NCBI GenBank assembly: GCA_017412605.1 | Contig: JAFPWY010000012.1 | Location: forward strand, 62,001 to 126,000 | Direction of reading: 5' to 3' | DNA: 64,000 bases | Source: Fibrobacter sp. | GTDB lineage: Bacteria > Fibrobacterota > Fibrobacteria > Fibrobacterales > Fibrobacteraceae | Shown here: piece by piece, positions 1 to 64,000 of the stretch | Numbering within the stretch: the first letter of the stretch is position 1 | Layout of the letters: every line of letters starts with the position of its first letter | The notes under the pieces: model-generated | Seen by the model: only the letters and a program-made list of their open reading frames with translations | Told to the model about the DNA's origin: nothing | Databases searched by the model: none | Translations under genes and position numbers: made by a program

Positions 1-1553
1 ACGCCAAAGTAGCGCTTGATTTCCTCTTCCTGCGGGATGTGGTCCTTGCTGATTTTTTTCAGGCGGAGTTCGCGTGTCCAGATTTCCTTGCCCAGGCTGC
101 GAGCCTGTTGGATAATGCTGGTCTTCATCCAGCGGCGCAGTTCCTGCTTGGCCTTGACCGTCTTCACCAGGTCGAGCCATTCCGGGCTGGGTTCCTGGTT
201 TTGGCTCTTGAGCACCTGGATGGTGGCTCCATTAGGAATAACCTTGTCCAGACTCACCACTTCGTCGTTGATGCGGGCACCGATGCAGTGCAGCCCGAGT
301 TCGCTGTGGATGGCGAACGCGAAGTCGAGTACGCACGAGCCGTTAGGCAGTTCGATGGATGTTCCCTTTGGCGTGAAGACGGTAATGCCTTCTGGCTTCA
401 GGTCCACCTTCAAGAAGTCCAGGTATTCCTTGCTGTCCGAAATTTCTGACTGCAACTTGACCATGTGGTCGAGCCAGGCGAGTTCTTCGCCTTCGTGTTG
501 GGTTTCCAACTTGTATGCCCAGTGTGCCGCGAATCCTTTCTCGGCGGTGAGGTCCATGTCCTTCGTGCGGATCTGCACCTCGACCATCTTGTTCTCCGGG
601 CCGATGACCGTGGTGTGTATGCTCTGGTAGAGGTTTGGCTTCGGTGTGGCGATGTAGTCCTTGAAGCGACTCTGCATGGGAGTCCAAAGGTTGTGGACGT
701 AGCCCAGGGCCAGGTAGCATTCCGGAATGGTATCCACGATGATGCGGATGGCGAAGATGTCGAAGATGTCTTCGAATTGGCAGTCGCGGTTCACCATCTT
801 GTTGTGGATGCTGTAAATGTTCTTGGTGCGCCCCTGGATGGTGCAGTCGAAGTCTTCCAGGGCCATCTTGATTTGCAGAGGCCCGATAACGGACTGGATG
901 TACTTTTCTCGGCTTTCCTTGTTCTCAATGAGCGCTTCGACGATTTTCTGGTATTCGTCGGGATTGACGTACTTGAACGAGAGGTCTTCCAGTTCGTTCT
1001 TGAGGTTGTACAGACCGAACCTGTGGGTGAGCGGCACGTAGATGTCCAGCGTCTCTTGCGCAATGGACTTGCGCTTCTCGGGCTTCATGTACCGCATGGT
1101 CCTCATGTTGTGGATGCGGTCGGCAATCTTGATCATGATGACCCGGGGGTCCTTGGCCATGGCCGTGATGAGCTTGCGGTAGGTCTCCGCCTTCTGGGCG
1201 GTCTTGCTTGACTGCTGGGCTTCGGTAATCTTCGTGACGGCATCGACCATGAATGCTGTTTCGTCACCAAACTTTTCTGCGATTTCCTTCAATGTGTGCG
1301 GGGTGTCTTCCACTACGTCGTGGAGGAGCCCGGCAAGGACGGTAGGCTGGTCCTGCTTCAGGTCGGCGAGGATCTTTGCGACTTCGTAAGGGTGCTCCGT
1401 GTAGGGCATGCCGCTCTTGCGGTACTGGCCCTCGTGGGCGTCGGCAATGAAGGCTACTGCAGTCTCGAGAATCCCACGGTCCAGCTTGGGATTCTTGCGT
1501 ATGAGCATATCGACAATATGCACTTGGTTCGTTGTCAGACTGAGTTGATTCAT
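1..1553 (-). CDS. RelA/SpoT-family (p)ppGpp synthetase/hydrolase, C-terminus cut by window edge
   Basis: Bifunctional stringent-response enzyme making and degrading (p)ppGpp in the cytoplasm. Reading the minus strand from ATG 1553 gives MNQLSLTTNQVHIVDMLIRK, then an HD hydrolase domain (about residues 25-190) with the GLLHDVVEDT metal-binding motif and MIKIADRIHNMRTM. The synthetase domain follows (about 230-370, with FDIFAIRIIV and PNLYQSIHTTV), then a TGS domain (about 390-450, ITVFTPKG, LPNGSCVLDFAFAIH). The frame stays open to base 1, so the ACT region, if any, lies outside. The intact HD motif argues for Rel/SpoT type rather than a synthetase-only RelA. A GGGGG Shine-Dalgarno lies just before the ATG. 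It is downstream of, and separated by a terminator from, the lipoprotein cluster. Confidence 0.95.
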   Translation of the reverse strand, partial: MNQLSLTTNQVHIVDMLIRKNPKLDRGILETAVAFIADAHEGQYRKSGMPYTEHPYEVAKILADLKQDQPTVLAGLLHDVVEDTPHTLKEIAEKFGDETAFMVDAVTKITEAQQSSKTAQKAETYRKLITAMAKDPRVIMIKIADRIHNMRTMRYMKPEKRKSIAQETLDIYVPLTHRFGLYNLKNELEDLSFKYVNPDEYQKIVEALIENKESREKYIQSVIGPLQIKMALEDFDCTIQGRTKNIYSIHNKMVNRDCQFEDIFDIFAIRIIVDTIPECYLALGYVHNLWTPMQSRFKDYIATPKPNLYQSIHTTVIGPENKMVEVQIRTKDMDLTAEKGFAAHWAYKLETQHEGEELAWLDHMVKLQSEISDSKEYLDFLKVDLKPEGITVFTPKGTSIELPNGSCVLDFAFAIHSELGLHCIGARINDEVVSLDKVIPNGATIQVLKSQNQEPSPEWLDLVKTVKAKQELRRWMKTSIIQQARSLGKEIWTRELRLKKISKDHIPQEEEIKRYFG

Positions 1554-1660
1554 TACCCCCAATTTATTTAAATATTTGGCAACCCATTTGCCTTTTTTTC
1601 TAAAAAAACGAAAAAATAAGATATTCTGTGTTGTTCGGGGGTGCTTTACGTTTTGTGAAT

Positions 1661-1684
1661 AAAAAAAGGGCAACGACGTTGCCC
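1661..1684 (-). terminator. Intrinsic terminator of the lipoprotein cluster
   Basis: On the minus strand a perfect 7-bp stem (GGGCAAC, 3-nt loop, GTTGCCC) is followed directly by seven T residues. It lies 26 nt past the stop of the last lipoprotein gene and insulates relA/spoT from cluster transcription. Confidence 0.85.
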
Positions 1685-1709
1685 GAAAGTTTGTTCTAAA
1701 TGGACCGGA

Positions 1710-2408
1710 TTATTCTTTCGTAATCTTCGGCTTTTCTATGTCGATGAGGTCTCCTGGGCGGACTCCGTACAGCGGAACGATAACGTTCTCGAAGCTGCTG
1801 CTGGACTTCGGGCGGATTTTCCCAAAACTGCTGCTGGACTTGGGACGGATGATTTGCCCACGGCTGCTGCTGGACTTGAATTTGATTGGAGGTTCAATGC
1901 CGTACAGCGGGACGATGACGTTTTCGAAGCTGCTGGAACTCAAGTCGATCGGGGGCTCGATGCCGTACAGCGGGACGATGACATTTTCGAAGCTGCTGGA
2001 TGACGACTCGGGAGCTTCCTTCACACTGGAGCTAGAAGATTTGCCTTTTTTGGAGCTGGACGACTTTGCTTCCTTGGAACTGGAGGTGTCCGCCTTTTTG
2101 GAACTGCTGGATTCTGCCGAATCGTCGTCGCTTACGCTCGAGGAACTCTTGGCTTCGGCCTTCTTGCTGGAACTGGACGTTTTTTTCTGCTTGGAACTGG
2201 ACGACTTTGCTTCCTTGGAGCTGGAGGAGCCCGCTTTTTTTGAACTGCTGGAGACGGCCTTTGCAGAAGAACTGGTTTCGATGACCGTGTCCTCTTTTTC
2301 GTTGTCATTGCTGGCTGCTATGGTGGAATCGCCGTCGCAACTGGCCCAAAATGCCGCAGTCACGGAAAGGACAATCTTTTTCCAATGTCTGTTCAAGAAA
2401 ATGCTCAT
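1710..2408 (-). CDS. Ser-rich lipoprotein with three PLYG motifs (rSAM/lipoprotein cluster)
   Basis: Predicted lipoprotein, 232 aa, last gene of the cluster. Signal peptide RHWKKIVLSVTAAFWASC puts the lipidated Cys at residue 24. Residues 45-140 are a run of Ser blocks alternating with Lys/Ala/Glu. Residues 139-220 hold three copies of FENVIVPLYG(I/V), with Tyr-Gly at 148-149, 169-170 and 214-215, separated by Ser runs. No Cys remains in the mature part after Cys24, so any modification here would have to involve Tyr, Gly or neighbours rather than Cys. Shine-Dalgarno GGGAGG sits 3 nt before ATG 2408. Function unknown; proposed as a substrate of the nearby radical SAM enzymes by inference. Confidence 0.85.
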   Translation of the reverse strand: MSIFLNRHWKKIVLSVTAAFWASCDGDSTIAASNDNEKEDTVIETSSSAKAVSSSSKKAGSSSSKEAKSSSSKQKKTSSSSKKAEAKSSSSVSDDDSAESSSSKKADTSSSKEAKSSSSKKGKSSSSSVKEAPESSSSSFENVIVPLYGIEPPIDLSSSSFENVIVPLYGIEPPIKFKSSSSRGQIIRPKSSSSFGKIRPKSSSSFENVIVPLYGVRPGDLIDIEKPKITKE

Positions 2409-2434
2409 ATGCCTCCCTTTTGGGGAGAAATATA

Positions 2435-2442
2435 CAAAAATA
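2435..2442 (-). promoter_or_regulatory. TAnnTTTG promoter element for the 1710-2408 lipoprotein gene
   Basis: Minus strand reads TATTTTTG, an exact TAnnTTTG match, 26 nt before the start codon. It suggests the last gene can also be transcribed separately from the operon. Confidence 0.45.
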
Positions 2443-2461
2443 CGACGATAATATTATTCAG

Positions 2462-3046
2462 CTAGCGCATGCAGGAATCCAATCGAACTCGGAATTCTTT
2501 AAGCGTACTTTCATAAGTACTGTCAAATGCCTGATCGAAGTTGTCTACGCCGTAATTCTTTAGCCGTTCTGTGTGAATGATGTATTCGTCCTTGGGGTGG
2601 ACTGAACCATCGCTGCATACAATTTCTGATGGGATTGAATCATATGTTTCGTACAACCAACCAGGAAAATCACTAACTTCGTCTATCAAATCTATGAGAC
2701 AGCTGGGAGTTCCTTCTGTATATGTCTCTTCTTCGCTTTCAAAATGATTTTGGGCTACGGTGTCCTGGAGAATGGAATAAAAAGTCTCCTGTGCCATATA
2801 GGTTGCCAATTCTATGGCATATATTTCGGGGTTTTCCCTGTTGACTGTGGTGAGATTCCATACTCTTTGTTTATTTGAATCATGGCATGAAAATACGGTG
2901 TTGTCCAAGGAGTCGGTTCCCGCCATGCCGGAATTCTCTACCGAGTTGTCTGGTGCGGCAGGTGTACTTTCGGACTCGTCCCCGCAACCAGCCAGGAACA
3001 GTGTTGCAAGCAGAAATAGGCCTTTTAGATACTTTCTTGTGTTCAT
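2462..3046 (-). CDS. Small lipoprotein with a degenerate YG motif
   Basis: 194-aa predicted lipoprotein. Signal MNTRKYLKGLFLLATLFLAGC gives Cys21 and a more canonical lipobox (LAGC) than its neighbours. It has the core of the HKHLR subfamily: an ethanolamine-like helix region, CLIDLIDE, then the module ending IVCSDGSVHPKDEY and a terminal LDSCMR. The residue pair that is LYG in the paralogues reads LYE here (WLYETYDSI), although a separate KNYGVDNF occurs later. It lacks the Ser-run linker. Only 3 nt separate it from the upstream gene, and its Shine-Dalgarno (GAGG) lies inside that gene's acidic tail, so the two are probably coupled. Function unknown. Confidence 0.8.
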   Translation of the reverse strand: MNTRKYLKGLFLLATLFLAGCGDESESTPAAPDNSVENSGMAGTDSLDNTVFSCHDSNKQRVWNLTTVNRENPEIYAIELATYMAQETFYSILQDTVAQNHFESEEETYTEGTPSCLIDLIDEVSDFPGWLYETYDSIPSEIVCSDGSVHPKDEYIIHTERLKNYGVDNFDQAFDSTYESTLKEFRVRLDSCMR

Positions 3047-3049
3047 GGC

Positions 3050-3724
3050 TTATTCCTCTTTCTCGTTTTCTTCGTCAGAATCTTCTTCATCGTCAGAGTC
3101 TTCTTCATCGTCATAGTCGAAGTATTCATCGTTGGATGGGGGGAAGTCTTCCGGGTGATTGATACAGGAATCCATCAGGTTTTTAAGTTCCGCAACCCTT
3201 TTTTCTTCGATCTGGTCGTAGGTTTCATTGAAGATTGCGTATTTCTTTTCATATTCTTCCAATTCTTCTTGGTAACGAAGGTAATCCTCGTTGATGTAGG
3301 ATGAACCGTCATCGCATTCAAACTTTGTCGCAATGTAATCTGGGCTAGGAGCGCCATATAGATAGACCGGGGTTTCGAGTGTGTCGAGCATTCTTTTTAG
3401 GCAAGCCGGTGCGTTGTCTGAAATTTTTCGACTCTCGCTACGTAAGTTATTTTCCAATACATATTCTTCAATGGAATCACGAATCGTTATTTGCGCCCCA
3501 CTTTCGGCGCTTTTAGTTGCGTAAGCTACCGGGTCATTCATTATATCCGTGTTGAATTTCCGTTTTACGACTTTTTCTGCCTCGTGGCATTGCGCTGCCA
3601 CGCTGGAATTGTTGGCTTCAGGTTCCGCCACCGGGTTGCTCGATTGGGAATCGTCGCTACAACTTGTCCAGAAAATTGCCGTTGATACTAGAAAGAGCCT
3701 TTTAAGGTGCTTGCGGATGTTCAT
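3050..3724 (-). CDS. HKHLR-subfamily lipoprotein with acidic tail
   Basis: 224-aa predicted lipoprotein. Signal MNIRKHLKRLFLVSTAIFWTSC (Cys22). Features in order: short Ser/Asn linker; CHEAEKVVKRKF; CLKRMLDTLETPVYLYGAPS, which carries the single Tyr-Gly motif; FECDDGSSYINEDY, the shared C-(D/S)-D-G module; a helical charged segment (YQEELEEYEKKY); LMDSC; and a C-terminal tail almost entirely Asp/Glu/Ser. The low-complexity acidic tail is unique in the cluster. It lies 17 nt after the 3742-4932 gene. Function unknown. Confidence 0.8.
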   Translation of the reverse strand: MNIRKHLKRLFLVSTAIFWTSCSDDSQSSNPVAEPEANNSSVAAQCHEAEKVVKRKFNTDIMNDPVAYATKSAESGAQITIRDSIEEYVLENNLRSESRKISDNAPACLKRMLDTLETPVYLYGAPSPDYIATKFECDDGSSYINEDYLRYQEELEEYEKKYAIFNETYDQIEEKRVAELKNLMDSCINHPEDFPPSNDEYFDYDDEEDSDDEEDSDEENEKEE

Positions 3725-3741
3725 GAGTGCCCCCCTTTTTT

Positions 3742-4932
3742 CTAAAGAATGGATTTCTTGGCGAATTCTCCGCCATAGGTGGCCGAGGAACTGCTTTTTT
3801 CTTCGGTCTTTTTGCTGGAACTGGAAGATTTTGCCTGTTTCGAACTGGAAGACTGTTTCTGCTTAGAACTGGAGGACTTCGCCAAGTCGGGACTGGATGA
3901 TTCAGCCTGGTCGGAACTTGGGCATTTGATGATGCCGTTGCATTCGTCAACGCGCCTGTCATAACTGAATTTGCATACATACGTGCTGCCGTTGCAGTTG
4001 GCCAAATAGGAATTCGGTGGCGTGATGAACTCCTTTTGAACTCCTTCGGGCAGGGAATTTTCGTTTGTGTCCTCGACGGGATGGCTCAGGTATTTTTTCC
4101 CGTCGCTGCATTCAATAATGTCGAACGTTTTCCCCGAAGTGTTCTGAACCGTGTCGCTGTAGCACATGATCCTCGTAGGCCTTTCCGAGGGGTCAAGGCA
4201 ATTGTCGACTTCCTGGTCCAGGATCATTGTCTTCTTACGATACATGTCATCGTATTTTTCGTATTCCTTGATGGCTTCTTCTTCAGAAATGCCTTCACGT
4301 TTTGCGTATTCCGTAACTTCCTTTGAATAATAAATGGATCCGTCGCTGCATTTGGCGTCAAGCGCAACCCGCGGGTCCGATCCGTACAGATAAGCGGCTT
4401 GACTCAGTGTGTCTAGCATACTTTTTAGGCATTCCTTGGATTCTTCTGAAATCGAAGCGGCTGAACCCGAATCAGGCGACAGCATTTTTTCAATTCTGGA
4501 TCGGGTGGAATATTCGGAAAAATAACTTATCAGAGCGTCACCTTTTGGATCCCACCCGAAGCGATTTGGCTCGCAGGAATCCGGTATGATTTCTCCAATC
4601 GCAGACCCGGTGATGGGATTAATTCCTTTATATACCTTCTGCATGTCAAGTGAAGAAGAACTCTCCGTTTTCTTCCCCTGCGAAGAGGAGCTTTTTGCTG
4701 CCGTGGAATCCTGTTCCGTGCGGTTGCCTTCTGAGGTGGAACTTTCTTCCGCCGAAGATGCCTGTTCCTGGCCGGATTCCTTCGAAGAGGAACTTTCGAT
4801 ATCGCTCAAACTGTTCAACAACCCCTCCGCATCATTCTTCGGAGAACTGATGTCGGTGTCGTTGCTGCAGTTGGCCCAGAACAGGGCCGTCGATATGAGG
4901 AAGAGACTCCTTAAATGCTTGTGTATATTCAT
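3742..4932 (-). CDS. HKHLR-subfamily Ser-rich lipoprotein, largest of its type
   Basis: 396-aa predicted lipoprotein. I chose ATG 4932 because it gives the family signal MNIHKHLRSLFLISTALFWANC (Cys22) after a GGTG-rich Shine-Dalgarno; the upstream in-frame extension looks non-coding. Order: Ser-rich linker (25-90), DSCEPNRFGWDPKG, LKSMLDTLSQAAYLYGSDP (YG motif), AKCSDGSIYYSK, a helical acidic stretch, DNCLDP, then module CYSDTVQNTSGKTFDIIECSDGKKYL, a Cys-pair module (YVCKFSYDRRVDECNGIIKC) and a second Ser-rich tail ending SATYGGEF. Asn at the -1 position of the lipobox is unusual. It lies 174 nt downstream of rSAM copy 1, a spacing repeated after copy 2. Confidence 0.82.
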   Translation of the reverse strand: MNIHKHLRSLFLISTALFWANCSNDTDISSPKNDAEGLLNSLSDIESSSSKESGQEQASSAEESSTSEGNRTEQDSTAAKSSSSQGKKTESSSSLDMQKVYKGINPITGSAIGEIIPDSCEPNRFGWDPKGDALISYFSEYSTRSRIEKMLSPDSGSAASISEESKECLKSMLDTLSQAAYLYGSDPRVALDAKCSDGSIYYSKEVTEYAKREGISEEEAIKEYEKYDDMYRKKTMILDQEVDNCLDPSERPTRIMCYSDTVQNTSGKTFDIIECSDGKKYLSHPVEDTNENSLPEGVQKEFITPPNSYLANCNGSTYVCKFSYDRRVDECNGIIKCPSSDQAESSSPDLAKSSSSKQKQSSSSKQAKSSSSSKKTEEKSSSSATYGGEFAKKSIL

Positions 4933-5078
4933 AAACACCACTTTTCCCTCAATATACCATTTTTTTTCACAATTTACGTGCTTCTGCGAAATTAGTATTT
5001 TCCTGTGATTGAATACATGGTTTTTTGAATAAAGAAACGAGGCCCGACCCACGGACCTCATTCCTTGATTTTTTCCTC

Positions 5079-5106
5079 GAGCCTCGAACTTCGAGCCTGG
5101 AGCCTC
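5079..5106. repeat. Degenerate heptamer array abutting the rSAM-1 stop codon
   Basis: Plus strand reads GAGCCTC GAACTTC GAGCCTG GAGCCTC in consecutive 7-nt units, ending at the base before the stop codon of the radical SAM gene (5107). Compare the arrays at 9871, 12086, 55304 and 59968. Confidence 0.6.
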
Positions 5107-6183
5107 CTACGCACCCGCTTCCTCCAGCCGCTTCACGTGGCAGTACATCAGTTCCCCGGATTTCTCGTCGCGGAGGTGCAGGCTCGACCCTTCGCAGTAG
5201 CGCCAGTACTTGCAGTCCTTGCAGTCGCCGGTCTTTGCCCAGCTGTGGTCGCGCATCACCTGGTAGCGGTTCTGCCACACGTCCCACAGGTCGTCCTTGT
5301 AGATGTTTCCCTGGATGAAGTCGCCGCGTAGGCTCGGGCATGCCGATATGCTGCCGTCGCAGAGCACCGAGGCGATATTCACGCCCGCCCTGCAGAAGAA
5401 CGGGTAGTCGCGCGCGTCCTTCTCGTAGCTGCCGAGGAAGCCTTCGCAGTCGGCGCTGATGTCAATGACCTTGAGTTTCTTGACTTCGCGGATGAAGTCG
5501 TAAATTTGCCGGAATTCCTTGCTCGTGAGCTGGAACAGAGGGTTGTCCTTGGCGCGGCCCTTCGGGAATACCGTCGCAACGCGCCAGCGCCTGACGCCGA
5601 GCTTGAGGAGCAATTCCAGAATGCGGGGGAGTTCGAGCAGGTTCTTCTTGTTTATGCAGGTCATCACGTCGAAGGTGAGCCCCTTGGCGTGGGAAGCCAT
5701 GTTGATGGCGCGTGTGGCCTTGTCGAAGCTGTGCTTGTCGCCGCGGAACAGGTTGTGCGTCTCTTCGAGCCCGTCGAGGCTGATGGTGAGCGAACGCAGC
5801 CCAGCATTCAGGTACTTGGTGAAGCGTTCGGGCGTCATGGCGAGCCCGTTCGTGACCATGCCCCAGGGGTAGCCGCGCTTCTGGATTTCCTTGCCACATT
5901 CCTCGAGGTCGGGGCGCATCAGCGGCTCGCCGCCGGTAATCACCACAATAAATTTTTTCGGGTCGATGTGCGGTTTCAGAGAGTCCAGCACCTGCAAGAA
6001 GTCTTCCCGCGGCATGTCGGGGATGGCGTCCTTGACGCAGTCGCTACCGCAGTGCTGGCAGTGCAGATTGCAGCGCAGCGTGCACTCCCAGAAGAAATAC
6101 TCGAGTGGATGCGCCTTGGTTTCTCCGTGGCGGTAAAGACGGTAGGCCTCGAGGGCTAGTTTTTTCTTGAGTGACAGCTTCAT
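5107..6183 (-). CDS. Radical SAM/SPASM enzyme, rSAM/lipoprotein system type (copy 1)
   Basis: 358-aa cytoplasmic radical SAM protein, predicted peptide/protein-modifying enzyme. The Fe-S/SAM motif is C38-NLH-C42-QH-C45, with extra Cys34 and Cys49. GGEPLMRPDL and VTNGLAM complete the SAM-binding core. The C-terminal SPASM-like auxiliary cluster region runs from about 270 to 350: FFCRAGVN, LCDGSISACPSLRGD, GDCKDCKYWRYC and MYCHV. I recognise it as resembling the TIGR04133-type enzyme that in Bacteroidota sits beside a lipoprotein (from memory, not searched). ATG 6183 is preferred: GGGG Shine-Dalgarno and alignment with copy 2 (MKLSLKK). Its start is 11 nt after a YG-motif lipoprotein gene, so it is co-transcribed with candidate substrates. 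Confidence 0.9.
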   Translation of the reverse strand: MKLSLKKKLALEAYRLYRHGETKAHPLEYFFWECTLRCNLHCQHCGSDCVKDAIPDMPREDFLQVLDSLKPHIDPKKFIVVITGGEPLMRPDLEECGKEIQKRGYPWGMVTNGLAMTPERFTKYLNAGLRSLTISLDGLEETHNLFRGDKHSFDKATRAINMASHAKGLTFDVMTCINKKNLLELPRILELLLKLGVRRWRVATVFPKGRAKDNPLFQLTSKEFRQIYDFIREVKKLKVIDISADCEGFLGSYEKDARDYPFFCRAGVNIASVLCDGSISACPSLRGDFIQGNIYKDDLWDVWQNRYQVMRDHSWAKTGDCKDCKYWRYCEGSSLHLRDEKSGELMYCHVKRLEEAGA

Positions 6184-6194
6184 TGTTTTCCCCG

Positions 6195-6608
6195 TTATTT
6201 CTTTTCTGGACAGTCTACGGTGGCGACGCAAATATCGTATGAATGGACGTTCCCGTTTTCGTCATTATAGTTCATATCATAGCAAATTTTCGACCCGATG
6301 AGCTGGCAGTTGGATGCTCCGCATCTTTCATCCGGGTAGGGTGTGTTTTCAGAAAAAAAGAGATCCTGGTCCATAAAGTCACGAACTTCGGGGTCTTCGT
6401 AGTAAAGTCTCGGATGTCTCAGGAATTTGTAGCTGTTGTCGCATTCGATGATGTCTACGACTTTTCCCGATGGAGTTTTGACGGTAGAATTGTAGCACTT
6501 GTATGAATCGCAACCATAAGTTGCAACACCGTCGTCGCTGTTTTCGCAAGCCCCCCAAAAAAGGGAGAGCATGGAAAGGAAAATATATTTGAGGTACTTG
6601 TAGGGCAT
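6195..6608 (-). CDS. Short Cys-rich lipoprotein directly upstream of rSAM-1
   Basis: 137-aa predicted lipoprotein. Signal MPYKYLKYIFLSMLSLFWGAC (Cys21). The mature protein starts almost at once with a YG motif (ATYGCDSYKCYN), followed by the KYLR-type module (VVDIIECDNSYKFLRHP) and a Cys-rich end (RCGASNCQL, KICYDM, DICVATVDC). It has no Ser-run linker and is close to the minimal form of the family. Spacing of 12 nt to the upstream gene and 11 nt to rSAM-1 indicates one transcript. Confidence 0.82.
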   Translation of the reverse strand: MPYKYLKYIFLSMLSLFWGACENSDDGVATYGCDSYKCYNSTVKTPSGKVVDIIECDNSYKFLRHPRLYYEDPEVRDFMDQDLFFSENTPYPDERCGASNCQLIGSKICYDMNYNDENGNVHSYDICVATVDCPEKK

Positions 6609-6620
6609 AGAATTCAGGGG

Positions 6621-7622
6621 CTAGGGAGCGGGGTCTGGTGGGGTGAGGCAGTCGTCAATTTCCCTCTTGAGGAAATTTTCGATTTTTTCGATTTGCTTTT
6701 GATAGTGCGGGTTTACGGTGGTGTCTCCGTCACAGATTTGCTTTTTGGCAAGAACGTTGACTGAATGAGAGTCTTTGTTCTTCTTCAAGATGATTTCGCC
6801 GCCCAATTCTTCGATATACGAAAGACAACTGGAGTCCGACGGGGATAGCGTTTCGCCTTTTTCGGCCTTGACGCTGTCCAGGAGGGTTGCCTTGTCCGTT
6901 TCGAACAATTCCCTGAGCTCGCCTGTTGTCGCAAAATCCGTTTTTTGGCAAAGCGGGGAAGGGGGTGTTGCGCTGCTGGACTCCGGTTCCGCGCTAGAAC
7001 TGGACTGGAACTTTTCTGGATACTTGGCCTTGTATTCTTCTTCCGTGTAGAGGGTTCGAATTTCGTCGCTGTAGAACGAACTTGCGGAATACGTTTCGTT
7101 ATTTGTGCATTTATATACGGCGTATCCCAAATCCCTATGAGTACAGTCCGGCACACCGTACTCGGGTGCCCCATAATCAAATCCTACTATCAAATCATCT
7201 TCGAGGGAATCAAGTTCTGCCAATGTGCGGGTCTGGTTTTCTTCCAGCATTTTTTTTCGGGTTTCCGTCCAAGAGCGTCTATCTTCGGCATCGAGGCAAT
7301 CGTTGGAGCCGGGAACGTTGGACCGTGTACAGGTGATGCCCGGATCGCTGGCCATCTGGTACTGGTCGCTTCCGAGGCTGGAACTGGACTGCTCCGCTAC
7401 GGTGGAACTGGAACTTTCGGCAACGATTTTACTGGAACTCGATTCGGCGATACCGCTGGAGTTTGGTGTTTCGGAACTTGACGAGATGGCCGCGACGTCG
7501 GAACTGGATTCCGGTACGGGGGCAACTCCGTACAGGGGTAGTGCATCGTCTTCGGAGGTGCAGCTTACCCAAAAAAATGCGGTCAACGCAAGAACGATTT
7601 TTTTCCAGTGCCTGTAAAACAT
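6621..7622 (-). CDS. HWKK-subfamily Ser-rich lipoprotein
   Basis: 333-aa predicted lipoprotein. Signal MFYRHWKKIVLALTAFFWVSC (Cys21). Tyr-Gly motifs: LPLYGVAP at residues 31-32, then the pair DYGAPEYGVPDC in mid-protein. Ser-rich linkers lie at 40-95 and around 210. Later parts resemble the HKHLR proteins (CLSYIEELGG, KKQICDGDT, DDCLTPPDP). A CAGGAG Shine-Dalgarno precedes ATG 7622. The 142-nt upstream gap contains an AT-rich stretch (TATATATTA), so this gene, 6195-6608 and rSAM-1 could form their own sub-operon. Confidence 0.82.
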   Translation of the reverse strand: MFYRHWKKIVLALTAFFWVSCTSEDDALPLYGVAPVPESSSDVAAISSSSETPNSSGIAESSSSKIVAESSSSTVAEQSSSSLGSDQYQMASDPGITCTRSNVPGSNDCLDAEDRRSWTETRKKMLEENQTRTLAELDSLEDDLIVGFDYGAPEYGVPDCTHRDLGYAVYKCTNNETYSASSFYSDEIRTLYTEEEYKAKYPEKFQSSSSAEPESSSATPPSPLCQKTDFATTGELRELFETDKATLLDSVKAEKGETLSPSDSSCLSYIEELGGEIILKKNKDSHSVNVLAKKQICDGDTTVNPHYQKQIEKIENFLKREIDDCLTPPDPAP

Positions 7623-7764
7623 ATTTTCTCCTGTATCGCAAGATAATTTGGTTTGAGCCTTTCTTTTAATATATATAATAAGTTGCGATGATTATAAGCG
7701 TTTTTTCCGTATTAAAGGCACGAGGTGTTGATTTTGTTAGCCACTCCGTTTCATATGATACGTG

Positions 7765-8805
7765 CTATTGTTCCGGCCTAGAGGGACATTCCGTGGTAGG
7801 AACACATCCGCCGCTGTTTCGCGGGTTCCCGAACTCGTCCAAGACAACCTTGTCGATGCAGACCGAAGACGGAGTGCAGTTTGCGGCGTAGGATTCCGTT
7901 GGCTGCGGCGCCGTACTCTCGACCCCTTCGGGCAAGGGGAGTCGGCTTTCCGATACGCCCACGATGGGCTCGCGCAGGTACTTTTTCCCGTCGTCGCATT
8001 CGATGATGTCGAATGAAGTTCCCGCTGCGTTCTTGGCGGTATCGTTGTAGCACAGGACCGCTTCGGTTGATTTTTTGATGTCGAGGCAGTTGTCGATTTG
8101 TTCATCGATTTTCTTTTTTATTCTTTCGCGGTCTTTATCGCATTGTTCAGATTTCTGGACGGCTTCTTCTGGGGCTATTTTACTTTGTTCTGCATATATT
8201 TGGAGCGACTGAGAATAATAAGTGGATCCGTCGCTGCATTTGACGTCAAGAGTAATCTCGGAGGGAGGGCCATAGAGCATTACCGGCTTCTGTATGGTGT
8301 CCAGTATGCTTTTTAGGCATTCCTTTGATTCTTCGGAAATGGTATCGGCGGGACCAGAATCAGGAGATAGAAATTCCTGGATTCTGGAATGTGCAGATTG
8401 TTCCGCCAACTGTTCCGCACTCATACCAAATGACGGATTGCACCCGTTTCGGTTCGGCTCGCAGGAATCCGGAACGACTTCCGCTTGGTCCCTTATGTTG
8501 ATGATCTTCGATATATTCAAGTTGCCTGACGATGAAGATTTTTCCTTGAAAACGACTTCCGTAGGTAATGTTTCTTCTGCCGAAGAAGATGTTTTTTCCG
8601 CCGCAGAGGAACTCTGCGCCGAGTCGGTTTCTGTCGCTGAAGAGCTTTCTTCCGCTGTAGATGAACTCTCTATGCTGCTGGAACTGATTGACGAACCTTC
8701 CGCATCGTTCCTCGGGGAACTGATGTCGCTATCGTTGCTGCAATTGGCCCAGAACAGTGCCGTCGAAACAAGGAAGAGATTTCTTAAATGTTTGTGGATA
8801 TTCAT
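7765..8805 (-). CDS. HKHLR-subfamily Ser-rich lipoprotein
   Basis: 346-aa predicted lipoprotein. Signal MNIHKHLRNLFLVSTALFWANC (Cys22), then a Ser/Ala/Glu linker (35-95). Modules: VVPDSCEPNRNGCNPSFG; CLKSILDTIQKPVMLYGPPS (YG motif); LDVKCSDGSTYYSQ; charged helix; DNCLDI; CYNDTAKNAAGTSFDIIEC with DDGKKYLREP; ANCTPSSVCIDK; GGCVPTTECPS. The module order is the same as in 3742-4932 without the second Ser tail. It starts 49 nt after the 8855-9739 stop. Confidence 0.82.
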   Translation of the reverse strand: MNIHKHLRNLFLVSTALFWANCSNDSDISSPRNDAEGSSISSSSIESSSTAEESSSATETDSAQSSSAAEKTSSSAEETLPTEVVFKEKSSSSGNLNISKIINIRDQAEVVPDSCEPNRNGCNPSFGMSAEQLAEQSAHSRIQEFLSPDSGPADTISEESKECLKSILDTIQKPVMLYGPPSEITLDVKCSDGSTYYSQSLQIYAEQSKIAPEEAVQKSEQCDKDRERIKKKIDEQIDNCLDIKKSTEAVLCYNDTAKNAAGTSFDIIECDDGKKYLREPIVGVSESRLPLPEGVESTAPQPTESYAANCTPSSVCIDKVVLDEFGNPRNSGGCVPTTECPSRPEQ

Positions 8806-8854
8806 AAAAACACCTTTTCTTGTAATGTGCCGTTTTCCCTTGTTTTACATCATG

Positions 8855-9739
8855 TTACTTTAACGGTCTTTGCCATTCTTCTCCATTATCACACGTTATC
8901 TTTTCAACGTCTTCTCCAGAATCGTCCTTGGCGTTTTTCCCGTAGCATGTGGAAATTCCCAGATTTACTTCTTTGTAGGGCCTCTTTTCGATATCGCATT
9001 CCTCTTTGGAATTGTCGGCTATATTGCTAGTGCAATGATATTCAAAAGGTTCTGTTTCTGTTTGAAGGCAACTGTCGATTTGCTGCTTTATTTTTTGTAG
9101 CCTATCTTTGACGTCCCTATCGTATTGTTCGGATACCTGGAATGCTTCTTCCTCGGTAATCTTTTGTTGCTTTGCGTAATTTTTGACAAGCTGCGAGAAA
9201 TAAGTGGATCCGTCGCTGCATTTGACATTTAGTACAGCATACGGGGATGTTCCATACAAAAGTGCAAAATGTGATATTGTGTCTAATACGCTTTTTAGGC
9301 ATACCTTGGTTTCTTGAGCGGCAGAATCGGCAAAAGCAGAACTGTCCGAGAGAATCTCTTCAATTCTTGATTGCCCAATACCGTTCGCGAAATCTTTTAT
9401 GAAATATTCATCCCCTGGGGTTATTCCGTATTGATTCGGTTCGCAGGAATCCGGTAAAAATTCAGAATAATTGATTGACGTGTACTTACGTAGTTCTTCC
9501 GAAGAAGAACTTTGCTTGGTGCTTGTCTTTGAAGAGGAACTTTCCGTATAGTTTTCCTCTGATGAGGCTTGTTCTGAACTGTTTCCCACAGAGGAAGAAC
9601 TCTCTATGCTGTCCTGGCTGCTCGATTGCCCTTCTGCAGTTGTTGCTGGGGAACTGACATCGCTGTCGCTGCTGCAATTGGCCCAGAACAGGGCCGTCGA
9701 AACAAGGAAGAGATTCCTTAAATGCTTGTGAATATTCAT
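8855..9739 (-). CDS. HKHLR-subfamily Ser-rich lipoprotein downstream of rSAM-2
   Basis: 294-aa predicted lipoprotein. ATG 9739 gives the family signal MNIHKHLRNLFLVSTALFWANC (Cys22) after a GGGGTG Shine-Dalgarno. Ser-rich linker; DSCEPNQYGITPGD, where a YG motif replaces the NG/FG of the two closest paralogues; CLKSVLDTISHFALLYGTSP; LNVKCSDGSTYFSQ; a charged helix; and a shortened, variant KYLR module at the end (CYGKNAKDDSGEDVEKITC then DNGEEWQRPLK). The downstream Cys-pair module of its paralogues is absent. Confidence 0.82.
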   Translation of the reverse strand: MNIHKHLRNLFLVSTALFWANCSSDSDVSSPATTAEGQSSSQDSIESSSSVGNSSEQASSEENYTESSSSKTSTKQSSSSEELRKYTSINYSEFLPDSCEPNQYGITPGDEYFIKDFANGIGQSRIEEILSDSSAFADSAAQETKVCLKSVLDTISHFALLYGTSPYAVLNVKCSDGSTYFSQLVKNYAKQQKITEEEAFQVSEQYDRDVKDRLQKIKQQIDSCLQTETEPFEYHCTSNIADNSKEECDIEKRPYKEVNLGISTCYGKNAKDDSGEDVEKITCDNGEEWQRPLK

Positions 9740-9870
9740 AATAACACCCCTTTTCTTGCAATATACTTTTTTTTTCCGCATTTTACGCGCAATTGCAAAT
9801 ACCGTATTTTTTCGTGATTGAAGGCATGTTCTTTTGAATAAAGAAACGAAGTCCGAACCCGAACTTCGTT

Positions 9871-9916
9871 TCTCATTGCTCATTGCTCACCGCTCATAGC
9901 TCATAGCTCACCGCTA
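9871..9916. repeat. GCTCAYN heptamer array abutting the rSAM-2 stop codon
   Basis: Seven-nucleotide units on the plus strand: TCTCATT GCTCATT GCTCACC GCTCATA GCTCATA GCTCACC GCTA. The array ends at the base before the stop codon (9917). The same unit fills the gap at 55304-55338. Confidence 0.7.
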
Positions 9917-10993
9917 TTACGCTCCCGCATCTTCGAGACGTTGAACGTGGCAGTAGGCCAGTTCCTTTGTTTTCTCGTCGCGCAGGTGCAGGCTCGAGCC
10001 TTCGCAGTAACGCCAGTACTTGCACTTCTTGCAGTCGCCAATCTTGGCCCAGCGGCGGTCGCGCATCACCTGGTAACGTTTCTGCCATACTTCCCAGAGG
10101 TCGTCCTTGTAGATGTTGCCTTGGATGTAGTCACCGCGCAGGCTCGGGCAAGCCGAGATGCTGCCGTCGCAAAGCACGGAAGAAACGTTCACGCCGGCAC
10201 GGCAGAAGAACGGGTAGTTGCGCGCGTCCTTCTCGTAGCTGCCGAGGAAGCCTTCGCAACCGTAGTTCACGCTGATGACGTTCAGCTTCTTGACTTCGCG
10301 GATGAAGTCGAACACCTGACGGAATTCCTGGTTTGTCATCTGGAACAGCGGATTGTCCTTGGCACGGCCCTTCGGGAACACGGTCGCGATACGCCAGCGC
10401 TTCACGCCGATTTTCAGGAGCATGTCGAGAATCTTCGGGAGTTCCTTGAGGTTCTGGCGGTTCACGCAGGTCATCACGTCGTAGGTAAGCCCCGGCGTGT
10501 GCGCCGCCATATCGATGGCACGTAGCGCTCGCTCAAAGCTATGCGGGTCGCCGCGGAAATGGTTGTGGCTATCTTGCAAGCCGTCGAGGCTGATAGTGAT
10601 TGAGCGGAGCCCCGCGTTCAAAAGCTTCACGAAACGTTCGGGCGTCATGGCGAGTCCGTTGGTCACCATGCCCCAGGGGTAGCCGCGCTTCTTGATTTCT
10701 TGGCCGCATTCCTCGAGGTCGGGGCGCATAAGCGGTTCGCCGCCGGTAATCACCACGATAAAGTGCTTGGGATCGATGTGCGGCGCGAGCTTGTCGAGCA
10801 CGTTCATGAAATCTTCACGTGGCATGTCAGGGATAGCGTCCTTGACGCAGTCGCTACCGCAATGCAGGCAGTGCAGGTTGCAGCGTAGCGTGCATTCCCA
10901 GAAAAAGTAGGTGAGGGGGTGAGCCTTGATTTCGTTGTGACGGTAAAGGCGGTAAGCTTCGAGAGCGAGTCGTTTTTTAAGAGAGAGTTTCAT
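9917..10993 (-). CDS. Radical SAM/SPASM enzyme, rSAM/lipoprotein system type (copy 2)
   Basis: 358-aa paralogue of the 5107-6183 enzyme, identical at most positions by eye. CNLHCLHC is the SAM-cluster motif, with Cys34 and Cys49 also kept. The C-terminal SPASM-like Cys pattern is conserved: FFCRAGVN, LCDGSISACPSLRGD, GDCKKCKYWRYC and AYCHV. Differences concentrate in the middle of the protein and around NVISVNYGCEGFLG (copy 1: KVIDISADCEGFLG). The 74-nt upstream gap has a heptamer-like CTAGG array where a Shine-Dalgarno would be expected, and none is obvious. It follows eight HWKK-type lipoprotein genes and precedes HKHLR lipoproteins. Likely modifies one or more cluster lipoproteins before export (inference). 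Confidence 0.9.
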   Translation of the reverse strand: MKLSLKKRLALEAYRLYRHNEIKAHPLTYFFWECTLRCNLHCLHCGSDCVKDAIPDMPREDFMNVLDKLAPHIDPKHFIVVITGGEPLMRPDLEECGQEIKKRGYPWGMVTNGLAMTPERFVKLLNAGLRSITISLDGLQDSHNHFRGDPHSFERALRAIDMAAHTPGLTYDVMTCVNRQNLKELPKILDMLLKIGVKRWRIATVFPKGRAKDNPLFQMTNQEFRQVFDFIREVKKLNVISVNYGCEGFLGSYEKDARNYPFFCRAGVNVSSVLCDGSISACPSLRGDYIQGNIYKDDLWEVWQKRYQVMRDRRWAKIGDCKKCKYWRYCEGSSLHLRDEKTKELAYCHVQRLEDAGA

Positions 10994-10997
10994 AGGC

Positions 10998-11025
10998 TTT
11001 TAGGATCTAGGGGCTAGAGGTTAAA
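10998..11025. repeat. CTAGG-type heptamer array in the rSAM-2 leader
   Basis: Units TTTTAGG ATCTAGG GGCTAGA GGTTAAA immediately upstream of the rSAM-2 ATG on the minus strand. They are weaker than the other arrays but have the same 7-nt period. Confidence 0.4.
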
Positions 11026-11067
11026 GTGAAAAAAAAGCAAATTCAATCTTTAATATAATATCTAAAT

Positions 11068-11670
11068 TCAATTTTTGTCCTCGTTGATGCGGTATCTTGT
11101 ATTAAACTCGATTTGGTCATAAATTTTTCCGTCGCTACAGGTGTATTTCTTTTGTGTAGAAGATAATAAACTGTAATCTACGCAACCATTTTCATTGCAT
11201 TCAGAAGGGGGATTGTGTTCTGAATCGACCTGTGCCGTTGCTTCGGTACAGGTTTTTGAATCGCATTTATATTGTTTGCATGATATGGCGTAAATCTTGT
11301 TTGTGTATTCTGAGCTTTTGCTGCTAAACAGGGAGTCGAAATCGCAGGTGGCTGCGGTGTCGGTCAGGTTGCATGGTGTTTGTGGCGCGTAAACCGCGGA
11401 AAAACTGCTGTAGGAGAGTGCCTCGCTGCTGGAACTGTAAGCTTCAATGCGGCTGGAACTGCTTAATTCCTCTATGCTGCTCGAACTGGATTCGACAAAG
11501 CTTGAACTGGATTCTGCAAGACTTGAACTGGATTCATGCGGGACTTCGACTCCGTATTCGCATGATGCACAGTCCCCCGATGGCTCTGTCGAATTTGAAT
11601 CGCCCCCACAGCTGGCCCAGAAAATTCCGGTCAGTGCGAGTGCAATCTTTTTCCAATGTTTGTAGAACAT
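11068..11670 (-). CDS. HWKK-subfamily Ser-rich lipoprotein
   Basis: 200-aa predicted lipoprotein. Signal MFYKHWKKIALALTGIFWASC (Cys21). One YG motif early (DCASCEYGVEVP), a Ser-rich linker (50-90), then Cys-rich C-terminal half: CNLTDTAATC, YAISCKQYKC, CTEATAQ, CNENGCVDYSLL, and the end module YTCSDGKIYDQIEFNTRYR. The last resembles the CDNG-YNEAEF endings of 14392, 15133 and 16094. Here the fixed CPxYGV that precedes that module in those paralogues is replaced by CVDYSLL, so Gly is lost. Fifteen nt from the upstream gene. Confidence 0.82.
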   Translation of the reverse strand: MFYKHWKKIALALTGIFWASCGGDSNSTEPSGDCASCEYGVEVPHESSSSLAESSSSFVESSSSSIEELSSSSRIEAYSSSSEALSYSSFSAVYAPQTPCNLTDTAATCDFDSLFSSKSSEYTNKIYAISCKQYKCDSKTCTEATAQVDSEHNPPSECNENGCVDYSLLSSTQKKYTCSDGKIYDQIEFNTRYRINEDKN

Positions 11671-11685
11671 AGATATGGTTATTGT

Positions 11686-12051
11686 CTAGTGGGTGTCTTC
11701 TTTTTCGTAATATCTTGACTCGATTTCGTCTTGGGGGATAGGGTTGCCTTGAGCATCGTAGCAGCTCATAACCGTTTCGTTTTCTTGTTTGTAGCAAGAA
11801 GCTCCATCTTCACATTTGTAATAATCGGTACATGGATCACGAGGGGTGAATGTGCATTTTTCATCTATGTCTGGAGAATTAAAATCTTCCGGGTTCTCGC
11901 AAAAATAGGCGTTGACTCCATATTCAGGGCAACCACCTCCCTCAAAGGAACAAGCGGTTTTCTCATCGCTGGATGACGAATCGTCACCACAACCGAACCA
12001 GAACAGGGAGGCTATTGCAAGAACAATTTTTTTCCAATGTTTGTAAATCAT
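11686..12051 (-). CDS. Short HWKK-subfamily Cys-rich lipoprotein
   Basis: 121-aa predicted lipoprotein. ATG 12051 is preferred over one three codons earlier because it gives the constant 21-residue signal MIYKHWKKIVLAIASLFWFGC. YG motif GGCPEYGVNAYFC, then PRDPCTDYYKCEDGASCYKQE and a terminal segment PIPQDEIESRYYEK that echoes the YNEAEF module. There is no long Ser linker, only DDSSSSDE. Gaps of 15-50 nt to neighbours indicate co-transcription. Confidence 0.78.
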   Translation of the reverse strand: MIYKHWKKIVLAIASLFWFGCGDDSSSSDEKTACSFEGGGCPEYGVNAYFCENPEDFNSPDIDEKCTFTPRDPCTDYYKCEDGASCYKQENETVMSCYDAQGNPIPQDEIESRYYEKEDTH

Positions 12052-12085
12052 AATCGTCAACTGTGTGAAAATTTCAAAGTTTAAT

Positions 12086-12120
12086 GCTCATGGCTCGTAG
12101 CTTACGGCTCGTTGCTTGCC
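12086..12120. repeat. Heptamer array overlapping the 3' end of 12102-12878
   Basis: Units GCTCATG GCTCGTA GCTTACG GCTCGTT GCTTGCC run through the stop codon and encode the last residues (AASNEP) of the lipoprotein. Confidence 0.55.
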
Positions 12121-12878
12121 GCCGATTCCCGGCATTGCTTGAGCTGTTCTTCAAGTTCCTTGAACCTGTCCTCGATGATCTTATTGATTTCCTCGTCCAG
12201 GGCGGGCTTGTTCGCTTCCCATTCTTCCATCATTTTCTGGTATTTCTTGTATCCTTCCGTAAGCTGTTTGGTGCCGTCGCTGCAAACCTCTTCTACGGTA
12301 ACTGCTACAGGGGCACCGTACAGGGCGACAAAGTTCTCAAGCGAGTCTTTCATTTTCTTGAGGCATCGGGGGAAGTTACTCCAGTTGATGCTGTCAAGAG
12401 GCGCCTCGGCCCGTTCTGCTTTTGGTCGCGGGTCGACAATGCTGTCGATGAGTTCTACTATTTCGATATCCGCCTGCTGTTTCGCATTCATTTTTAAAAT
12501 GTCAGCCGAATAAGCCGGCGGGTAATAGCTGACAACGGAATCGCCGGGCTGGCAAGTCTTTTCCGTTACGGACACACCGTAAAGTGTATCTGACGGCATG
12601 CCATTCGGATCAATGCTTGAACTGGAAGATGCTGCGTCAGAACTGGAACCAACCACGTCGGAACTGGAACCAACCATGTCGGAACTGGACTGCGCGACCT
12701 CGTTAGAACTGGATTCTGCAGCGCTGCTGGATGCGGGTACTTCCGAGCTGGACGAAGGCACGGCTCCGTCGGAATTGGACGTGGGAGCACTATAATTAAC
12801 AGATGTAGAGTCGTCGCAACTGGCCCAGAAGAGGGCGACCGTGGTGAGCAAAACTTTTTTCAAGTATTTGTTTAGCAT
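12102..12878 (-). CDS. Ser-rich lipoprotein, hybrid of the two subfamilies
   Basis: 258-aa predicted lipoprotein. Signal MLNKYLKKVLLTTVALFWASC (Cys21). The Ser-rich linker at 30-90 contains short tandem units (SSDVVGSSSDVVG type). First YG motif DTLYGVSVTEKTC; second, in the HKHLR-type module, CLKKMKDSLENFVALYGAPV followed by EEVCSDGTKQLTE. Ends in a charged helix (KYQKMMEEWEANKPALDEEI) and LKQCRES. It combines an HWKK-like signal with an HKHLR-type body, pointing to module exchange. Its 3' end lies in a heptamer array. Confidence 0.82.
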   Translation of the reverse strand: MLNKYLKKVLLTTVALFWASCDDSTSVNYSAPTSNSDGAVPSSSSEVPASSSAAESSSNEVAQSSSDMVGSSSDVVGSSSDAASSSSSIDPNGMPSDTLYGVSVTEKTCQPGDSVVSYYPPAYSADILKMNAKQQADIEIVELIDSIVDPRPKAERAEAPLDSINWSNFPRCLKKMKDSLENFVALYGAPVAVTVEEVCSDGTKQLTEGYKKYQKMMEEWEANKPALDEEINKIIEDRFKELEEQLKQCRESAASNEP

Positions 12879-12907
12879 AATGGTATCCGATTGGAATAAA
12901 GAGGTTG

Positions 12908-13555
12908 TTAAGTTTGAGGCTTTTCAGGACATTCGATGGATGGGTAGCATCCGCCGACGGGCTGTTCGTTTCCGTTGTCATCTATGGTAAATCCGTCGAT
13001 GCAAATATCCGGTTCTCTAGTGCAGTTTTGGGCATAAAAGGAACCTAGCGTTGGAATAGGTGGAACGGGATTAACTCCTTCGGGCAATTCCTTTTGTTTT
13101 TCGGGTAGGTCCATGTATAGGTCTTGGAATCTCAGGTATTTTTGTCCGTCGTCGCATTCAACGATGTCGAATGCCTTGCCCGAATCGTTTACGGCAGTGT
13201 CGTTGTAACAATATACTGCAATCCCGCCATATGCCGGTACGGGAACTTCGAAACTGGAACTGGACTGCGCAACTTCGCTAGAACTGGACTCTGCAATGTT
13301 GCTGGAACTAGATTCCTTGATGTTGCTGGAACTGCTTAAGTCGAGTGGAGGAGGGCATTCTATCGCTCCGCAACCATATGTCGGCACAGGAACTTCGTAG
13401 CTTGAGCTAGATTCTACAAAGCTTGAACTTGTTTCTACAAAACTGGAACTGGACTGCTCGCCATTTGCTCCGCTGCTTGTCGAGGTGTCGTCGCAACTCG
13501 CCCAGAAAAGTGCGGTCATCGTAAGAGCGATTTTTTTCCAGTGTTTGTATAACAT
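12908..13555 (-). CDS. HWKK-subfamily lipoprotein with two YG motifs
   Basis: 215-aa predicted lipoprotein; ATG 13555 gives MLYKHWKKIALTMTALFWASC (Cys21). Ser-rich linkers alternate with VPTYGCGAIECPPP and VPAYGGIAVYC. Then come the KYLR module (NDSGKAFDIVECDDGQKYLR) and the terminal Cys module (NCTREPDICIDGFTIDDNG, GGCYPSIECPEKP). The terminal module is shared with 13581-14342, 7765-8805, 6195-6608 and, more weakly, 3742-4932. Confidence 0.82.
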   Translation of the reverse strand: MLYKHWKKIALTMTALFWASCDDTSTSSGANGEQSSSSFVETSSSFVESSSSYEVPVPTYGCGAIECPPPLDLSSSSNIKESSSSNIAESSSSEVAQSSSSFEVPVPAYGGIAVYCYNDTAVNDSGKAFDIVECDDGQKYLRFQDLYMDLPEKQKELPEGVNPVPPIPTLGSFYAQNCTREPDICIDGFTIDDNGNEQPVGGCYPSIECPEKPQT

Positions 13556-13580
13556 AGAACTTCTCAATTATGCGTGGTGG

Positions 13581-14342
13581 CTAATTTGGTTTTTCGGGAC
13601 AGTCGATGATGGGGTGGCAGCCGGCAAGCGAATCTTGCTCGACTGGAATATCGGGGTTTCGTTCGATGCAGATATCCGATTCGCTTGTGCAGTTTTTTGC
13701 TCCGAGGGAACCTGGCCTGGGTGCAAAGACTTGGACTCCGTCCGGAAGGGGCGTGTCCTTGGTTGCATCATAGGGATTTCTTAGGTATTTTTTCTTGGTC
13801 GACTCGAGGATGCCATCGCCCGACTTTTGCCCACATTCGATAATCTCGAATTCAACCCCTTCCGCATTATTTTCGGTAGTGTTGAAACAGTTGTATGTAA
13901 TTCCGTACAACGTGGAACTCATGCGGAGTTCGCTGCTGGAACTGGTGGAGGGAACTCCGTACGCCGGCACACTCATGCGGATTACACTGCTGGAACTTTC
14001 GGCAGAGGAACTGCTTTTGGGCCTGATGCTGGAACTGGTGGAGGGAACTCCGTACGCCGGCACACTCATGCGGATTACACTGCTGGAACTTTCGGCAGAG
14101 GAACTGCTTTTGGGCCTGATGCTGGAACTGGTGGAGGGAACTCCGTACAACGGCATAGAACTCATGCGGAGTTCACTGCTTGAAGTCCCGACGATGGAAC
14201 TGTCGGTTCCGGGATTGCTGCTGGAACTGTATTCAGGTGATGGGGCACCTTCGGTTCCCGCTACGGATATTGAATCTCCGCAACTGCTCCAAAAAAATGC
14301 AGTCAGCGCGACAGCAAATTTTTCAAAGTGCTTGTAAAACAT
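13581..14342 (-). CDS. HWKK-subfamily lipoprotein with tandem YG-motif repeats
   Basis: 253-aa predicted lipoprotein. ATG 14342 follows a strong AGGAGG Shine-Dalgarno and gives MFYKHFEKFAVALTAFFWSSC (Cys21). Residues 50-150 contain a 31-residue unit (PAYGVPSTSSSIRPKSSSS, then AESSSSVIRMSV), two copies identical at DNA level, flanked by partial copies carrying MPLYGVPST and STLYGITYNC. Four YG motifs in all. The C-terminal half has a variant KYLR module (FEIIECGQKSGDG, KKKYLRNP) and the terminal Cys module (NCTSESDICIERN, GCHPIIDCPEKP). Confidence 0.85.
   Translation of the reverse strand: MFYKHFEKFAVALTAFFWSSCGDSISVAGTEGAPSPEYSSSSNPGTDSSIVGTSSSELRMSSMPLYGVPSTSSSIRPKSSSSAESSSSVIRMSVPAYGVPSTSSSIRPKSSSSAESSSSVIRMSVPAYGVPSTSSSSELRMSSTLYGITYNCFNTTENNAEGVEFEIIECGQKSGDGILESTKKKYLRNPYDATKDTPLPDGVQVFAPRPGSLGAKNCTSESDICIERNPDIPVEQDSLAGCHPIIDCPEKPN
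13938..14130. repeat. 93-bp tandem repeat, two identical copies
   Basis: Inside the 13581-14342 gene the stretch beginning GGAACTGGTGGAGGGAACTC recurs 93 bp later without a difference seen by eye, followed by a partial third copy. It encodes one YG motif plus its Ser linker per unit, so copy number sets the number of YG motifs in frame. Confidence 0.85.
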
Positions 14343-14391
14343 GTACTTCCTCCTGTATCCCAAACCACCTGTAGATATTTTACAGGGGTTC

Positions 14392-15114
14392 TTAGTTGTC
14401 CTGTTTATTCACAGGTGCATCGTAGTACATCTGGAATTCGGCTTCGTTGTAAATTTGGCCGTTGTCGCACTTGTATTGCTTTTCGGATATCTTGACCACT
14501 CCGTACTTGGGGCAAACGTCACCATTGCAAGGCTCTGACTGGATAGATTCGTTAGTTTCTTCCTCGCAGGTTACGCCATCATCGCATTTGAATACCGTGT
14601 TTCCGTTGTCGCCTTGGGTTGCCTCGCAGGCCGCTCTATTCGAAACTCCGTATTTGGCGATGATTTCGCCGAGGGAATCAGATTCTATGGGGGCTATTAC
14701 GCCGTATTTGGCCGCAATCACGCCGTACAGGGCGACCATTGAGTCGGCGGTAAACGGGCCGCAGATGTCCGAGGGGCATCCGTACAGGTCGACGGGCTCG
14801 TCCAGGGGATTGCTGCTGCTGCGCGGATTCTCTGCACTTGCGCTGCTTTCGGTGTTGCCAGCTTCGCTGCCAGGATTCGAAGCGTTGCTGGATGCGCTTT
14901 CTGCACTGGACGTGGCACTTGTGGCTTCTGCTTCGCCGGATGATGCTGCCTCGTTTCCGGTGTTTGTGTTGGAACCGGACGAGGTTCCTTCGGTTACGGT
15001 GCTGGAGGGAGTCTCGTTTTCAACCGAGACCGGGCTAGAAGAGGTGTCGTCGCAGCTAGCCCAGAAGAATCCGGTCAAGGCGAGAACAATTTTTTTCCAA
15101 TGTTTGTAAAGCAT
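14392..15114 (-). CDS. HWKK-subfamily lipoprotein with five YG motifs
   Basis: 240-aa predicted lipoprotein. Signal MLYKHWKKIVLALTGFFWASC (Cys21). Ser/Ala/Thr-rich linker (25-105), then VDLYGCPSDICGP, VALYGVIAAKYGVIAP, IAKYGVSNRAAC, a C-D-D-G module (FKCDDGVTCEEE), CNGDVCPKYGVVKI and YKCDNGQIYNEAEF near the end. The spacing between YG motifs here is shorter than a Ser linker, unlike 15133-16077. Nineteen nt from the upstream paralogue, to which it is clearly the closest relative. Confidence 0.83.
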   Translation of the reverse strand: MLYKHWKKIVLALTGFFWASCDDTSSSPVSVENETPSSTVTEGTSSGSNTNTGNEAASSGEAEATSATSSAESASSNASNPGSEAGNTESSASAENPRSSSNPLDEPVDLYGCPSDICGPFTADSMVALYGVIAAKYGVIAPIESDSLGEIIAKYGVSNRAACEATQGDNGNTVFKCDDGVTCEEETNESIQSEPCNGDVCPKYGVVKISEKQYKCDNGQIYNEAEFQMYYDAPVNKQDN

Positions 15115-15132
15115 TTTCTCCTCCTTTCTTTT

Positions 15133-16077
15133 TTAGTTTTCTTTGTCACATGTCCCGTTGAATACGCAGGGAGGACCATACAGAGCGATGGGCACTTGGA
15201 TGGAATCCTTGATGACAATATCCTCGATTACGGGCAGCGTGTCGTAGAGCATCTGGAACTCAGCTTCGTTGTAAGTCTGTCCGTTATCGCATGTGTACGT
15301 TTTCTTGGAAATCTTGACCACTCCATATTTGGGGCAAACGTCTCCGTTGCACGCAGGTGCTTGCATCTCGGTCTTTGTTTCTTCTACGCAGGTCACCCCG
15401 TCTTCGCATGTGTAGACGACTTTATCGTCCTTGGCGTTGGCAACGGTGCAGGTCGTCTTGCTCGGTACTCCGTACTTCGCGATAATCTGGGTGAGCGAAC
15501 TGGAACTTTCGGGGCGTATTACACCGTATTTTGCTGCAATCTGGGAGAAGGAACTGGAACTCTCGGGGCGTATGACGCCGTACTTGGCGGCAATGATGGA
15601 AATGGTGTCGGAGATGGAGGCTGTGTCGGTGATGATCGGACCGCAGATGTCCGAGGGGCATCCGTACAGGTCGACGGGCTCGTCCAGGGCGCTGCTGCTG
15701 GAACGGTGGTGCTTTTTGGAACTGGAACTGCTCTTGGTCGTGCTGGTGGTGTCGGTGCCAGGATTTGGGGTGTCTTCGGCACTGGAGGCTTCGGCGCTGG
15801 AAACCTCGCTTGCTTCTTCAGCGCTGGATGCTGCGCTCTTGGCCTTGGAGCTGGAGGATTTTCCTGATTCCTCCGCGCTGGATGCGGCACTTGTAGCTTC
15901 GGCACTGGATGTAGCACTCTTGGCCTTGGAACTGGATGTCGCTCCTTCGGTCTCGGAGATAGTACTGGACGGGGTATCCTCGTTAACCGTAACGGGGCCG
16001 GATGCCGTTTCGTCGCAGCTTGCCCAGAAGAATCCTGTCAGGGCGAGTACAATCTTTTTCCAGTGCTTGTATAGCAT
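15133..16077 (-). CDS. HWKK-subfamily lipoprotein with six YG motifs
   Basis: 314-aa predicted lipoprotein. Signal MLYKHWKKIVLALTGFFWASC, identical to that of 14392-15114, while the mature parts differ. Long Ser/Ala/Lys linker (30-135), then VDLYGCPSDICGP, AAKYGVIRPESSSS twice in tandem, IAKYGVPSKTTC, CEDGVTCVEE, CNGDVCPKYGVVKI, YTCDNGQTYNEAEF and a final IALYGPPCVFNGTC. Six YG motifs is the maximum in the cluster. The tandem AKYGVIRP units are separated by a Ser run plus a short variable stretch. Confidence 0.83.
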   Translation of the reverse strand: MLYKHWKKIVLALTGFFWASCDETASGPVTVNEDTPSSTISETEGATSSSKAKSATSSAEATSAASSAEESGKSSSSKAKSAASSAEEASEVSSAEASSAEDTPNPGTDTTSTTKSSSSSKKHHRSSSSALDEPVDLYGCPSDICGPIITDTASISDTISIIAAKYGVIRPESSSSFSQIAAKYGVIRPESSSSLTQIIAKYGVPSKTTCTVANAKDDKVVYTCEDGVTCVEETKTEMQAPACNGDVCPKYGVVKISKKTYTCDNGQTYNEAEFQMLYDTLPVIEDIVIKDSIQVPIALYGPPCVFNGTCDKEN

Positions 16078-16093
16078 TTCTTGTTCCTTTTGT

Positions 16094-16774
16094 TTAGTTC
16101 TCGTTGGGTTGGATTACTCCATAGAGAGCGATTGTTGAATCTTGAGGATTGTCTCTGATGTGCAACTTGAATATTGCTTTATAGCGAGACAGGAATTCGG
16201 CTTCGCTGTAGACTTTGCCATCATCGCAGGAAAAGTTTAGTTCGGGGTAGGCGGTAACGCCATAATCGGGACACATTTCTACGAGACCATCTTCCGTTTC
16301 CATTGTGCTGCAGGGGAGACTTCCCCAACGAAGCGTCTCTGTTGCGACGCAGGTCAGGCCGTCCTCGCATTTGTATGTCGTGGTGCTGTCGGACTCAGGA
16401 GTCGGACTGGCGGTTGAATCTTCAGTGCAGGTGATTTTTTCGATTGTTACCCCATATAAGGGTTGAACGCTTATTTCAAAATCACTGCTGGAACTCGATT
16501 CAGACTTGTTTGCGCTGGAAATGCCGGATTCTGGGCTGGAACTGCTTATTCCGGTGCTAGAACTTTCGGTTTCGGTGCTAGAACTAGAATTGGCAAGATT
16601 TTCGCTTGAACTGCTGGCTGCGGTTTCGGAACTGCCTGCAGTGAAGGTTTCTGAGCTGGAACTTCCCGGTTCTTGAGAGACGGTTATAGCCGAGGCGGAT
16701 GTGGATTCTTCGCAGCTAGCCCAAAAAAGGGCTGTTAGTGCCAGCGCCGCCTTTTTCCAGTGCTTGTAAATCAT
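16094..16774 (-). CDS. First lipoprotein of the cluster, HWKK subfamily
   Basis: 226-aa predicted lipoprotein. ATG 16774 gives MIYKHWKKAALALTALFWASC (Cys21); an earlier in-frame ATG would spoil the signal peptide. Ser-rich linker (35-105), then VQPLYGVTIEKITC, YKCEDGLTCVATE, MCPDYGVTAYPELNFSC, DDGKVYSEAEFLSRYK and a C-terminal TIALYGVIQPNEN. It is the promoter-proximal gene of the minus-strand operon. Confidence 0.82.
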   Translation of the reverse strand: MIYKHWKKAALALTALFWASCEESTSASAITVSQEPGSSSSETFTAGSSETAASSSSENLANSSSSTETESSSTGISSSSPESGISSANKSESSSSSDFEISVQPLYGVTIEKITCTEDSTASPTPESDSTTTYKCEDGLTCVATETLRWGSLPCSTMETEDGLVEMCPDYGVTAYPELNFSCDDGKVYSEAEFLSRYKAIFKLHIRDNPQDSTIALYGVIQPNEN

Positions 16775-16808
16775 TTTGAGAAACCTACGCTTTCTCTCTC
16801 TCTTTTGT

Positions 16809-16816
16809 GAAAAATA
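16809..16816 (-). promoter_or_regulatory. Candidate promoter element of the lipoprotein operon
   Basis: Minus strand reads TATTTTTC (TAnnTTT type), 34 nt before the first lipoprotein start, in an AT-rich 225-nt gap shared with the divergent CE15 gene. On the plus strand the same gap has TATAAT at 16962-16967, a plausible -10 for the CE15 gene. Confidence 0.4.
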
Positions 16817-16999
16817 CATTTCTATTTGCAAAAAAGGATAGATAATTTGTTTTTTATGACCGAAATCATGCTTTTTTGCATGTTTTGCCCGCTTTGCTTA
16901 TGACAAAATGCAATGGAAAAAAACGTAAACGGGGCGTTTTCTTGGAAATCGATTGATATATTATAATCAACATTTAAAAATCCTAATAAGGGGTTGGTT

Positions 17000-18712
17000 A
17001 TGAGAAAAAGATACATGTTGCCGCTGGCTTCGGCATTTCTTGCTATGTGGGCCTGCGGTGGGGAAGATGACGGTTCTACAGTCGCTCAACCGCAAGATAC
17101 TATCGAACAGAAGGTCATTGAGAGCATTCAGGCCGCTTTGGGCCCTGATGTCGACTTGGATTCGCTTAAGGCGGCAAATCCTGGATACGTGGACTCTGTT
17201 CGTGCTGCAGTGAGCCTGGCTCTCAATTTTGAAACAACTGCTACATCTTCCGACGCTCAAGCCGGTATGGAGCAAACTTCGTCGTCGCTCAGCTCGGCCG
17301 AGACTGCTTTGTCCAGTGCTGATGGTGCAACGCCGGCTGAGCCGGCTTCTTCGGGGGATAATCCGGCATCTTCAGGGGGCAATCCAGCATCTTCTGGTGA
17401 AGTTTCCAGTCCGGCATCCTCGGGTGATGCTCCTGTTGCCGGTAGTTCCTCGTCTAGCGAGCGCGGTCATCACCATCATAGTTCTTCCTCTTCGGGCCCG
17501 GCTACGAATCCGGCATCATCCTCAGTGGACGTTCCTCCTACCTCGACTCCTTCTACGCAGGCCAGTTCGGACTTCGTGGAAGACCACCGCAGCGAATGCC
17601 AGATCGGCGACATCCCGACGAGCGTGAACAACGCCAAGCTCCCGGATCCGTTCAAGGGTCTTGACGGCAAGCGTATTTCCACAAAGGCGGAATGGAAGTG
17701 CCGCCGCGAAGAAATCGCCGCGATGTACGAAAAGATTATGTTTGGTACCAAGCCGCGTAACCCCGAAAAGGTCGAAGGCTCCTTCTCTGGTAACAAACTC
17801 AAGGTATCCGTGACCGACAAGGGCAAAACCATCTCCTTCTCTGTTAGCATTTCTGGAGGCGGAACCAAGGATAACCCGAAACCTGGTATCATCGGCTTTG
17901 CGAGCTTTGGCGGTTGCGGAAGCCTGGGTGCCTCTACAAACGGCCTTGGCGTCGCCATGATTTCGTTCAATCCTGATGACGTGGCTCCCGAAAACGGCGG
18001 CGGCTCCTTCTTCCAGCTCTATAGCGGCTCCGATGCAGGTACTGCTATTGCTTGGGCGTGGGGTATTAGCCGTGTAATCGATGCCCTTGAAAAGACACCT
18101 GAGGCGGGCATTGATGTGCACCATCTGGGCGTCACCGGGTGTTCCCGCCATGGCAAGGGTTCTCTGATTGCTGGAGCGTTCGACGAACGCATTGCTCTCG
18201 TGATTCCGCAGGAATCTGGTTCCGGTGGAGCGTCTCTCTGGCGTTCTATCGCCCAGGTGAACAAGCAGAAGGGTACGCAGTTCGTGCAGGGCCTTGCTAG
18301 TGCAGGTACTGAAGGCCGTTGGATGAAAAGCAGCTTCAAGAATTACGATGGCAAGGAAACCACCCTCCCGTTCGACCAGCACATGCTGACGGCCATGGTG
18401 GCACCGCGTGCGCTCCTCGTGCTTGACAACCAGTCCTTCGACTGGCTTGGCGAGATTCCGTCGAACTACTGCGGCAATGCAACACTTGAAGTGTTCAAGG
18501 CCCTCGGTATCGAAGACAATTACACCTATGCACAGAAGGGTGGCCATGACCACTGCAGCTTGCCGCAAGACCATTACGATGAGGTGAAGGCTTATGTCAA
18601 TGCCTTCTTGAACGAGAGCGGAACGACCAAGGGCAAGGTCGAATCCTTCAGCAGTGTCGCTAAGTGGAACAAGTCCGAATGGATTGACTGGGATACCCCG
18701 ACTTTGAAATAA
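17000..18712 (+). CDS. CE15-like glucuronoyl esterase lipoprotein
   Basis: 570-aa predicted exported esterase that would cleave the ester between 4-O-methyl-glucuronic acid on xylan and lignin. Signal/lipobox MRKRYMLPLASAFLAMWAC. A Ser/Ala/Pro-rich linker (about 85-195, with a GHHHHSSSS segment) precedes an alpha/beta-hydrolase catalytic domain. GCSRHGKG carries the CE15 nucleophile Ser382, and GGHDHC near residue 516 supplies the catalytic His. QESGSGGASLWR is also CE15-like. ATG 17000 is chosen (AAGGGG Shine-Dalgarno 6 nt upstream) over a TTG six bases earlier. Fits the fibre-degradation theme. Confidence 0.88.
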   Translation: MRKRYMLPLASAFLAMWACGGEDDGSTVAQPQDTIEQKVIESIQAALGPDVDLDSLKAANPGYVDSVRAAVSLALNFETTATSSDAQAGMEQTSSSLSSAETALSSADGATPAEPASSGDNPASSGGNPASSGEVSSPASSGDAPVAGSSSSSERGHHHHSSSSSGPATNPASSSVDVPPTSTPSTQASSDFVEDHRSECQIGDIPTSVNNAKLPDPFKGLDGKRISTKAEWKCRREEIAAMYEKIMFGTKPRNPEKVEGSFSGNKLKVSVTDKGKTISFSVSISGGGTKDNPKPGIIGFASFGGCGSLGASTNGLGVAMISFNPDDVAPENGGGSFFQLYSGSDAGTAIAWAWGISRVIDALEKTPEAGIDVHHLGVTGCSRHGKGSLIAGAFDERIALVIPQESGSGGASLWRSIAQVNKQKGTQFVQGLASAGTEGRWMKSSFKNYDGKETTLPFDQHMLTAMVAPRALLVLDNQSFDWLGEIPSNYCGNATLEVFKALGIEDNYTYAQKGGHDHCSLPQDHYDEVKAYVNAFLNESGTTKGKVESFSSVAKWNKSEWIDWDTPTLK

Positions 18713-18732
18713 TAATTCTTGTCTCCCCATAC

Positions 18733-18765
18733 AAAGGCATAGGCTCATTGTAGCTTATGCCTTTT
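18733..18765 (+). terminator. Intrinsic terminator after the CE15 gene
   Basis: AAAGGCATAGGCT and AGCTTATGCCTTT form a long stem around a short loop, ending in TTTT; A residues on the other side make it partly bidirectional. Confidence 0.75.
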
Positions 18766-18777
18766 CTATTTGACCCC

Positions 18778-18791
18778 TTTTTTCTATCTTT
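18778..18791 (+). promoter_or_regulatory. TTTTTTCTATCTTT promoter element upstream of purL
   Basis: The identical 14-mer occurs upstream of lysS and adk. It contains TATCTTTA, one base off TAnnTTTG, ending 27 nt before the purL ATG. Confidence 0.55.
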
Positions 18792-18818
18792 ACGCCGTAA
18801 AGTAAAATAGAGGTCAAA

Positions 18819-21800
18819 ATGCTAATTCTTCGTGGTACGCCGGCTCTGTCGGATTTCCGTCTCCAGAAACTTTCTTCCGATTTCAAGAGCGCAGGCCTTT
18901 CTGTCGCTTCCGTTTACGCTGAATTCCTGCACGTGGTGGACCTGTCCGCCGAGCTTTCCGATGCAGAAACCGAAACTTTGAAGAAGGTGCTGCACTACGG
19001 CCCGGCACGCGAACCCAAGGCTCTCGAAGGCGAACTCTTCGTGGTGTGCCCGCGTCCGGGTACCATCAGCCCGTGGAGTTCCAAGGCGACCGATATCGCC
19101 CACATCTGCGGTCTCCCGGCTATCAAGCGCATCGAACGCGCGATTGCCTACTATGTGAAGTTTGAAGGTGCCGTGCCCGCCGGTGCTCGCGAAAAGATCT
19201 CTGCCAAGATTCACGACCGCATGACGCAGGCCGTTTTCGCTGACACCGCTTCGCTCGAAGTCCTCTTCAGCAAGGAAGAACCGCGTCCGCTGAACGTGAT
19301 TCCGGTGCTCGACCAGGGCCGTGACGCCCTCGTGAAGGCCGACAAGGAAATGGGCCTTGCGCTTTCTCCGGACGAAATCGACTACCTCGTGAAGAACTTC
19401 ACCGAGCTCAAGCGCAATCCGACCGACGTGGAACTCTACATGTTTGCGCAGGCCAACTCGGAACACTGCCGCCACAAGGTGTTCGGTGCCGAATGGACGA
19501 TTGATGGCGTGAAGCAGGACAAGTCCCTGTTCCAGATGATCAAGAACACCTACCAGCTCCACAATTCCAACATCTTTAGCGCCTACAAGGACAACGCCGC
19601 CGTGATGAAGGGCGCTGTCGCTGGCCGCTACTACGCCGACCCGCGCAACAACAAGTACGACTTCCACAACGAAGAAGTCGACATCCTCATGAAGGTCGAG
19701 ACTCACAACCACCCGACGGCCATTTCTCCGTTCCCGGGTGCCGCTACCGGTAGTGGTGGCGAAATTCGTGACGAAGGTGCCACGGGTAAGGGTTCCAAGC
19801 CGAAGGCCGGCCTCACGGGCTTCAGCGTCTCGAACCTCAAGCTTCCGGGTGCAGTCCAGCCGTGGGAAAAGGACTTTGGTAGCCCGTCCCGCATTGCTTC
19901 TGCTCTCGACATTATGATTGAAGGCCCGCTCGGCGGTGCCGCGTTCAATAACGAATACGGCCGTCCGAACATCCTCGGTTACTTCCGTACTTTCGAACAG
20001 GAAGTCGATGCCCAGAACGGCAAGGAAGTCCGCGGTTACCACAAGCCGATTATGCTGGCTGGCGGCCTTGGCAATATTAAGCACCAGCACATCGAGAAGG
20101 GCCACATTGACCCGGGTGACCACCTGATTGTGCTCGGCGGTCCGGCGATGCTCATCGGCCTCGGTGGCGGTGCTGCCAGCTCCGTGCAGAACGGTGCCGG
20201 TAACGAATCTCTCGACTTTGCCTCTGTGCAACGCGAAAACCCCGAAATGGAACGCCGTTGCCAGGAAGTCATCGACCGCTGCTGGGCGATGGACGAAGAA
20301 AACCCGATTACCTTTATTCACGACGTGGGTGCAGGTGGACTTTCCAACGCCTTCCCGGAACTCGTGAACGATGGCGGTCTCGGTGGTAAGTTTGAACTCC
20401 GCAACGTTCCGAACGACGAACCTGGCATGAGCCCGTTCGAAATCTGGAGTAACGAATCCCAGGAACGTTACGTTATCGCTATTGCGGGCGACAAGCTCGA
20501 CGTGTTCGATGCGATTTGTAAGCGTGAACGCTGCCCGTACGCTGTGGTGGGCGAGGCTATCCCTGAAAAGCACCTCACACTCACCGACAAGCACTTCGGC
20601 ACGACTCCGATTGACATGCCGCTCGGCGTGCTCCTCGGCAAGCCGCCCCGCATGATCCGTAACGAAAAGAGCCAGAAGCGTCCGCTGAACTCTACCGTGG
20701 TTCCGGCCGAAGCCTCCATCAAGGATGTGGCTCACCGCGTGCTTGCAAACCCGACCGTCGCCGACAAGACATTCCTCATTTCTATCGGTGACCGTTCCGT
20801 GACGGGTATGATTTGCCGCGACCAGATGGTTGGCCCGTGGCAGGTTCCGGTTGCTGACTGCGCCGTGACAAGCGCAACGCTTGATACTTACGAAGGTGAA
20901 GTCATGAGCATGGGCGAACGCGCTCCGATTGCCTTGATTTCTCCGGCCGCTGCCGCTCGTATGACGGTGGCTGAATCTCTCACGAACATGGCTGCCGCTT
21001 GCGTGCCTGATATGGGCCGCGTGAACTTGTCTGCTAACTGGATGGCCACGCCGAACTACGAAGGCGACGGCGCCGACCTTTATGAAGCCGTGAAGTCCAT
21101 CGGTATGGAACTCTGCCCGGATCTCGGCATCACGATTCCGGTGGGCAAGGACTCCATGAGCATGAGCACCGTGTGGCAGGACGACAAGGGTAGCCACCGT
21201 GTGACGGCCCCGATTTCGCTCGTCATCAGTGCCTTTGCTCCTTGTGCCGACGTGCGCAAGACGCTTACCCCGCAGCTCTTGCAGGATAAGGATTCTGCTC
21301 TCGTGCTCGTTGACTTGGCCCGCGGTAAGAACCGCATGGGCGCTTCCATTGCAGCCCAGGTCTACAACAACCTCGGCGACAAGGCTCCGGATGTGGACAG
21401 CGCAAAGGAACTCCGCGCCTTCTTCGAGACGGTTCAGAAGCTCAACGCCGACGGCAAGATTATGGCCTACCACGACAAGAGTGATGGCGGCCTCTACACG
21501 ACGGTTGCCGAAATGGCGTTTGCCGGTCACGTGGGCGTGACGCTCAACGCTGCCGCACTCAAGGGGAACCTCATCGACGCTCTCTTCAACGAAGAACTCG
21601 GTGCCGTGCTGCAGGTCAAGAACGCCGACCTCGCCGCAGTCAAGGCTGCGTTCGAAGCTGTCGGCCTCGGCGATACCGTTTCTGAAATCGGTACGCTCAA
21701 TGATTCTTACAACCTGGTCATCGGCGACTACGCCGAAGGCCTCTCGGATCTCCGCGCCATCTGGAGCGACACGACCCGCCGCATCGCGGCCCTCCGCGAT

Positions 21801-22694
21801 AACCCGGATTGTGCCGAAAGCGAATACACGCTCAAGTTGGAACAGGACAATCCGGGTATCACGCCGAAGGTCACCTTCGACGTGGCGGCTGGTGCAAAGG
21901 TCGTGAAGGACTACGCAAGCCGCCCGAAGATGGCCATCCTCCGCGAACAGGGCGTCAACGGCGAACTCGAAATGGCTGCCGCCTTCCAGAAGGCCGGCTT
22001 TGAATCTATCGACGTCCACATGACCGACATTCTCGAAGGCCGCGTAAGCCTCAAGGACTTCAATGGTCTCGTCGCTTGCGGTGGCTTCAGCTACGGTGAC
22101 GTTCTCGGTGCCGGTGAAGGCTGGGCCAAGAGCATCCTCTTCAACCCGAAGGCCCGCGCCGAATTCGAGGCCTACTTCAACCGCAAGGACACCTTCACAC
22201 TCGGTGTCTGCAACGGCTGCCAGATGGTCTCTAACCTCAAGGACTTGATTCCGGGCGCCAAGCACTGGCCGCGCTTTGTGCAGAACCTCTCCGAACGCTT
22301 CGAAGCCCGCTTCTGCACGCTCAAGGTCGAAGACACTCCGGCCGTACTCCTCAAGGGCATGGCAGGCTCCGTGCTCCCGATTGCGGTCGCACACGGCGAA
22401 GGCCGCGCGGAATTCGCTAGCCGCGAAGCCGCCGAAGCCTGCCTCAAGACTGGTCTTGTGGCGCTGCGCTACGTGGACGGCAAGCACGAATACACCGAAC
22501 GCTACCCGCTGAACCCCAACGGCTCTCCGTTCGGTATCAACGGCCTCTGCTCCGAAGACGGCCGCGCCCTCGTGATGATGCCGCACCCCGAACGCGTGTT
22601 CCGTACCTGCCAGTACTCTTGGCACCCGGCGGACTGGGGCGAAGATGGTCCGTGGATGCAGCTGTTCCGCAACGGCCGCATCTTCGTAGGTTAG
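18819..22694 (+). CDS. purL: Phosphoribosylformylglycinamidine synthase (large single-chain PurL)
   Basis: 1291 aa, the usual length of the single-chain enzyme. Converts FGAR, glutamine and ATP to FGAM, step four of purine synthesis. N-terminal domain, then ATP-binding synthase halves with [23 protein letters not shown]-type signature (split here: [15 protein letters not shown]), [29 protein letters not shown] and GKDSMSM. A C-terminal glutaminase domain contains the catalytic Cys in [13 protein letters not shown] and the PHPERVFR His/Glu end. Codon use is strongly biased, which leaves a long spurious open frame on the opposite strand. Monocistronic by context. Confidence 0.97.
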
Positions 22695-22716
22695 TATTTC
22701 GATGAATAATTAAGCG

Positions 22717-23280
22717 CTATTCCAGTTCGAGTTCGTTCTGGATGGCGCCTTCCATACAGAGTAGACGTCGCTTGATGTCGGTGCCGAGGGCGTACCCGCT
22801 GAGTCCGCCGTTGCTGCTAATGACCCGGTGGCAGGGGATGATGATTTGCAGCGGGTTTGCGTGCAAGGCGTTACCGACGGCCCGTTCTGCGCCCGGGTGG
22901 CCGACGGCTTCTGCGATTTGCCGGAATGTGCGCGTTTCGCCATAGGGTATCTCGCGCACCTTTTCCCAGACTTCGACTTGGAATTCCGTGCCGATGATGG
23001 ATATGGGAATCGTGAAGGTGCGCAGCTTGCCCGTCAGGTAAGCACTGAGCTCGGCCGCCGCCTTCTTGTATGCAGCGGCAGTCTTTCTGCTCAGGCTGGT
23101 GTCCGGCATTGCCTTTGCTCCGGCGCATGCCTTGACTTCGCTCGGGATGGCTTGCAGGTTGCCTGCTTTGTCGCTTTCGTAGCTTAGGCCGCAGAGGTTT
23201 GCTCCTTCAAAACGGAAGACCCACTGGCCCCACATGTTCCTGTGGTGCACTTCCTTGAATCTTTCGTCCATGATAGCCAT
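22717..23280 (-). CDS. ogt: Methylated-DNA--protein-cysteine S-methyltransferase
   Basis: 187-aa DNA repair protein that transfers an alkyl group from O6-alkylguanine to its own Cys. Active-site motif IIPCHRVISSNGGLSGYALG, helix-turn-helix region GETRTFRQIAEAVGHPGAERAVGNAL. The N-terminal domain is short. ATG 23280 is used; an ATG three codons later is possible. Converges on purL with a 22-nt gap. Confidence 0.93.
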   Translation of the reverse strand: MAIMDERFKEVHHRNMWGQWVFRFEGANLCGLSYESDKAGNLQAIPSEVKACAGAKAMPDTSLSRKTAAAYKKAAAELSAYLTGKLRTFTIPISIIGTEFQVEVWEKVREIPYGETRTFRQIAEAVGHPGAERAVGNALHANPLQIIIPCHRVISSNGGLSGYALGTDIKRRLLCMEGAIQNELELE

Positions 23281-23344
23281 GCGATAAATATAAATTCAGT
23301 TGTACCGGAATGGCTCGGGTATGGCCCTGCCGCTTGCGTGTTGT

Positions 23345-24406
23345 CTACAATATTTTGCGAATTCCGGGAATTTTTCGGAACAGTCGCACGGTGAAAAGCG
23401 ACAATCCGAAGAAAACCACGGCCATGAGCGGTCCCGTGACGATCGGATGGGGGATGAGTATCGATAGATGGAGTCCGTAAAAGATCTTGATGAACATGGG
23501 ATGGATGAGGTAGACCCCGAGCATGCATTTGGATATGTCGATTAGTCGGGAGTCAACCGTGGCGGTGGCGCTGTACTTTGTCCGGAAGTAGCAGAATATG
23601 GCCGCCGCGATGAGGAATGTCATGGGGCGGAAGTTTCCGAAGAAGTATTCATTGGGGGCGGATCTTGCTAGGCTGAAATAGGTGGAGTAAAAGAACGAGA
23701 TAAACCAAGAGATTGCTGCAAGCGAATAGAGGATCTTGCGGGCTTTTTGCCCTAGGCCGTAATGCGCGATGTAGAATCCCGAGAGATAGAATCCGGCGAA
23801 TGTTGTGCTGCCCTGGATGCCGATGTTCTTGTAGATAGAAATATGCGCCAGCTTGTACAGCAGGTGGTTTGCCGTGGGGAGCACGAGGCCGAACGCAAAG
23901 AACAGTGCAATGACGTAGAGGACCATGTGCGGGCTCGCGTTCTTCGTAAAAACCCGTAGGGCGGGCGTAATCAGGTACAGCCCTGCCAAGGTGTAAAGGA
24001 ACCAGAGGTGCGTTGCGGGCTGCGTGAATAGGGTGATGGGGGTGGAGACGTAATCCATCCAGTCCCCGCTTTGGCATACGACATTGATGAACCCGTAAAG
24101 AAGTCCCCATGTCACGATCAGGATGATGATTCTGGGGAGCTTTTGTGTGAGGATTTTTCTTGGCGGTTGCTCGTATTTCGGGGAAAGCATGAACGCACCG
24201 CTAATCATGATGAAAACGCCCACTCCGAATCGTGTCAGGCTGTTCAGAAATGTCAGGACGAAGAAGTCGGGCGTGCTGACGGGAGTGTCGTACCAGGCAG
24301 ACGTTACGGTATGCTGGAAAACGACCGTAAAGGCTGCGATGATGCGCAGCCATTCGGCGTATATCTCGCGATGTCCTTGCGGGTTCTGTTGTGCCCCCGT
24401 CTGCAT
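23345..24406 (-). CDS. Acyltransferase 3-family membrane protein
   Basis: 353-aa integral membrane protein with about ten hydrophobic segments. It begins with the family pattern REIYAEWLRIIAAFTVVFQHT, in which the His is the conserved catalytic-region residue. Family members O-acylate surface sugars. Starts one nucleotide after the stop of the GLUG-repeat surface protein gene, so the two are probably translated from one message. The acyl acceptor cannot be read from sequence. Confidence 0.85.
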   Translation of the reverse strand: MQTGAQQNPQGHREIYAEWLRIIAAFTVVFQHTVTSAWYDTPVSTPDFFVLTFLNSLTRFGVGVFIMISGAFMLSPKYEQPPRKILTQKLPRIIILIVTWGLLYGFINVVCQSGDWMDYVSTPITLFTQPATHLWFLYTLAGLYLITPALRVFTKNASPHMVLYVIALFFAFGLVLPTANHLLYKLAHISIYKNIGIQGSTTFAGFYLSGFYIAHYGLGQKARKILYSLAAISWFISFFYSTYFSLARSAPNEYFFGNFRPMTFLIAAAIFCYFRTKYSATATVDSRLIDISKCMLGVYLIHPMFIKIFYGLHLSILIPHPIVTGPLMAVVFFGLSLFTVRLFRKIPGIRKIL

Positions 24407-24407
24407 T

Positions 24408-27146
24408 TTACTTGATTGTCACCATGTTGACCTGGTTTCCGACCCGGACGATGTACGCGCCCGTGTGCGGAATGCCGATGGAAAGATTGTGGCCTGTTGT
24501 CTTTTCGCTTGCAATGAGGTGACCCTGCATGTCGGTGACAACGACCTTCATTCCAGCCTGGATACCGCTGATGTTCACGGTACGTCCAGAAGCTAGAATG
24601 TTGAACTGTTGGAACGGCCTTGTCCCTGCGATTGCGTCTTCGTCTGCTTTCTTCTGTTCATACGTCAGAGCCGGCAAACTGGAATTCTTTGCCTTGCCCC
24701 AGATGGAACCATCAATGCCGTCAATTTTGTATTCTTGCAATTCCTTGAGGACGGAGCCGTTTTCAAAATCTTTCTTGTCGGCGGGGTCGCCGCCATATCT
24801 GGAGGTCTCTCCTTCAGGATAGAATGTGTTCCTGATGGAAATCTGGATGCCGTTGTAGTGTGCCCCGATCAGGGCATCGGCATGTTCCGAACCGCTCACC
24901 TTGCCGAAGTTGTACGAATTGGTAATTGTGACAACCTCGCCGGCAATACCTGCAATTCCGCCTCCGGTGAACATGGCTTTCACGATTCCCGAGTTGAAGC
25001 AGTTGGTGATGGTCAGCGTGTAGTTGCTGAGCGTATCCTGTTCCGGGTCGACGATTCCCGAACCCAGAAGGCCGCCGACGTTGTTGTAGCCGACGATGGT
25101 TGAGGTGTTGTAAACGCCCGTCATGGAAAGGTTGGCTGTAGTCGCTTCGCCGACAATGCCGCCGACGAATGTATAGCCTTCAATGTACGAATCCACAAGT
25201 CCGAGGTCCTTAATGACGACTGGCTGTTTTTTGGAACCGCCGACGACGGAGCCGAAGAGACCGATGGCGTTGGCGGAATCCTTGAAGAACAGACCGGAAA
25301 TCGTCTTCCGGTTGCCGTCAAATGTTCCGGCGAAGTCCTTTATCGGGGTCCACGGAGAAATTTCGGACTTTTGTGCATTCAAGCTGCCGTTTTCTTTGAG
25401 CAAATCCTCGTTGATGACAATGTCGTTTATCAGCTTTCCACATGCGGCGGAATCGCGAGTCATGCTGTCTGTTCCGTTCACGATGGCGGCGAAACCGTAC
25501 AGTTCTTCGACTGTGCCAATCTTGTAGCAGCCGTTGTCCTTTTCAGGTTCCTTGGGGGTGATTTTTACGAGGCTGAAGTTGAATGTCTCGCTGCTGGAGG
25601 AACTGGAAACGGAGCTGGAAGAGACCGTCTTGCTGCTGGAACTGCTCTTGCCTTTGCTACTAGAGCTGCTCTTGCCCTTGCTGCTGGAACTGCTCTTAGC
25701 TTTGCTGCTGGAAGACTTTGCCGAGGAACTCGAAGTCGGCTTGAATGTTGCCTTGAACGAGGTGTCTGCCTTGACTTTGACCGTGCGGGAGGCCTTGGTA
25801 TTGCCGTCATTCCATTCCTTGAAGTGGTAGCCGTCAAAAGCGGTTGCTTCTATAGTGACTTCTTTTCCGCAAGAATATTTACCGGCGCCCGAGACGGAGC
25901 CCATTGTGGTGTCGTTGACGGAGAGGGTGAGCTTGCAGAGAATTTCTTCCCACTTTGCATAGAAGGTAAGGTCACCGGTATCTTTCTTTGTTATGGCCGT
26001 AATAGTATCGTTCTTGAATTTTTCGTTGTCATACCAACCCAAGAATGAGAAACCTTGGCGGGTGGGAATGGGAAGATCCTTCTTGATGCCTTCAATGTAT
26101 TTTGATTTTGTCGTGTCGCCCTTGGCAATGACGAGCGTGAGGTCGGAAATAGTTATGTTCTTGAGCTTTCCACTGAGGTCAGGATGCGAACCTTTCTTGA
26201 CGTTTTGTCCCCATACGGAACCGTCAATGTTTTTGTCGCTGTAGTATTTGAGCGAAAGGAGAACCGTACCGTTTTCGAATTCTTTCTGGGACGCCTTGGT
26301 GGCTCCCTTAGGAGTCGTGTTGTCGTCTTCGGCATCAAAGGAGTCCAGGAAGAACGTGTTCAGGATGGTAATCTTGGCTTCACTCTTGGCGTGTGCAACG
26401 ATGGCGCTAATAACGTGGTCTCCGTCAACATCTCCAAGGTTGTATGTACTGGTGACGGTGAGTTCTCCACCGACTGCGGCAACGAGACCGGCTGCCACTT
26501 TTTTGCCCGTAACAGAACCGATGTTATACGTGTTGTAAATGTGGATGGTCTCCTCATTGTTCTTGGAGGATCCCAAGATGCCGCCAGCCGTATCGCCGAC
26601 GACTGTTCCCTCGTTGTAGGAATTAAAAATATCCACTTTGGCTTCGGACCGCACGACACCCACGATACCGCCCGAAATGTGTTCCGTTTCGAAATAGGAA
26701 TCGACGATGCCTACGTTTTTGATGATTGTAGGATTGCCATCTTTGCCAATCGAACCGAACAAGCCAACGGTGTCCTTCTTGCCACCCTTGAAATAAAGCC
26801 CGGAAATGGTCTTTCCATTTCCGTCAAATTTTCCGCCGAAACTCATAATCGGGGTCCAGGGGGCGAGGTCTTCTTCATCGGCTTTCAAGGAGCCGTCTTC
26901 ATCAAGGACGTCTTCGTTTACCGTGATGTCTTTGACGAGTATGCCGCAGGCGGACTTGTCTCGTTCCGTGTCATCAAGTTTTCCGTTGACCAGGGCTGCG
27001 AATCCATATAAATGATCGGCAGATTCAATCAGGTAGCATCCGTCATCATCGGTGTCCGGGAGAGTTGGGGTGATTTCGGGGGCGTCCGCAAATACAAGCG
27101 TAGCCATTGAAATGAGACAAGAAGCGATAAAGGTTAGGTTTTTCAT
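24408..27146 (-). CDS. Large secreted surface protein with GLUG and InlB-type repeats
   Basis: 912 aa. ATG 27146 gives a signal peptide MKNLTFIASCLISMATLVFA after a GGGGA Shine-Dalgarno. Two related halves (about 25-330 and 570-835) each contain GLUG-type units (GLFGSIGKDGNPTIIKNVGI, VGGIVGEATT) found in adhesins and M26-type peptidases. Between them lie an InlB B-repeat (GFSFLGWYDNEKF, LTFYAKWEE), a divergent InlB repeat (GYHFKEWNDG) and a Ser/Lys linker. The end (MKVVVTDMQGHLIASE, TGAYIVRVGNQ) looks like a C-terminal sorting domain. Likely a cell-surface adhesin; no catalytic motif seen. Confidence 0.82.
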   Translation of the reverse strand: MKNLTFIASCLISMATLVFADAPEITPTLPDTDDDGCYLIESADHLYGFAALVNGKLDDTERDKSACGILVKDITVNEDVLDEDGSLKADEEDLAPWTPIMSFGGKFDGNGKTISGLYFKGGKKDTVGLFGSIGKDGNPTIIKNVGIVDSYFETEHISGGIVGVVRSEAKVDIFNSYNEGTVVGDTAGGILGSSKNNEETIHIYNTYNIGSVTGKKVAAGLVAAVGGELTVTSTYNLGDVDGDHVISAIVAHAKSEAKITILNTFFLDSFDAEDDNTTPKGATKASQKEFENGTVLLSLKYYSDKNIDGSVWGQNVKKGSHPDLSGKLKNITISDLTLVIAKGDTTKSKYIEGIKKDLPIPTRQGFSFLGWYDNEKFKNDTITAITKKDTGDLTFYAKWEEILCKLTLSVNDTTMGSVSGAGKYSCGKEVTIEATAFDGYHFKEWNDGNTKASRTVKVKADTSFKATFKPTSSSSAKSSSSKAKSSSSSKGKSSSSSKGKSSSSSKTVSSSSVSSSSSSETFNFSLVKITPKEPEKDNGCYKIGTVEELYGFAAIVNGTDSMTRDSAACGKLINDIVINEDLLKENGSLNAQKSEISPWTPIKDFAGTFDGNRKTISGLFFKDSANAIGLFGSVVGGSKKQPVVIKDLGLVDSYIEGYTFVGGIVGEATTANLSMTGVYNTSTIVGYNNVGGLLGSGIVDPEQDTLSNYTLTITNCFNSGIVKAMFTGGGIAGIAGEVVTITNSYNFGKVSGSEHADALIGAHYNGIQISIRNTFYPEGETSRYGGDPADKKDFENGSVLKELQEYKIDGIDGSIWGKAKNSSLPALTYEQKKADEDAIAGTRPFQQFNILASGRTVNISGIQAGMKVVVTDMQGHLIASEKTTGHNLSIGIPHTGAYIVRVGNQVNMVTIK

Positions 27147-27464
27147 AAAATCCCCAAAAACAATCAAGGTTGTAACATCCTGCAGATAAAATACAATTGA
27201 TTTTGGCCAAGAGATAGTAAAAAAAATATAGCAACGTCCAATTCCTGCCCTAAAAGTGGCAATGTAAAAATGAAATAAACGAAATTTATCGGAGAGTGGA
27301 TGCAAGGCGTCCGAAAAAAAATATTCCCTCGCAAACACGAGGGAATAATAAAGATTAAGAATTTGAATTTTTAGGGAGCAGATACGAGGCGTCCGAAGCC
27401 CGTAGCGTACACGTCGTACGTGAGGGCTTCGGCAACGAAGTAGATGCCCCTAAAAAACAAATTA
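27147..27464. other. Intergenic region holding a palindromic element
   Basis: 318 nt without a gene. It holds the upstream region of 24408-27146 (AT-rich, with TATATTTTTT on the minus strand near 27220), a repeated phrase GCGTCCGAA near 27309 and 27391, and the 40-nt palindrome at 27393-27432, 32 nt past the pfp stop. Confidence 0.6.
27393..27432. repeat. 40-nt palindromic element, copy A
   Basis: Arms CCGAAGCCC and GGGCTTCGG (9 bp) enclose GTAGCGTAC-ACGTC-GTACGTGA. Read on the minus strand the interior is TCAC-GTAC-N5-GTAC-GCTAC, the same as copy B at 51615-51654, whose arms are different. It sits just past the pfp gene and may act as its terminator or a processing signal. Confidence 0.75.
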
Positions 27465-29129
27465 TTACTTTACCTTGAGGGCGCCGCGTTCCAGCTTAAT
27501 CGTAAAGTTCGTAACGTCGCACACTTCGCTCGGACCCCAGTACTGGATCGGACCCGGATAGGTGTAGGATTCAGTGGTGGCCCAAACGTCGCGGTTCTTG
27601 GCGAAGAACTTGAACGGAGCACCGTCGAGTTCGACGAGAGCCTTCTGGATCACCGGCTTGTCGGCACCGTGACGACGTTCGATGTTCATCATCATGGTGA
27701 TAGGAATGCCACCGGCAGTCCACTTTTCGATACCCTTCGTGAGGTCACGCACAGAGCTCATGTAGCCGTTCATCTTGTTGAAGGCGAGCACGGAGGCGGT
27801 GAAGCCGAGGCTGTAGCAGTAGTCGGCGTCGAAGTTCGACGGAGCGGCGCAGCGGCCTTCGTAACCGAAGAAGTGGTTGAGAGCGGAGAACTTGCCCTTG
27901 AAGGTCTTGCGGCTCTTGAGTTCCTTCTTCACCATCTCGATGATGAGCTTTTCGGTTTCGATGAGGGAAACCTGCACGTTGCCGTGGCTGTCGCGGTCGA
28001 GCATCAGCTGGCCCTGAGTGGTGGAGGGGAGGCTCTTGAGGACTTCGGCAGAAGCCTTGGAAATCCAGTTGCAGAGCTTTTCAACCTTAGCGGCAGTGTC
28101 GAGGCCTTCGACTTCCTTTTCGTGGTGGGCGAGGGCTTCGGAGAGTTCAGAGATGAGCACGCCAACATCCGGGATGAATTCGAGGAGGCCTTCCGGAATG
28201 AGGGCCACGCCGAAGTTCTTGCCTGCAGCGGCACGGGCAGCGACGATGTCTGCAACGTACTTGATGACCTGCTTGAGCTTCATCTTCTTGGCCTTGACTT
28301 CTTCAGAAATCAAGCAGATGTTCGGATGGGTCTGGAGAGCGGCTTCGAGAGCGATGTGGGAGGCGCTGCGGCCCATGAGCTTGATGAAGTGCCAGTACTT
28401 CTGGGCGGAGTTGGCATCGCGCATGATGTTGCCGATGAGTTCGGAGTAGGTCTTCACGGCGGTGTCGAAACCGAAGGAGGTTTCGATGTATTCGTTCTTG
28501 AGGTCGCCGTCGATGGTCTTCGGGCAGCCGCAAACAACGCAGGTAGCGCCGTTGGCCTGGAAGTATTCACCGAGAACAGCAGCGTTCGTGTTGGAGTCGT
28601 CACCACCGATAATCACGATAGCGTCGAGCTTCTGGGCCTTGGCAACGGCCATGCACTTCTTGAACTGTTCTTCAGTTTCGAGCTTGGTACGGCCGGACTG
28701 GATGATGTCGAATCCACCCGTGTTGCGATAAGCGTCCATGATCTTTTCGTTGATCACGATGAACTTGCCGTTTTCGAGGCCGGACGGGCCACCGAGGAAA
28801 CCGAGGAGCTTGCTCTTCGGGCTGATGCTCTTGATACCGTCGAAGATACCCGCAATCACGTTGTGTCCACCAGGAGCCTGGCCGCCGGAGAGCACCACGC
28901 CCACGTTGAGAGCCTTGCCGGCCTGAGCCTTGGCAGCCTTCTTCATGGAAATGTACGGTGCGCCGTAGGTGTTCGGGAACAGAGCCTTGATCTTGGCTTG
29001 GTCACGGACGGATTCGGTGGGCTTGCCCTTCACGAGAGCAACTTTGAGAGCGCCGTCGCGGAGAGCGGCGGGGAGTTTCGGCTGGTAGGCCTTGCGGGCC
29101 TTGCCGAGGACGGACAGATTGTCAGCCAT
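27465..29129 (-). CDS. pfp: Pyrophosphate--fructose 6-phosphate 1-phosphotransferase
   Basis: 554-aa PPi-dependent phosphofructokinase of the long type. Catalyses the reversible glycolytic phosphorylation of fructose 6-phosphate using pyrophosphate. Motifs: GGQAPGGHNVIAG, IIGGDDSNTNAAVL (GGDD marks PPi rather than ATP use), PKTIDGDLKN, GFDTAVKTYSE and KLMGRSASHIALE. Length matches the clade II long enzymes. A TATATTTT element lies about 56 nt upstream. Monocistronic. Confidence 0.94.
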   Translation of the reverse strand: MADNLSVLGKARKAYQPKLPAALRDGALKVALVKGKPTESVRDQAKIKALFPNTYGAPYISMKKAAKAQAGKALNVGVVLSGGQAPGGHNVIAGIFDGIKSISPKSKLLGFLGGPSGLENGKFIVINEKIMDAYRNTGGFDIIQSGRTKLETEEQFKKCMAVAKAQKLDAIVIIGGDDSNTNAAVLGEYFQANGATCVVCGCPKTIDGDLKNEYIETSFGFDTAVKTYSELIGNIMRDANSAQKYWHFIKLMGRSASHIALEAALQTHPNICLISEEVKAKKMKLKQVIKYVADIVAARAAAGKNFGVALIPEGLLEFIPDVGVLISELSEALAHHEKEVEGLDTAAKVEKLCNWISKASAEVLKSLPSTTQGQLMLDRDSHGNVQVSLIETEKLIIEMVKKELKSRKTFKGKFSALNHFFGYEGRCAAPSNFDADYCYSLGFTASVLAFNKMNGYMSSVRDLTKGIEKWTAGGIPITMMMNIERRHGADKPVIQKALVELDGAPFKFFAKNRDVWATTESYTYPGPIQYWGPSEVCDVTNFTIKLERGALKVK

Positions 29130-29184
29130 TGTTTCTTCCTTTTGGTTTGCCCGTTATGCGGGCCGGGTTAAAAAATTACGGGGT

Positions 29185-29193
29185 AAAATATAG
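29185..29193 (-). promoter_or_regulatory. CTATATTTT promoter element of pfp
   Basis: Minus strand CTATATTTT (TAnnTTTG-like) 55 nt before the pfp start. Confidence 0.4.
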
Positions 29194-29440
29194 CATTTAT
29201 TTTTTTCCCAAGCCGTAAAATGTAAAAGACGAGTTGGGGAAGATTCTTGTCAAATACGTTTTTTCAATGGCGGTTTGCGTTGGGTTTTCCGGAGGGGACG
29301 ATCGGGGGAAGAGTCAAGGTGGCTCCAATCTGTCATGATTCCATTTTGGCGTTCTGGACCTGCTGGACAGCAGTCGAATGAGTTTGTACTACATTCTGAA
29401 TAGAACTTAATCATTACAAACTAAAAATACGGCTTGGAAT

Positions 29441-29461
29441 GCCTTTTTTCGCAAAAAAGGC
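29441..29461. other. Perfect A/T-rich hairpin
   Basis: GCCTTTTTT-CGC-AAAAAAGGC. It has no trailing T run, so it is not a standard terminator. It may be a leader structure or a factor-binding site for either divergent gene. Confidence 0.5.
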
Positions 29462-29564
29462 GTCTTTAGAATGCAATAATCCTTCTTTTAACTGATTTTT
29501 TCGTTACGATGTTCTTAATATGCTCCCAATATTCTAAATTTGGCTGCGTTCGGTGGGATCGGGA

Positions 29565-30104
29565 ATGGACCATAATTGCCTTATATCAATCATTTGCGGT
29601 GTAGTCGGTGGCGTCATAGTCCTGATTACCGCTGTTGTCATTGAGCTGGTCCGTTCCGATTTGAATGCCCGTCGTGAGCACATGAAGTACCTGACCCAGA
29701 TACGTGCCGCGATTCTCAATGCCGATTTTTTCGTCAGTAACGGCCTCAACGACAAGATTCTCTCCCCGAATGCCGAAATCGACGTGAACATGTTCGGGGT
29801 CTTTGTCAACAAAATCGAGATGCTCCTTTATGACAAGTACCTTTTTTTTCGCCGGGACGAAATCGAGGTCATCGAAAAGATCAAGGAACTGATGTTCGAC
29901 TATATGATCAATGCCCTGCAGTGCACGGCGCTCGCGAGCAAGATTCACGCATTTGAACTTCGTCCGCTCGAAATCCGCAAGATGACGGAACTCGTGCAGC
30001 AACAGAAGACCTTCATTACCAACTGTTCCAATGACAGGGTGGAGTGGAACAATCTCATGACGAAATTCGATGTCGAGATGAACAGGCGCTTTATAAAGGC
30101 CTAG
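29565..30104 (+). CDS. Small membrane-anchored protein of unknown function
   Basis: 179 aa from ATG 29565 (a GTG 12 nt earlier is possible). One N-terminal membrane segment (IICGVVGGVIVLITAVVIEL) followed by a soluble, helical, charged domain of about 150 residues rich in Asn, Arg and Glu. No known motif recognised. The long domain after a single membrane anchor suggests a cytoplasmic or periplasmic coiled region, but topology is unclear. It precedes an outer-membrane protein gene by 51 nt and may be co-transcribed with the capsule-related genes. Confidence 0.65.
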   Translation: MDHNCLISIICGVVGGVIVLITAVVIELVRSDLNARREHMKYLTQIRAAILNADFFVSNGLNDKILSPNAEIDVNMFGVFVNKIEMLLYDKYLFFRRDEIEVIEKIKELMFDYMINALQCTALASKIHAFELRPLEIRKMTELVQQQKTFITNCSNDRVEWNNLMTKFDVEMNRRFIKA

Positions 30105-30155
30105 CGGTTGAGTCCCGTACCTTTCTTTATTATATTGTCTTAAAGAAGGTTGAAA

Positions 30156-31643
30156 ATGCGCCGTTTTCTAGTTGTATGTCTATTGCTGTGTGCTGACCTG
30201 TTTGCCGGGTATGGCGGTACCGTGTTCGGTTCCGAGCGTACTCGAAATTTGCGCCAGCTGGACTACGCCCCGATGCTTTTCGTTTACCATGGACAGACGG
30301 TAAATCCGGGGCGGCATTTTTTCACCTACCCGGAACGCAATACGGATTTCCGCACCCAATTTGACGAGGCGGGGCGCAAATCGCTGTTCTATTATGCCGA
30401 TACTCTAGGCAGTGGTCCCGACGCGCACACCTACGCTTTTGCCGTTTCCCCTATTTTGGGAGTGGATTATCGCAGGGGAGAGTCCCTGGGCGATACGATC
30501 TGGCCGGCATTCGACGGTGGAATCTTTTTCCGCGGGTATGCGGATTCCTTGGATTTCGACCTTGATGCGCGAATTTATGCCGAGGGGCATGCGGCGGACA
30601 AGCCCCGGAGCTTTGACGGCGAAGTGTTCGACGTGCAGGACGAGGATCGGGGTGGCCTCAATTATGTGAGTTTTTCGCGGTACCGGGCGCATATGGGGCT
30701 CAATTATTCTTTTGCCCGGCTCCAGCTGGCTCGCGATGTACTGCACTTCGGTCCCGGTTATTACAACAACCTGGCCCTGAACCAGTTTGCGCTCCCGTAC
30801 AACATGTTCACGCTGGACCTTGTGTTCGGCCCGCTCCGCATATTCAGCGCCTATGCCGACCTGCGCGTGAATTCCTGGAGCTACAGCAGGGACAACCTGA
30901 ATGACCGGAACCTGTATGCGCACCGCTATGAACTTGCTGCCGGAAACCTGACGCTGGGCGTCAGCGAAATGCAGGTCCTCTACAACGAGAACAAGCCGTG
31001 GCTCTTTGTCCCGATAGTGCCCTTGTTCATCGAGAAGGGGAACTACACTGAGCGCGTGAACAACGGGGCTCTCGCCTTTGACGCGAACCTGCAGCTTTTG
31101 GGCCTGGCCCGCATATATGGTGAATTTTTCCTGGACGACATGGAATCCCCCTATGCCGTCTACGAGAACAAGTACAGCAATAACCGCTGGGCCGCGATGG
31201 CTGGTATCCAGGTCGCGCATGATTTTTATGTGGGCGGTCGCCGTATCGAAGCGGGTTCCATTGCCGAAATCGCCCGCGTGGAGCCGTTCACCTATTGCCA
31301 TTACGACACGGCGCAGGCGCAGATGCAGCATCTCGGGCTTCCGGTGGGCAACCCGAACGGCCCGAATTCGCTGGCGGTGGACTGGACGCTGTATGCTAGG
31401 CTGGGCCTTGGCGGCGAAATTTTTGCAGGGCTCCATAACAAGTGGCTTTGGAAGGGCGACGATTACGGCAGCAGCATAGACGACCCGTACAAGACTGTCG
31501 AAAAGCGCTTTATCCACGGGGCCCCGCTGGTCTACACAATAGCCCCCTCCGTCAGTTTCCGTGGCCGCCATGTGGCTTATATGGCCGAATTTACGTTTGT
31601 TGACGAAAAATCGGCCTATTTGCGAGTCGCTTTTATGTGGTAG
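30156..31643 (+). CDS. Outer-membrane beta-barrel protein, Wzi/capsule-assembly-like
   Basis: 495 aa. Signal peptide MRRFLVVCLLLCADLFAGYG. The mature part is rich in alternating aromatic/hydrophobic strands and ends in aromatic VAFMW, as in outer-membrane barrels. LQLARDVLHFGPGYYNNLAL resembles the Wzi signature region (GRD...WGPG), which I recall from capsule surface-assembly proteins. The sugar-nucleotide dehydratase immediately downstream supports a role in surface polysaccharide. An AGAAGG Shine-Dalgarno supports ATG 30156. The family call is moderate; the barrel call is firmer. Confidence 0.7.
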   Translation: MRRFLVVCLLLCADLFAGYGGTVFGSERTRNLRQLDYAPMLFVYHGQTVNPGRHFFTYPERNTDFRTQFDEAGRKSLFYYADTLGSGPDAHTYAFAVSPILGVDYRRGESLGDTIWPAFDGGIFFRGYADSLDFDLDARIYAEGHAADKPRSFDGEVFDVQDEDRGGLNYVSFSRYRAHMGLNYSFARLQLARDVLHFGPGYYNNLALNQFALPYNMFTLDLVFGPLRIFSAYADLRVNSWSYSRDNLNDRNLYAHRYELAAGNLTLGVSEMQVLYNENKPWLFVPIVPLFIEKGNYTERVNNGALAFDANLQLLGLARIYGEFFLDDMESPYAVYENKYSNNRWAAMAGIQVAHDFYVGGRRIEAGSIAEIARVEPFTYCHYDTAQAQMQHLGLPVGNPNGPNSLAVDWTLYARLGLGGEIFAGLHNKWLWKGDDYGSSIDDPYKTVEKRFIHGAPLVYTIAPSVSFRGRHVAYMAEFTFVDEKSAYLRVAFMW

Positions 31644-31711
31644 TGCTACTTTTTTAAGGGAAACATTTCTATTTTGTCTGTGACATTTTGAATGGAGAGA
31701 GACGATTCTGT

Positions 31712-33649
31712 ATGGGAAAGATAAAGGAAACTTTGAATAATTTTAGGCTGCGCAAGAGAATCCTTGCCGTTGCCGATGCCTTTATCGTTGTCATTGCGGG
31801 TTTGATCGTTAACTATCCTTTGCCACTTTTTGCAGACCGCATCGGACGCCCGGACCTCTTCGTTGTCTTCGTGACGACATCCGTCTGCTGTTTCGGAAGT
31901 CTGCTTTTCTTTGGCGCCTATAACAGAATGTGGCGCTACTTCAGTACGAAGGACTATTTCTGCTGTATCTATGGCGTGGTGACGGGCATCGTTATCGCTA
32001 ACGTTTTCGTTTATGTCATCAAGGGAGATTGCGCCTGGGAATTCGCCATACTGCATGCGACCGTTGCGACGGTGGGCATCTGCATGTTCCGCTATATTTT
32101 CAAGCGCGCGTTCGTGAGCCTTGTGGCGACCGGGGCCAAGGAGGCCGAAAACAAGCGCACCATGATTATCGGTGCCGGTAATGCCGCCAAGATGCTGCTC
32201 GATGAAATCGCCAATAACAAGGAAGATGCCAAAGAGGGCCATGTCAGCACCGACGCCTATAAAATCGAACCGGTCTGCCTTATCGACGATGATCGTCAAA
32301 AGCTGGGCACGAACCTGAACGGGGTCGTTGTTGCCGGTACGACAAGTGATATCCCGAAAATTGTACAGCTCGAACGCATAGAGCAGATTATTTTTTCCAT
32401 TCCGAGCTGCCCGCCGAAGGACCGTCAGGTAATCCTTGACATTTGCGGCAAGACCGGCTTGCCGGTGAAGGTGCTCCCGTTTATCGGTTCCCTGCTGGAA
32501 GCCTCGTCAGAAGACGGCTCCACGCACTTTATGAGCCAGATTCGCGACATCAAGGTCGAAGACCTTCTGGGCCGCGAGTCCATCAAGTTCGACAACAAGG
32601 ACATTCGCGAGTTTATCGAGGGCAAGGTCTGCATGGTCACGGGGGGTGGCGGCAGCATCGGCAGCGAACTCGTACGCCAGATAGCCAAGTACAATCCGAA
32701 GCAGGTTATCATCGTAGATATCTACGAGAACAACGCTTACGAAATCCAGCAGGAGCTGGTCATGGAGTATGGCGACAGCCTGAACCTGGTCACCCTCATT
32801 GCGAGCGTCCGCGACTTTTTCAGGATGAACAAGATTATCAAGCAGTACAAGCCCAACGTGGTTTTCCATGCAGCGGCGCACAAGCATGTGCCTCTCATGG
32901 AATCGAGCCCGATGGAAGCCATCAAGAACAATGTCATCGGAACGTTCAATATGGCGACCTTGGCCATGTTTAACGGGGTCGGCACATTCGTGATGATCAG
33001 TACCGACAAGGCGGTGAACCCGACGAACGTGATGGGGGCGAGCAAGCGCTGCTGTGAGATGATCGTGCAGTTCTTGAGCCAGCAGAAGGGATGTCAGACG
33101 ATCTTCGTGACGACTCGCTTTGGCAACGTCCTTGGCAGCAACGGCAGCGTGATTCCGCTCTTCAAGCGGCAAATCGAGCAGGGCAAGCCTGTGACCGTGA
33201 CGCATCCGGACATTATCCGCTATTTCATGACCATCCCTGAAGCCGTAAGCCTCGTGATGGAGGCGGCGAGCATGGCCCGTGGCGGCGAAATATTTGTGCT
33301 GGACATGGGACAGCCGGTGAAAATCTTGACATTGGCCGAAAACCTTATCCGCATGTACGGTAAGGTGCCCTACAAGGATGTGCAAATCAAGTTTACGGGC
33401 CTACGCCCCGGCGAGAAGATCAAGGAAGAACTTCTGATGAACGAGGAAGGCCTCAAGGGTACGCACAACAAGCTGCTCTTTATCGGCAAGCAGATTGAAA
33501 TCGATGCGGACAAGTTCGTAGTCGACCTCTGGAAGCTCAAGTGCGCCGCGGCCGAAAACAAGGACGACGTGGCCATAAAGGCCCTGCACGAGATTGTCCC
33601 CACGTTCACGACTCCAGAAGAGTTCAACAAGAACGTGATGAAGGCTTAG
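31712..33649 (+). CDS. CapD/PglF/WbpM-like UDP-sugar 4,6-dehydratase, membrane-bound
   Basis: 645 aa. Four N-terminal membrane helices (about residues 15-130), a CoA-binding-like middle domain (TMIIGAGNAAKMLLDEI), then a short-chain dehydrogenase domain with GGGGSIGSELVRQI (NAD binding), AAHKHVPLMESSP and VMGASKRCCEM in place of the usual Tyr-x3-Lys triad order (Met/Lys variant typical of this family). Makes the 4-keto-6-deoxy intermediate of amino sugars for glycans such as bacillosamine or capsule. ATG 31712 is favoured by a GGAGAGA Shine-Dalgarno. Confidence 0.9.
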   Translation: MGKIKETLNNFRLRKRILAVADAFIVVIAGLIVNYPLPLFADRIGRPDLFVVFVTTSVCCFGSLLFFGAYNRMWRYFSTKDYFCCIYGVVTGIVIANVFVYVIKGDCAWEFAILHATVATVGICMFRYIFKRAFVSLVATGAKEAENKRTMIIGAGNAAKMLLDEIANNKEDAKEGHVSTDAYKIEPVCLIDDDRQKLGTNLNGVVVAGTTSDIPKIVQLERIEQIIFSIPSCPPKDRQVILDICGKTGLPVKVLPFIGSLLEASSEDGSTHFMSQIRDIKVEDLLGRESIKFDNKDIREFIEGKVCMVTGGGGSIGSELVRQIAKYNPKQVIIVDIYENNAYEIQQELVMEYGDSLNLVTLIASVRDFFRMNKIIKQYKPNVVFHAAAHKHVPLMESSPMEAIKNNVIGTFNMATLAMFNGVGTFVMISTDKAVNPTNVMGASKRCCEMIVQFLSQQKGCQTIFVTTRFGNVLGSNGSVIPLFKRQIEQGKPVTVTHPDIIRYFMTIPEAVSLVMEAASMARGGEIFVLDMGQPVKILTLAENLIRMYGKVPYKDVQIKFTGLRPGEKIKEELLMNEEGLKGTHNKLLFIGKQIEIDADKFVVDLWKLKCAAAENKDDVAIKALHEIVPTFTTPEEFNKNVMKA

Positions 33650-33801
33650 TTTCCCTCCAAATTTTTCCTTTTGTGTCCTATATAATCCGTATATGACTTA
33701 AACTGTGTCATATAGAAAATCTTTTTATAAATAAGCATATTTTCTTCTTAAAAACAAAGATTTTGTGTCATTTATTTAGAAAACGAGCTATATTTAAAAC
33801 C

Positions 33802-34635
33802 ATGAAGCCAATAACTGAATATCAAGATTACCATCTCTTCATTAGGGATTACTACGATGACCGGAAACGGTGCTCGTATTTTTCATGGCGCGAATTTGCG
33901 AGGCTTGCCGGCTTTTCTTCTCCGACATATTTGAGGCTTGTGAGTGAAGGCAAGAGCAACCTGAGTCGCGTGACGATGGACCGGATGGTCAACGCGATGG
34001 GACTTGCCGGCTACGAAGTTCCTTACTTCAAGGCAATGGTGAATTACGGCAACGCGAAGAATGAAGAATCGATGGCGAAGTACCGTAAGGAAATGCGGAC
34101 CATCGCGCTGGAATATAAAGTGCGTGTCGTTGACAAGGAGGCCGTTGAATATTTTGACGGGTGGAAGAATTCCGTGATTCGCGAACTTGCTCCCATGATG
34201 CCCGGCGCGACTCCCGGCAAGATGGCCAAGGCCTGTTGCAACGAAATTTCTGCAGCCGATGTCAGTGCCTCGCTCGAGTTCCTGACAAAGGCGGGATTCC
34301 TGAAGAAGGATTCGGATGGCGCATTCCATCAGACCGAAAAGAACGTTACGGCGTCCAAGGAAGGCCTGGTGTATGCGGTTCACGCCCTGCAGAAAAAGAT
34401 GGCGGGGCTCGGGGCGGAATCTATTGAACGCTTCGATGCTGAAACCCGCAGCGTTTCCGGGATTACGTTGAGTGTTGACCGGAACGCTTACGAGCGCATT
34501 GCGCGCGAAATTGACGATTTCCGCAAGAGGATTATTGCTATTGCATCGGATACCGAAGACGCTGATCAAATTTACCAGATGAATTTGCAGTTCTTCCCGA
34601 TGACTTGGAACATTAATGAGATTAAGGAGGTTTAG
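33802..34635 (+). CDS. TIGR02147-type (DUF4423) predicted transcriptional regulator
   Basis: 277 aa. The N-terminus MKPITEYQDYHLFIRDYYDD and YFSWREFARLAGFSSPTYLRLVS are the hallmark of the Fibrobacter-expanded TIGR02147 family. It contains a helix-turn-helix (FARLAGFSSPTYLRLV) and a conserved DUF4423 region (CSEI-like CCNEISAADVSASLEFL). ATG 33802 is chosen by family start; GCTATATTTA lies only about 11 nt upstream, so the message could be near-leaderless. Its stop is one nucleotide from the next lipoprotein gene, whose Shine-Dalgarno lies inside it. Confidence 0.85.
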   Translation: MKPITEYQDYHLFIRDYYDDRKRCSYFSWREFARLAGFSSPTYLRLVSEGKSNLSRVTMDRMVNAMGLAGYEVPYFKAMVNYGNAKNEESMAKYRKEMRTIALEYKVRVVDKEAVEYFDGWKNSVIRELAPMMPGATPGKMAKACCNEISAADVSASLEFLTKAGFLKKDSDGAFHQTEKNVTASKEGLVYAVHALQKKMAGLGAESIERFDAETRSVSGITLSVDRNAYERIAREIDDFRKRIIAIASDTEDADQIYQMNLQFFPMTWNINEIKEV

Positions 34636-34636
34636 G

Positions 34637-37000
34637 ATGAAAAGGATTTATAGTATTGTTGCTATGGGAACGCTTCTGTTTTGGACAGCGTGTTCCGATA
34701 AGAGTTCGGACGTTGCGGGTTCGACCGAATTGCCGAACATGAACCAGAAATACACGGAACCCGTGATTTGCGGCCGAATCAGCGTTGGCGAATCTGTCGA
34801 GCTGCAAGAAGCGGAATGTTACTGGTCTGCCGAAATGTGGAACCGCGAATCCGGCTATCGTGTGCATACAGGATTTGACAACGGGACGAATACCTCGGGA
34901 ATCTGGTATTGGACGGACAATGCGAAGGACGCCGCTTTTGACTGGCCTGATTCCGTGACTGCGGATTACGATTCGATGGCGCTCTCCAAGGTTATCGACA
35001 AGTGCGATGGAAGCGTTTGCGGAAATGTCAATTTTAATGGGGACAATTCCAAGGCGTCGTTGAAATTTAGCCTTGCGGGCAAGGATTCCTCGGGTGAGTT
35101 CGAAAGCATCGATGCCCATAGCATGCAGGGCATTTGTGTTGAATACTTTGGCAAGGCTATCTGGGTGGGGCTCGATTATGACGATTCCCTGAGCAAGGAA
35201 TTGAGTGGCGAGCGATTTGAAGTCCTTCTGCCGGATTATAAATACACGAAAAAGCAGGCAGGCCAGAAGGGCAAGGAACTTTGTTTGCCCTGGAACGCAT
35301 TCAGGCCGACGCGCTATTATAGAAATGCCGATAAGATAGATGATGCCGTGTCCCATTTGCGGGGGATAAACTTCATAATGGCTTATCCCGGTTCCGATAG
35401 TTCTTATTTTGAGATTGTTGGCCTGGGCCGTTTTTCGGGGGAAAATCCGGAAGATGTGCATCCGGTAAATAAGAAATGCAAGCCCGTTTATGTGCAGGAG
35501 TATTTCTGCGAGTGCTCCTATACGGAAGAAAGAAGTGAATCTGATGGTGAAGCCAAGGCGGCAAGCTATTCCTATGAATTCGGATACTCCGTAATTGACG
35601 ATACTTCGGATTATAGGCCTAGGGCGGTTACGGAATGTTTGCGTGGCTTGATGTCCAGCGCCAATGCGACGATTATGGAGTTCCGGGGAACGGCTTGGGA
35701 CCGTCCTTGCGAGGATCCTCTCCCCAAGACAATCGTATGTGAAGACGGTTCTGTAAGTGAATCGAAGGAATTCGCCAAGATCTACAAGGAATACGAAAAG
35801 ATGGTGGATAAGGCTTACGACAGGGAAAAGGACATTGTGGATTCCGAATATGCATATTGCCTAGCTGCCCATGACACCCTTAGTGACGGTCGTGCTATCC
35901 CCGATACGTGCCGCATAGCCTCGATGCTCGAGGATAGGGACATAAGTCAGTTGGATTATACGGACGACGCCTATGAATCTGCCTGGGAAGACTTTGTGGA
36001 TTGGATGGATTCCCTATACTTGGTGGATTCATTGGACGATGCGACACGGTATTGCTTGATTCGGAATATGTCCGATACATCCATACATAGAGTCGTGTCC
36101 TATAGTGCGGATTCGATGGATGAGGTTATTGTCGCGAAAGAGCTTCATCCGATTGTCAAGTCGATGAAATGCAAGAGCGGAAAAGTCTACGATACGGATG
36201 AATATAAAGAATTCCTGAAGGAATTTGGTCTTAAAAATGACAAGGATTCGCTCAAGGTTTATGCCGCCGCCAAGAAGGTATATTCAAAGCAAATCGAGGA
36301 TGAGTTTGCTACCTGTGTCGATAAATACGGGGATAACGGATTCTTGTGGGAAGGAGTGTGGACTAAGGTTTATACGGGATTCGACAATGGCTCCGGCACA
36401 TCGGGAAAATGGTATTACGAGACCGATTCAGCGGATGGCGGAAATTCGCATATCGACTGGAACCATGGTTATGTTGTCGGTGACTGGAACGATGCTGCTG
36501 CATTCGATTCTCTGCTTCTTGTAGATCACGGCCTCAAGGGAACGGTCGTGTTTGAAAAGAAGAAAATGAAGGGCAATCCCTATGTCAATCTCGGTTTCTG
36601 GCTGGCTGGCGAAGATGGAAAGGGGGGTCACGATGTCGTGGACATTTCTGGGAAACAGGGAATATGCGTTGTGTTTGATTCGCTTCCTCAAAATACGTAT
36701 ATCCAGCTTGACATGGGTGATTCGTTGAACGCTCTTGTCGATGGGGATTTGTTTACGGCCATAAATACCCGCAATTATGCGGTCGAGTCGGATTCTGGAA
36801 TGGTTGAATTATCATTGTCTTTAAAAAAGGGAAGGAACTGCTTCAGTTGGGATATGTTTGAACAATCCGGTTCCGGCAAAACGATGAAGCTCAAGGAGGC
36901 TCTTAAGCATGTTGCGGGAATAAAAATTCATTTTGAAAGCCCGTATAAGGAGGATCATCGCGAAGGTTCGTTTGTAATCAGAAGCATTTATTACAAGTGA
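34637..37000 (+). CDS. Large lipoprotein with duplicated domain, partner of the TIGR02147 regulator
   Basis: 787 aa. Signal MKRIYSIVAMGTLLFWTAC. Two copies of a domain of about 180 residues, N-terminal (VHTGFDNGTNTSGIWYWTDN) and C-terminal (VYTGFDNGSGTSGKWYYETD). Each continues with a hydrophobic beta-rich section (GICVEYFG / GICVVFDS; LCLPWNAF / NCFSWDMF), plausibly carbohydrate-binding. The middle holds modules shared with the 1-17 kb lipoprotein cluster (VCEDGSVSESKEFAKIYKEY; KCKSGKVYDTDEYKEF). AAGGAGG lies 6 nt before the ATG. It is probably coupled to the regulator gene. Surface or outer-membrane location predicted. Confidence 0.82.
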   Translation: MKRIYSIVAMGTLLFWTACSDKSSDVAGSTELPNMNQKYTEPVICGRISVGESVELQEAECYWSAEMWNRESGYRVHTGFDNGTNTSGIWYWTDNAKDAAFDWPDSVTADYDSMALSKVIDKCDGSVCGNVNFNGDNSKASLKFSLAGKDSSGEFESIDAHSMQGICVEYFGKAIWVGLDYDDSLSKELSGERFEVLLPDYKYTKKQAGQKGKELCLPWNAFRPTRYYRNADKIDDAVSHLRGINFIMAYPGSDSSYFEIVGLGRFSGENPEDVHPVNKKCKPVYVQEYFCECSYTEERSESDGEAKAASYSYEFGYSVIDDTSDYRPRAVTECLRGLMSSANATIMEFRGTAWDRPCEDPLPKTIVCEDGSVSESKEFAKIYKEYEKMVDKAYDREKDIVDSEYAYCLAAHDTLSDGRAIPDTCRIASMLEDRDISQLDYTDDAYESAWEDFVDWMDSLYLVDSLDDATRYCLIRNMSDTSIHRVVSYSADSMDEVIVAKELHPIVKSMKCKSGKVYDTDEYKEFLKEFGLKNDKDSLKVYAAAKKVYSKQIEDEFATCVDKYGDNGFLWEGVWTKVYTGFDNGSGTSGKWYYETDSADGGNSHIDWNHGYVVGDWNDAAAFDSLLLVDHGLKGTVVFEKKKMKGNPYVNLGFWLAGEDGKGGHDVVDISGKQGICVVFDSLPQNTYIQLDMGDSLNALVDGDLFTAINTRNYAVESDSGMVELSLSLKKGRNCFSWDMFEQSGSGKTMKLKEALKHVAGIKIHFESPYKEDHREGSFVIRSIYYK

Positions 37001-37027
37001 CGACCTTCTCGATAGAACAATAAAAAA

Positions 37028-37054
37028 GCGGCCGGAGAAATCCGGTCGCTTTTT
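37028..37054. terminator. Bidirectional intrinsic terminator
   Basis: A-run, GCGGCCGGA, GAAA loop, TCCGGTCGC, TTTTT. It serves the plus-strand lipoprotein gene and the converging leuB. Confidence 0.85.
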
Positions 37055-37093
37055 GCAAAGAATGGAGATCCCCTGTCGGGGATGACAATGCGA

Positions 37094-38236
<1,143 letters not shown>

Positions 38237-39568
38237 CTACCGTGCAATGCGGACGGGCTTTACGGTGCCGTTCCTGACGGAGCGGAGCATGTAGATGCCC
38301 TGGACTTTGATATCGCTGGTATTCTGGAGTGTCGAAACGGCTTCGTCTATGGTGTGGGCGCGCAGGCGGCCGAGGCGGTTGCCGTTTAGATCAAAGACAT
38401 CGTATGCCTGGAGTGTGTTTGCCTGCAGGTGGCATGCGTTACTGATTGCCAATGGGGGATTCTGAATAGTTGAGTCTTTGTTGCCTGTTCCCGTTGGTTT
38501 CTCTCCCGGAAATTCAGATGTGGAAATCCACTTGTTTTTGGTGTCTGCCTTGTGTTCCGCGAAGTATTCCTTGAGCCAGGTCATTGCCGGGCGGTCTACG
38601 TCATCCTTGATGATGCCGGAACATCCTAGTTCCTTTGCGCTGCAAGATAACCATGTCTTGCCATAGATATAGCCCCAAAGGGTAATGCCAGCAATACGCT
38701 CCTCTTCCATGAAGAGGGGAATCTGTTCAGAGTAGCATCTTTTCTGAATTTCATCGTCCAAAGTCGCGATATCGTATTCGGTAATGTACAATGGAATCTG
38801 CGTGCTGTCGATAATTTCTTGCAGGTATTTTTTTAGGGTGTTGAAGTGGATGCAGTTTGTCGGGCCGGAGCCCGTTGCCATTAAATCATGTCCTTGCATT
38901 CCGTAGCCGTCGACTGGTGCACCGTTCTTTTTGATGGTATTGATAAGGTTTATTCCGACATCTCTTTGCCATTGGAACGTATTGTAGTCGTTGTAAATGA
39001 GGATCGCCTTGGGCCAGCGCTCGCGAGCCATCTTGAAGGCCGTAGTGACGAAATTGTAGTCGCCATCGTTGTCACCGCCCAGGGCCTCGACAAAGTGGTT
39101 GCCTCTGCCGAATCCGGAATGATACTGGTTATCTGCTGACCGGCCAGCCTCGGTTACCACGTCGATCATTTCCAGGTCGGGGTAATGTTCCGCGACGGCA
39201 TCGAACCAGGCGGTAATGGCATCCCTGGTTTCCTCGACATTTAGGTTGCGAATCCAACCTGGGTATTGCGAACCCCACACGAGCGTGCGGAACTTGAATA
39301 GGACTCCGTTCTGTTTTGCCCAGTTGTAAATCGCATCGCACTTGGAAAAGTCGAATTCGCCACGATTCTTTTCGATTTGGATCCATACGCATTCATCATT
39401 GGAGGTAATCTGGTTCCAGTATTTCGCGAAATCAGACGGAACTTCGCCATCGACCGGAATGTTGCCGAGGAACTTGGCCGCACCGTCGGCCAGGCCGGGA
39501 CCGGCAAATACACCCGAAAACGCACAGGAAAGCGTGCAGACGGCAAGTTTTAAGATTCTACAAGTCAT
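38237..39568 (-). CDS. Secreted GH10-family endo-xylanase with unusual acid/base motif
   Basis: 443 aa. ATG 39568 gives signal peptide MTCRILKLAVCTLSCAFSGVFA. GH10 barrel features: FRTLVWGSQYPGWI, MQGHD and nucleophile ITEYDI (Glu264). The acid/base region reads DVVTEAG (Thr139-Glu140) where the family has DVVNEA, so the Asn that normally contacts the -1 sugar is Thr. An insert of His/Gly-rich residues follows. C-terminal 60 residues (DVFDLNGNRLGRLRA, IYMLRSVRNG) look like a sorting domain. Hydrolyses beta-1,4-xylan if active. Confidence 0.88.
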   Translation of the reverse strand: MTCRILKLAVCTLSCAFSGVFAGPGLADGAAKFLGNIPVDGEVPSDFAKYWNQITSNDECVWIQIEKNRGEFDFSKCDAIYNWAKQNGVLFKFRTLVWGSQYPGWIRNLNVEETRDAITAWFDAVAEHYPDLEMIDVVTEAGRSADNQYHSGFGRGNHFVEALGGDNDGDYNFVTTAFKMARERWPKAILIYNDYNTFQWQRDVGINLINTIKKNGAPVDGYGMQGHDLMATGSGPTNCIHFNTLKKYLQEIIDSTQIPLYITEYDIATLDDEIQKRCYSEQIPLFMEEERIAGITLWGYIYGKTWLSCSAKELGCSGIIKDDVDRPAMTWLKEYFAEHKADTKNKWISTSEFPGEKPTGTGNKDSTIQNPPLAISNACHLQANTLQAYDVFDLNGNRLGRLRAHTIDEAVSTLQNTSDIKVQGIYMLRSVRNGTVKPVRIAR

Positions 39569-39655
39569 AATTATCCATGATAAACATATATCCCCTTTAC
39601 ATGAAAATTCCCAGGGTTGCGCTGTTTGTCGTGGATAATACGTCAATAAGTAAGA

Positions 39656-39675
39656 AAGGAACCTTGCGGTTCCTT
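39656..39675 (-). terminator. Hairpin after the Cys-rich lipoprotein gene
   Basis: AAGGAACC-TTGC-GGTTCCTT, 8-bp stem, followed on the minus strand by TTTCTTAC. A moderate terminator candidate. Confidence 0.55.
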
Positions 39676-39703
39676 ATGCTAAAACTTTTTTTGGAATATT
39701 TTG

Positions 39704-41551
39704 CTAGTCTTCCTTGTAATCGTTGTTACCATGGGCGTAGCCATCTTCTGTATTGGTGGAAGGCTTGTAGCATTTATTTTCTAGGGTGTGACCGGCCTTG
39801 AAGCATTCCTGTCGACTCCAGCAGCATCCATGGCTGTTTTTGCCTGTATCGTCGCATATGCAAGCGATTCCGTCATTATTTCCATCCAGGTCTACGAGCT
39901 TTCCATTGCTACAGGCAACGATGTATCCACCTTCGTGATAACTGTTGTTGATGCAGGTCTGGAGGGAATTGTGGCAAACTCCGAAGTAGGTTCCCAGGGC
40001 GTCGCACGATACGCGGCGTGTCTCGTTAGTAAGGTCGAATTCGAAATTTTCCACGCGTTCTTTAGGATCGGAGACTGGTTCGTGATTCATCCAGTTGTAC
40101 CCGTGGACGATTTTTGCTACCATCTTTTTGCTAGGAATCAAGACTTTCCATTTCTGTTTCGTTTCAAAATCCCTGAACGGCGGGTAGTCGGGATCTTCAT
40201 CCTTGAGAATTTGTTTGCAACGTTCCTCGTCGTAGCAAGGATTTGGATTGGGGGGTGATCCCACCATTGGCTCACCCCAGCACGGGTCACAATCAGAACA
40301 TTGGTCTATGTCGCATTCGGCTTCCATCTTCTGTGGATCGGTGCCTTCTCTACAAGCGACGGGACATTTGTAATTGTCCTTGTCGAGCGGGTCATACTTG
40401 TTATGGAGCCTTTCCCATTGCCCGTCGACGCACCTGTACATGATGGCGTTGTTGTTGATGTCGTTGTCGCACCTCAGTTCGCCGTTCAGGCATTCGCCGC
40501 AGATGGCCTTGTCGGTACGGCATGACTTGTTGCCGCATATGGAAATGGCTTTCTTGGCTTCGCCGGCGACACATTCGTAGACGGTTCCCTTTTCTTCGTC
40601 ATCGTTGGTGCAGGTGTGTTCGTAGTTCGTGCACGCGCCGCAACCGTTGTCGCGCGGGTCGCAGGAATTTCCGTCACAGCTCTCGGTTTTCTTCTTTCCG
40701 TTTTCACAGTGGGTGACGGTCGCCTTGAATTTCTTGTCTTCGGTACAGGTCTGCACGTCGTTGATGCATTCGCCGCAATCCGTCTCTTCTTCGTTACAGG
40801 ATACCGTACCGCACGAGCGGTTCACGAGGACTCCCTTCACGCATTCCTTGACAACGCCGATGCTTGCGGGGCTGTTGGAGCACGTGCTCTTGTAGCTGTC
40901 GTCGCATTCAATTTCAATAGCGTCCTTGTTCGCGCATTCCTTGCTTTTGGTGTTGCAGAGAACGCCCTTGTCGCAGGTGACGTTCTTGCAGGAGCATTTT
41001 CCGTCTTTCGCCTTGCCGCCAGACGCCTTGCACAAGTCAGCGAAGGAGTTGAGAGTCGACGAAGTGGTGTCTTTAGTTTCTTTCGTCGAAGAGGTGTCTT
41101 CGGTGCGCTTGGTCTGGTTCCCGCAAATTCCTGAAAGAACGTTACAGACGGCACCCACGTCGCAGAGCTCACCCTTACAGATACACACTCCGTCTTTTTC
41201 TTTACCGCCGGACCCCTTGCACAAGTCTATGAACTTGGAGAGGGTTTCCTTGGACATGGAGGAGGAGCTCTTTTTAGAGGAACTGCTGACATCCTTGTCG
41301 TCTGTGGAATCTGGCTGTATTCCCAGGTCGACCCATTCGTGGTCGAAGCAAAGGAAGTTGGAGTGCTTGTCTTTCACGTAGACCGTATCACCCTCGTTGG
41401 TGTCGGTGCATGCGCCCAACTCAAAAATAGAGCCGACTTCCGTGACTATCTTCTTTGGGGTTACCTTTTCGCTGCTGTCGTCACCGCAGCCGATAACCAG
41501 GATGGCGCCGAAAAACGCCGAAATGAGAAGGGGTAAGAATGTTTTTTTCAT
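39704..41551 (-). CDS. Cys-rich repeat lipoprotein
   Basis: 615 aa. ATG 41551 gives signal MKKTFLPLLISAFFGAILVIGC (Cys22). N-terminal region with AACTDTNEGDT-type segment, Ser linker (about 85-105), then two repeats of about 60 residues (FIDLCKGSGGKEKDGVCICK; FADLCKASGGKAKDGKCSCK). A ladder of units follows, each with C-(D/G)-x-x-S/T-C-x4-5-CG-x-C-x6-C: VNRSCGTVSCNEEETDCGEC, ESCDGNSCDPRDNGCGAC, ISICGNKSCRTDKAICGEC. The C-terminal part ends with DLDGNNDGIACICDD, an excalibur-like Ca-binding segment. Predicted surface protein; function unknown. Confidence 0.8.
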   Translation of the reverse strand: MKKTFLPLLISAFFGAILVIGCGDDSSEKVTPKKIVTEVGSIFELGACTDTNEGDTVYVKDKHSNFLCFDHEWVDLGIQPDSTDDKDVSSSSKKSSSSMSKETLSKFIDLCKGSGGKEKDGVCICKGELCDVGAVCNVLSGICGNQTKRTEDTSSTKETKDTTSSTLNSFADLCKASGGKAKDGKCSCKNVTCDKGVLCNTKSKECANKDAIEIECDDSYKSTCSNSPASIGVVKECVKGVLVNRSCGTVSCNEEETDCGECINDVQTCTEDKKFKATVTHCENGKKKTESCDGNSCDPRDNGCGACTNYEHTCTNDDEEKGTVYECVAGEAKKAISICGNKSCRTDKAICGECLNGELRCDNDINNNAIMYRCVDGQWERLHNKYDPLDKDNYKCPVACREGTDPQKMEAECDIDQCSDCDPCWGEPMVGSPPNPNPCYDEERCKQILKDEDPDYPPFRDFETKQKWKVLIPSKKMVAKIVHGYNWMNHEPVSDPKERVENFEFDLTNETRRVSCDALGTYFGVCHNSLQTCINNSYHEGGYIVACSNGKLVDLDGNNDGIACICDDTGKNSHGCCWSRQECFKAGHTLENKCYKPSTNTEDGYAHGNNDYKED

Positions 41552-41651
41552 TTCAATCTCCACCAAACAAAAAACTTACAATTTTGTTTCAAATATACCC
41601 AGATTCATTGAGACTGTCAATTTGGGGGCTTATTTTGGGCATGATTTGCTG

Positions 41652-42545
41652 TTATTTTCCGCCCAATTCCCGCGGGTGGAACATCCTGTGTTCCTGCTTG
41701 ATGAATTCTTTGTCGATATGCGTGTAAATTTGCGTGGTACTGATGTCGGCATGGCCCAGCAGTTCTTGCAGAACGCGCAGATCCATGCCTGCTTCCAGGC
41801 AGTGCGTGGCAAAACTGTGGCGGAAGGTATGCGGCGAGACCTGTTTGGAAAGGTGTGCCGTATGTTGTTGCACGATTTTCCAAGCCCCCATGCGCGTCAT
41901 TGGCTTGCCGCGGGAGTTTAGAATTATGTTGTCTGTAGTCGGGTGGGTGAGGGGGCGACCCTCCTCAATCCAGGCGCGCAGGTTTTCCTTCGCTTTGCTG
42001 CCGAGCGGTACCAGGCGTTGCTTGTTGCCTTTGCCGATAGGTGTGAGCCATTCGTTATCAAGGTCGAGCTGCGAGAGCTTGATGCCCAAGGTCTCCGATA
42101 TGCGGAGTCCTGCGCTGTACATGAGTTCGAATAGGGCCGTGTCGCGGAGCGGGTTCTTGCCGCTTGCGGCACTTTCGAATACGCTGTCAATTTCTTCGCG
42201 GGTGAGGTACTGGGGCAAATAATGGCCCAGCTTGGGGCGTTCGAGCATCGATTCGGTGCTGTAGTCGTACTCGCCTTCCTTCTGCATGTACTTGAGAAAT
42301 CCGCGCAGGCTTGAAAAGTGCCTCGCGACGGATGTGGGGGAGTATTCCTCCTGCCCGGCGGTGAACGTCAGGAATTCGTCCAGTTTTTCCGGGGTTAAAT
42401 CCTTCAGGTCCAGGCCGGTTTCGTCGAGCCAGGCGACAAAATGCCGCAAGTCTTCCTGGTAGCTCTGGATGGTGGCGGGTGAAAGGTTCCGTTCCACTCC
42501 CAAGAAGGCCAGGTAGGCGTCCATGCGGTTCGAATTGAGGCTCAT
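41652..42545 (-). CDS. xerD: Tyrosine recombinase XerD/XerC
   Basis: 297 aa, the normal Xer length. N-terminal SAM-like core-binding domain (ERNLSPATIQSYQEDLRHFV), catalytic domain with SAGLRISETLGI (Arg), HTFRHSFATHCLEAG (His-x-x-Arg), LLGHADISTTQIYTHID (His and nucleophile Tyr). Resolves chromosome dimers at dif; ordinary housekeeping rather than a phage integrase, judging by length and lack of mobile genes nearby. XerD versus XerC is not certain. Weak Shine-Dalgarno; an ATG seven codons later is possible. Confidence 0.9.
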   Translation of the reverse strand: MSLNSNRMDAYLAFLGVERNLSPATIQSYQEDLRHFVAWLDETGLDLKDLTPEKLDEFLTFTAGQEEYSPTSVARHFSSLRGFLKYMQKEGEYDYSTESMLERPKLGHYLPQYLTREEIDSVFESAASGKNPLRDTALFELMYSAGLRISETLGIKLSQLDLDNEWLTPIGKGNKQRLVPLGSKAKENLRAWIEEGRPLTHPTTDNIILNSRGKPMTRMGAWKIVQQHTAHLSKQVSPHTFRHSFATHCLEAGMDLRVLQELLGHADISTTQIYTHIDKEFIKQEHRMFHPRELGGK

Positions 42546-42561
42546 ATATCCATAATTTACT

Positions 42562-42591
42562 AAAAAACCTGTGTGGCGGGGGCCACACAGG
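42562..42591 (-). terminator. Intrinsic terminator of the GH16 gene
   Basis: Minus strand: CCTGTGTGGC, loop, GCCACACAGG then TTTTTT. It separates the glucanase gene from xerD. Confidence 0.85.
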
Positions 42592-42624
42592 CTGGTTGTT
42601 TGGGGGTGGGATTCTTTATGTGTC

Positions 42625-43761
42625 TTACTTGGAGAAAACCTTGATGTGCTGGGAATTGCCCTTCTTTACAGAGGCTCCCTTTACGTTGAAGTAGCGCAGG
42701 TCTATGTTGTATGCCTCGTGGGTACGCGGAGCCCTGGGGATGGCCTGCTGCTGTTGCTGCATGCTGCTAGACGATGCCGGAGTTGCCGGATTGTCCTGCT
42801 GCGGAGCGCTGCTGGACGATACCTGGGTCGGCGGATTCTCCTGCTGTGCGCTGCTGGACGACGTCGTTGCCGGCGGGTTCTCCTGCTGTGCGCTGCTGGA
42901 CGATGCCGGTGGCGGTTCCGTGCCTTGCTGGCTCTTCAGGTCGCCCTCGGGATCCGTGGGCATCTGTCCGTTGAAGCCTTCCTGGCCCTTCTTGGTGAGG
43001 GCGATGATGACCATGCCGTCCTTGGTAAAGATGTTGCTCGGGCTGATATCGACGCGGTTGCCGTCGAACGTCCAGTCGCCCTTTAGCCAGCGGGTGCTGT
43101 TGAAGGTGTCGAAGTCGTCGCTCCAGTCCAGAGTAAAGTCGCTGCCGTTTTCGCCGGCGCCCGGGGTGTACTTGTAGACCTTGACCCAGTTGATGAACTG
43201 GTAGACCGGCAAAATGTTGTCGTTCCATGCGCCAACCCAGCCGGCGTCTTCGTGGGACCAGAGGTTGAAGCGGAGACCTTGTTCCTTCTTGCCAAGGTCT
43301 TCCACCTGGTTCTTGTCACCCTGGCCCTTGACCGTCTTGCGGACGACCTTGCCGTCGAGAATCCAAGCCACGTAATCCGGAGTCCATTCCATGCCGTAGG
43401 TATGGAAGGATTCGTTGGAAGCGGGTTCGATGGCGTGGTGGTCTTCGCTAGTCACCTTGCGGTCCGGCTGTCCGTCTCCAGGTCCGAAGCCTGTAATGAT
43501 GTTGGACTGGAAACTATTGGGGCTCTTGCCCAGGATTTCGATATCCACTTCGACCCAGGGCTCGTTTCCGCCCAGGTAGGAATCGTTGTGGTACAAGAAC
43601 ATGGAACTGACGGTTCCCGAACCGGCAGCCATCTTCATGCGCGCTTCGAACTTGCCGTACATCCAGGTTTCGCTGGTATAGAGTTCTGCACCAGAATAGT
43701 CTTTTGCGCTCACAGCAGCTACCGCCAATAGTCCAAATATTAAAGTCTTTTTCAATGTCAT
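42625..43761 (-). CDS. Secreted GH16 beta-1,3-1,4-glucanase (circularly permuted Fibrobacter type)
   Basis: 378 aa. ATG 43761 follows AGGGGG and gives a signal peptide ending AVAAVSA-K. The mature protein begins KDYSGAELYTSE, and the catalytic motif EPWVEVDIEILG (Glu71, Asp73, Glu75) lies near the N-terminus, ahead of LDWSDDFDTFNSTRW, WTFDGN and VYKYTPG. This is the circularly permuted order known for the F. succinogenes lichenase. A Ser/Pro/Gln linker with about four SSSSA-QQ(E/D)NP units follows, then a basic tail of about 35 residues. Hydrolyses mixed-linkage glucan. Confidence 0.94.
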   Translation of the reverse strand: MTLKKTLIFGLLAVAAVSAKDYSGAELYTSETWMYGKFEARMKMAAGSGTVSSMFLYHNDSYLGGNEPWVEVDIEILGKSPNSFQSNIITGFGPGDGQPDRKVTSEDHHAIEPASNESFHTYGMEWTPDYVAWILDGKVVRKTVKGQGDKNQVEDLGKKEQGLRFNLWSHEDAGWVGAWNDNILPVYQFINWVKVYKYTPGAGENGSDFTLDWSDDFDTFNSTRWLKGDWTFDGNRVDISPSNIFTKDGMVIIALTKKGQEGFNGQMPTDPEGDLKSQQGTEPPPASSSSAQQENPPATTSSSSAQQENPPTQVSSSSAPQQDNPATPASSSSMQQQQQAIPRAPRTHEAYNIDLRYFNVKGASVKKGNSQHIKVFSK

Positions 43762-44032
43762 ATAGCCCCCTGCAAACCCATACACACTCTAATATTACTT
43801 TCTGGATGGGGGCAAAACAAGACTTACAAGTGCAATTTGGATAATTTCTGTATCAACTGTATCGTATTTTCCTGCAAAAAAGCGCATTGTCGTGAAAAAT
43901 GTGAAAAATTTCAGGATGCACTGCATTTATCTCTTTTTGAACTGGTTTTTGGGTGCTTTTGTTTGCAACCAGGCGTTCCGGTATAATTTATAAGCTATAT
44001 TTCGTCTGAATTTGTTTGTTAAAAGGAGAATT

Positions 44033-45475
44033 ATGAACAATATAATCCGTTTCACTGGACTCTCTGCAGTTGTGGCAACGTTGTTCGCTTGTAGCGGCGA
44101 CGATGTCACCAAGGTATATGAAACCACTAATCCCACGGTCGGTTTGGACTTGGTTGACAAGGGCGACAAAATGCCCGATTGCAACAAAGATAATGAGGGC
44201 AAGCTAATCTATGTGGCCGATTCCGGAATGGCCTACTTCTGCTCGAACAAGGAGTGGCTGTCGTTCGGTGGCGAAAACATGAAGGGCGCCGACGGTGAAC
44301 CGGGTGAAAAGGGTGACGACGGCGAAAAAGGCGACAAGGGTGATAAAGGTGCCAAGGGCGCCAAAGGTGATTCCGGTACAAGCTGTTCCGCTAAGAAAGT
44401 TGAGGACGGTATCGAGGTCTCCTGCGGCGGTAAGGTCGTGGGCACGCTGAGCAACGGCGAGGCCGGCGAAAGCTGTACTGCCAAAGAGGTCCAGGACGGA
44501 ATCGAGGTTTCCTGCGGCGGTAAGGTCGTGGGTACGCTGAGCAACGGCGAGACCGGCGAAAGCTGCACGGCACAAGTCATCGAGGGCGTAGGCGTTGAAG
44601 TCTCCTGTGGCGGCGTTCCTGTAGATACTCTTGAAAATGGCGCCAATGGCGACTGCTCTATTGAAAGTGACGAAGCCGGCGTTGTTACGTTCTCTTGCAG
44701 CAACGGTACGTTTACGGTGAACAAGGCCCAGTGTGCCGGTGTTGCTTACGATCCTGCCGAAAGCTTCTGCCTTGCGGGCGAAATTGTCGCTCTCAAGGGC
44801 GCTTGCGGCGGTGATGAAATCGACCAGACCAAGCAGTTCTGCGATACTCGTGATGGCCAGGCTTATGACTATGTCGCCGTTGACGTGGGTGGAGAAACCC
44901 AGGTCTGGATGGCGCAGAACCTGAACTATGATTCTGACGAACTGAAGGGTGAATCTTATTGCAGCAACTTTGTCGATGGAAGCTCTGTAGAATGCGGTGA
45001 TTATGGCCGTGTCTATTCCTGGTGGGCTGCTGCTGCGGCCGATTCTTCTGCGGATCTTACGAAGCCGGTGCTGAGCCGCTATTACCAGGGTGTTTGCCCT
45101 GAGGGCTGGCATCTGCCCAATGACTACGAAGTCCAGAGCCTCTTCCAGTATTATGGTGGCAAGGGCGGCGTTAACGGGGTCTCGTCGGATATATTCAGGT
45201 CTAAGACTGGTTGGGATAATTCCCCTGGGACCTCCAATGGTACTGACGTTCTCGGGTTGAACTTTGTCCCGTCCGGCACGATTGGTGATGGTCAGGCTGC
45301 TCAGGTTGGAGATTTCTTCATGATGTGGGCCGGTCCTGAAGTTACAGAAAAAGTGAACAACAAGGACAATTATACAAAGGCATCCACTATCATGATGTTC
45401 GGTGAGAATCCGGTTCAGTATACGAGCTCAAAGAAATCCAACGGTGCCGCAGTCCGCTGCTTGATGGACCTGTAA
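44033..45475 (+). CDS. Lipoprotein with collagen-like stretch and Fibrobacter major paralogous domain
   Basis: 480 aa. ATG 44033 after AAAAGGAG gives signal MNNIIRFTGLSAVVATLFAC. Residues about 90-120 are Gly-x-y repeats (GADGEPGEKGDDGEKGDKGD). Next come two near-identical 28-residue units (SCTAKEVQDGIEVSCGGKVV) and a third divergent one, then the Fib_succ_major-type domain (about 285-480) with GQTYDYVAVDVGGE-like start, QVWMAQNLNYD, CSNFVDGSSVECGDYGRVYS, GVCPEGWHLPNDYE and terminal AAVRCLMDL. The domain is abundant in Fibrobacter surface proteins; role unknown. TATATTTC lies about 33 nt upstream. Confidence 0.87.
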   Translation: MNNIIRFTGLSAVVATLFACSGDDVTKVYETTNPTVGLDLVDKGDKMPDCNKDNEGKLIYVADSGMAYFCSNKEWLSFGGENMKGADGEPGEKGDDGEKGDKGDKGAKGAKGDSGTSCSAKKVEDGIEVSCGGKVVGTLSNGEAGESCTAKEVQDGIEVSCGGKVVGTLSNGETGESCTAQVIEGVGVEVSCGGVPVDTLENGANGDCSIESDEAGVVTFSCSNGTFTVNKAQCAGVAYDPAESFCLAGEIVALKGACGGDEIDQTKQFCDTRDGQAYDYVAVDVGGETQVWMAQNLNYDSDELKGESYCSNFVDGSSVECGDYGRVYSWWAAAAADSSADLTKPVLSRYYQGVCPEGWHLPNDYEVQSLFQYYGGKGGVNGVSSDIFRSKTGWDNSPGTSNGTDVLGLNFVPSGTIGDGQAAQVGDFFMMWAGPEVTEKVNNKDNYTKASTIMMFGENPVQYTSSKKSNGAAVRCLMDL

Positions 45476-45496
45476 TTTTTACGTAAATCAATTTAG

Positions 45497-45521
45497 TGGC
45501 CGCCTTCGGGTGGCCATTTTT
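45497..45521 (+). terminator. Intrinsic terminator after the collagen-like lipoprotein
   Basis: TGGCCGCC-TTCG-GGTGGCCA then TTTTT. It occupies the space before the GH9 gene, so it rules out a longer GH9 reading frame. Confidence 0.8.
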
Positions 45522-45552
45522 GTATGTGTGCAAAATAATCTATTTTTGTGTT

Positions 45553-47241
45553 ATGGAACTTGATGGAATGAGAGCTTACCTCCGCTATAACCATGTAGGC
45601 TATGCCTGCCGTGCGCCGAAATACTTTTACATCGCCGTGAACGAGGGCGAACCGTTCGAAGTGGGTGCCGACAACCAGCCTCTTGCCGAGGGAGCCTTCA
45701 CTTTCTCTGCCAACGACATTGACGTTGTTTCGGGTCCGAGGTTCCTGATTGTTTCGGAAACGGGCGAGGTCGCTTTCGAGGGGAATCTCGCATATCGCGG
45801 CCCTTGCAAGTACAGTGGCGAAACGCTTCTGGTCGGTGATTTTTCCAAGCTCCGCAAGCCGGGACGCTACAAGATAAGCTGCGGGACGGAATCGCATTTG
45901 TTCGAAATTTCGGACAACTGGCTTCTCACTCAATTGGATGCGAACATCAAGTCTTTTTACTACCAGCGTAGCGGTGTTGAACTGACGCCTGAGATTGCCG
46001 GCAAGTGGGCACGCCCCCTGGCGCATATCGACACTCAGCTGCCGTTCCACTATTCCATGAATAGGGAAGGTACGTGGAATGCTCACGGCGGGTGGTACGA
46101 TGCGGGCGATTACGGGAAGTACATCGTCAATGGCGGCGTGAGTGTCGCAACGTTGATGCTTGCCTTGGAATTGGGTTCGCCCGTGATTTCCAAGTCCTTG
46201 GACGCACTGCGTGAAGAGGTCCGGTTTGAATTGGAGTTCTTCTTGCGGATGCAGGATGATGACGGAGGTGTTTTCTTCAAGGTTTCTCCGGAACGCTGGG
46301 ACACGTTTGTGACGCCGACGATTTCGGACCACAGCCAGAAACGGCAGATTGTCGGGAAGTCCACGACGTCGTCACTCAACTTCTGTGCGGCGCTGGCTCA
46401 GGCACACCGCATCTTTGCGGCGACGGACCCTGCTTTTGCTAAAAAATGCATCGGTGCCGCTATTCGAGCGTACCGTTGGTCGCTCGAAAATCCCGATGAG
46501 GGATTCCCTCCGTATACGGAGGGAAGCGGCCCCTACGGCGATGTGCGCATTGCCGACGAGTTCTTCTGGGCACGTGCGATGCTCTTCCGCGAGATGGGCC
46601 AGGTGGACCTGCAGGACTGTATTGAAGTGCATGACCAGCTTTACCAGGACCTGGCCGACATGCCCCCGCGTTCCGACATCAACTGGCACGACACGGAAAA
46701 CTTGGGCTACATGGCGCTTGCCCTGCAGGACCGCGATATCGAACTTCGCGACAGGGCGCGTATCGCCCTCGCTCATGAATCGGACAAGATTGTAGCCCTT
46801 GCTGCAGACGATGCCTACCGGATTGCCTTGCAGTATTTCCCCTGGGGGAGTAATGGTGTGCTGGCCAATTACGCCTTGACTCTTTTAGTGACGAACACCT
46901 GGGCGAACATGCCCGAGTATGTGCGCTGTGCCTATGGCCATCTGGACTTCATCTACGGGTGCAATCCGGTGAACGTGAGTTTTGTGACGGGCTCGGCCTG
47001 GAGTTCCCCGAAGTTCCCGCATCACCGCATCAGTGGCTCCGACGGAATTGTCGATCCGGTTCCCGGGCTTCTTGTGGGCGGGATAAACCAGGACCGTCAG
47101 GATGTTCGCTTGGGAATGCGCTATCCCAGTAGCCTTCCGGGCTTGGGCTACGTGGACAACCAGGCGTCGTTCGCGAGCAACGAGGTCGCCATCAACTGGA
47201 GCGCCCCGCTGACTGCATCGCTTGCGCTGTTGTGCGTTTAG
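45553..47241 (+). CDS. GH9-family cellulase/cellodextrinase lacking a signal peptide
   Basis: 562 aa. N-terminal Ig-like domain (about 1-110, YLRYNHVGYACRAPKYF), then the (alpha/alpha)6 GH9 domain with GGWYDAGDYGKY (base Asp183/Asp186), the His motif SAWSSPKFPHHRIS and the proton-donor region ASFASNEVAINWSAPL (Glu544). Both catalytic residues are present. ATG 45553 has no hydrophobic leader, and the region upstream is a terminator, so the enzyme is predicted to be cytoplasmic, which would suit hydrolysis of imported cellodextrins. A second ATG (45568) would not add a signal either. Confidence 0.9.
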   Translation: MELDGMRAYLRYNHVGYACRAPKYFYIAVNEGEPFEVGADNQPLAEGAFTFSANDIDVVSGPRFLIVSETGEVAFEGNLAYRGPCKYSGETLLVGDFSKLRKPGRYKISCGTESHLFEISDNWLLTQLDANIKSFYYQRSGVELTPEIAGKWARPLAHIDTQLPFHYSMNREGTWNAHGGWYDAGDYGKYIVNGGVSVATLMLALELGSPVISKSLDALREEVRFELEFFLRMQDDDGGVFFKVSPERWDTFVTPTISDHSQKRQIVGKSTTSSLNFCAALAQAHRIFAATDPAFAKKCIGAAIRAYRWSLENPDEGFPPYTEGSGPYGDVRIADEFFWARAMLFREMGQVDLQDCIEVHDQLYQDLADMPPRSDINWHDTENLGYMALALQDRDIELRDRARIALAHESDKIVALAADDAYRIALQYFPWGSNGVLANYALTLLVTNTWANMPEYVRCAYGHLDFIYGCNPVNVSFVTGSAWSSPKFPHHRISGSDGIVDPVPGLLVGGINQDRQDVRLGMRYPSSLPGLGYVDNQASFASNEVAINWSAPLTASLALLCV

Positions 47242-47281
47242 CGCAAAGCCTTACCGTGTCAAAAATTATATTGGGAGAAAA

Positions 47282-50074
47282 ATGTTTTTATCAAAATGGA
47301 AGTGGAGCCTTGTCCTTTTTTTATTCGCCGCTGTAGCGGCCTTCGCGCAGGATGAACTTGACCCGGACCCGAGACTTCTCTTTACGAAGCAGCCTGCAAC
47401 TTCCATAGTTGTACCCAAAGGCCAGTCGGCGACGCTCTCGGTTGAAGCTCAAAAGGGAGATGAAGCGGTTTCTTATCAGTGGTACAAGTACACCATTGTT
47501 GACGGCGGCAAAAAGGATCGTGTGAAAATTGACGGTGCGACAAGCAACACGTACACGACCGAAATATTTACCACAAAGGAAATTCGCCGCTATATATGTG
47601 TCGCTTTCGTTGGAGAAGACAGTATATTCTCAAAATCTGTGTATGTGGCTCACACGGGTTTCCCGATGTTGCACGTGAATACGCCTAATGGTGTTGAAAT
47701 CACGTCGAAGGAGGTTTGGACCACGGGAGCGACGATATCTTTGACAAACGCTGAAGACCCTTCATGGAATTTTAGCAAGTTGAAGATGAGCATTCGTGGT
47801 CGAGGCAATAGCACTTGGATCGAACGCAAGAAACCCTATTCAATCAAGTTGGACAAAAGGAAGGATATCATGGGGATGCCCGCGCACAAGCGCTGGGTGC
47901 TGCTTGCCAATTATTTCGACAACACTTTCATGAGAAACCATTTGGGCTTTTATCTGAGCGAAAAGTTCGACATGGATTATACCGTGCGCGGAAGGTTCGT
48001 GGACTTGATTTTCAATGGCACTTATGCTGGATTTTATTGGCTTGGCGAAGCGATAAAGGTCGATGAAAATCGCGTGAACATTTCTGATGGTTATGAAAAC
48101 ATGCCGGATGACGTGGAAAAGGATTATCTCATAGAGATGAATTCCCGTTTCCAGGATTCGGTCAAGTTTAGATCGTCAATCCGCAACCTGCCTTACACGA
48201 TTGTTAACGACGACTACTTGGTGGACAACATGGGCGGGATAACGGAAGAAGGTATCGCCCGTCTAGCCCGTTTCAAGGCGAAAATCGACAACCTGGAAAA
48301 ATTGCTTTATCCCAGTTGCGTTAGCGGGAAGAATACAAACTTTTGTGATGCTCCTGATGAGTCCTATGCGAAAATTATCGATGTTGAGTCGTGGGCGAAA
48401 TTTTGGCTCATAAACGAAATCATGGACAATGAGGAACTGCAATATCCATTGAGTTGCTTTTTCACCTACGAAAACAAGAAGGATCTTTTTAAGGCGGGGC
48501 CTGTTTGGGATTTGGATGCTGGAATTGTAACAACAAATTATTACGTCAAACTTACAAATCATTTGTATTACAATGCGCTGTTCAAGTCAAGGTTGTTTAT
48601 TGGAACTGTACAGAAACTTTGGAGCCAATACGCCTCGGACATTGACTTTGATTCCGAAATTGCAAAAATGACCGATTCGTTGAGAACGGCGGCGAAAATG
48701 GACAGCGTAAGATGGGACATTCAATTGGACATTGCCAATTATGGACTCGCTGCATTTGATGATGCCGTTGCTTTTTTGCAAACTGGTTTGAACAAAAAAT
48801 TGGAATCGGTGAAGGCATACGTTACAGAAACCTTGCCGGACGTGTTTATAAAGCCGATAATAAGTGTTTTCGCTTTTGATAATAAATATACCGGCAAGGA
48901 AATCATTCCGGATGTGATAATTGTAGATCTCGATCACGACTTGAAGGAGGGACGGGATTACGACCTGACCTATTTGAACAACGTCAATGTCGGCACCGCT
49001 AAAGTCATCTTTACGGCCAAGGGAGATTATATCGGTTATCAGGAATTTGAATTCGAGATTTATCCTGCTCAAGTAATCTTGTCCGTATCGAAGGCTTCAA
49101 AAACGTATGGCGAGGCCGACCCTGAATTGAAGTATAGCATTAGTGGATTTGACGGCGACCTAGAACCGTTGTATAACGGTATTGTACTTTCGCGTGAACC
49201 TGGCGAGGATGTGGGACTCTATAAAATTTATGTTGCGGTTGATCCCGCGCTTAAGAATTATGCCGTGAACAATTGGGGAGATCGGATGTTCGAGATTAAT
49301 CCGTACGATAAGAAAATTACTGTGACTGTCTCAGGGCATACGGATACGGTGGAATACGATGGCAAAAATCATTCGGTGTGCGGCTTTGACATGTCCTCGA
49401 GTTACGACGCCTATTCGCTGGATTTCGTCTATCATTTCGGTGATACGTGCGTATCTGGAAATGACGCTGAGACATATCCGATGGAACTTTTCAGCGGTGA
49501 TTTTCGGAATCTCTCGGCAAACTTTTCAAATGTGGTTTTTGACGTTACGGATGGTGGCCTGACAATCCTGGAGAAGGAAGAGAAAGCCAAAGAGGGAACA
49601 AAGCCGTCTCCTGTAGAAAAGACCGAGGAAAAAGCTGAAGAGAAAACGGAAGAGAAAGTCGAAAAAAAGACTGAAGAGATGGCAAAGGACTCGTCGACAG
49701 AAAAGACCGAAGAAAAAACAGAAGAGAAGACGGAAAAGAAAACAGAAGAAAAGACGACGGATAAAAAGGTCGTGGAAAAGACGACAGAAGAAAAGAAAGA
49801 GAGTAAAGAAAAAACGAAAAAGAAGGATGACAAAAAGAAGTCGTCATCGCTTGCTTTCCGTGAGGATTCGCCACTCCTGAATATTGCTGTCTCTGGACGC
49901 CGTGTCCAAGTGAATGGAGCCTTGGCAGGAACTCGCTACGCTGTATTCGACATGCAGGGTGTTGTCGTGCGGACCGGCGCTGTGGAATCTTCAAGTTTTG
50001 GAATTCCTGTCGCGAAATCGGGCGTTTACATGGTTCGAGTGGGTGCCCGAACGCAGCGCATCCAGGTTCGGTAG
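47282..50074 (+). CDS. Secreted CotH-like kinase with Ig, MBG and Glu/Lys-rich regions
   Basis: 930 aa. ATG 47282 after GGGAGA gives a signal peptide ending AAVAAFA-Q. An Ig-like domain (about 35-125) precedes a CotH kinase domain (about 135-500) with [46 protein letters not shown] and [10 protein letters not shown]. The last of these resembles the CotH Asp catalytic region. MBG-type domains follow ([16 protein letters not shown]). Residues about 765-855 are an EK-rich low-complexity tract ([14 protein letters not shown]). The end ([28 protein letters not shown]) resembles a C-terminal sorting signal. CotH proteins are atypical protein kinases; substrate here unknown. Confidence 0.85.
49560..49850. 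repeat. Low-complexity Glu/Lys/Thr coding repeat
   Basis: GAAGAGAAGACGGAAAAG-like units in tandem encode TEEKTE(E/K)K repeats in the kinase gene; likely variable in length between strains. Confidence 0.7.
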
Positions 50075-50098
50075 AGATGTAAATCTTGCTGAAATTTC

Positions 50099-50107
50099 CT
50101 ACATTTG
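50099..50107 (+). promoter_or_regulatory. CTACATTTG promoter element of purB
   Basis: Exact TAnnTTTG, 31 nt before the purB ATG, identical to the leuB element. Confidence 0.55.
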
Positions 50108-50138
50108 CTCCTGTAAAAACTTAAAAAAGGATAAAAAC

Positions 50139-51581
50139 ATGCGTGATCAGTTCGAAAGCCCGCTTATCAAGCGTTACGCCAGCAAGGAAATGAGCTTCAT
50201 CTTCAGCCCGCAGTACAAGTTCCAGACTTGGCGCAAGCTGTGGATTTACCTCGCCGAATCCGAAATGGAACTCGGCCTCCCGATTACGCAGGAGCAGGTG
50301 GACGAACTGAAGGCCCACGAGAAGGACATCAACTTCGAAGTCGCCGAAGAAGAAGAAAAGCGCCGCCGTCACGACGTGATGAGCCATGTTTACGCTTACG
50401 GCGTCCAGTGCCCGAAGGCCAAGGGTATCATCCACCTCGGTGCAACGTCTGCTTTTGTGGGCGACAATACCGACCTTATCCAGATGCAGCAGGCGATGAT
50501 TCTCGTCCGCAAGCGCCTTTGCCGCGTGATGGACAAGCTTTCCAAGTTTGCGATGGAATACAAGGACATGGCCCAGCTCGGTGCCACGCACTTCCAGGCC
50601 GCCCAGCTTACGACTGTGGGTAAGCGCGCTTGCCTCTGGCTCCAGGACATGCTCATCGACCTCGAAGAATTGAACTTCCTCATCGAAGTGCTTCCGTTCC
50701 GCGGCGTGAAGGGCACGACCGGTACGCAGGCCAGCTTCATGGACCTGTTCAATGGCGACGAAGAAAAGATTATGGAACTCGACCGCCGCGTGACCGCCAA
50801 GGCTGGCTTCAAGCGCGTGCTCACCATCACCGGTCAGACCTACACTCGTAAGTGGGATAACCGCGTGAACCAGGTGCTCAGCTCCATCGCTCAGAGTTTG
50901 CACAAGTTTGCAACCGACATGCGCCTCATGCAGGGAGTCAAGGAAGTGGAAGAACCGTTCGAAAAGACCCAGATTGGCTCCAGCGCCATGGCTTACAAGC
51001 GTAACCCGATGAGGAGCGAACGCATTTGCTCTCTGGCCCGTTTCGTGATGGCCCAGGTGAACAGCACCGCCTTCACGCAGGCAACGCAGTGGTTTGAACG
51101 TACGCTCGATGACAGCGCCAACAAGCGCCTCGCCATCCCGGAAGCATTCCTCGCTATGGATGCCATGCTCATCATCGCTGAAAACGTGACCAACGGCCTC
51201 GTCGTTTATCCGAAGGTTATCGAAAAGCGCATCATGGCCGAACTCCCGTTCATGGCTACCGAAAACATCATCATGGAAGGCGTGAAGAATGGCGGCGACC
51301 GTCAGGAGCTCCACGAAGAAATCCGCGTGATGTCTATGGAAGCGGGCAAGGTCGTGAAGGAACAGGGCAAGGATAACGACTTGCTTGAACGCGTTCTCAA
51401 GAACGAAAAGTTCCAGAAGCTCGGCATCACCGAAGAAAAGCTCAAGGAAATCCTTGACCTCCGCAAGTTTGTGGGTCGCGCTCCGGGACAGGTCGTGAAG
51501 TTTGTGACCGAAGAAGTTCGTCCGGCGATTGAAGCTGTGAAGGATTGGGCTAATATCGACGCTGGTGAGCTGAAAGTTTAA
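50139..51581 (+). CDS. purB: Adenylosuccinate lyase
   Basis: 480 aa. Splits SAICAR and adenylosuccinate in purine synthesis. Fumarase/ASL-superfamily signature [15 protein letters not shown] (catalytic Ser loop), [16 protein letters not shown] and [17 protein letters not shown] 50139 follows AAAGG; an upstream in-frame extension overlaps the kinase gene and is rejected. With purL, the second purine gene in the window; they are not linked. Confidence 0.95.
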
Positions 51582-51614
51582 AATCGCTTTATAACGCATC
51601 GCAATACTTCCTCT

Positions 51615-51654
51615 CGGCAAGGCTCACGTACGCTTAGTACGCTACGCCTTGCCG
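51615..51654. repeat. 40-nt palindromic element, copy B
   Basis: Arms CGGCAAGGC and GCCTTGCCG (9 bp) around TCAC-GTAC-GCTTA-GTAC-GCTAC. Exactly the same length and interior as copy A (27393-27432, opposite strand) but with unrelated arm sequence. It sits 33 nt past the purB stop. Confidence 0.75.
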
Positions 51655-51747
51655 TTCGTCGTCTTGCTCGGTTCTAAAACGATTTTATTTTAGACGAAAG
51701 AATTTATTTAAAAACAATTATTGTTCGCATTTTTTTGCGAATCTTGT

Positions 51748-51778
51748 CGTCCAGTTAACCTATGGCTGGGCGTTTTTT
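51748..51778 (+). terminator. Candidate intrinsic terminator
   Basis: CGTCCAG and CTGGGCG form a 7-bp stem (one G-T pair) with an 11-nt loop, then TTTTTT. It lies upstream of the Ser-rich lipoprotein gene. Confidence 0.6.
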
Positions 51779-51922
51779 GGGGTGATGCACCCGCTATATG
51801 ATACAAACTCGGTTTTTTTGCTTTTTTCTCGTGCAAAGTGTCACGGGCTGTTGCTTGTTTTGCCTTTTTTTGACTGATTTTACGTGATTTAACTTATATT
51901 ACAGGGTGTAAGGAGAATGACT

Positions 51923-52651
51923 ATGGACATCCGCAAAGGCAAGGTCGAGAAAAATCGCGTGTGGTCAGCAAATACCCAAAAGGTACTGGCCTCATTTTTG
52001 GGGGTTTCTGCGATTTCGATGCTTGCCGCGTGTGTCCCATCCGATGCGGTAGCGGGGGCCGATGCAGAAGTGACTCCGCCTACCACATCGGATCCAGCTC
52101 AAATGATGTCGGGGGATGTTGCTTATCCGGAGTCTTCCTCGTCCATTTCATCTTCTTCGGAATCTCGGCCTCAATCTTCGTCAAGCAGTATCAATGTTCC
52201 GCCCCTCACGGCCGGGATTGTGGCGCCTGAATCGTCCATAAGCAACGAAGTCTCGTCGAGTAGCAGACATGTAGACATTTCCTATCCGATGTCGTCGGGC
52301 GGGGTGATGTACTACACGAGTAGCTCCAGTTCCATGCGGTCGAGTTCGAGCAGTCTCGTGCCTCCGGCTAGTGGCGTTTCTTCGTCATATGATGTTATCA
52401 GTTCGTCTTCGTCCTATAGGGTAGATTCCCTGGAAACCACTGCTGGCGAGATTGTCCCGCCGCTTGAATCATCCAGTTCTTCTTTCAACAACGTGGAACC
52501 TCCGCCGTTGGCTGGCATTCCGGAATTGTCTTCCAGCAGCAGCGAGCCCGAGCCTTTGCCCGGCGACCCGATTGAACTGCCGGAACCTATGTCGGGTGGT
52601 GCCTTTGGTCCGCAACAGTTTTCGGGTGATGTTACTGAGTCGGAAGACTGA
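51923..52651 (+). CDS. Ser-rich lipoprotein coupled to a SPASM radical SAM gene
   Basis: 242 aa from ATG 51923, chosen because AAGGAG lies 7 nt upstream (1 nt for an ATG six bases earlier). A long charged N-terminus (MDIRKGKVEKNRVWSANTQK) precedes the hydrophobic segment and lipobox AISMLAAC. The mature part is Ser runs separating short Gly-containing motifs: MMSGDVAYP, LTAGIVAPES, MSSGGVMYY, TAGEIVPP, LAGIPELS, PMSGGAFGP, FSGDVTES. There is no Cys after the lipobox. The stop TGA shares its A with the ATG of the radical SAM gene. Looks like a multi-site substrate or scaffold for that enzyme (inference). Unlike the 1-17 kb cluster, it has no YG motif. Confidence 0.8.
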   Translation: MDIRKGKVEKNRVWSANTQKVLASFLGVSAISMLAACVPSDAVAGADAEVTPPTTSDPAQMMSGDVAYPESSSSISSSSESRPQSSSSSINVPPLTAGIVAPESSISNEVSSSSRHVDISYPMSSGGVMYYTSSSSSMRSSSSSLVPPASGVSSSYDVISSSSSYRVDSLETTAGEIVPPLESSSSSFNNVEPPPLAGIPELSSSSSEPEPLPGDPIELPEPMSGGAFGPQQFSGDVTESED

Positions 52652-53796
52652 TGAATCTCGTCCTTTCCCTCACGGAACGGTGTAATCTTCGTTGCACCTA
52701 TTGTTATTACAAGGTGAGCCACGAGGCCCGCAGTCTTGTGATGTCGGATGAAATCATGGAGGCGGCCATTAGGCTCGCTTTTGAACGGACTTTGTTTCTT
52801 GGGCAGCGCTTTTTGAACATCACGTTTTTTGGCGGGGAACCGCTCCTTTGCATGGAATCCATTCGCAGAGGTGTCGAATTCGCGAAGGAAATTGTTCACG
52901 AGCGTTTTGGAGACGGATTTGAGGTTGGAGCACCTACTTCGGCACCGATTTCACCTAAATTCCGGCTTCGTTTTGCGGTGAACACGAACGGCACCTTGCT
53001 GGACGATTCTATCATCGATTTCATGAAGCGTGAAAAATTCCGCATTTACCTTTCGCTCGACGGCCCGGAGGCGCATCACGACATTTGCCGCAAGCAGGTG
53101 GGTGGCGCGGGCTCCTTCAAGCTTATTGAACCGCACATTCCCGCGTTATGCAAACTCGATACGGTTGTACTTTCGGTCGTGACGCGCGAGAACATGCGCT
53201 CGCTTTCGGATGCGGTGCGCTGGATACAGGCTCAGGGTTTAAGGAACATGACCGCCGCCGTGGATTTTGACGGCAAGTGGACCGGCGAGGAATTCGATGT
53301 CCTGGCTAGCGAATACGAAAAGCTGGCCGCGTTTTGGCTTGAAATCAAGCGAAAGAAAATTCCGTTCTATTTGGGGACAATTCAGGACAAGCTAAAGTTC
53401 CGTCTGACGGGACAACGCCATCGTACATCGACATGCCATGTGGCGGAAGGCATTGTCGCCTGCGCCACGAACGGCAACCTTTTCCCGTGTACACGCTTTA
53501 TTTCCTCGAAAAAGGACGCTCCCTACATCATGGGCAACGTCTACGACGAACCGGCGAAGATCTTTGGTGGGGAAGTCGCCCGCGATATTCTGGATTTCTT
53601 TGACCGCGAGAAGGAAGGCTGCGAAGGCTGTGCCATCCGCTTCCGCTGCCATGCACACGAATGTGCATGCACCTCGTTCTACTCTACCGGCTCGATACAC
53701 GGCGTTTCTCCCGAGGTATGCACGCACGAACGCATGCTCGCCGCGATTTGCGACGACGCCATTGCGGAATTTACGGATATTTCAGAAAAAAATTAA
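52651..53796 (+). CDS. Radical SAM/SPASM peptide maturase
   Basis: 381 aa. C11-NLR-C15-TY-C18 binds the catalytic Fe-S cluster; TFFGGEPLL and AVNTNGTLL and YLSLDGPEAHHD complete the SAM domain. The SPASM region (about 265-360) has TCHVAEGIVACATNGNLFPC, then GCEGCAIRFRCHAHECAC and VCTHE, the Cys spacing of sactipeptide/thioether and other RiPP maturases. It resembles the family annotated 'FibroRumin system radical SAM peptide maturase' (recalled, not searched). Translationally coupled to the Ser-rich lipoprotein upstream; a 19-aa peptide gene converges from downstream. Confidence 0.9.
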   Translation: MNLVLSLTERCNLRCTYCYYKVSHEARSLVMSDEIMEAAIRLAFERTLFLGQRFLNITFFGGEPLLCMESIRRGVEFAKEIVHERFGDGFEVGAPTSAPISPKFRLRFAVNTNGTLLDDSIIDFMKREKFRIYLSLDGPEAHHDICRKQVGGAGSFKLIEPHIPALCKLDTVVLSVVTRENMRSLSDAVRWIQAQGLRNMTAAVDFDGKWTGEEFDVLASEYEKLAAFWLEIKRKKIPFYLGTIQDKLKFRLTGQRHRTSTCHVAEGIVACATNGNLFPCTRFISSKKDAPYIMGNVYDEPAKIFGGEVARDILDFFDREKEGCEGCAIRFRCHAHECACTSFYSTGSIHGVSPEVCTHERMLAAICDDAIAEFTDISEKN

Positions 53797-53827
53797 GGCC
53801 CTCGCAGAGACTCCAACGGGACCTTAA
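53786..53827 (-). terminator. Intrinsic terminator of the 19-aa peptide gene
   Basis: Minus strand: TTAAGGTCCC, 16-nt loop, GGGCCTTAA, then TTTTTTT. It overlaps the last codons of the radical SAM gene and lacks a T run in the plus direction. Confidence 0.75.
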
Positions 53828-53860
53828 TAGAATATTGAAAGATAACCCAAATCCACGTTT

Positions 53861-53920
53861 TTATGGCTTGAACGGAGGGATGTAGTCATCATCTTCTTTT
53901 TTGTTTTCTGTCTTTGCCAT
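53861..53920 (-). CDS. 19-residue acidic peptide, candidate RiPP precursor
   Basis: ATG 53920 to TAA 53861 encodes MAKTENKKEDDDYIPPFKP. AAGGAG lies 5 nt upstream, CTATATTTTT 27 nt upstream, and a strong terminator 34 nt past the stop, so this is a complete small transcription unit. A Lys/Glu/Asp-rich leader-like half is followed by Tyr-Ile-Pro-Pro-Phe-Lys-Pro. No Cys, so a thioether to Cys is impossible; Tyr/Lys/Phe cross-links or C-terminal ligation remain possible. Neighbours are a SPASM enzyme and an ATP-grasp/GCS2 ligase pair. It could instead be an unrelated small protein. Confidence 0.6.
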   Translation of the reverse strand: MAKTENKKEDDDYIPPFKP

Positions 53921-53947
53921 AGACACTCCTTATTTCGCATACACAAG

Positions 53948-53957
53948 AAAAATATAG
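53948..53957 (-). promoter_or_regulatory. CTATATTTTT promoter element of the peptide gene
   Basis: TAnnTTTG-like element ending 27 nt before the ATG, the same spacing as upstream of purL, purB and leuB. Confidence 0.45.
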
Positions 53958-54015
53958 ATTCTTTGGAATGCCTCGGGGCGCCTACGTCTCAGGGGTGTGA
54001 TTTTGTTCACATTTA

Positions 54016-54047
54016 GCCCAATTGGGCAAAAAATGCCTAATTTAGGC
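54016..54047 (-). terminator. Hairpins at the 3' end of the GCS2-like gene
   Basis: Minus strand GCCTAAATTAGGC followed by ATTTTTT, overlapping the final codons, then the 12-nt palindrome GCCCAATTGGGC. Confidence 0.6.
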
Positions 54048-55302
54048 CATATAGGCGGTTATGGGCGAGGCATTCGGCAAGTTTACCGTATTCGCGGACG
54101 AAGTCTTCGCGGGACGGAGTGTCGCCTAGCGCACAGTACAGGGCCGATGAAAGCGTTCCTCTGGCAAGCATTTTTTCCATGGTGCTTTCGGAAACCTCGG
54201 TTAGGTCGCCTTTCACGATGTCGAAAACGTGTTTCCAGAGTTCGCCGGCGGTGCATTTGCCACTCATGCCGAAGACGGCCAAGAATTCGGGCCAGTCGAT
54301 GACGGTGTTTTCTGCATCGCGGGAAGTCTGCGTCAGCATTTCCGAGAGCCTTGCCGTGTCGAAATCCCTAAGCATTTCGCGGTAGGATTTTGCGGTGACG
54401 GGAGCGCTTCCTGCGGTGGGCTTGAACAGGCGTCCGTTCGCAATAGCCTTGAGCGTCGCAACTTCAAGTTCCACGATGGCAATGTCCGCGTTCGGGCATT
54501 CCTGGATATCGACGAGTCGGATTTCGATGGCCCCGCGGTCAAAGCGCGCAATGGCGCCACGGCTGTTCAAGAAGAAATGGTTCAGCAGGTGCTCGGGATC
54601 GTAGGGCGCAATGGCCTTCTTGACCTTGTCGAAGATTTGCGTATTGTACTCGTCGTAGGTGTACGCCTTTTCGGGAATCACTAGCCCAGCGATTTCGGGA
54701 ACCTTGTCCTGGTTGTGGCGGTAGACCTCGATTCGCGCGTCCTTGAAACCCGTGTATTTGCTGTCGAGGTAGGGGCTGCTTGCCGCGATGGCGGGGATGA
54801 GCGGCAAGAGCAGGCGGATGGCGGCATGGAGCTCGCCGAATTCGTTGTCGCCGTCAAAAGAGAGGTTCAGGTGCGTGCTCTGCAGGTTTGCCCAGCCGTG
54901 GCCCTTGCAGTTGAAAATGCGGTCATAAGTCTGGTAGATGTCGTTGCAGTCGTAAGGCCAGAGCTGCATTTCTGCCGGGTCCATGAAGGGGTGCGCGGCA
55001 CTGGGCAACAGCATGGCGCCAATTTTCTCGAGCTTCTTGTTCGCACGGCGGATTTCGTGGAAGAACCGCTTGCCGAGCCCGTCGAAAGTGGACTTGGGGT
55101 GCGCGCACTTGAATTCGAGCACGTGGCTCACGAGTTCGTTCGAAAGACCGATATCGTCGTATTCCACGTCGGAAAGTTGGTTGCCGTCCTTATCCTTGCC
55201 GAGCGGGATGTCGGCGCGGGGCAGCACCTGCAGCGTTTCGCGGTCCACGATCATGAATTCCATTTCGACGCCGAAGCGTTCCCAGATTTTATAATTACTC
55301 AT
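54037..55302 (-). CDS. Glutamate--cysteine ligase-like (GCS2-type) amidoligase
   Basis: 421 aa. RFGVEMEFMIVD and LVSHVLEFKCAHP correspond to the metal/glutamate-binding strands of the carboxylate-amine ligase fold; HGWANLQSTHLNLSFDGDNE is the conserved His-rich motif; RFDRGAIEIRLVDIQECPNAD completes the core. The family activates a carboxylate with ATP and couples it to an amine. Lies 37 nt downstream of the ATP-grasp gene, the gap being a heptamer array, so the pair is one operon. Specificity cannot be read; not necessarily glutathione synthesis. Ends RLYGLN. Confidence 0.85.
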   Translation of the reverse strand: MSNYKIWERFGVEMEFMIVDRETLQVLPRADIPLGKDKDGNQLSDVEYDDIGLSNELVSHVLEFKCAHPKSTFDGLGKRFFHEIRRANKKLEKIGAMLLPSAAHPFMDPAEMQLWPYDCNDIYQTYDRIFNCKGHGWANLQSTHLNLSFDGDNEFGELHAAIRLLLPLIPAIAASSPYLDSKYTGFKDARIEVYRHNQDKVPEIAGLVIPEKAYTYDEYNTQIFDKVKKAIAPYDPEHLLNHFFLNSRGAIARFDRGAIEIRLVDIQECPNADIAIVELEVATLKAIANGRLFKPTAGSAPVTAKSYREMLRDFDTARLSEMLTQTSRDAENTVIDWPEFLAVFGMSGKCTAGELWKHVFDIVKGDLTEVSESTMEKMLARGTLSSALYCALGDTPSREDFVREYGKLAECLAHNRLYGLN

Positions 55303-55303
55303 A

Positions 55304-55338
55304 GCTCATTGCTCACTGCTCACAGCTCTCAGCTCGCA
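55304..55338. repeat. GCTCAYN heptamer array filling an operon gap
   Basis: Five units: GCTCATT GCTCACT GCTCACA GCTCTCA GCTCGCA. The array fills the whole gap between the ATP-grasp stop (55340) and the GCS2-like start (55302). Confidence 0.75.
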
Positions 55339-55339
55339 G

Positions 55340-56830
55340 CTAATCCTCATGCTGATGTATCTTGTGTTGTGCGGCGTGCATGCGCTCCTCGATGCGGTGG
55401 CGCAGGCTCCTCATAATGGTAAGGTAGATTTTCTTTTTGCCTACGAGGTCCTCGATGCCGTGGTCGATACTCGGGTTGTCGTTCACTTCGATCACGACCG
55501 GGTGCCCGTGGATTTCCTTGAGGTCCACGCCGTAGAGCCCGTTGCCGATAAGGCTTGCCACGCGGAGCGCCGTCTTCACGATGCCGTGGGGTACGCTCTC
55601 GATGGGCAGGCAGTCCCACTTGCCGCAAGTGCCCTGCTTGTTTTTGCTATCCCAGTTATAGATTTGCCAGTGGTTCTTGGCCATGTAGTACTTGCAGGCG
55701 TAAAGCGGCTTGCCGTCGAGGATGCCGATTCGCCAGTCAAAGTCGGTGGGCGTGAATTCCTGCGCGATGAGCAAGTCGCTGTGCTCGAACATCGTGTCGA
55801 GAATCTGCTCGAGTTCTTCCTTGTCGTTCGCCTTCTTGACGCCGAGGCTGAAACTTGAATCGGGCGTCTTGATGACCATGGGGAAGCCGAGTTCCTTCGC
55901 AAGCGTGTGGCGGTTTTCGCTGTGCACGATAATCGTCTTGGGTGCGGGAATCTTGCCCACGGTCATGAGTTCTTGCAGATAAACTTTGTTGGAGCAGCGC
56001 AGGATGCTGTCGGGGTCGTCGATGACTGCGATGCCTTCGCTCTGGGCGCGGCGCGCGAACGCGTAGGTGTGGTGGTTCACGTTCGTCGTCTCGCGGATGA
56101 ATATGGCGTCGAATTCGCCTACGCGGTGGTAGTCCTTCTTGGTGATGAGCTCCACGCGGAATCCCGTATCTTGCGCAGCCTCGATGAAGTTATGGATGGC
56201 CTGCTTGTTGCTCGGCGGTTCCACTTCGTCGGGGTTTACGAGGATGCCGAGGTCGTACACGTAGTCTTCGCTCTTGGCGGAGGTGTAGCGCGTCTTCTCG
56301 AAGTACTCGATGGCGAACTGGTCCACCATCTCCTTGTGCGTCTCGGGAATTTCGTCGACGCTGATGGGGCGGATGCTCTGGATGAACCACTTTTGCTTGA
56401 ATACGAACTTGGCGCGGAGCAGCGGGGCCTGGAAAATGCGGTAGAGTTCCTGCGATAGCTCCAGGTATTGGGCGCTTACGTTCTGGCCGAAGTAGATGGA
56501 GAGCACGAATTCGGTGCCGGTCAGCTTGTGCAGGCTCTTCTGGATGAGATCGTCGATGTCGTCGCTGATGATTTTTACGACGGCAGGGGCCTTGAAGTCG
56601 CGGATGTTCTTGACGTTCGGGATGACCTTGTGGCCGCGCGCCTCGGCAAGCAGGCTCACGTAGTAGCCCTTGCTCTGGTAGCTGTAGTCGCGGCACAGGT
56701 TGAAAACGCGCACGCTCCTTTGCGTGGTGAATTCCGGATTGGTGAGGTAGTCTTTTGCCGATACGATTTCGGCTTCGGGAATGTGGAATTTCCAGTGTTT
56801 TGGATTGTTTACGACAATTATTTTTTTCAT
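55340..56830 (-). CDS. RimK-like ATP-grasp ligase with RLAN N-terminal domain
   Basis: 496 aa. N-terminal domain (about 1-190) matches the RimK-like ATP-grasp N-terminal type (IIVVNNPKHWKFHIPEAEIV). The ATP-grasp domain follows (about 270-480): IFIRETTNVNHHTYAFARRA, KELGFPMVIKTPDSSFSLGV, LIAQEFTPTDFDWRIGILDG, GLYGVDLKEIHGHPVVIEVNDNPS (metal-binding Glu/Asn). Such enzymes ligate amino acids through acyl-phosphates. Upstream is a short GC-rich leader without an evident Shine-Dalgarno. Comparative surveys of amidoligases have noted RimK-like/GCS2 pairs in predicted peptide-synthesis operons (recalled). Confidence 0.87.
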   Translation of the reverse strand: MKKIIVVNNPKHWKFHIPEAEIVSAKDYLTNPEFTTQRSVRVFNLCRDYSYQSKGYYVSLLAEARGHKVIPNVKNIRDFKAPAVVKIISDDIDDLIQKSLHKLTGTEFVLSIYFGQNVSAQYLELSQELYRIFQAPLLRAKFVFKQKWFIQSIRPISVDEIPETHKEMVDQFAIEYFEKTRYTSAKSEDYVYDLGILVNPDEVEPPSNKQAIHNFIEAAQDTGFRVELITKKDYHRVGEFDAIFIRETTNVNHHTYAFARRAQSEGIAVIDDPDSILRCSNKVYLQELMTVGKIPAPKTIIVHSENRHTLAKELGFPMVIKTPDSSFSLGVKKANDKEELEQILDTMFEHSDLLIAQEFTPTDFDWRIGILDGKPLYACKYYMAKNHWQIYNWDSKNKQGTCGKWDCLPIESVPHGIVKTALRVASLIGNGLYGVDLKEIHGHPVVIEVNDNPSIDHGIEDLVGKKKIYLTIMRSLRHRIEERMHAAQHKIHQHED

Positions 56831-57143
56831 GATGGTGCGCGTGTGGCGTGCCCGAGCGGGGTTGCGTCGCGCGTGCTATAACCTCTTTGGTTTATGCGCA
56901 GTAAAAAGTACCAAATAAAATCCCCCGTGGCTATATGAAATCGTCTTTTTTTTAACAATACCCAAAGACAAGAGAATTTCATCATTTCATTACTCCTTCA
57001 TGATATCGTGTAGCAAGCGGGAAATTCATTCAGTCATTGAGAATGAATGTTGTCGTTGTGAGAATAGGAACTCCAAAATCTCCTTTTTTCTATCTTTTTC
57101 CCTGTTCAAATATACAAGTGATTCCATCACAGGATTATTAATT
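56831..57143. other. Divergent intergenic region ATP-grasp/lysS
   Basis: 313 nt. Next to the ATP-grasp gene a 48-nt GC-rich stretch (GCGCGTGTGGCGTGCCCGAG...) contrasts with AT-rich DNA beyond it. The lysS promoter element lies at 57084-57097. No supported ORF. Confidence 0.6.
57084..57097 (+). promoter_or_regulatory. TTTTTTCTATCTTT promoter element of lysS
   Basis: Same 14-mer as upstream of purL and adk, 46 nt before the lysS start. Confidence 0.55.
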
Positions 57144-58652
57144 ATGGCAATGCAAGACATGAATGACCAGGTGCAGGCTCGTTTGGCGAAGCTTGCGAAG
57201 TTTAAGGAAATGGGCATCGAGGCCTATCCGCACAAGTTCAACCGCACGCACGATTCCAAAACGCTCAAGGAAAACAAGGAAGCCCTGATGGCGTCGGGCG
57301 AGGAAGTCGCCTTTGCCGGCCGCGTGGTCCGCTTCAACCGCAAGGGAAAGATGTGCTTCATGCACCTGAAGGACCGCTACGGCCGTCTTCAGGTGGTTTG
57401 CGCCCGCGACGAGGTGGGCGAGGAGAACTACGAAGTCGTCAAGATGACCGACCTCGGTGACTTCATCGGCGTGAACGGCTTCATGTTCGAGACGCAGACG
57501 GGCGAGTACTCCGTGCACGTGAAGAAGGTGACGATGCTCTCCAAGGCCGTGCGCCCGCTCCCGGTCGCGAAGGAAAAGGTCGACGAGAACGGCAACAAGG
57601 TCGTGTTCAACGAATTTGCCGACGTGGATACCCGTTACCGCCAGCGTTACATCGACATGGCTCTGAACGACGACGTGAAGGAAGTCTTCATCAAGCGTTC
57701 CAAGATTATGCAGGCTATCCGCGAATACCTGATCGAGAAGGGCTTTATCGAGGTCGAGACCCCGACGCTCCAGCCGATTTACGGTGGCGCAAACGCCCGC
57801 CCGTTCACCACGCACCACAACGCCTGCGACATGACGCTCTACCTGCGCGTGGCTCCGGAACTCTACCTCAAGCGCTGCATCGTGGGCGGCATGGAAAAGG
57901 TTTTCGAGTTCTCCAAGAACTTCCGTAACGAAGGCATGGACCGCACGCACAGTCCGGAATTCACCGGCCTCGAGTTCTACGAAGCCTACGCCGACTACAA
58001 CGACATGATGGTCCACTTCGAGAACATCTACGAACGCGCCTGCATTGCGGCGAACGGCACCACCAAGATTGACTACCAGGGCAGGGAAATCGACTTCAAG
58101 GCCCCGTGGCCCCGCTACAGCATGATCGAGGCCATCGAGAAGTTCGGCGGCCTCAAGGTGAACGAGATGAGCGACGACGACATCAAGAACAAGATGGAAG
58201 AACTCGGCGGCCACCTCGACGGCGAATTCAGCCGCGGCCGCGGTATCCTCGAACTGTTCGAGCTCACCGTGGAAGACAAGCTCATCCAGCCGACGTTCAT
58301 CAAGGACATGCCGACCGAGAGCACCCCGCTCTGCAAGAAGCACCGCACCATCGAAGGGCTCATCGAACAGTTCGAGCCCTACGCTAACGGATGGGAGCTG
58401 GGCAACGCCTATACTGAACTTAATGACCCCATCCGTCAGCGTGAGCTCCTGGAAGACCAGGTGCGCCGCGGCCGTGGTGGTGAAGGTGAAACGCACCCGA
58501 TGGACGAGAACTTCATGCACGCAATCGAATCTGGCCTGCCGCCTACCGGTGGCGTGGGCTTCGGCATCGACCGCATGGTCATGTTGCTCACGAACCAGCA
58601 GACCATCCGCGACGTGCAGCTGTTCCCGCTCATGAAGCCGGAGAACTGCTAA
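57144..58652 (+). CDS. lysS: Lysyl-tRNA synthetase, class II
   Basis: 502 aa from ATG 57144 (MAMQDMNDQVQARLAKL). An OB-fold anticodon-binding domain (VAFAGRVVRFNRKGKMCFMH) is followed by the class II catalytic core: motif 2 FRNEGMDRTHSPEFTGLEFY, motif 3 GVGFGIDRMVMLLTNQQTIR. Length is typical. The in-frame region upstream of the ATG holds the promoter and is rejected as coding. Three nt before the next gene, so likely the first gene of a lysS-lol-clpC run. Confidence 0.97.
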   Translation: MAMQDMNDQVQARLAKLAKFKEMGIEAYPHKFNRTHDSKTLKENKEALMASGEEVAFAGRVVRFNRKGKMCFMHLKDRYGRLQVVCARDEVGEENYEVVKMTDLGDFIGVNGFMFETQTGEYSVHVKKVTMLSKAVRPLPVAKEKVDENGNKVVFNEFADVDTRYRQRYIDMALNDDVKEVFIKRSKIMQAIREYLIEKGFIEVETPTLQPIYGGANARPFTTHHNACDMTLYLRVAPELYLKRCIVGGMEKVFEFSKNFRNEGMDRTHSPEFTGLEFYEAYADYNDMMVHFENIYERACIAANGTTKIDYQGREIDFKAPWPRYSMIEAIEKFGGLKVNEMSDDDIKNKMEELGGHLDGEFSRGRGILELFELTVEDKLIQPTFIKDMPTESTPLCKKHRTIEGLIEQFEPYANGWELGNAYTELNDPIRQRELLEDQVRRGRGGEGETHPMDENFMHAIESGLPPTGGVGFGIDRMVMLLTNQQTIRDVQLFPLMKPENC

Positions 58653-58655
58653 CTG

Positions 58656-59903
58656 ATGAACAAGCTGGAATGGCTCATCGCCTGGCGTTACCTGGGGGCT
58701 CAACGGAAGAGCCTCTTCGTATCGCTTATTGGCATTTTCAGTATGCTCGGAGTCTCCATCGGCGTGTTTGCGCTGGTGGTGGCTCTTGCTGCGGTTAACG
58801 GCTTCGAGGAAGAGGTCACAGCCCAGATGATCGGGAAGGACGCTCACTTCGAACTGATGGCCTACAACGCGGCTCCGATTACTGCTTACGACAGCTTGAT
58901 CAACGAAGTGCGGACGCGCGATTCCAGCGTGACCTCTGCATCCCCGTTCATCATTTACAAGGTGGGCATCAGCAGCAAGAAGGTGAACGACGGTATCGTG
59001 ATTTACGGTATCGACGCCGAGACGGCGAAGGGCGTGACCGACATCCACAAGTATATCAAGTTCGGTAAATATTCCGTGGACAGCCTCGAAGACCTGAACG
59101 GCACGAAACGGCCTGGGATTATTCTTGGTTCTGGCCTTGCGAACCGCCTGCGTGTCGTCGTGGGCGACAAACTTGTTTTGCAGACGTTCCAGAGCCCGGA
59201 CGAGATGATCGGTTCTGCCGGACCGAAGATGATGATGTGCGTGGTGAGCGGTATTTTCGAGACGGGTACTTACGAATACGATGGAAACCTTGCATACGTG
59301 GGAATCAGCGAGTTGCAGCGCCTGCTCAACATGGGTGATGCCGTGACAGGAATCCAGTTCCGCGTCAAAAATCACTGGCTTGCCGAGGCTTCGGTGGACA
59401 GCATGGCGAACTGGCTCACGTACCCCTATTACGGAATTGATTGGAAGTCGAAAAACATCACGCTCCTCAAGTGGATGAATTACGAGAAGTTCATCGTGGC
59501 GGCGGTGATCTGCCTGATTATCCTGGTGGCGGCGTTCAACATCATCAGTTCCCTCATCATGGTCGTCATCGATAAGACGAAGGAAATCGGAATTCTCCGT
59601 AGCATGGGATTTAGCAAGGCGGGCATCATGCGCGTGTTCATGCTCATGGGCAGCTTTATCGGCGTGGGCGGTACGATTGTGGGCGGTTCCATCGGGCTTG
59701 TTCTGTGCAAATTGCAGGAGGCCTACCACTTTATCAAGTTGCCGGGCGACGTCTATGTGATTCCCTATTTCCCGATTTCTGTGCACCTGATAGATGTTGT
59801 CCTGATTTTTGTGATTGGCATTGCGCTTTGCGTGCTTGCAACGCTGTTGCCGGCCTGGAAGGCGAGCCGGCTTGATCCGGTGGGGGCGATTAGACATGAG
59901 TGA
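58656..59903 (+). CDS. LolC/LolE-type lipoprotein-releasing ABC permease
   Basis: 415 aa. MNKLEWLIAWRYLGAQRKSLFVSLI, then one membrane helix, a periplasmic MacB-like domain (about 45-270) and three C-terminal helices (FIVAAVICLIILVAAFNIIS, the GFSKAGIMRVFMLMGSFIGV region, and LLPAWKASRLDPVGAIRHE end). With LolD it extracts lipoproteins from the inner membrane for outer-membrane delivery, relevant to the many lipoproteins here. Single permease gene, so it may act as a homodimer (LolF-like) or with a partner elsewhere. Confidence 0.92.
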   Translation: MNKLEWLIAWRYLGAQRKSLFVSLIGIFSMLGVSIGVFALVVALAAVNGFEEEVTAQMIGKDAHFELMAYNAAPITAYDSLINEVRTRDSSVTSASPFIIYKVGISSKKVNDGIVIYGIDAETAKGVTDIHKYIKFGKYSVDSLEDLNGTKRPGIILGSGLANRLRVVVGDKLVLQTFQSPDEMIGSAGPKMMMCVVSGIFETGTYEYDGNLAYVGISELQRLLNMGDAVTGIQFRVKNHWLAEASVDSMANWLTYPYYGIDWKSKNITLLKWMNYEKFIVAAVICLIILVAAFNIISSLIMVVIDKTKEIGILRSMGFSKAGIMRVFMLMGSFIGVGGTIVGGSIGLVLCKLQEAYHFIKLPGDVYVIPYFPISVHLIDVVLIFVIGIALCVLATLLPAWKASRLDPVGAIRHE

Positions 59904-59904
59904 T

Positions 59905-59995
59905 TTAGACGAAAGAACGCTCGCAAGCTCGCTACAGACGAAAGACGAAAGAAATGCTCTTTTTCTATCGTCTATCGTCTATCGTCTATCGTCTA
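59905..59995. repeat. TCGTCTA heptamer array with inverted TAGACGA copies
   Basis: Four perfect TCGTCTA units at 59968-59995, and complementary AGACGA motifs at about 59906, 59935 and 59942 on the same strand, so the spacer between the permease and lolD genes can fold into a long hairpin. Confidence 0.75.
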
Positions 59996-60007
59996 TTGGA
60001 GTTTTTT

Positions 60008-60688
60008 ATGCCTGAGTCTTTATTGCAAACTATTGACCTCCGTAGAGTCTTCTCCGAGACGGGAGAACAGCTCGAAATTTTGAAGGGTGTGAATTTCTCG
60101 ATGGACGAAGGCGAACTCGTTGCACTTACGGGTTCCTCGGGTTCGGGCAAGTCCACGTTCCTCAACTTGGTCGGCATGCTCGATACGCCGACTTCGGGCG
60201 AAATTTATTTCAAAGGTAAACCCCTTTCTAAGTTCAGTGGCGAAGAACGCGACATGTACCATCGCGTGCAGGTGGGCTTCGTATTCCAGTTCCATCATTT
60301 GTTGAGTGAATTTTCGGCTCTTGAAAATGTCTGCGTGCCGGGCCGCATTTTGGGCACGAGTTCGCATGAATGCCGGGAACGCGCTGAGATGCTTTTGGAA
60401 ACGGTGGGACTCAAGGACCGCCTCAAACATCTGCCGCGTGAACTTTCGGGTGGCGAACGCCAGCGCGTGGCGATTGCCCGTGCGTTGATGAACCATCCGG
60501 ACCTCGTTTTTGCCGATGAACCTAGCGGCAACCTGGACGAGGCGAATTCGGATTTGCTGAACCAGCTCTTTTGGGACTTGAACCAAAAATTCAACCAGGC
60601 TTTCCTTATCGTGACCCATGACGAAAAGTTGGCGTCTTTTGCAAAACGTCGTGTTGTCATGCATAACGGATTGATTCAGGAGGCGTAA
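60008..60688 (+). CDS. lolD: LolD-type ATP-binding protein
   Basis: 226 aa from ATG 60008 (TTGGAG Shine-Dalgarno, 6-nt spacing). Walker A GSSGSGKSTFLNLVG, Q-loop VFQFHHLLSEFSALENV, signature LSGGERQRVAIARALMN, Walker B LVFADEPSGNLDE, switch His in LIVTHDEKLA. The longer in-frame start would translate the heptamer array and is rejected. Powers lipoprotein release with the upstream permease. Confidence 0.94.
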   Translation: MPESLLQTIDLRRVFSETGEQLEILKGVNFSMDEGELVALTGSSGSGKSTFLNLVGMLDTPTSGEIYFKGKPLSKFSGEERDMYHRVQVGFVFQFHHLLSEFSALENVCVPGRILGTSSHECRERAEMLLETVGLKDRLKHLPRELSGGERQRVAIARALMNHPDLVFADEPSGNLDEANSDLLNQLFWDLNQKFNQAFLIVTHDEKLASFAKRRVVMHNGLIQEA

Positions 60689-60689
60689 A

Positions 60690-63209
60690 ATGTCCGATAT
60701 CAACGGTATTTTTTCGGCTAAGGCGAAGGCTGTGTTGCAGGCGGCGCGTATGGCGGCGCATAACCTGAGCAGCGACAGCATCACGGTTGAACATCTTCTG
60801 CTCGGTCTTGTGCGCGAGGAATCCGGCTATGCAGCCGAGACGCTCCGCGCACTTAAGGTGAACCTGAGCGACCTGGGCGAGACTGTCCAGCGTTCCCTTT
60901 CGACGAACGGCGGACTCATGACCATCGGCGGCGACAAGCGCGGCGGTCTCCTCTCCTTTACGGCCCGGACAAAGGCCATCCTCTTCAATGCGGCTAAGCT
61001 GGCGAAGAACGAGGGCGACCAGTATATCGGCCCGGAACACTTGATGCTTGCCATTCTCCAGCAGACCGACACTCCGGCTGCGGCAACGCTTTCTACATAC
61101 AACGTTACTTTTGACAACTATCTTGAAATGCTCCAGCAGATCAAGAGCAAGAATGTCGACCCCTCTACGATGGACGTGGATAGGAACGTCCCGCCCATGA
61201 TGCGCAACGAACCGAGATCCTCTGCTACGACGGCGTCCAAGTCCAAAACCCCGATACTTGAACATTTTGGCCGTGACTTGACGGCCATGGCCCGTGCGGG
61301 CAAACTCGATCCGATTATCGGCCGCGAGGCGGAAATCGAACGCCTTATCCAGATTCTTTGCCGTCGCAAGAAGAACAACCCGGCGCTTATCGGTGAACCG
61401 GGCGTGGGCAAGACCGCGATTGTCGAAGGACTTGCGCAAAAGATTGTACAGAAGAAGATTCCTGACTTGCTGGCGAACAAGCGCGTGGTCACGCTGGACG
61501 TGGCCGCCATGGTGGCCGGCACTAAGTACCGTGGGCAGTTCGAGGAACGCGTGAAGGGCCTTATCATGGAACTCCAGCGCGTTGGCAACTCGGTAATCCT
61601 TTTCATTGACGAACTGCATACGATTGTGGGCGCAGGTGGCTCCGAGGGCAGCCTTGACGCTTCCAACATTTTCAAGCCGGCGCTTGCCCGTGGCGAACTC
61701 CAGTGCATCGGTGCGACGACCATCGACGAATACCGCAAGTACATCGAGAAGGATGCCGCCCTGGAACGCCGTTTCCAGACGATCATCGTGAACCCGCCCA
61801 ATTCCGAGGATTCCGTCCTTATCTTGGAGGGCTTGCGCGCGAAATATGAACAGCACCACAACGTGCATTACACGCCGGACGCCGTCCGTGCGGCGGTCAC
61901 CCTCGCCGAACGCTACATCAGCGAACGTTTCTTGCCGGACAAGGCCATCGACGTGCTGGACGAGGCTGGTGCCCGCGTCCGTCTCGATTCCATCAAGGTC
62001 CCCGATGACTTGAAGCAGATGGAGGAGGAACTGGTCAAGACGAACCAGCTGAAGGACGAATGCATTGCAAACCAGCTGTACGAAGAGGCTGCAAAGCATC
62101 GCGACAAGGCTGAGGAACTGGAAAAGAGCATTGCTGACCGCAAGAGTTCTTTGGCTGAAGATGCCAAGGCCAACACGCCTGTAGTCGACGAAAATGTTAT
62201 CCGTGATGTCATCAGCAAGATGACGGGGATTCCCGTGAGCCGCCTTGCTGGTGAGGAAGCGCAGAAACTTTTGCACCTTGGCGAGGAAATCAAGCAGCGC
62301 GTCATTGGCCAGGACCAGGCCGTCGATGCGATTGTCAAGTCCATTCGCCGTACCCGAGCCGGAATCCGCAGCAGCAAGCGCCCGATGGGCAGCTTCCTTT
62401 TCCTTGGGCCTACAGGTGTGGGCAAGACGGAACTTGCGAAGGTGCTGAGCCTGAGCCTTTTCGGCAGCGAAGATTCCATGATCCGTATCGACATGAGCGA
62501 GTACATGGAAAAGCACAGCATCAGCCGCTTGATCGGTGCGCCTCCGGGATATGTGGGCTACGAGGAAGGCGGCGGACAGCTCACCGAGAAGGTGCGCAAG
62601 CATCCGTATTCCGTTGTGCTGCTCGACGAAATCGAGAAGGCCCACCCGGACATCTACAACCTTCTGTTGCAGATTCTCGATGACGGCATTTTGACGGACA
62701 GCTATGGCCGCAAGATCAACTTCAAGAATACTATCATCATCATGACGAGCAACGCCGGCGCGCGCGAAGTGCGCCACAGCAGTGGTATGGGATTTACCAA
62801 GATGGGGGAGACCGACGACTACGACCGCATGGAAGCTGCCATCAGGGACGAAGTCAAGCGCGTGTTCTCTCCGGAATTCCTGAACCGTATCGATGAACAG
62901 ATTGTGTTCCGCCCGCTTTCGAAGAAGGACTTGGTCTCGGTGGTGGATATCCAGATGGGGTTCTTGCAGAAGAACATTTCCGATCGCGGCATCCTGCTGG
63001 AAATCAGCCAGGAGGCGAAGGAACTCATTGTGAACCACAATTACGATTCCGCACTGGGTGCTCGTCCCATCCGCCGTTCCATCCAGAGTCTCGTGGAAGA
63101 CGAGATTGCCGAAGGGCTCCTGCTTGGGAAACTCCATGACTTCACGACAATATCCATCGGAGTCGAGGACGGTAAACTCAAGTTCACTTCCGAGGCGCTG
63201 CCCAGTTAG
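60690..63209 (+). CDS. clpC: ClpC-type AAA+ unfoldase
   Basis: 839 aa. Two N-terminal Clp repeats (KAVLQAARMAAHNLSSDSIT; LFNAAKLAKNEGDQYIGPEH), AAA-1 with GEPGVGKTAIVEGLA and GTKYRGQFEERVKG, a UVR-like coiled middle region (LKQMEEELVKTNQLKDECIA), and AAA-2 with GPTGVGKTELAKVL. The ClpC rather than ClpB call rests on the short middle domain. Delivers substrates to ClpP. Starts one nt after the lolD stop. Confidence 0.93.
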   Translation: MSDINGIFSAKAKAVLQAARMAAHNLSSDSITVEHLLLGLVREESGYAAETLRALKVNLSDLGETVQRSLSTNGGLMTIGGDKRGGLLSFTARTKAILFNAAKLAKNEGDQYIGPEHLMLAILQQTDTPAAATLSTYNVTFDNYLEMLQQIKSKNVDPSTMDVDRNVPPMMRNEPRSSATTASKSKTPILEHFGRDLTAMARAGKLDPIIGREAEIERLIQILCRRKKNNPALIGEPGVGKTAIVEGLAQKIVQKKIPDLLANKRVVTLDVAAMVAGTKYRGQFEERVKGLIMELQRVGNSVILFIDELHTIVGAGGSEGSLDASNIFKPALARGELQCIGATTIDEYRKYIEKDAALERRFQTIIVNPPNSEDSVLILEGLRAKYEQHHNVHYTPDAVRAAVTLAERYISERFLPDKAIDVLDEAGARVRLDSIKVPDDLKQMEEELVKTNQLKDECIANQLYEEAAKHRDKAEELEKSIADRKSSLAEDAKANTPVVDENVIRDVISKMTGIPVSRLAGEEAQKLLHLGEEIKQRVIGQDQAVDAIVKSIRRTRAGIRSSKRPMGSFLFLGPTGVGKTELAKVLSLSLFGSEDSMIRIDMSEYMEKHSISRLIGAPPGYVGYEEGGGQLTEKVRKHPYSVVLLDEIEKAHPDIYNLLLQILDDGILTDSYGRKINFKNTIIIMTSNAGAREVRHSSGMGFTKMGETDDYDRMEAAIRDEVKRVFSPEFLNRIDEQIVFRPLSKKDLVSVVDIQMGFLQKNISDRGILLEISQEAKELIVNHNYDSALGARPIRRSIQSLVEDEIAEGLLLGKLHDFTTISIGVEDGKLKFTSEALPS

Positions 63210-63210
63210 T

Positions 63211-63224
63211 TTTTTTCTATCTTT
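63211..63224 (+). promoter_or_regulatory. TTTTTTCTATCTTTG promoter element of adk
   Basis: Contains TATCTTTG, an exact TAnnTTTG, 39 nt before the ATG, directly after the clpC stop; separates adk from the upstream run. Confidence 0.6.
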
Positions 63225-63263
63225 GTTCCCGAATTTCAACAATCAAACCCAAGAGGTCTAACA

Positions 63264-63920
63264 ATGGCTAAAATTCCTGCAGTCCTTATCTTTGGCGCAC
63301 CGGGTTCCGGCAAGGGTACCGTCGGCGCAAAGCTCGCTGCTACCACTTCCCTCAAGCACATTTCCACGGGTGACATCTTCCGTGGCATTGCTCCTTCCAG
63401 CGAATCCGGCAAGCTCCTCGCTTCTTACTCCAGCAAGGGCCTTTTGGTTCCGGACGAAGCCACTGTCGAAATCTTCGGCCGCTTCATTGAAGGCCTCATC
63501 AATACGAACAAGGTAAACCCGGATAAGGACACCCTCCTCCTCGACGGTATTCCCCGCACGGTCGCCCAGGTCAAGCTCATCGAATCCGTTGTCGACGTGA
63601 AGCACATTTTTGTGCTCGACATCAAGGACGAGAAGACCATCGTGGCCCGCCTCCTGAACCGTGCCAAGATCGAAGGCCGCAAGGACGACGCCGACGAAGC
63701 CGTCATCAAGAACCGTCTCAAGGTTTACAAGGAATCTACCGCCAAGGTTCTCGGCAAGTACAGCAAGTCCATCATCAGCCGCATCAACGGCGACAACACC
63801 CCGGACGAAGTCTTCTGCGACACCCTCGCTGCCTACGTGAAGTTCTGCAAGTCTGCTTGCAAGTGCACGAAGGCCTGCAAGAAGGCTCCGGCCAAGAAGA
63901 CTGTTAAAAAAGCCAAGTAA
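63264..63920 (+). CDS. adk: Adenylate kinase with Cys/Lys-rich C-terminal tail
   Basis: 218 aa. P-loop FGAPGSGKGTVGAKLA, NMP-binding HISTGDIFR and GIPRTVAQ, and the LID region LNRAKIEGRKDDADEAVIKN, which is short and lacks the zinc-finger Cys. Interconverts AMP, ADP and ATP. The last 30 residues (FCKSACKCTKACKKAPAKKT and more Lys) are unlike normal adenylate kinases and resemble histone-like basic tails with four Cys. GAGG Shine-Dalgarno. The kinase call is firm; the tail is unexplained. Confidence 0.93.
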   Translation: MAKIPAVLIFGAPGSGKGTVGAKLAATTSLKHISTGDIFRGIAPSSESGKLLASYSSKGLLVPDEATVEIFGRFIEGLINTNKVNPDKDTLLLDGIPRTVAQVKLIESVVDVKHIFVLDIKDEKTIVARLLNRAKIEGRKDDADEAVIKNRLKVYKESTAKVLGKYSKSIISRINGDNTPDEVFCDTLAAYVKFCKSACKCTKACKKAPAKKTVKKAK

Positions 63921-63934
63921 GGCGTGTGTCGCGA

Positions 63935-63999
63935 CGGCAAGCTAGCTTGCCGGCATGACCGAGCCGATTGGCTTGCGTCACGAAGTGACGCCAGGCCAA
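63935..63999. repeat. Two palindromic hairpins at the window end
   Basis: CGGCAAGCTAGCTTGCCG (perfect 18-nt palindrome, 63935-63952) and a stem TTGGC-TT-GCGTCAC-GAA-GTGACGC-CAG-GCCAA (63969-63999). Likely part of an intergenic repeat continuing beyond the window. Confidence 0.6.
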
Positions 64000-64000
64000 G

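Follow-up and report, generated by a model that had tools for sequence, protein, structure and literature searches.

Organization of the locus

The window, i.e. the whole stretch of DNA analyzed (64,000 nucleotides of a Fibrobacter sp. contig), includes a Ser-rich lipoprotein gene, a radical SAM/SPASM maturase gene and a 19-codon gene, arranged as follows:

51910–51915, plus strand: ribosome-binding site AAGGAG of the lipoprotein gene (from the sequence)
51923–52651, plus strand: Ser-rich lipoprotein, 242 aa, proposed substrate (from the sequence and orthologous loci)
52031–52033, plus strand: codon of the lipobox Cys37, predicted lipidation site (from the pattern)
52106–52120, plus strand: motif copy MSGDV, residue 62
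52208–52222, plus strand: motif copy TAGIV, residue 96
52439–52453, plus strand: motif copy TAGEI, residue 173
52508–52522, plus strand: motif copy LAGIP, residue 196
52556–52570, plus strand: motif copy LPGDP, residue 212
52651–53796, plus strand: radical SAM/SPASM maturase, 381 aa, its start overlapping the lipoprotein stop by one base
52681–52704, plus strand: radical SAM cluster motif CNLRCTYC (residues 11–18, with C11, C15 and C18)
53434–53721, plus strand: SPASM auxiliary-cluster cysteines C262–C357
53861–53920, minus strand: 19-aa gene MAKTENKKEDDDYIPPFKP, 19 codons, convergent to the maturase and judged to be outside the system

The lipoprotein reading frame starts at 51923, with an alternative start at 51917. 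The final A of its stop codon TGA (52649–52651) is shared with the ATG of the maturase, and the TGATG coupling of the two genes described in the earlier note was thus confirmed as a one-base overlap. Also the 19-codon gene reported just beyond the maturase, without mention of its strand, is present and conserved, and lies on the minus strand. As the lipoprotein, the maturase and the 19-aa gene are all conserved in related genomes, they are not chance ORFs.

The lipoprotein begins with a Lys-rich n-region, MDIRKGKVEKNRVWSANTQK, followed by a hydrophobic signal core and the lipobox LAAC, the signal peptide and the lipobox being assigned by pattern. The protein contains 26% Ser, and its mature part consists of short Gly/Pro motifs strung between Ser runs, with no Cys in the sequence beyond the lipobox Cys37. 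A second clear copy of the N-terminal 45 amino acids was not found elsewhere in the genome, and in Pfam the lipoproteins and Lys-rich partners (see below) that were tested matched no family above the gathering scores.

Sequence, fold and family of the maturase

The maturase has, in addition to the CX3CX2C motif, a complete set of SPASM cysteines (C262, C280, C324, C327, C333, C338/C340 and C357). C11, C15 and C18 together with eight cysteines of the SPASM region were kept in at least 98% of 108 related sequences, and both Pfam PF04055 (Radical_SAM) and PF13186 (SPASM) matched the protein above the gathering score. Its assignment to the broad, peptide-modifying class of radical SAM/SPASM maturases, made earlier from the Cys layout, therefore holds.

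None of the 25 best NCBIfam matches of the maturase passed its cut-off. The best match was PapB NF047865 with 180 bits against a cut-off of 340, and the relatives of the maturase scored 181–230 bits with the same model, all below the cut-off. The next matches, including the nif11, SCIFF and quinohemoprotein families, were likewise all below their cut-offs, and TIGR03942 (anaerobic sulfatase maturases) gave 98.5 bits against 349. TIGR04133 (rSAM_w_lipo, cut-off 425) was absent from the 25 best matches, the weakest of which had 46.5 bits. Membership of the FibroRumin maturase family, named in the earlier note, was rejected: the maturase gave 36.3 bits with TIGR04136, whose cut-off is 400, and the best score in the genome was 59.9. 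Judged from these profile scores, the maturase belongs to none of the NCBIfam families compared. No description of its radical SAM family was found in the open-licence papers searched.

The AlphaFold2 model of the maturase (pLDDT 84.8) had its closest solved fold in CteB (Z 34.6, rmsd 2.9, 338 residues, from CteB residue 94 onward), followed by ChlB (Z 30.4) and anSME (Z 30.3). Since the maturase begins directly at the radical SAM core, an N-terminal RRE domain is absent. The closest named records originate from MAGs of Fibrobacter succinogenes, and the same genome includes three further paralogues with 51–52% identity.

Conservation of the gene pair in Fibrobacteraceae

Members of the maturase family (E ≤ 1e-60) were present in 64 of the 111 genomes of the family, and the phylum-wide search (64/168) added none. 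Altogether 109 non-identical maturase loci were extracted, 108 of which, with near-complete enzymes, were included in the tree. With some lipoproteins labelled by hand where the pattern had missed a visible signal peptide, and with five downstream neighbours (ordinary or spurious-looking genes) left out by hand, a candidate partner adjoins the maturase in all of the 108 loci. In 77 loci this is a lipoprotein directly upstream, ending at or shortly before the maturase start, and in 31 loci a Lys-rich protein of ~70–180 aa downstream, starting 11–38 bases past the maturase stop. On the maturase tree the partner type needs one change, compared with ~27 when the labels are shuffled.

Every A-clade locus has an orthologous lipoprotein directly upstream. 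Orthologous maturases with neither the lipoprotein nor a similar peptide, which the earlier note had named as evidence against its reading, were looked for and not found: all 23 orthologues of the A clade that the tree includes, and all 108 loci, are partnered, with a single switch of partner type. The 31 sister-clade loci (L095, L102 and others) lack a lipoprotein, and their Lys-rich partner often includes GIP, GG or PGDP motifs. The paralogues on contigs C1 and C6 have Lys-rich partners.

On contig C9 of the same genome, four homologous lipoproteins in tandem stand before the paralogue, and an SMVTTFE-like motif, or a variant, forms the C-terminal end of each. This C-terminal motif was present in 40 of the 40 group-B lipoproteins and is the most strictly conserved feature of that paralogue group. 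Arrays of lipoproteins beside one enzyme would fit substrates better than accessory proteins. In L103 (1985–5004), four tandem paralogous lipoproteins precede a single maturase; a segment resembling DIPLSHEPISSSVMEALS and a C-terminal SMVTTFE-like motif are common to them. Unlinked lipoproteins with the same N-region and no adjacent maturase were found in the genomes G039, G071, G086 and G051, some of them with PTAG[IM]P or PLAGNV.

The Gly motif

The motif [LMTI][ASTPG]G[DEIV][VPI], in short form [LMTI]xG[DEIV][VPI], was drawn by eye from group A and then tested on held-out sequences. The mature lipoproteins of group A include 1–7 copies each. In comparisons with shuffled sequences, in which kinship was ignored, the motif was found 11 times in the lipoproteins of other phyla against 0.49 by shuffling, 11 times in those of other Fibrobacteraceae genera against 0.34, and 23 times in the paralogue group B against 1.5, the count being reached in 0 of 2000 shuffles in each case; the signal was weak in the Lys-rich partners (4 against 0.64, 10 of 2000 shuffles).

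When the whole window was scanned (20,175 aa), five of the 12 matches lay inside the 244-aa ORF of the lipoprotein. The Ser-rich lipoproteins of the cluster at 1–17 kb had one match in total, and the motif is therefore not generic to Ser-rich lipoproteins. Column conservation was 0.69 in the motif, 0.44 in the other non-Ser mature positions and 0.68 in the signal peptide region. Within the motif Gly alone is invariant, and it is frequently followed by Asp or Glu. Among the 23 A-clade orthologues, L025 and L027 are paired with a lipoprotein that lacks the motif and has PDGGVIE only.

Relatives in other phyla

The search of genome contigs detected distant maturase relatives with 26–31% identity, the nearest of them in Oscillospiraceae, Saccharofermentans, Ruminococcus, Akkermansia, Planctomycetota, Deltaproteobacteria and Bacteroidetes. 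In most of these nearest relatives the maturase start lies close to the end of a lipoprotein or a comparable secreted protein, and in several Firmicutes and Akkermansia loci two lipoproteins precede the maturase. Many of the partners begin with M-K-I-x-P-x-K....P-x-Y and carry LAGDV, LAGEV, LDGDV or TAGIV. In a tree of 57 sequences the lipoprotein-linked relatives grouped with Fibrobacteraceae and the 20 sequences without such neighbours formed an outer clade, in a branching order that is tentative, given the midpoint rooting and several low inner supports of 0.2–0.3. Outside the lipoprotein clade, the coupled lipoprotein was absent from most relatives with less than ~30% identity.

The partners in L147, L148, L151, L160, L165 and L173 are ~290 aa long and have a long N-region containing PxYP. 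A common segment, HG[DE]G.G..GC....PP.[FY][LI]SE[DE]EA, was seen in L147, L148 and L160, a separate partner type from other phyla.

The 19-codon gene

The 19-aa gene has an AAGGAG-type ribosome-binding site. With a search pattern that fixed the end residues DDYIPP[FY]KP, and which a diverged peptide could escape, the gene was found in a single genus, in 26 of the 111 genomes of Fibrobacteraceae, and nearly always with exactly 19 codons. The N-terminal half of the peptide is variable. The gene is convergent to purB, and its other neighbour varies, being a GCS2-like ligase, an opposed kinase-like gene or unrelated genes. It is convergent to the maturase in ~10 genomes, and adjoins purB also in genomes without a maturase at that site. 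In the complete genomes G020, G055 and G060, which have an orthologous maturase, the peptide pattern found no match, and nothing resembling the peptide was found among the remaining small ORFs that follow these maturases and have a ribosome-binding site. Some member of the maturase family is present in every one of the 26 genomes with the gene, a co-occurrence that may be due to shared lineage.

Since the 19-aa gene stays with purB also where the maturase is absent, it is not part of the lipoprotein/maturase system. Conservation beside orthologous maturases, as looked for on the suggestion of the earlier note, was thus found for the Ser-rich lipoprotein in the A-clade loci and not for the peptide, which follows purB instead.

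In the genome G039 the purB site (L235, contig C33) has a frame-broken lipoprotein remnant near the site of the 19-aa gene, and the maturase is missing there. In the window, a two-gene amidoligase cassette lies at 54037–56830 on the minus strand, consisting of a gene for an RLAN/RimK-like ATP-grasp protein and then one for a GCS2-family ligase; each is present in 78–79 of the 111 genomes of the family, and the two mostly adjoin. The 19-aa gene was rejected as a third gene of this pair, as it lies 128 kb away in G053 and on other contigs in G083 and G086, and a divergent gene stands between them in several genomes.

The cluster at 1–17 kb

This cluster (1710–16831) includes about a dozen lipoproteins and two TIGR04133 rSAM_w_lipo enzymes, with 592 and 624 bits against the cut-off of 425. 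The parallel suggested earlier between it and the present locus is supported, as both pair radical SAM enzymes with lipoproteins. Several of the lipoproteins carry PLYG, AYG or KYG motifs, near the splicease tag PIRPLYGLPI. A spliceotide-like tyramine excision on these lipoproteins, suggested by sequence, is worth testing. Nothing on TIGR04133 or on 'rSAM-associated lipoprotein' was found in the open-licence papers searched.

Interpretation of the locus

The sequence evidence makes it fairly likely that the two genes form a cassette whose product is a modified lipoprotein, with the coupled lipoprotein as the substrate of the SPASM maturase. The enzyme probably modifies the short repeated Gly motifs. 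The earlier note had proposed these repeats, the 19-aa peptide or both as substrates; the partnering of 108 of 108 loci and the enrichment of the motif support the lipoprotein, and the peptide was dropped on account of its link to purB and the lack of pattern matches in G020, G055 and G060.

In the proposed mechanism, translational coupling would place the maturase beside the nascent lipoprotein, and the enzyme, having no RRE domain, would bind the basic N-region of the signal peptide. A Cys-independent radical modification would then take place in the cytoplasm, on the Gly of each [LMT]xG[DEIV][VPI] motif or next to it. Sec would export the modified lipoprotein, Lgt would lipidate the lipobox Cys, and LspA would remove the signal peptide and the leader together, the end product being a membrane-anchored lipoprotein with several modified motifs. 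The most likely chemistry would be a dehydrogenative step (~-2 Da) on the alpha-carbon of the Gly or on the adjacent position, for example an ether or C–C link to a nearby Ser, Thr or Asp; this is a guess, and a doubtful one. Thioether chemistry is unlikely since the mature lipoprotein lacks Cys, and the lack of Tyr and Trp in the motif argues against tyramine splicing and aromatic crosslinks.

Gene coupling by itself is no proof that the lipoprotein is a substrate. It could be a working partner of the maturase, i.e. an anchor, scaffold or electron donor, with the real substrate encoded elsewhere, and it is consistent with this that the lipoproteins of group B and of L025 and L027 do not have one core in common with group A. 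However, the tandem lipoprotein arrays next to single maturases, the replacement of the partner type by Lys-rich proteins in the sister clade and the conservation of short motifs within low-complexity, fast-changing sequence all speak against a partner role, which is on the whole unlikely. That the substrate is instead the 19-aa peptide is scarcely credible: it is encoded by a genuine gene that has its own ribosome-binding site, runs towards the maturase in ~10 genomes and encodes a conserved end, DDYIPP[FY]KP, and a maturase-family member is present in 26 of 26 carrier genomes; but it is linked to purB where no maturase is present, with unrelated genes on the other flank, and no match to the peptide pattern was found in G020, G055 and G060, complete genomes that do contain the orthologous maturase.

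Two alternatives concern the reaction. PapB NF047865 is the top NCBIfam match of the maturase and its relatives (180–230 bits) and Asp or Glu often follows the motif Gly, as might be expected of a PapB-type ranthipeptide maturase making Cys-Asp/Glu thioether links; yet every score is below the 340-bit cut-off, and this chemistry needs a Cys together with Asp or Glu (PMC9413430), while the lipoprotein has no Cys past the lipobox and 14 of the 21 mature group-A lipoproteins have none. Such an enzyme is very unlikely here. There is likewise next to no likelihood of a splicease-like or aromatic-crosslinking enzyme, as proposed for the 1–17 kb cluster: PLAGIP and PLAGDP do share their frame with the splicease tag PIRPLYGLPI (PMC10533398) and with the P-LYG motifs in the 1–17 kb lipoproteins, but tyramine excision requires a Tyr before Gly, which the motif does not have, and TIGR04133 is outside the 25 best NCBIfam matches of the maturase.

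If the lipoprotein is the substrate, the locus could represent a widespread class of SPASM enzymes coupled to lipoproteins, occurring in Fibrobacter, Firmicutes, Akkermansia, Planctomycetota, Deltaproteobacteria and Bacteroidetes. This wider proposal is quite possible, though short of probable. Its members would modify motifs of the LxG[DE]V type without involving Cys, the signal peptide serving as RiPP leader and LspA as leader peptidase, and the Fibrobacter sister clade would have been re-targeted to Lys-rich proteins without a signal peptide. If true, a set of gut and rumen bacteria display chemically altered surface motifs that ordinary proteomics would miss. The similar pairs in several phyla point to a so far uncharacterised alteration of proteins at the cell surface. 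The locus and the related loci offer concrete radical-SAM candidates, in which a short motif, natural arrays and a candidate leader are all available.

Comparison with known systems

The SCIFF maturase CteB makes Cys thioethers. Its structure (5WGG/5WHY) is the top fold for the maturase model (Z 34.6), but the alignment covers CteB from residue 94 only, and the N-terminal part of CteB has no counterpart in the maturase. The structure of ChlB (9GM3, Z 30.4) was determined together with the leader of the ChlB substrate. The TIGR04133 cluster resembles the present locus in having a radical SAM/SPASM enzyme among Ser-rich multi-motif lipoproteins, but the enzyme family is another one and its lipoproteins carry (L/A/K)YG instead of [LMT]xG[DEIV][VPI].

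PapB, which links Cys to Asp or Glu (PMC9413430), is the nearest NCBIfam model, likewise a short rSAM/SPASM enzyme, with several motif copies in each precursor. It differs from the maturase in the score (180 against 340 bits) and in that the candidate lipoprotein substrate has no Cys-Xn-Asp/Glu pairs. The substrates of spliceases have an XYG motif and undergo tyramine excision, with the tag PIRPLYGLPI (PMC10533398); in the comparison with the splicease PlpXY, no YG motif match was found in the lipoprotein. A survey of Bacteroidales RiPPs does not mention lipoproteins.

The recently described DAG-RiPPs (DybA/DybH and NedA/NedBC) are RiPP-lipoprotein hybrids, in which RiPP precursors are processed at a lipobox; their enzymes are MNIO (DUF692) iron enzymes acting on Cys-containing motifs, and the existence of others was predicted by the authors (PMC12636315). 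Also there a precursor with an SPII signal and a lipobox stands beside a modifying enzyme, as does the lipoprotein here with its LAAC, assigned by pattern, and the overlapping maturase gene. Modification in the cytoplasm is followed by lipoprotein processing in the DAG-RiPPs, and the same order of modification and lipidation is proposed for the present pair. The differences are that the coupled enzyme here is a radical SAM/SPASM enzyme and not an MNIO, and that the motif has no Cys. With RiPP-lipoprotein hybrids already described for MNIO enzymes, what would be new here is the pairing with a radical SAM/SPASM enzyme, and the best reading of the locus, by analogy, is a putative radical-SAM counterpart of the DAG-RiPP type of lipoprotein-RiPP hybrid.
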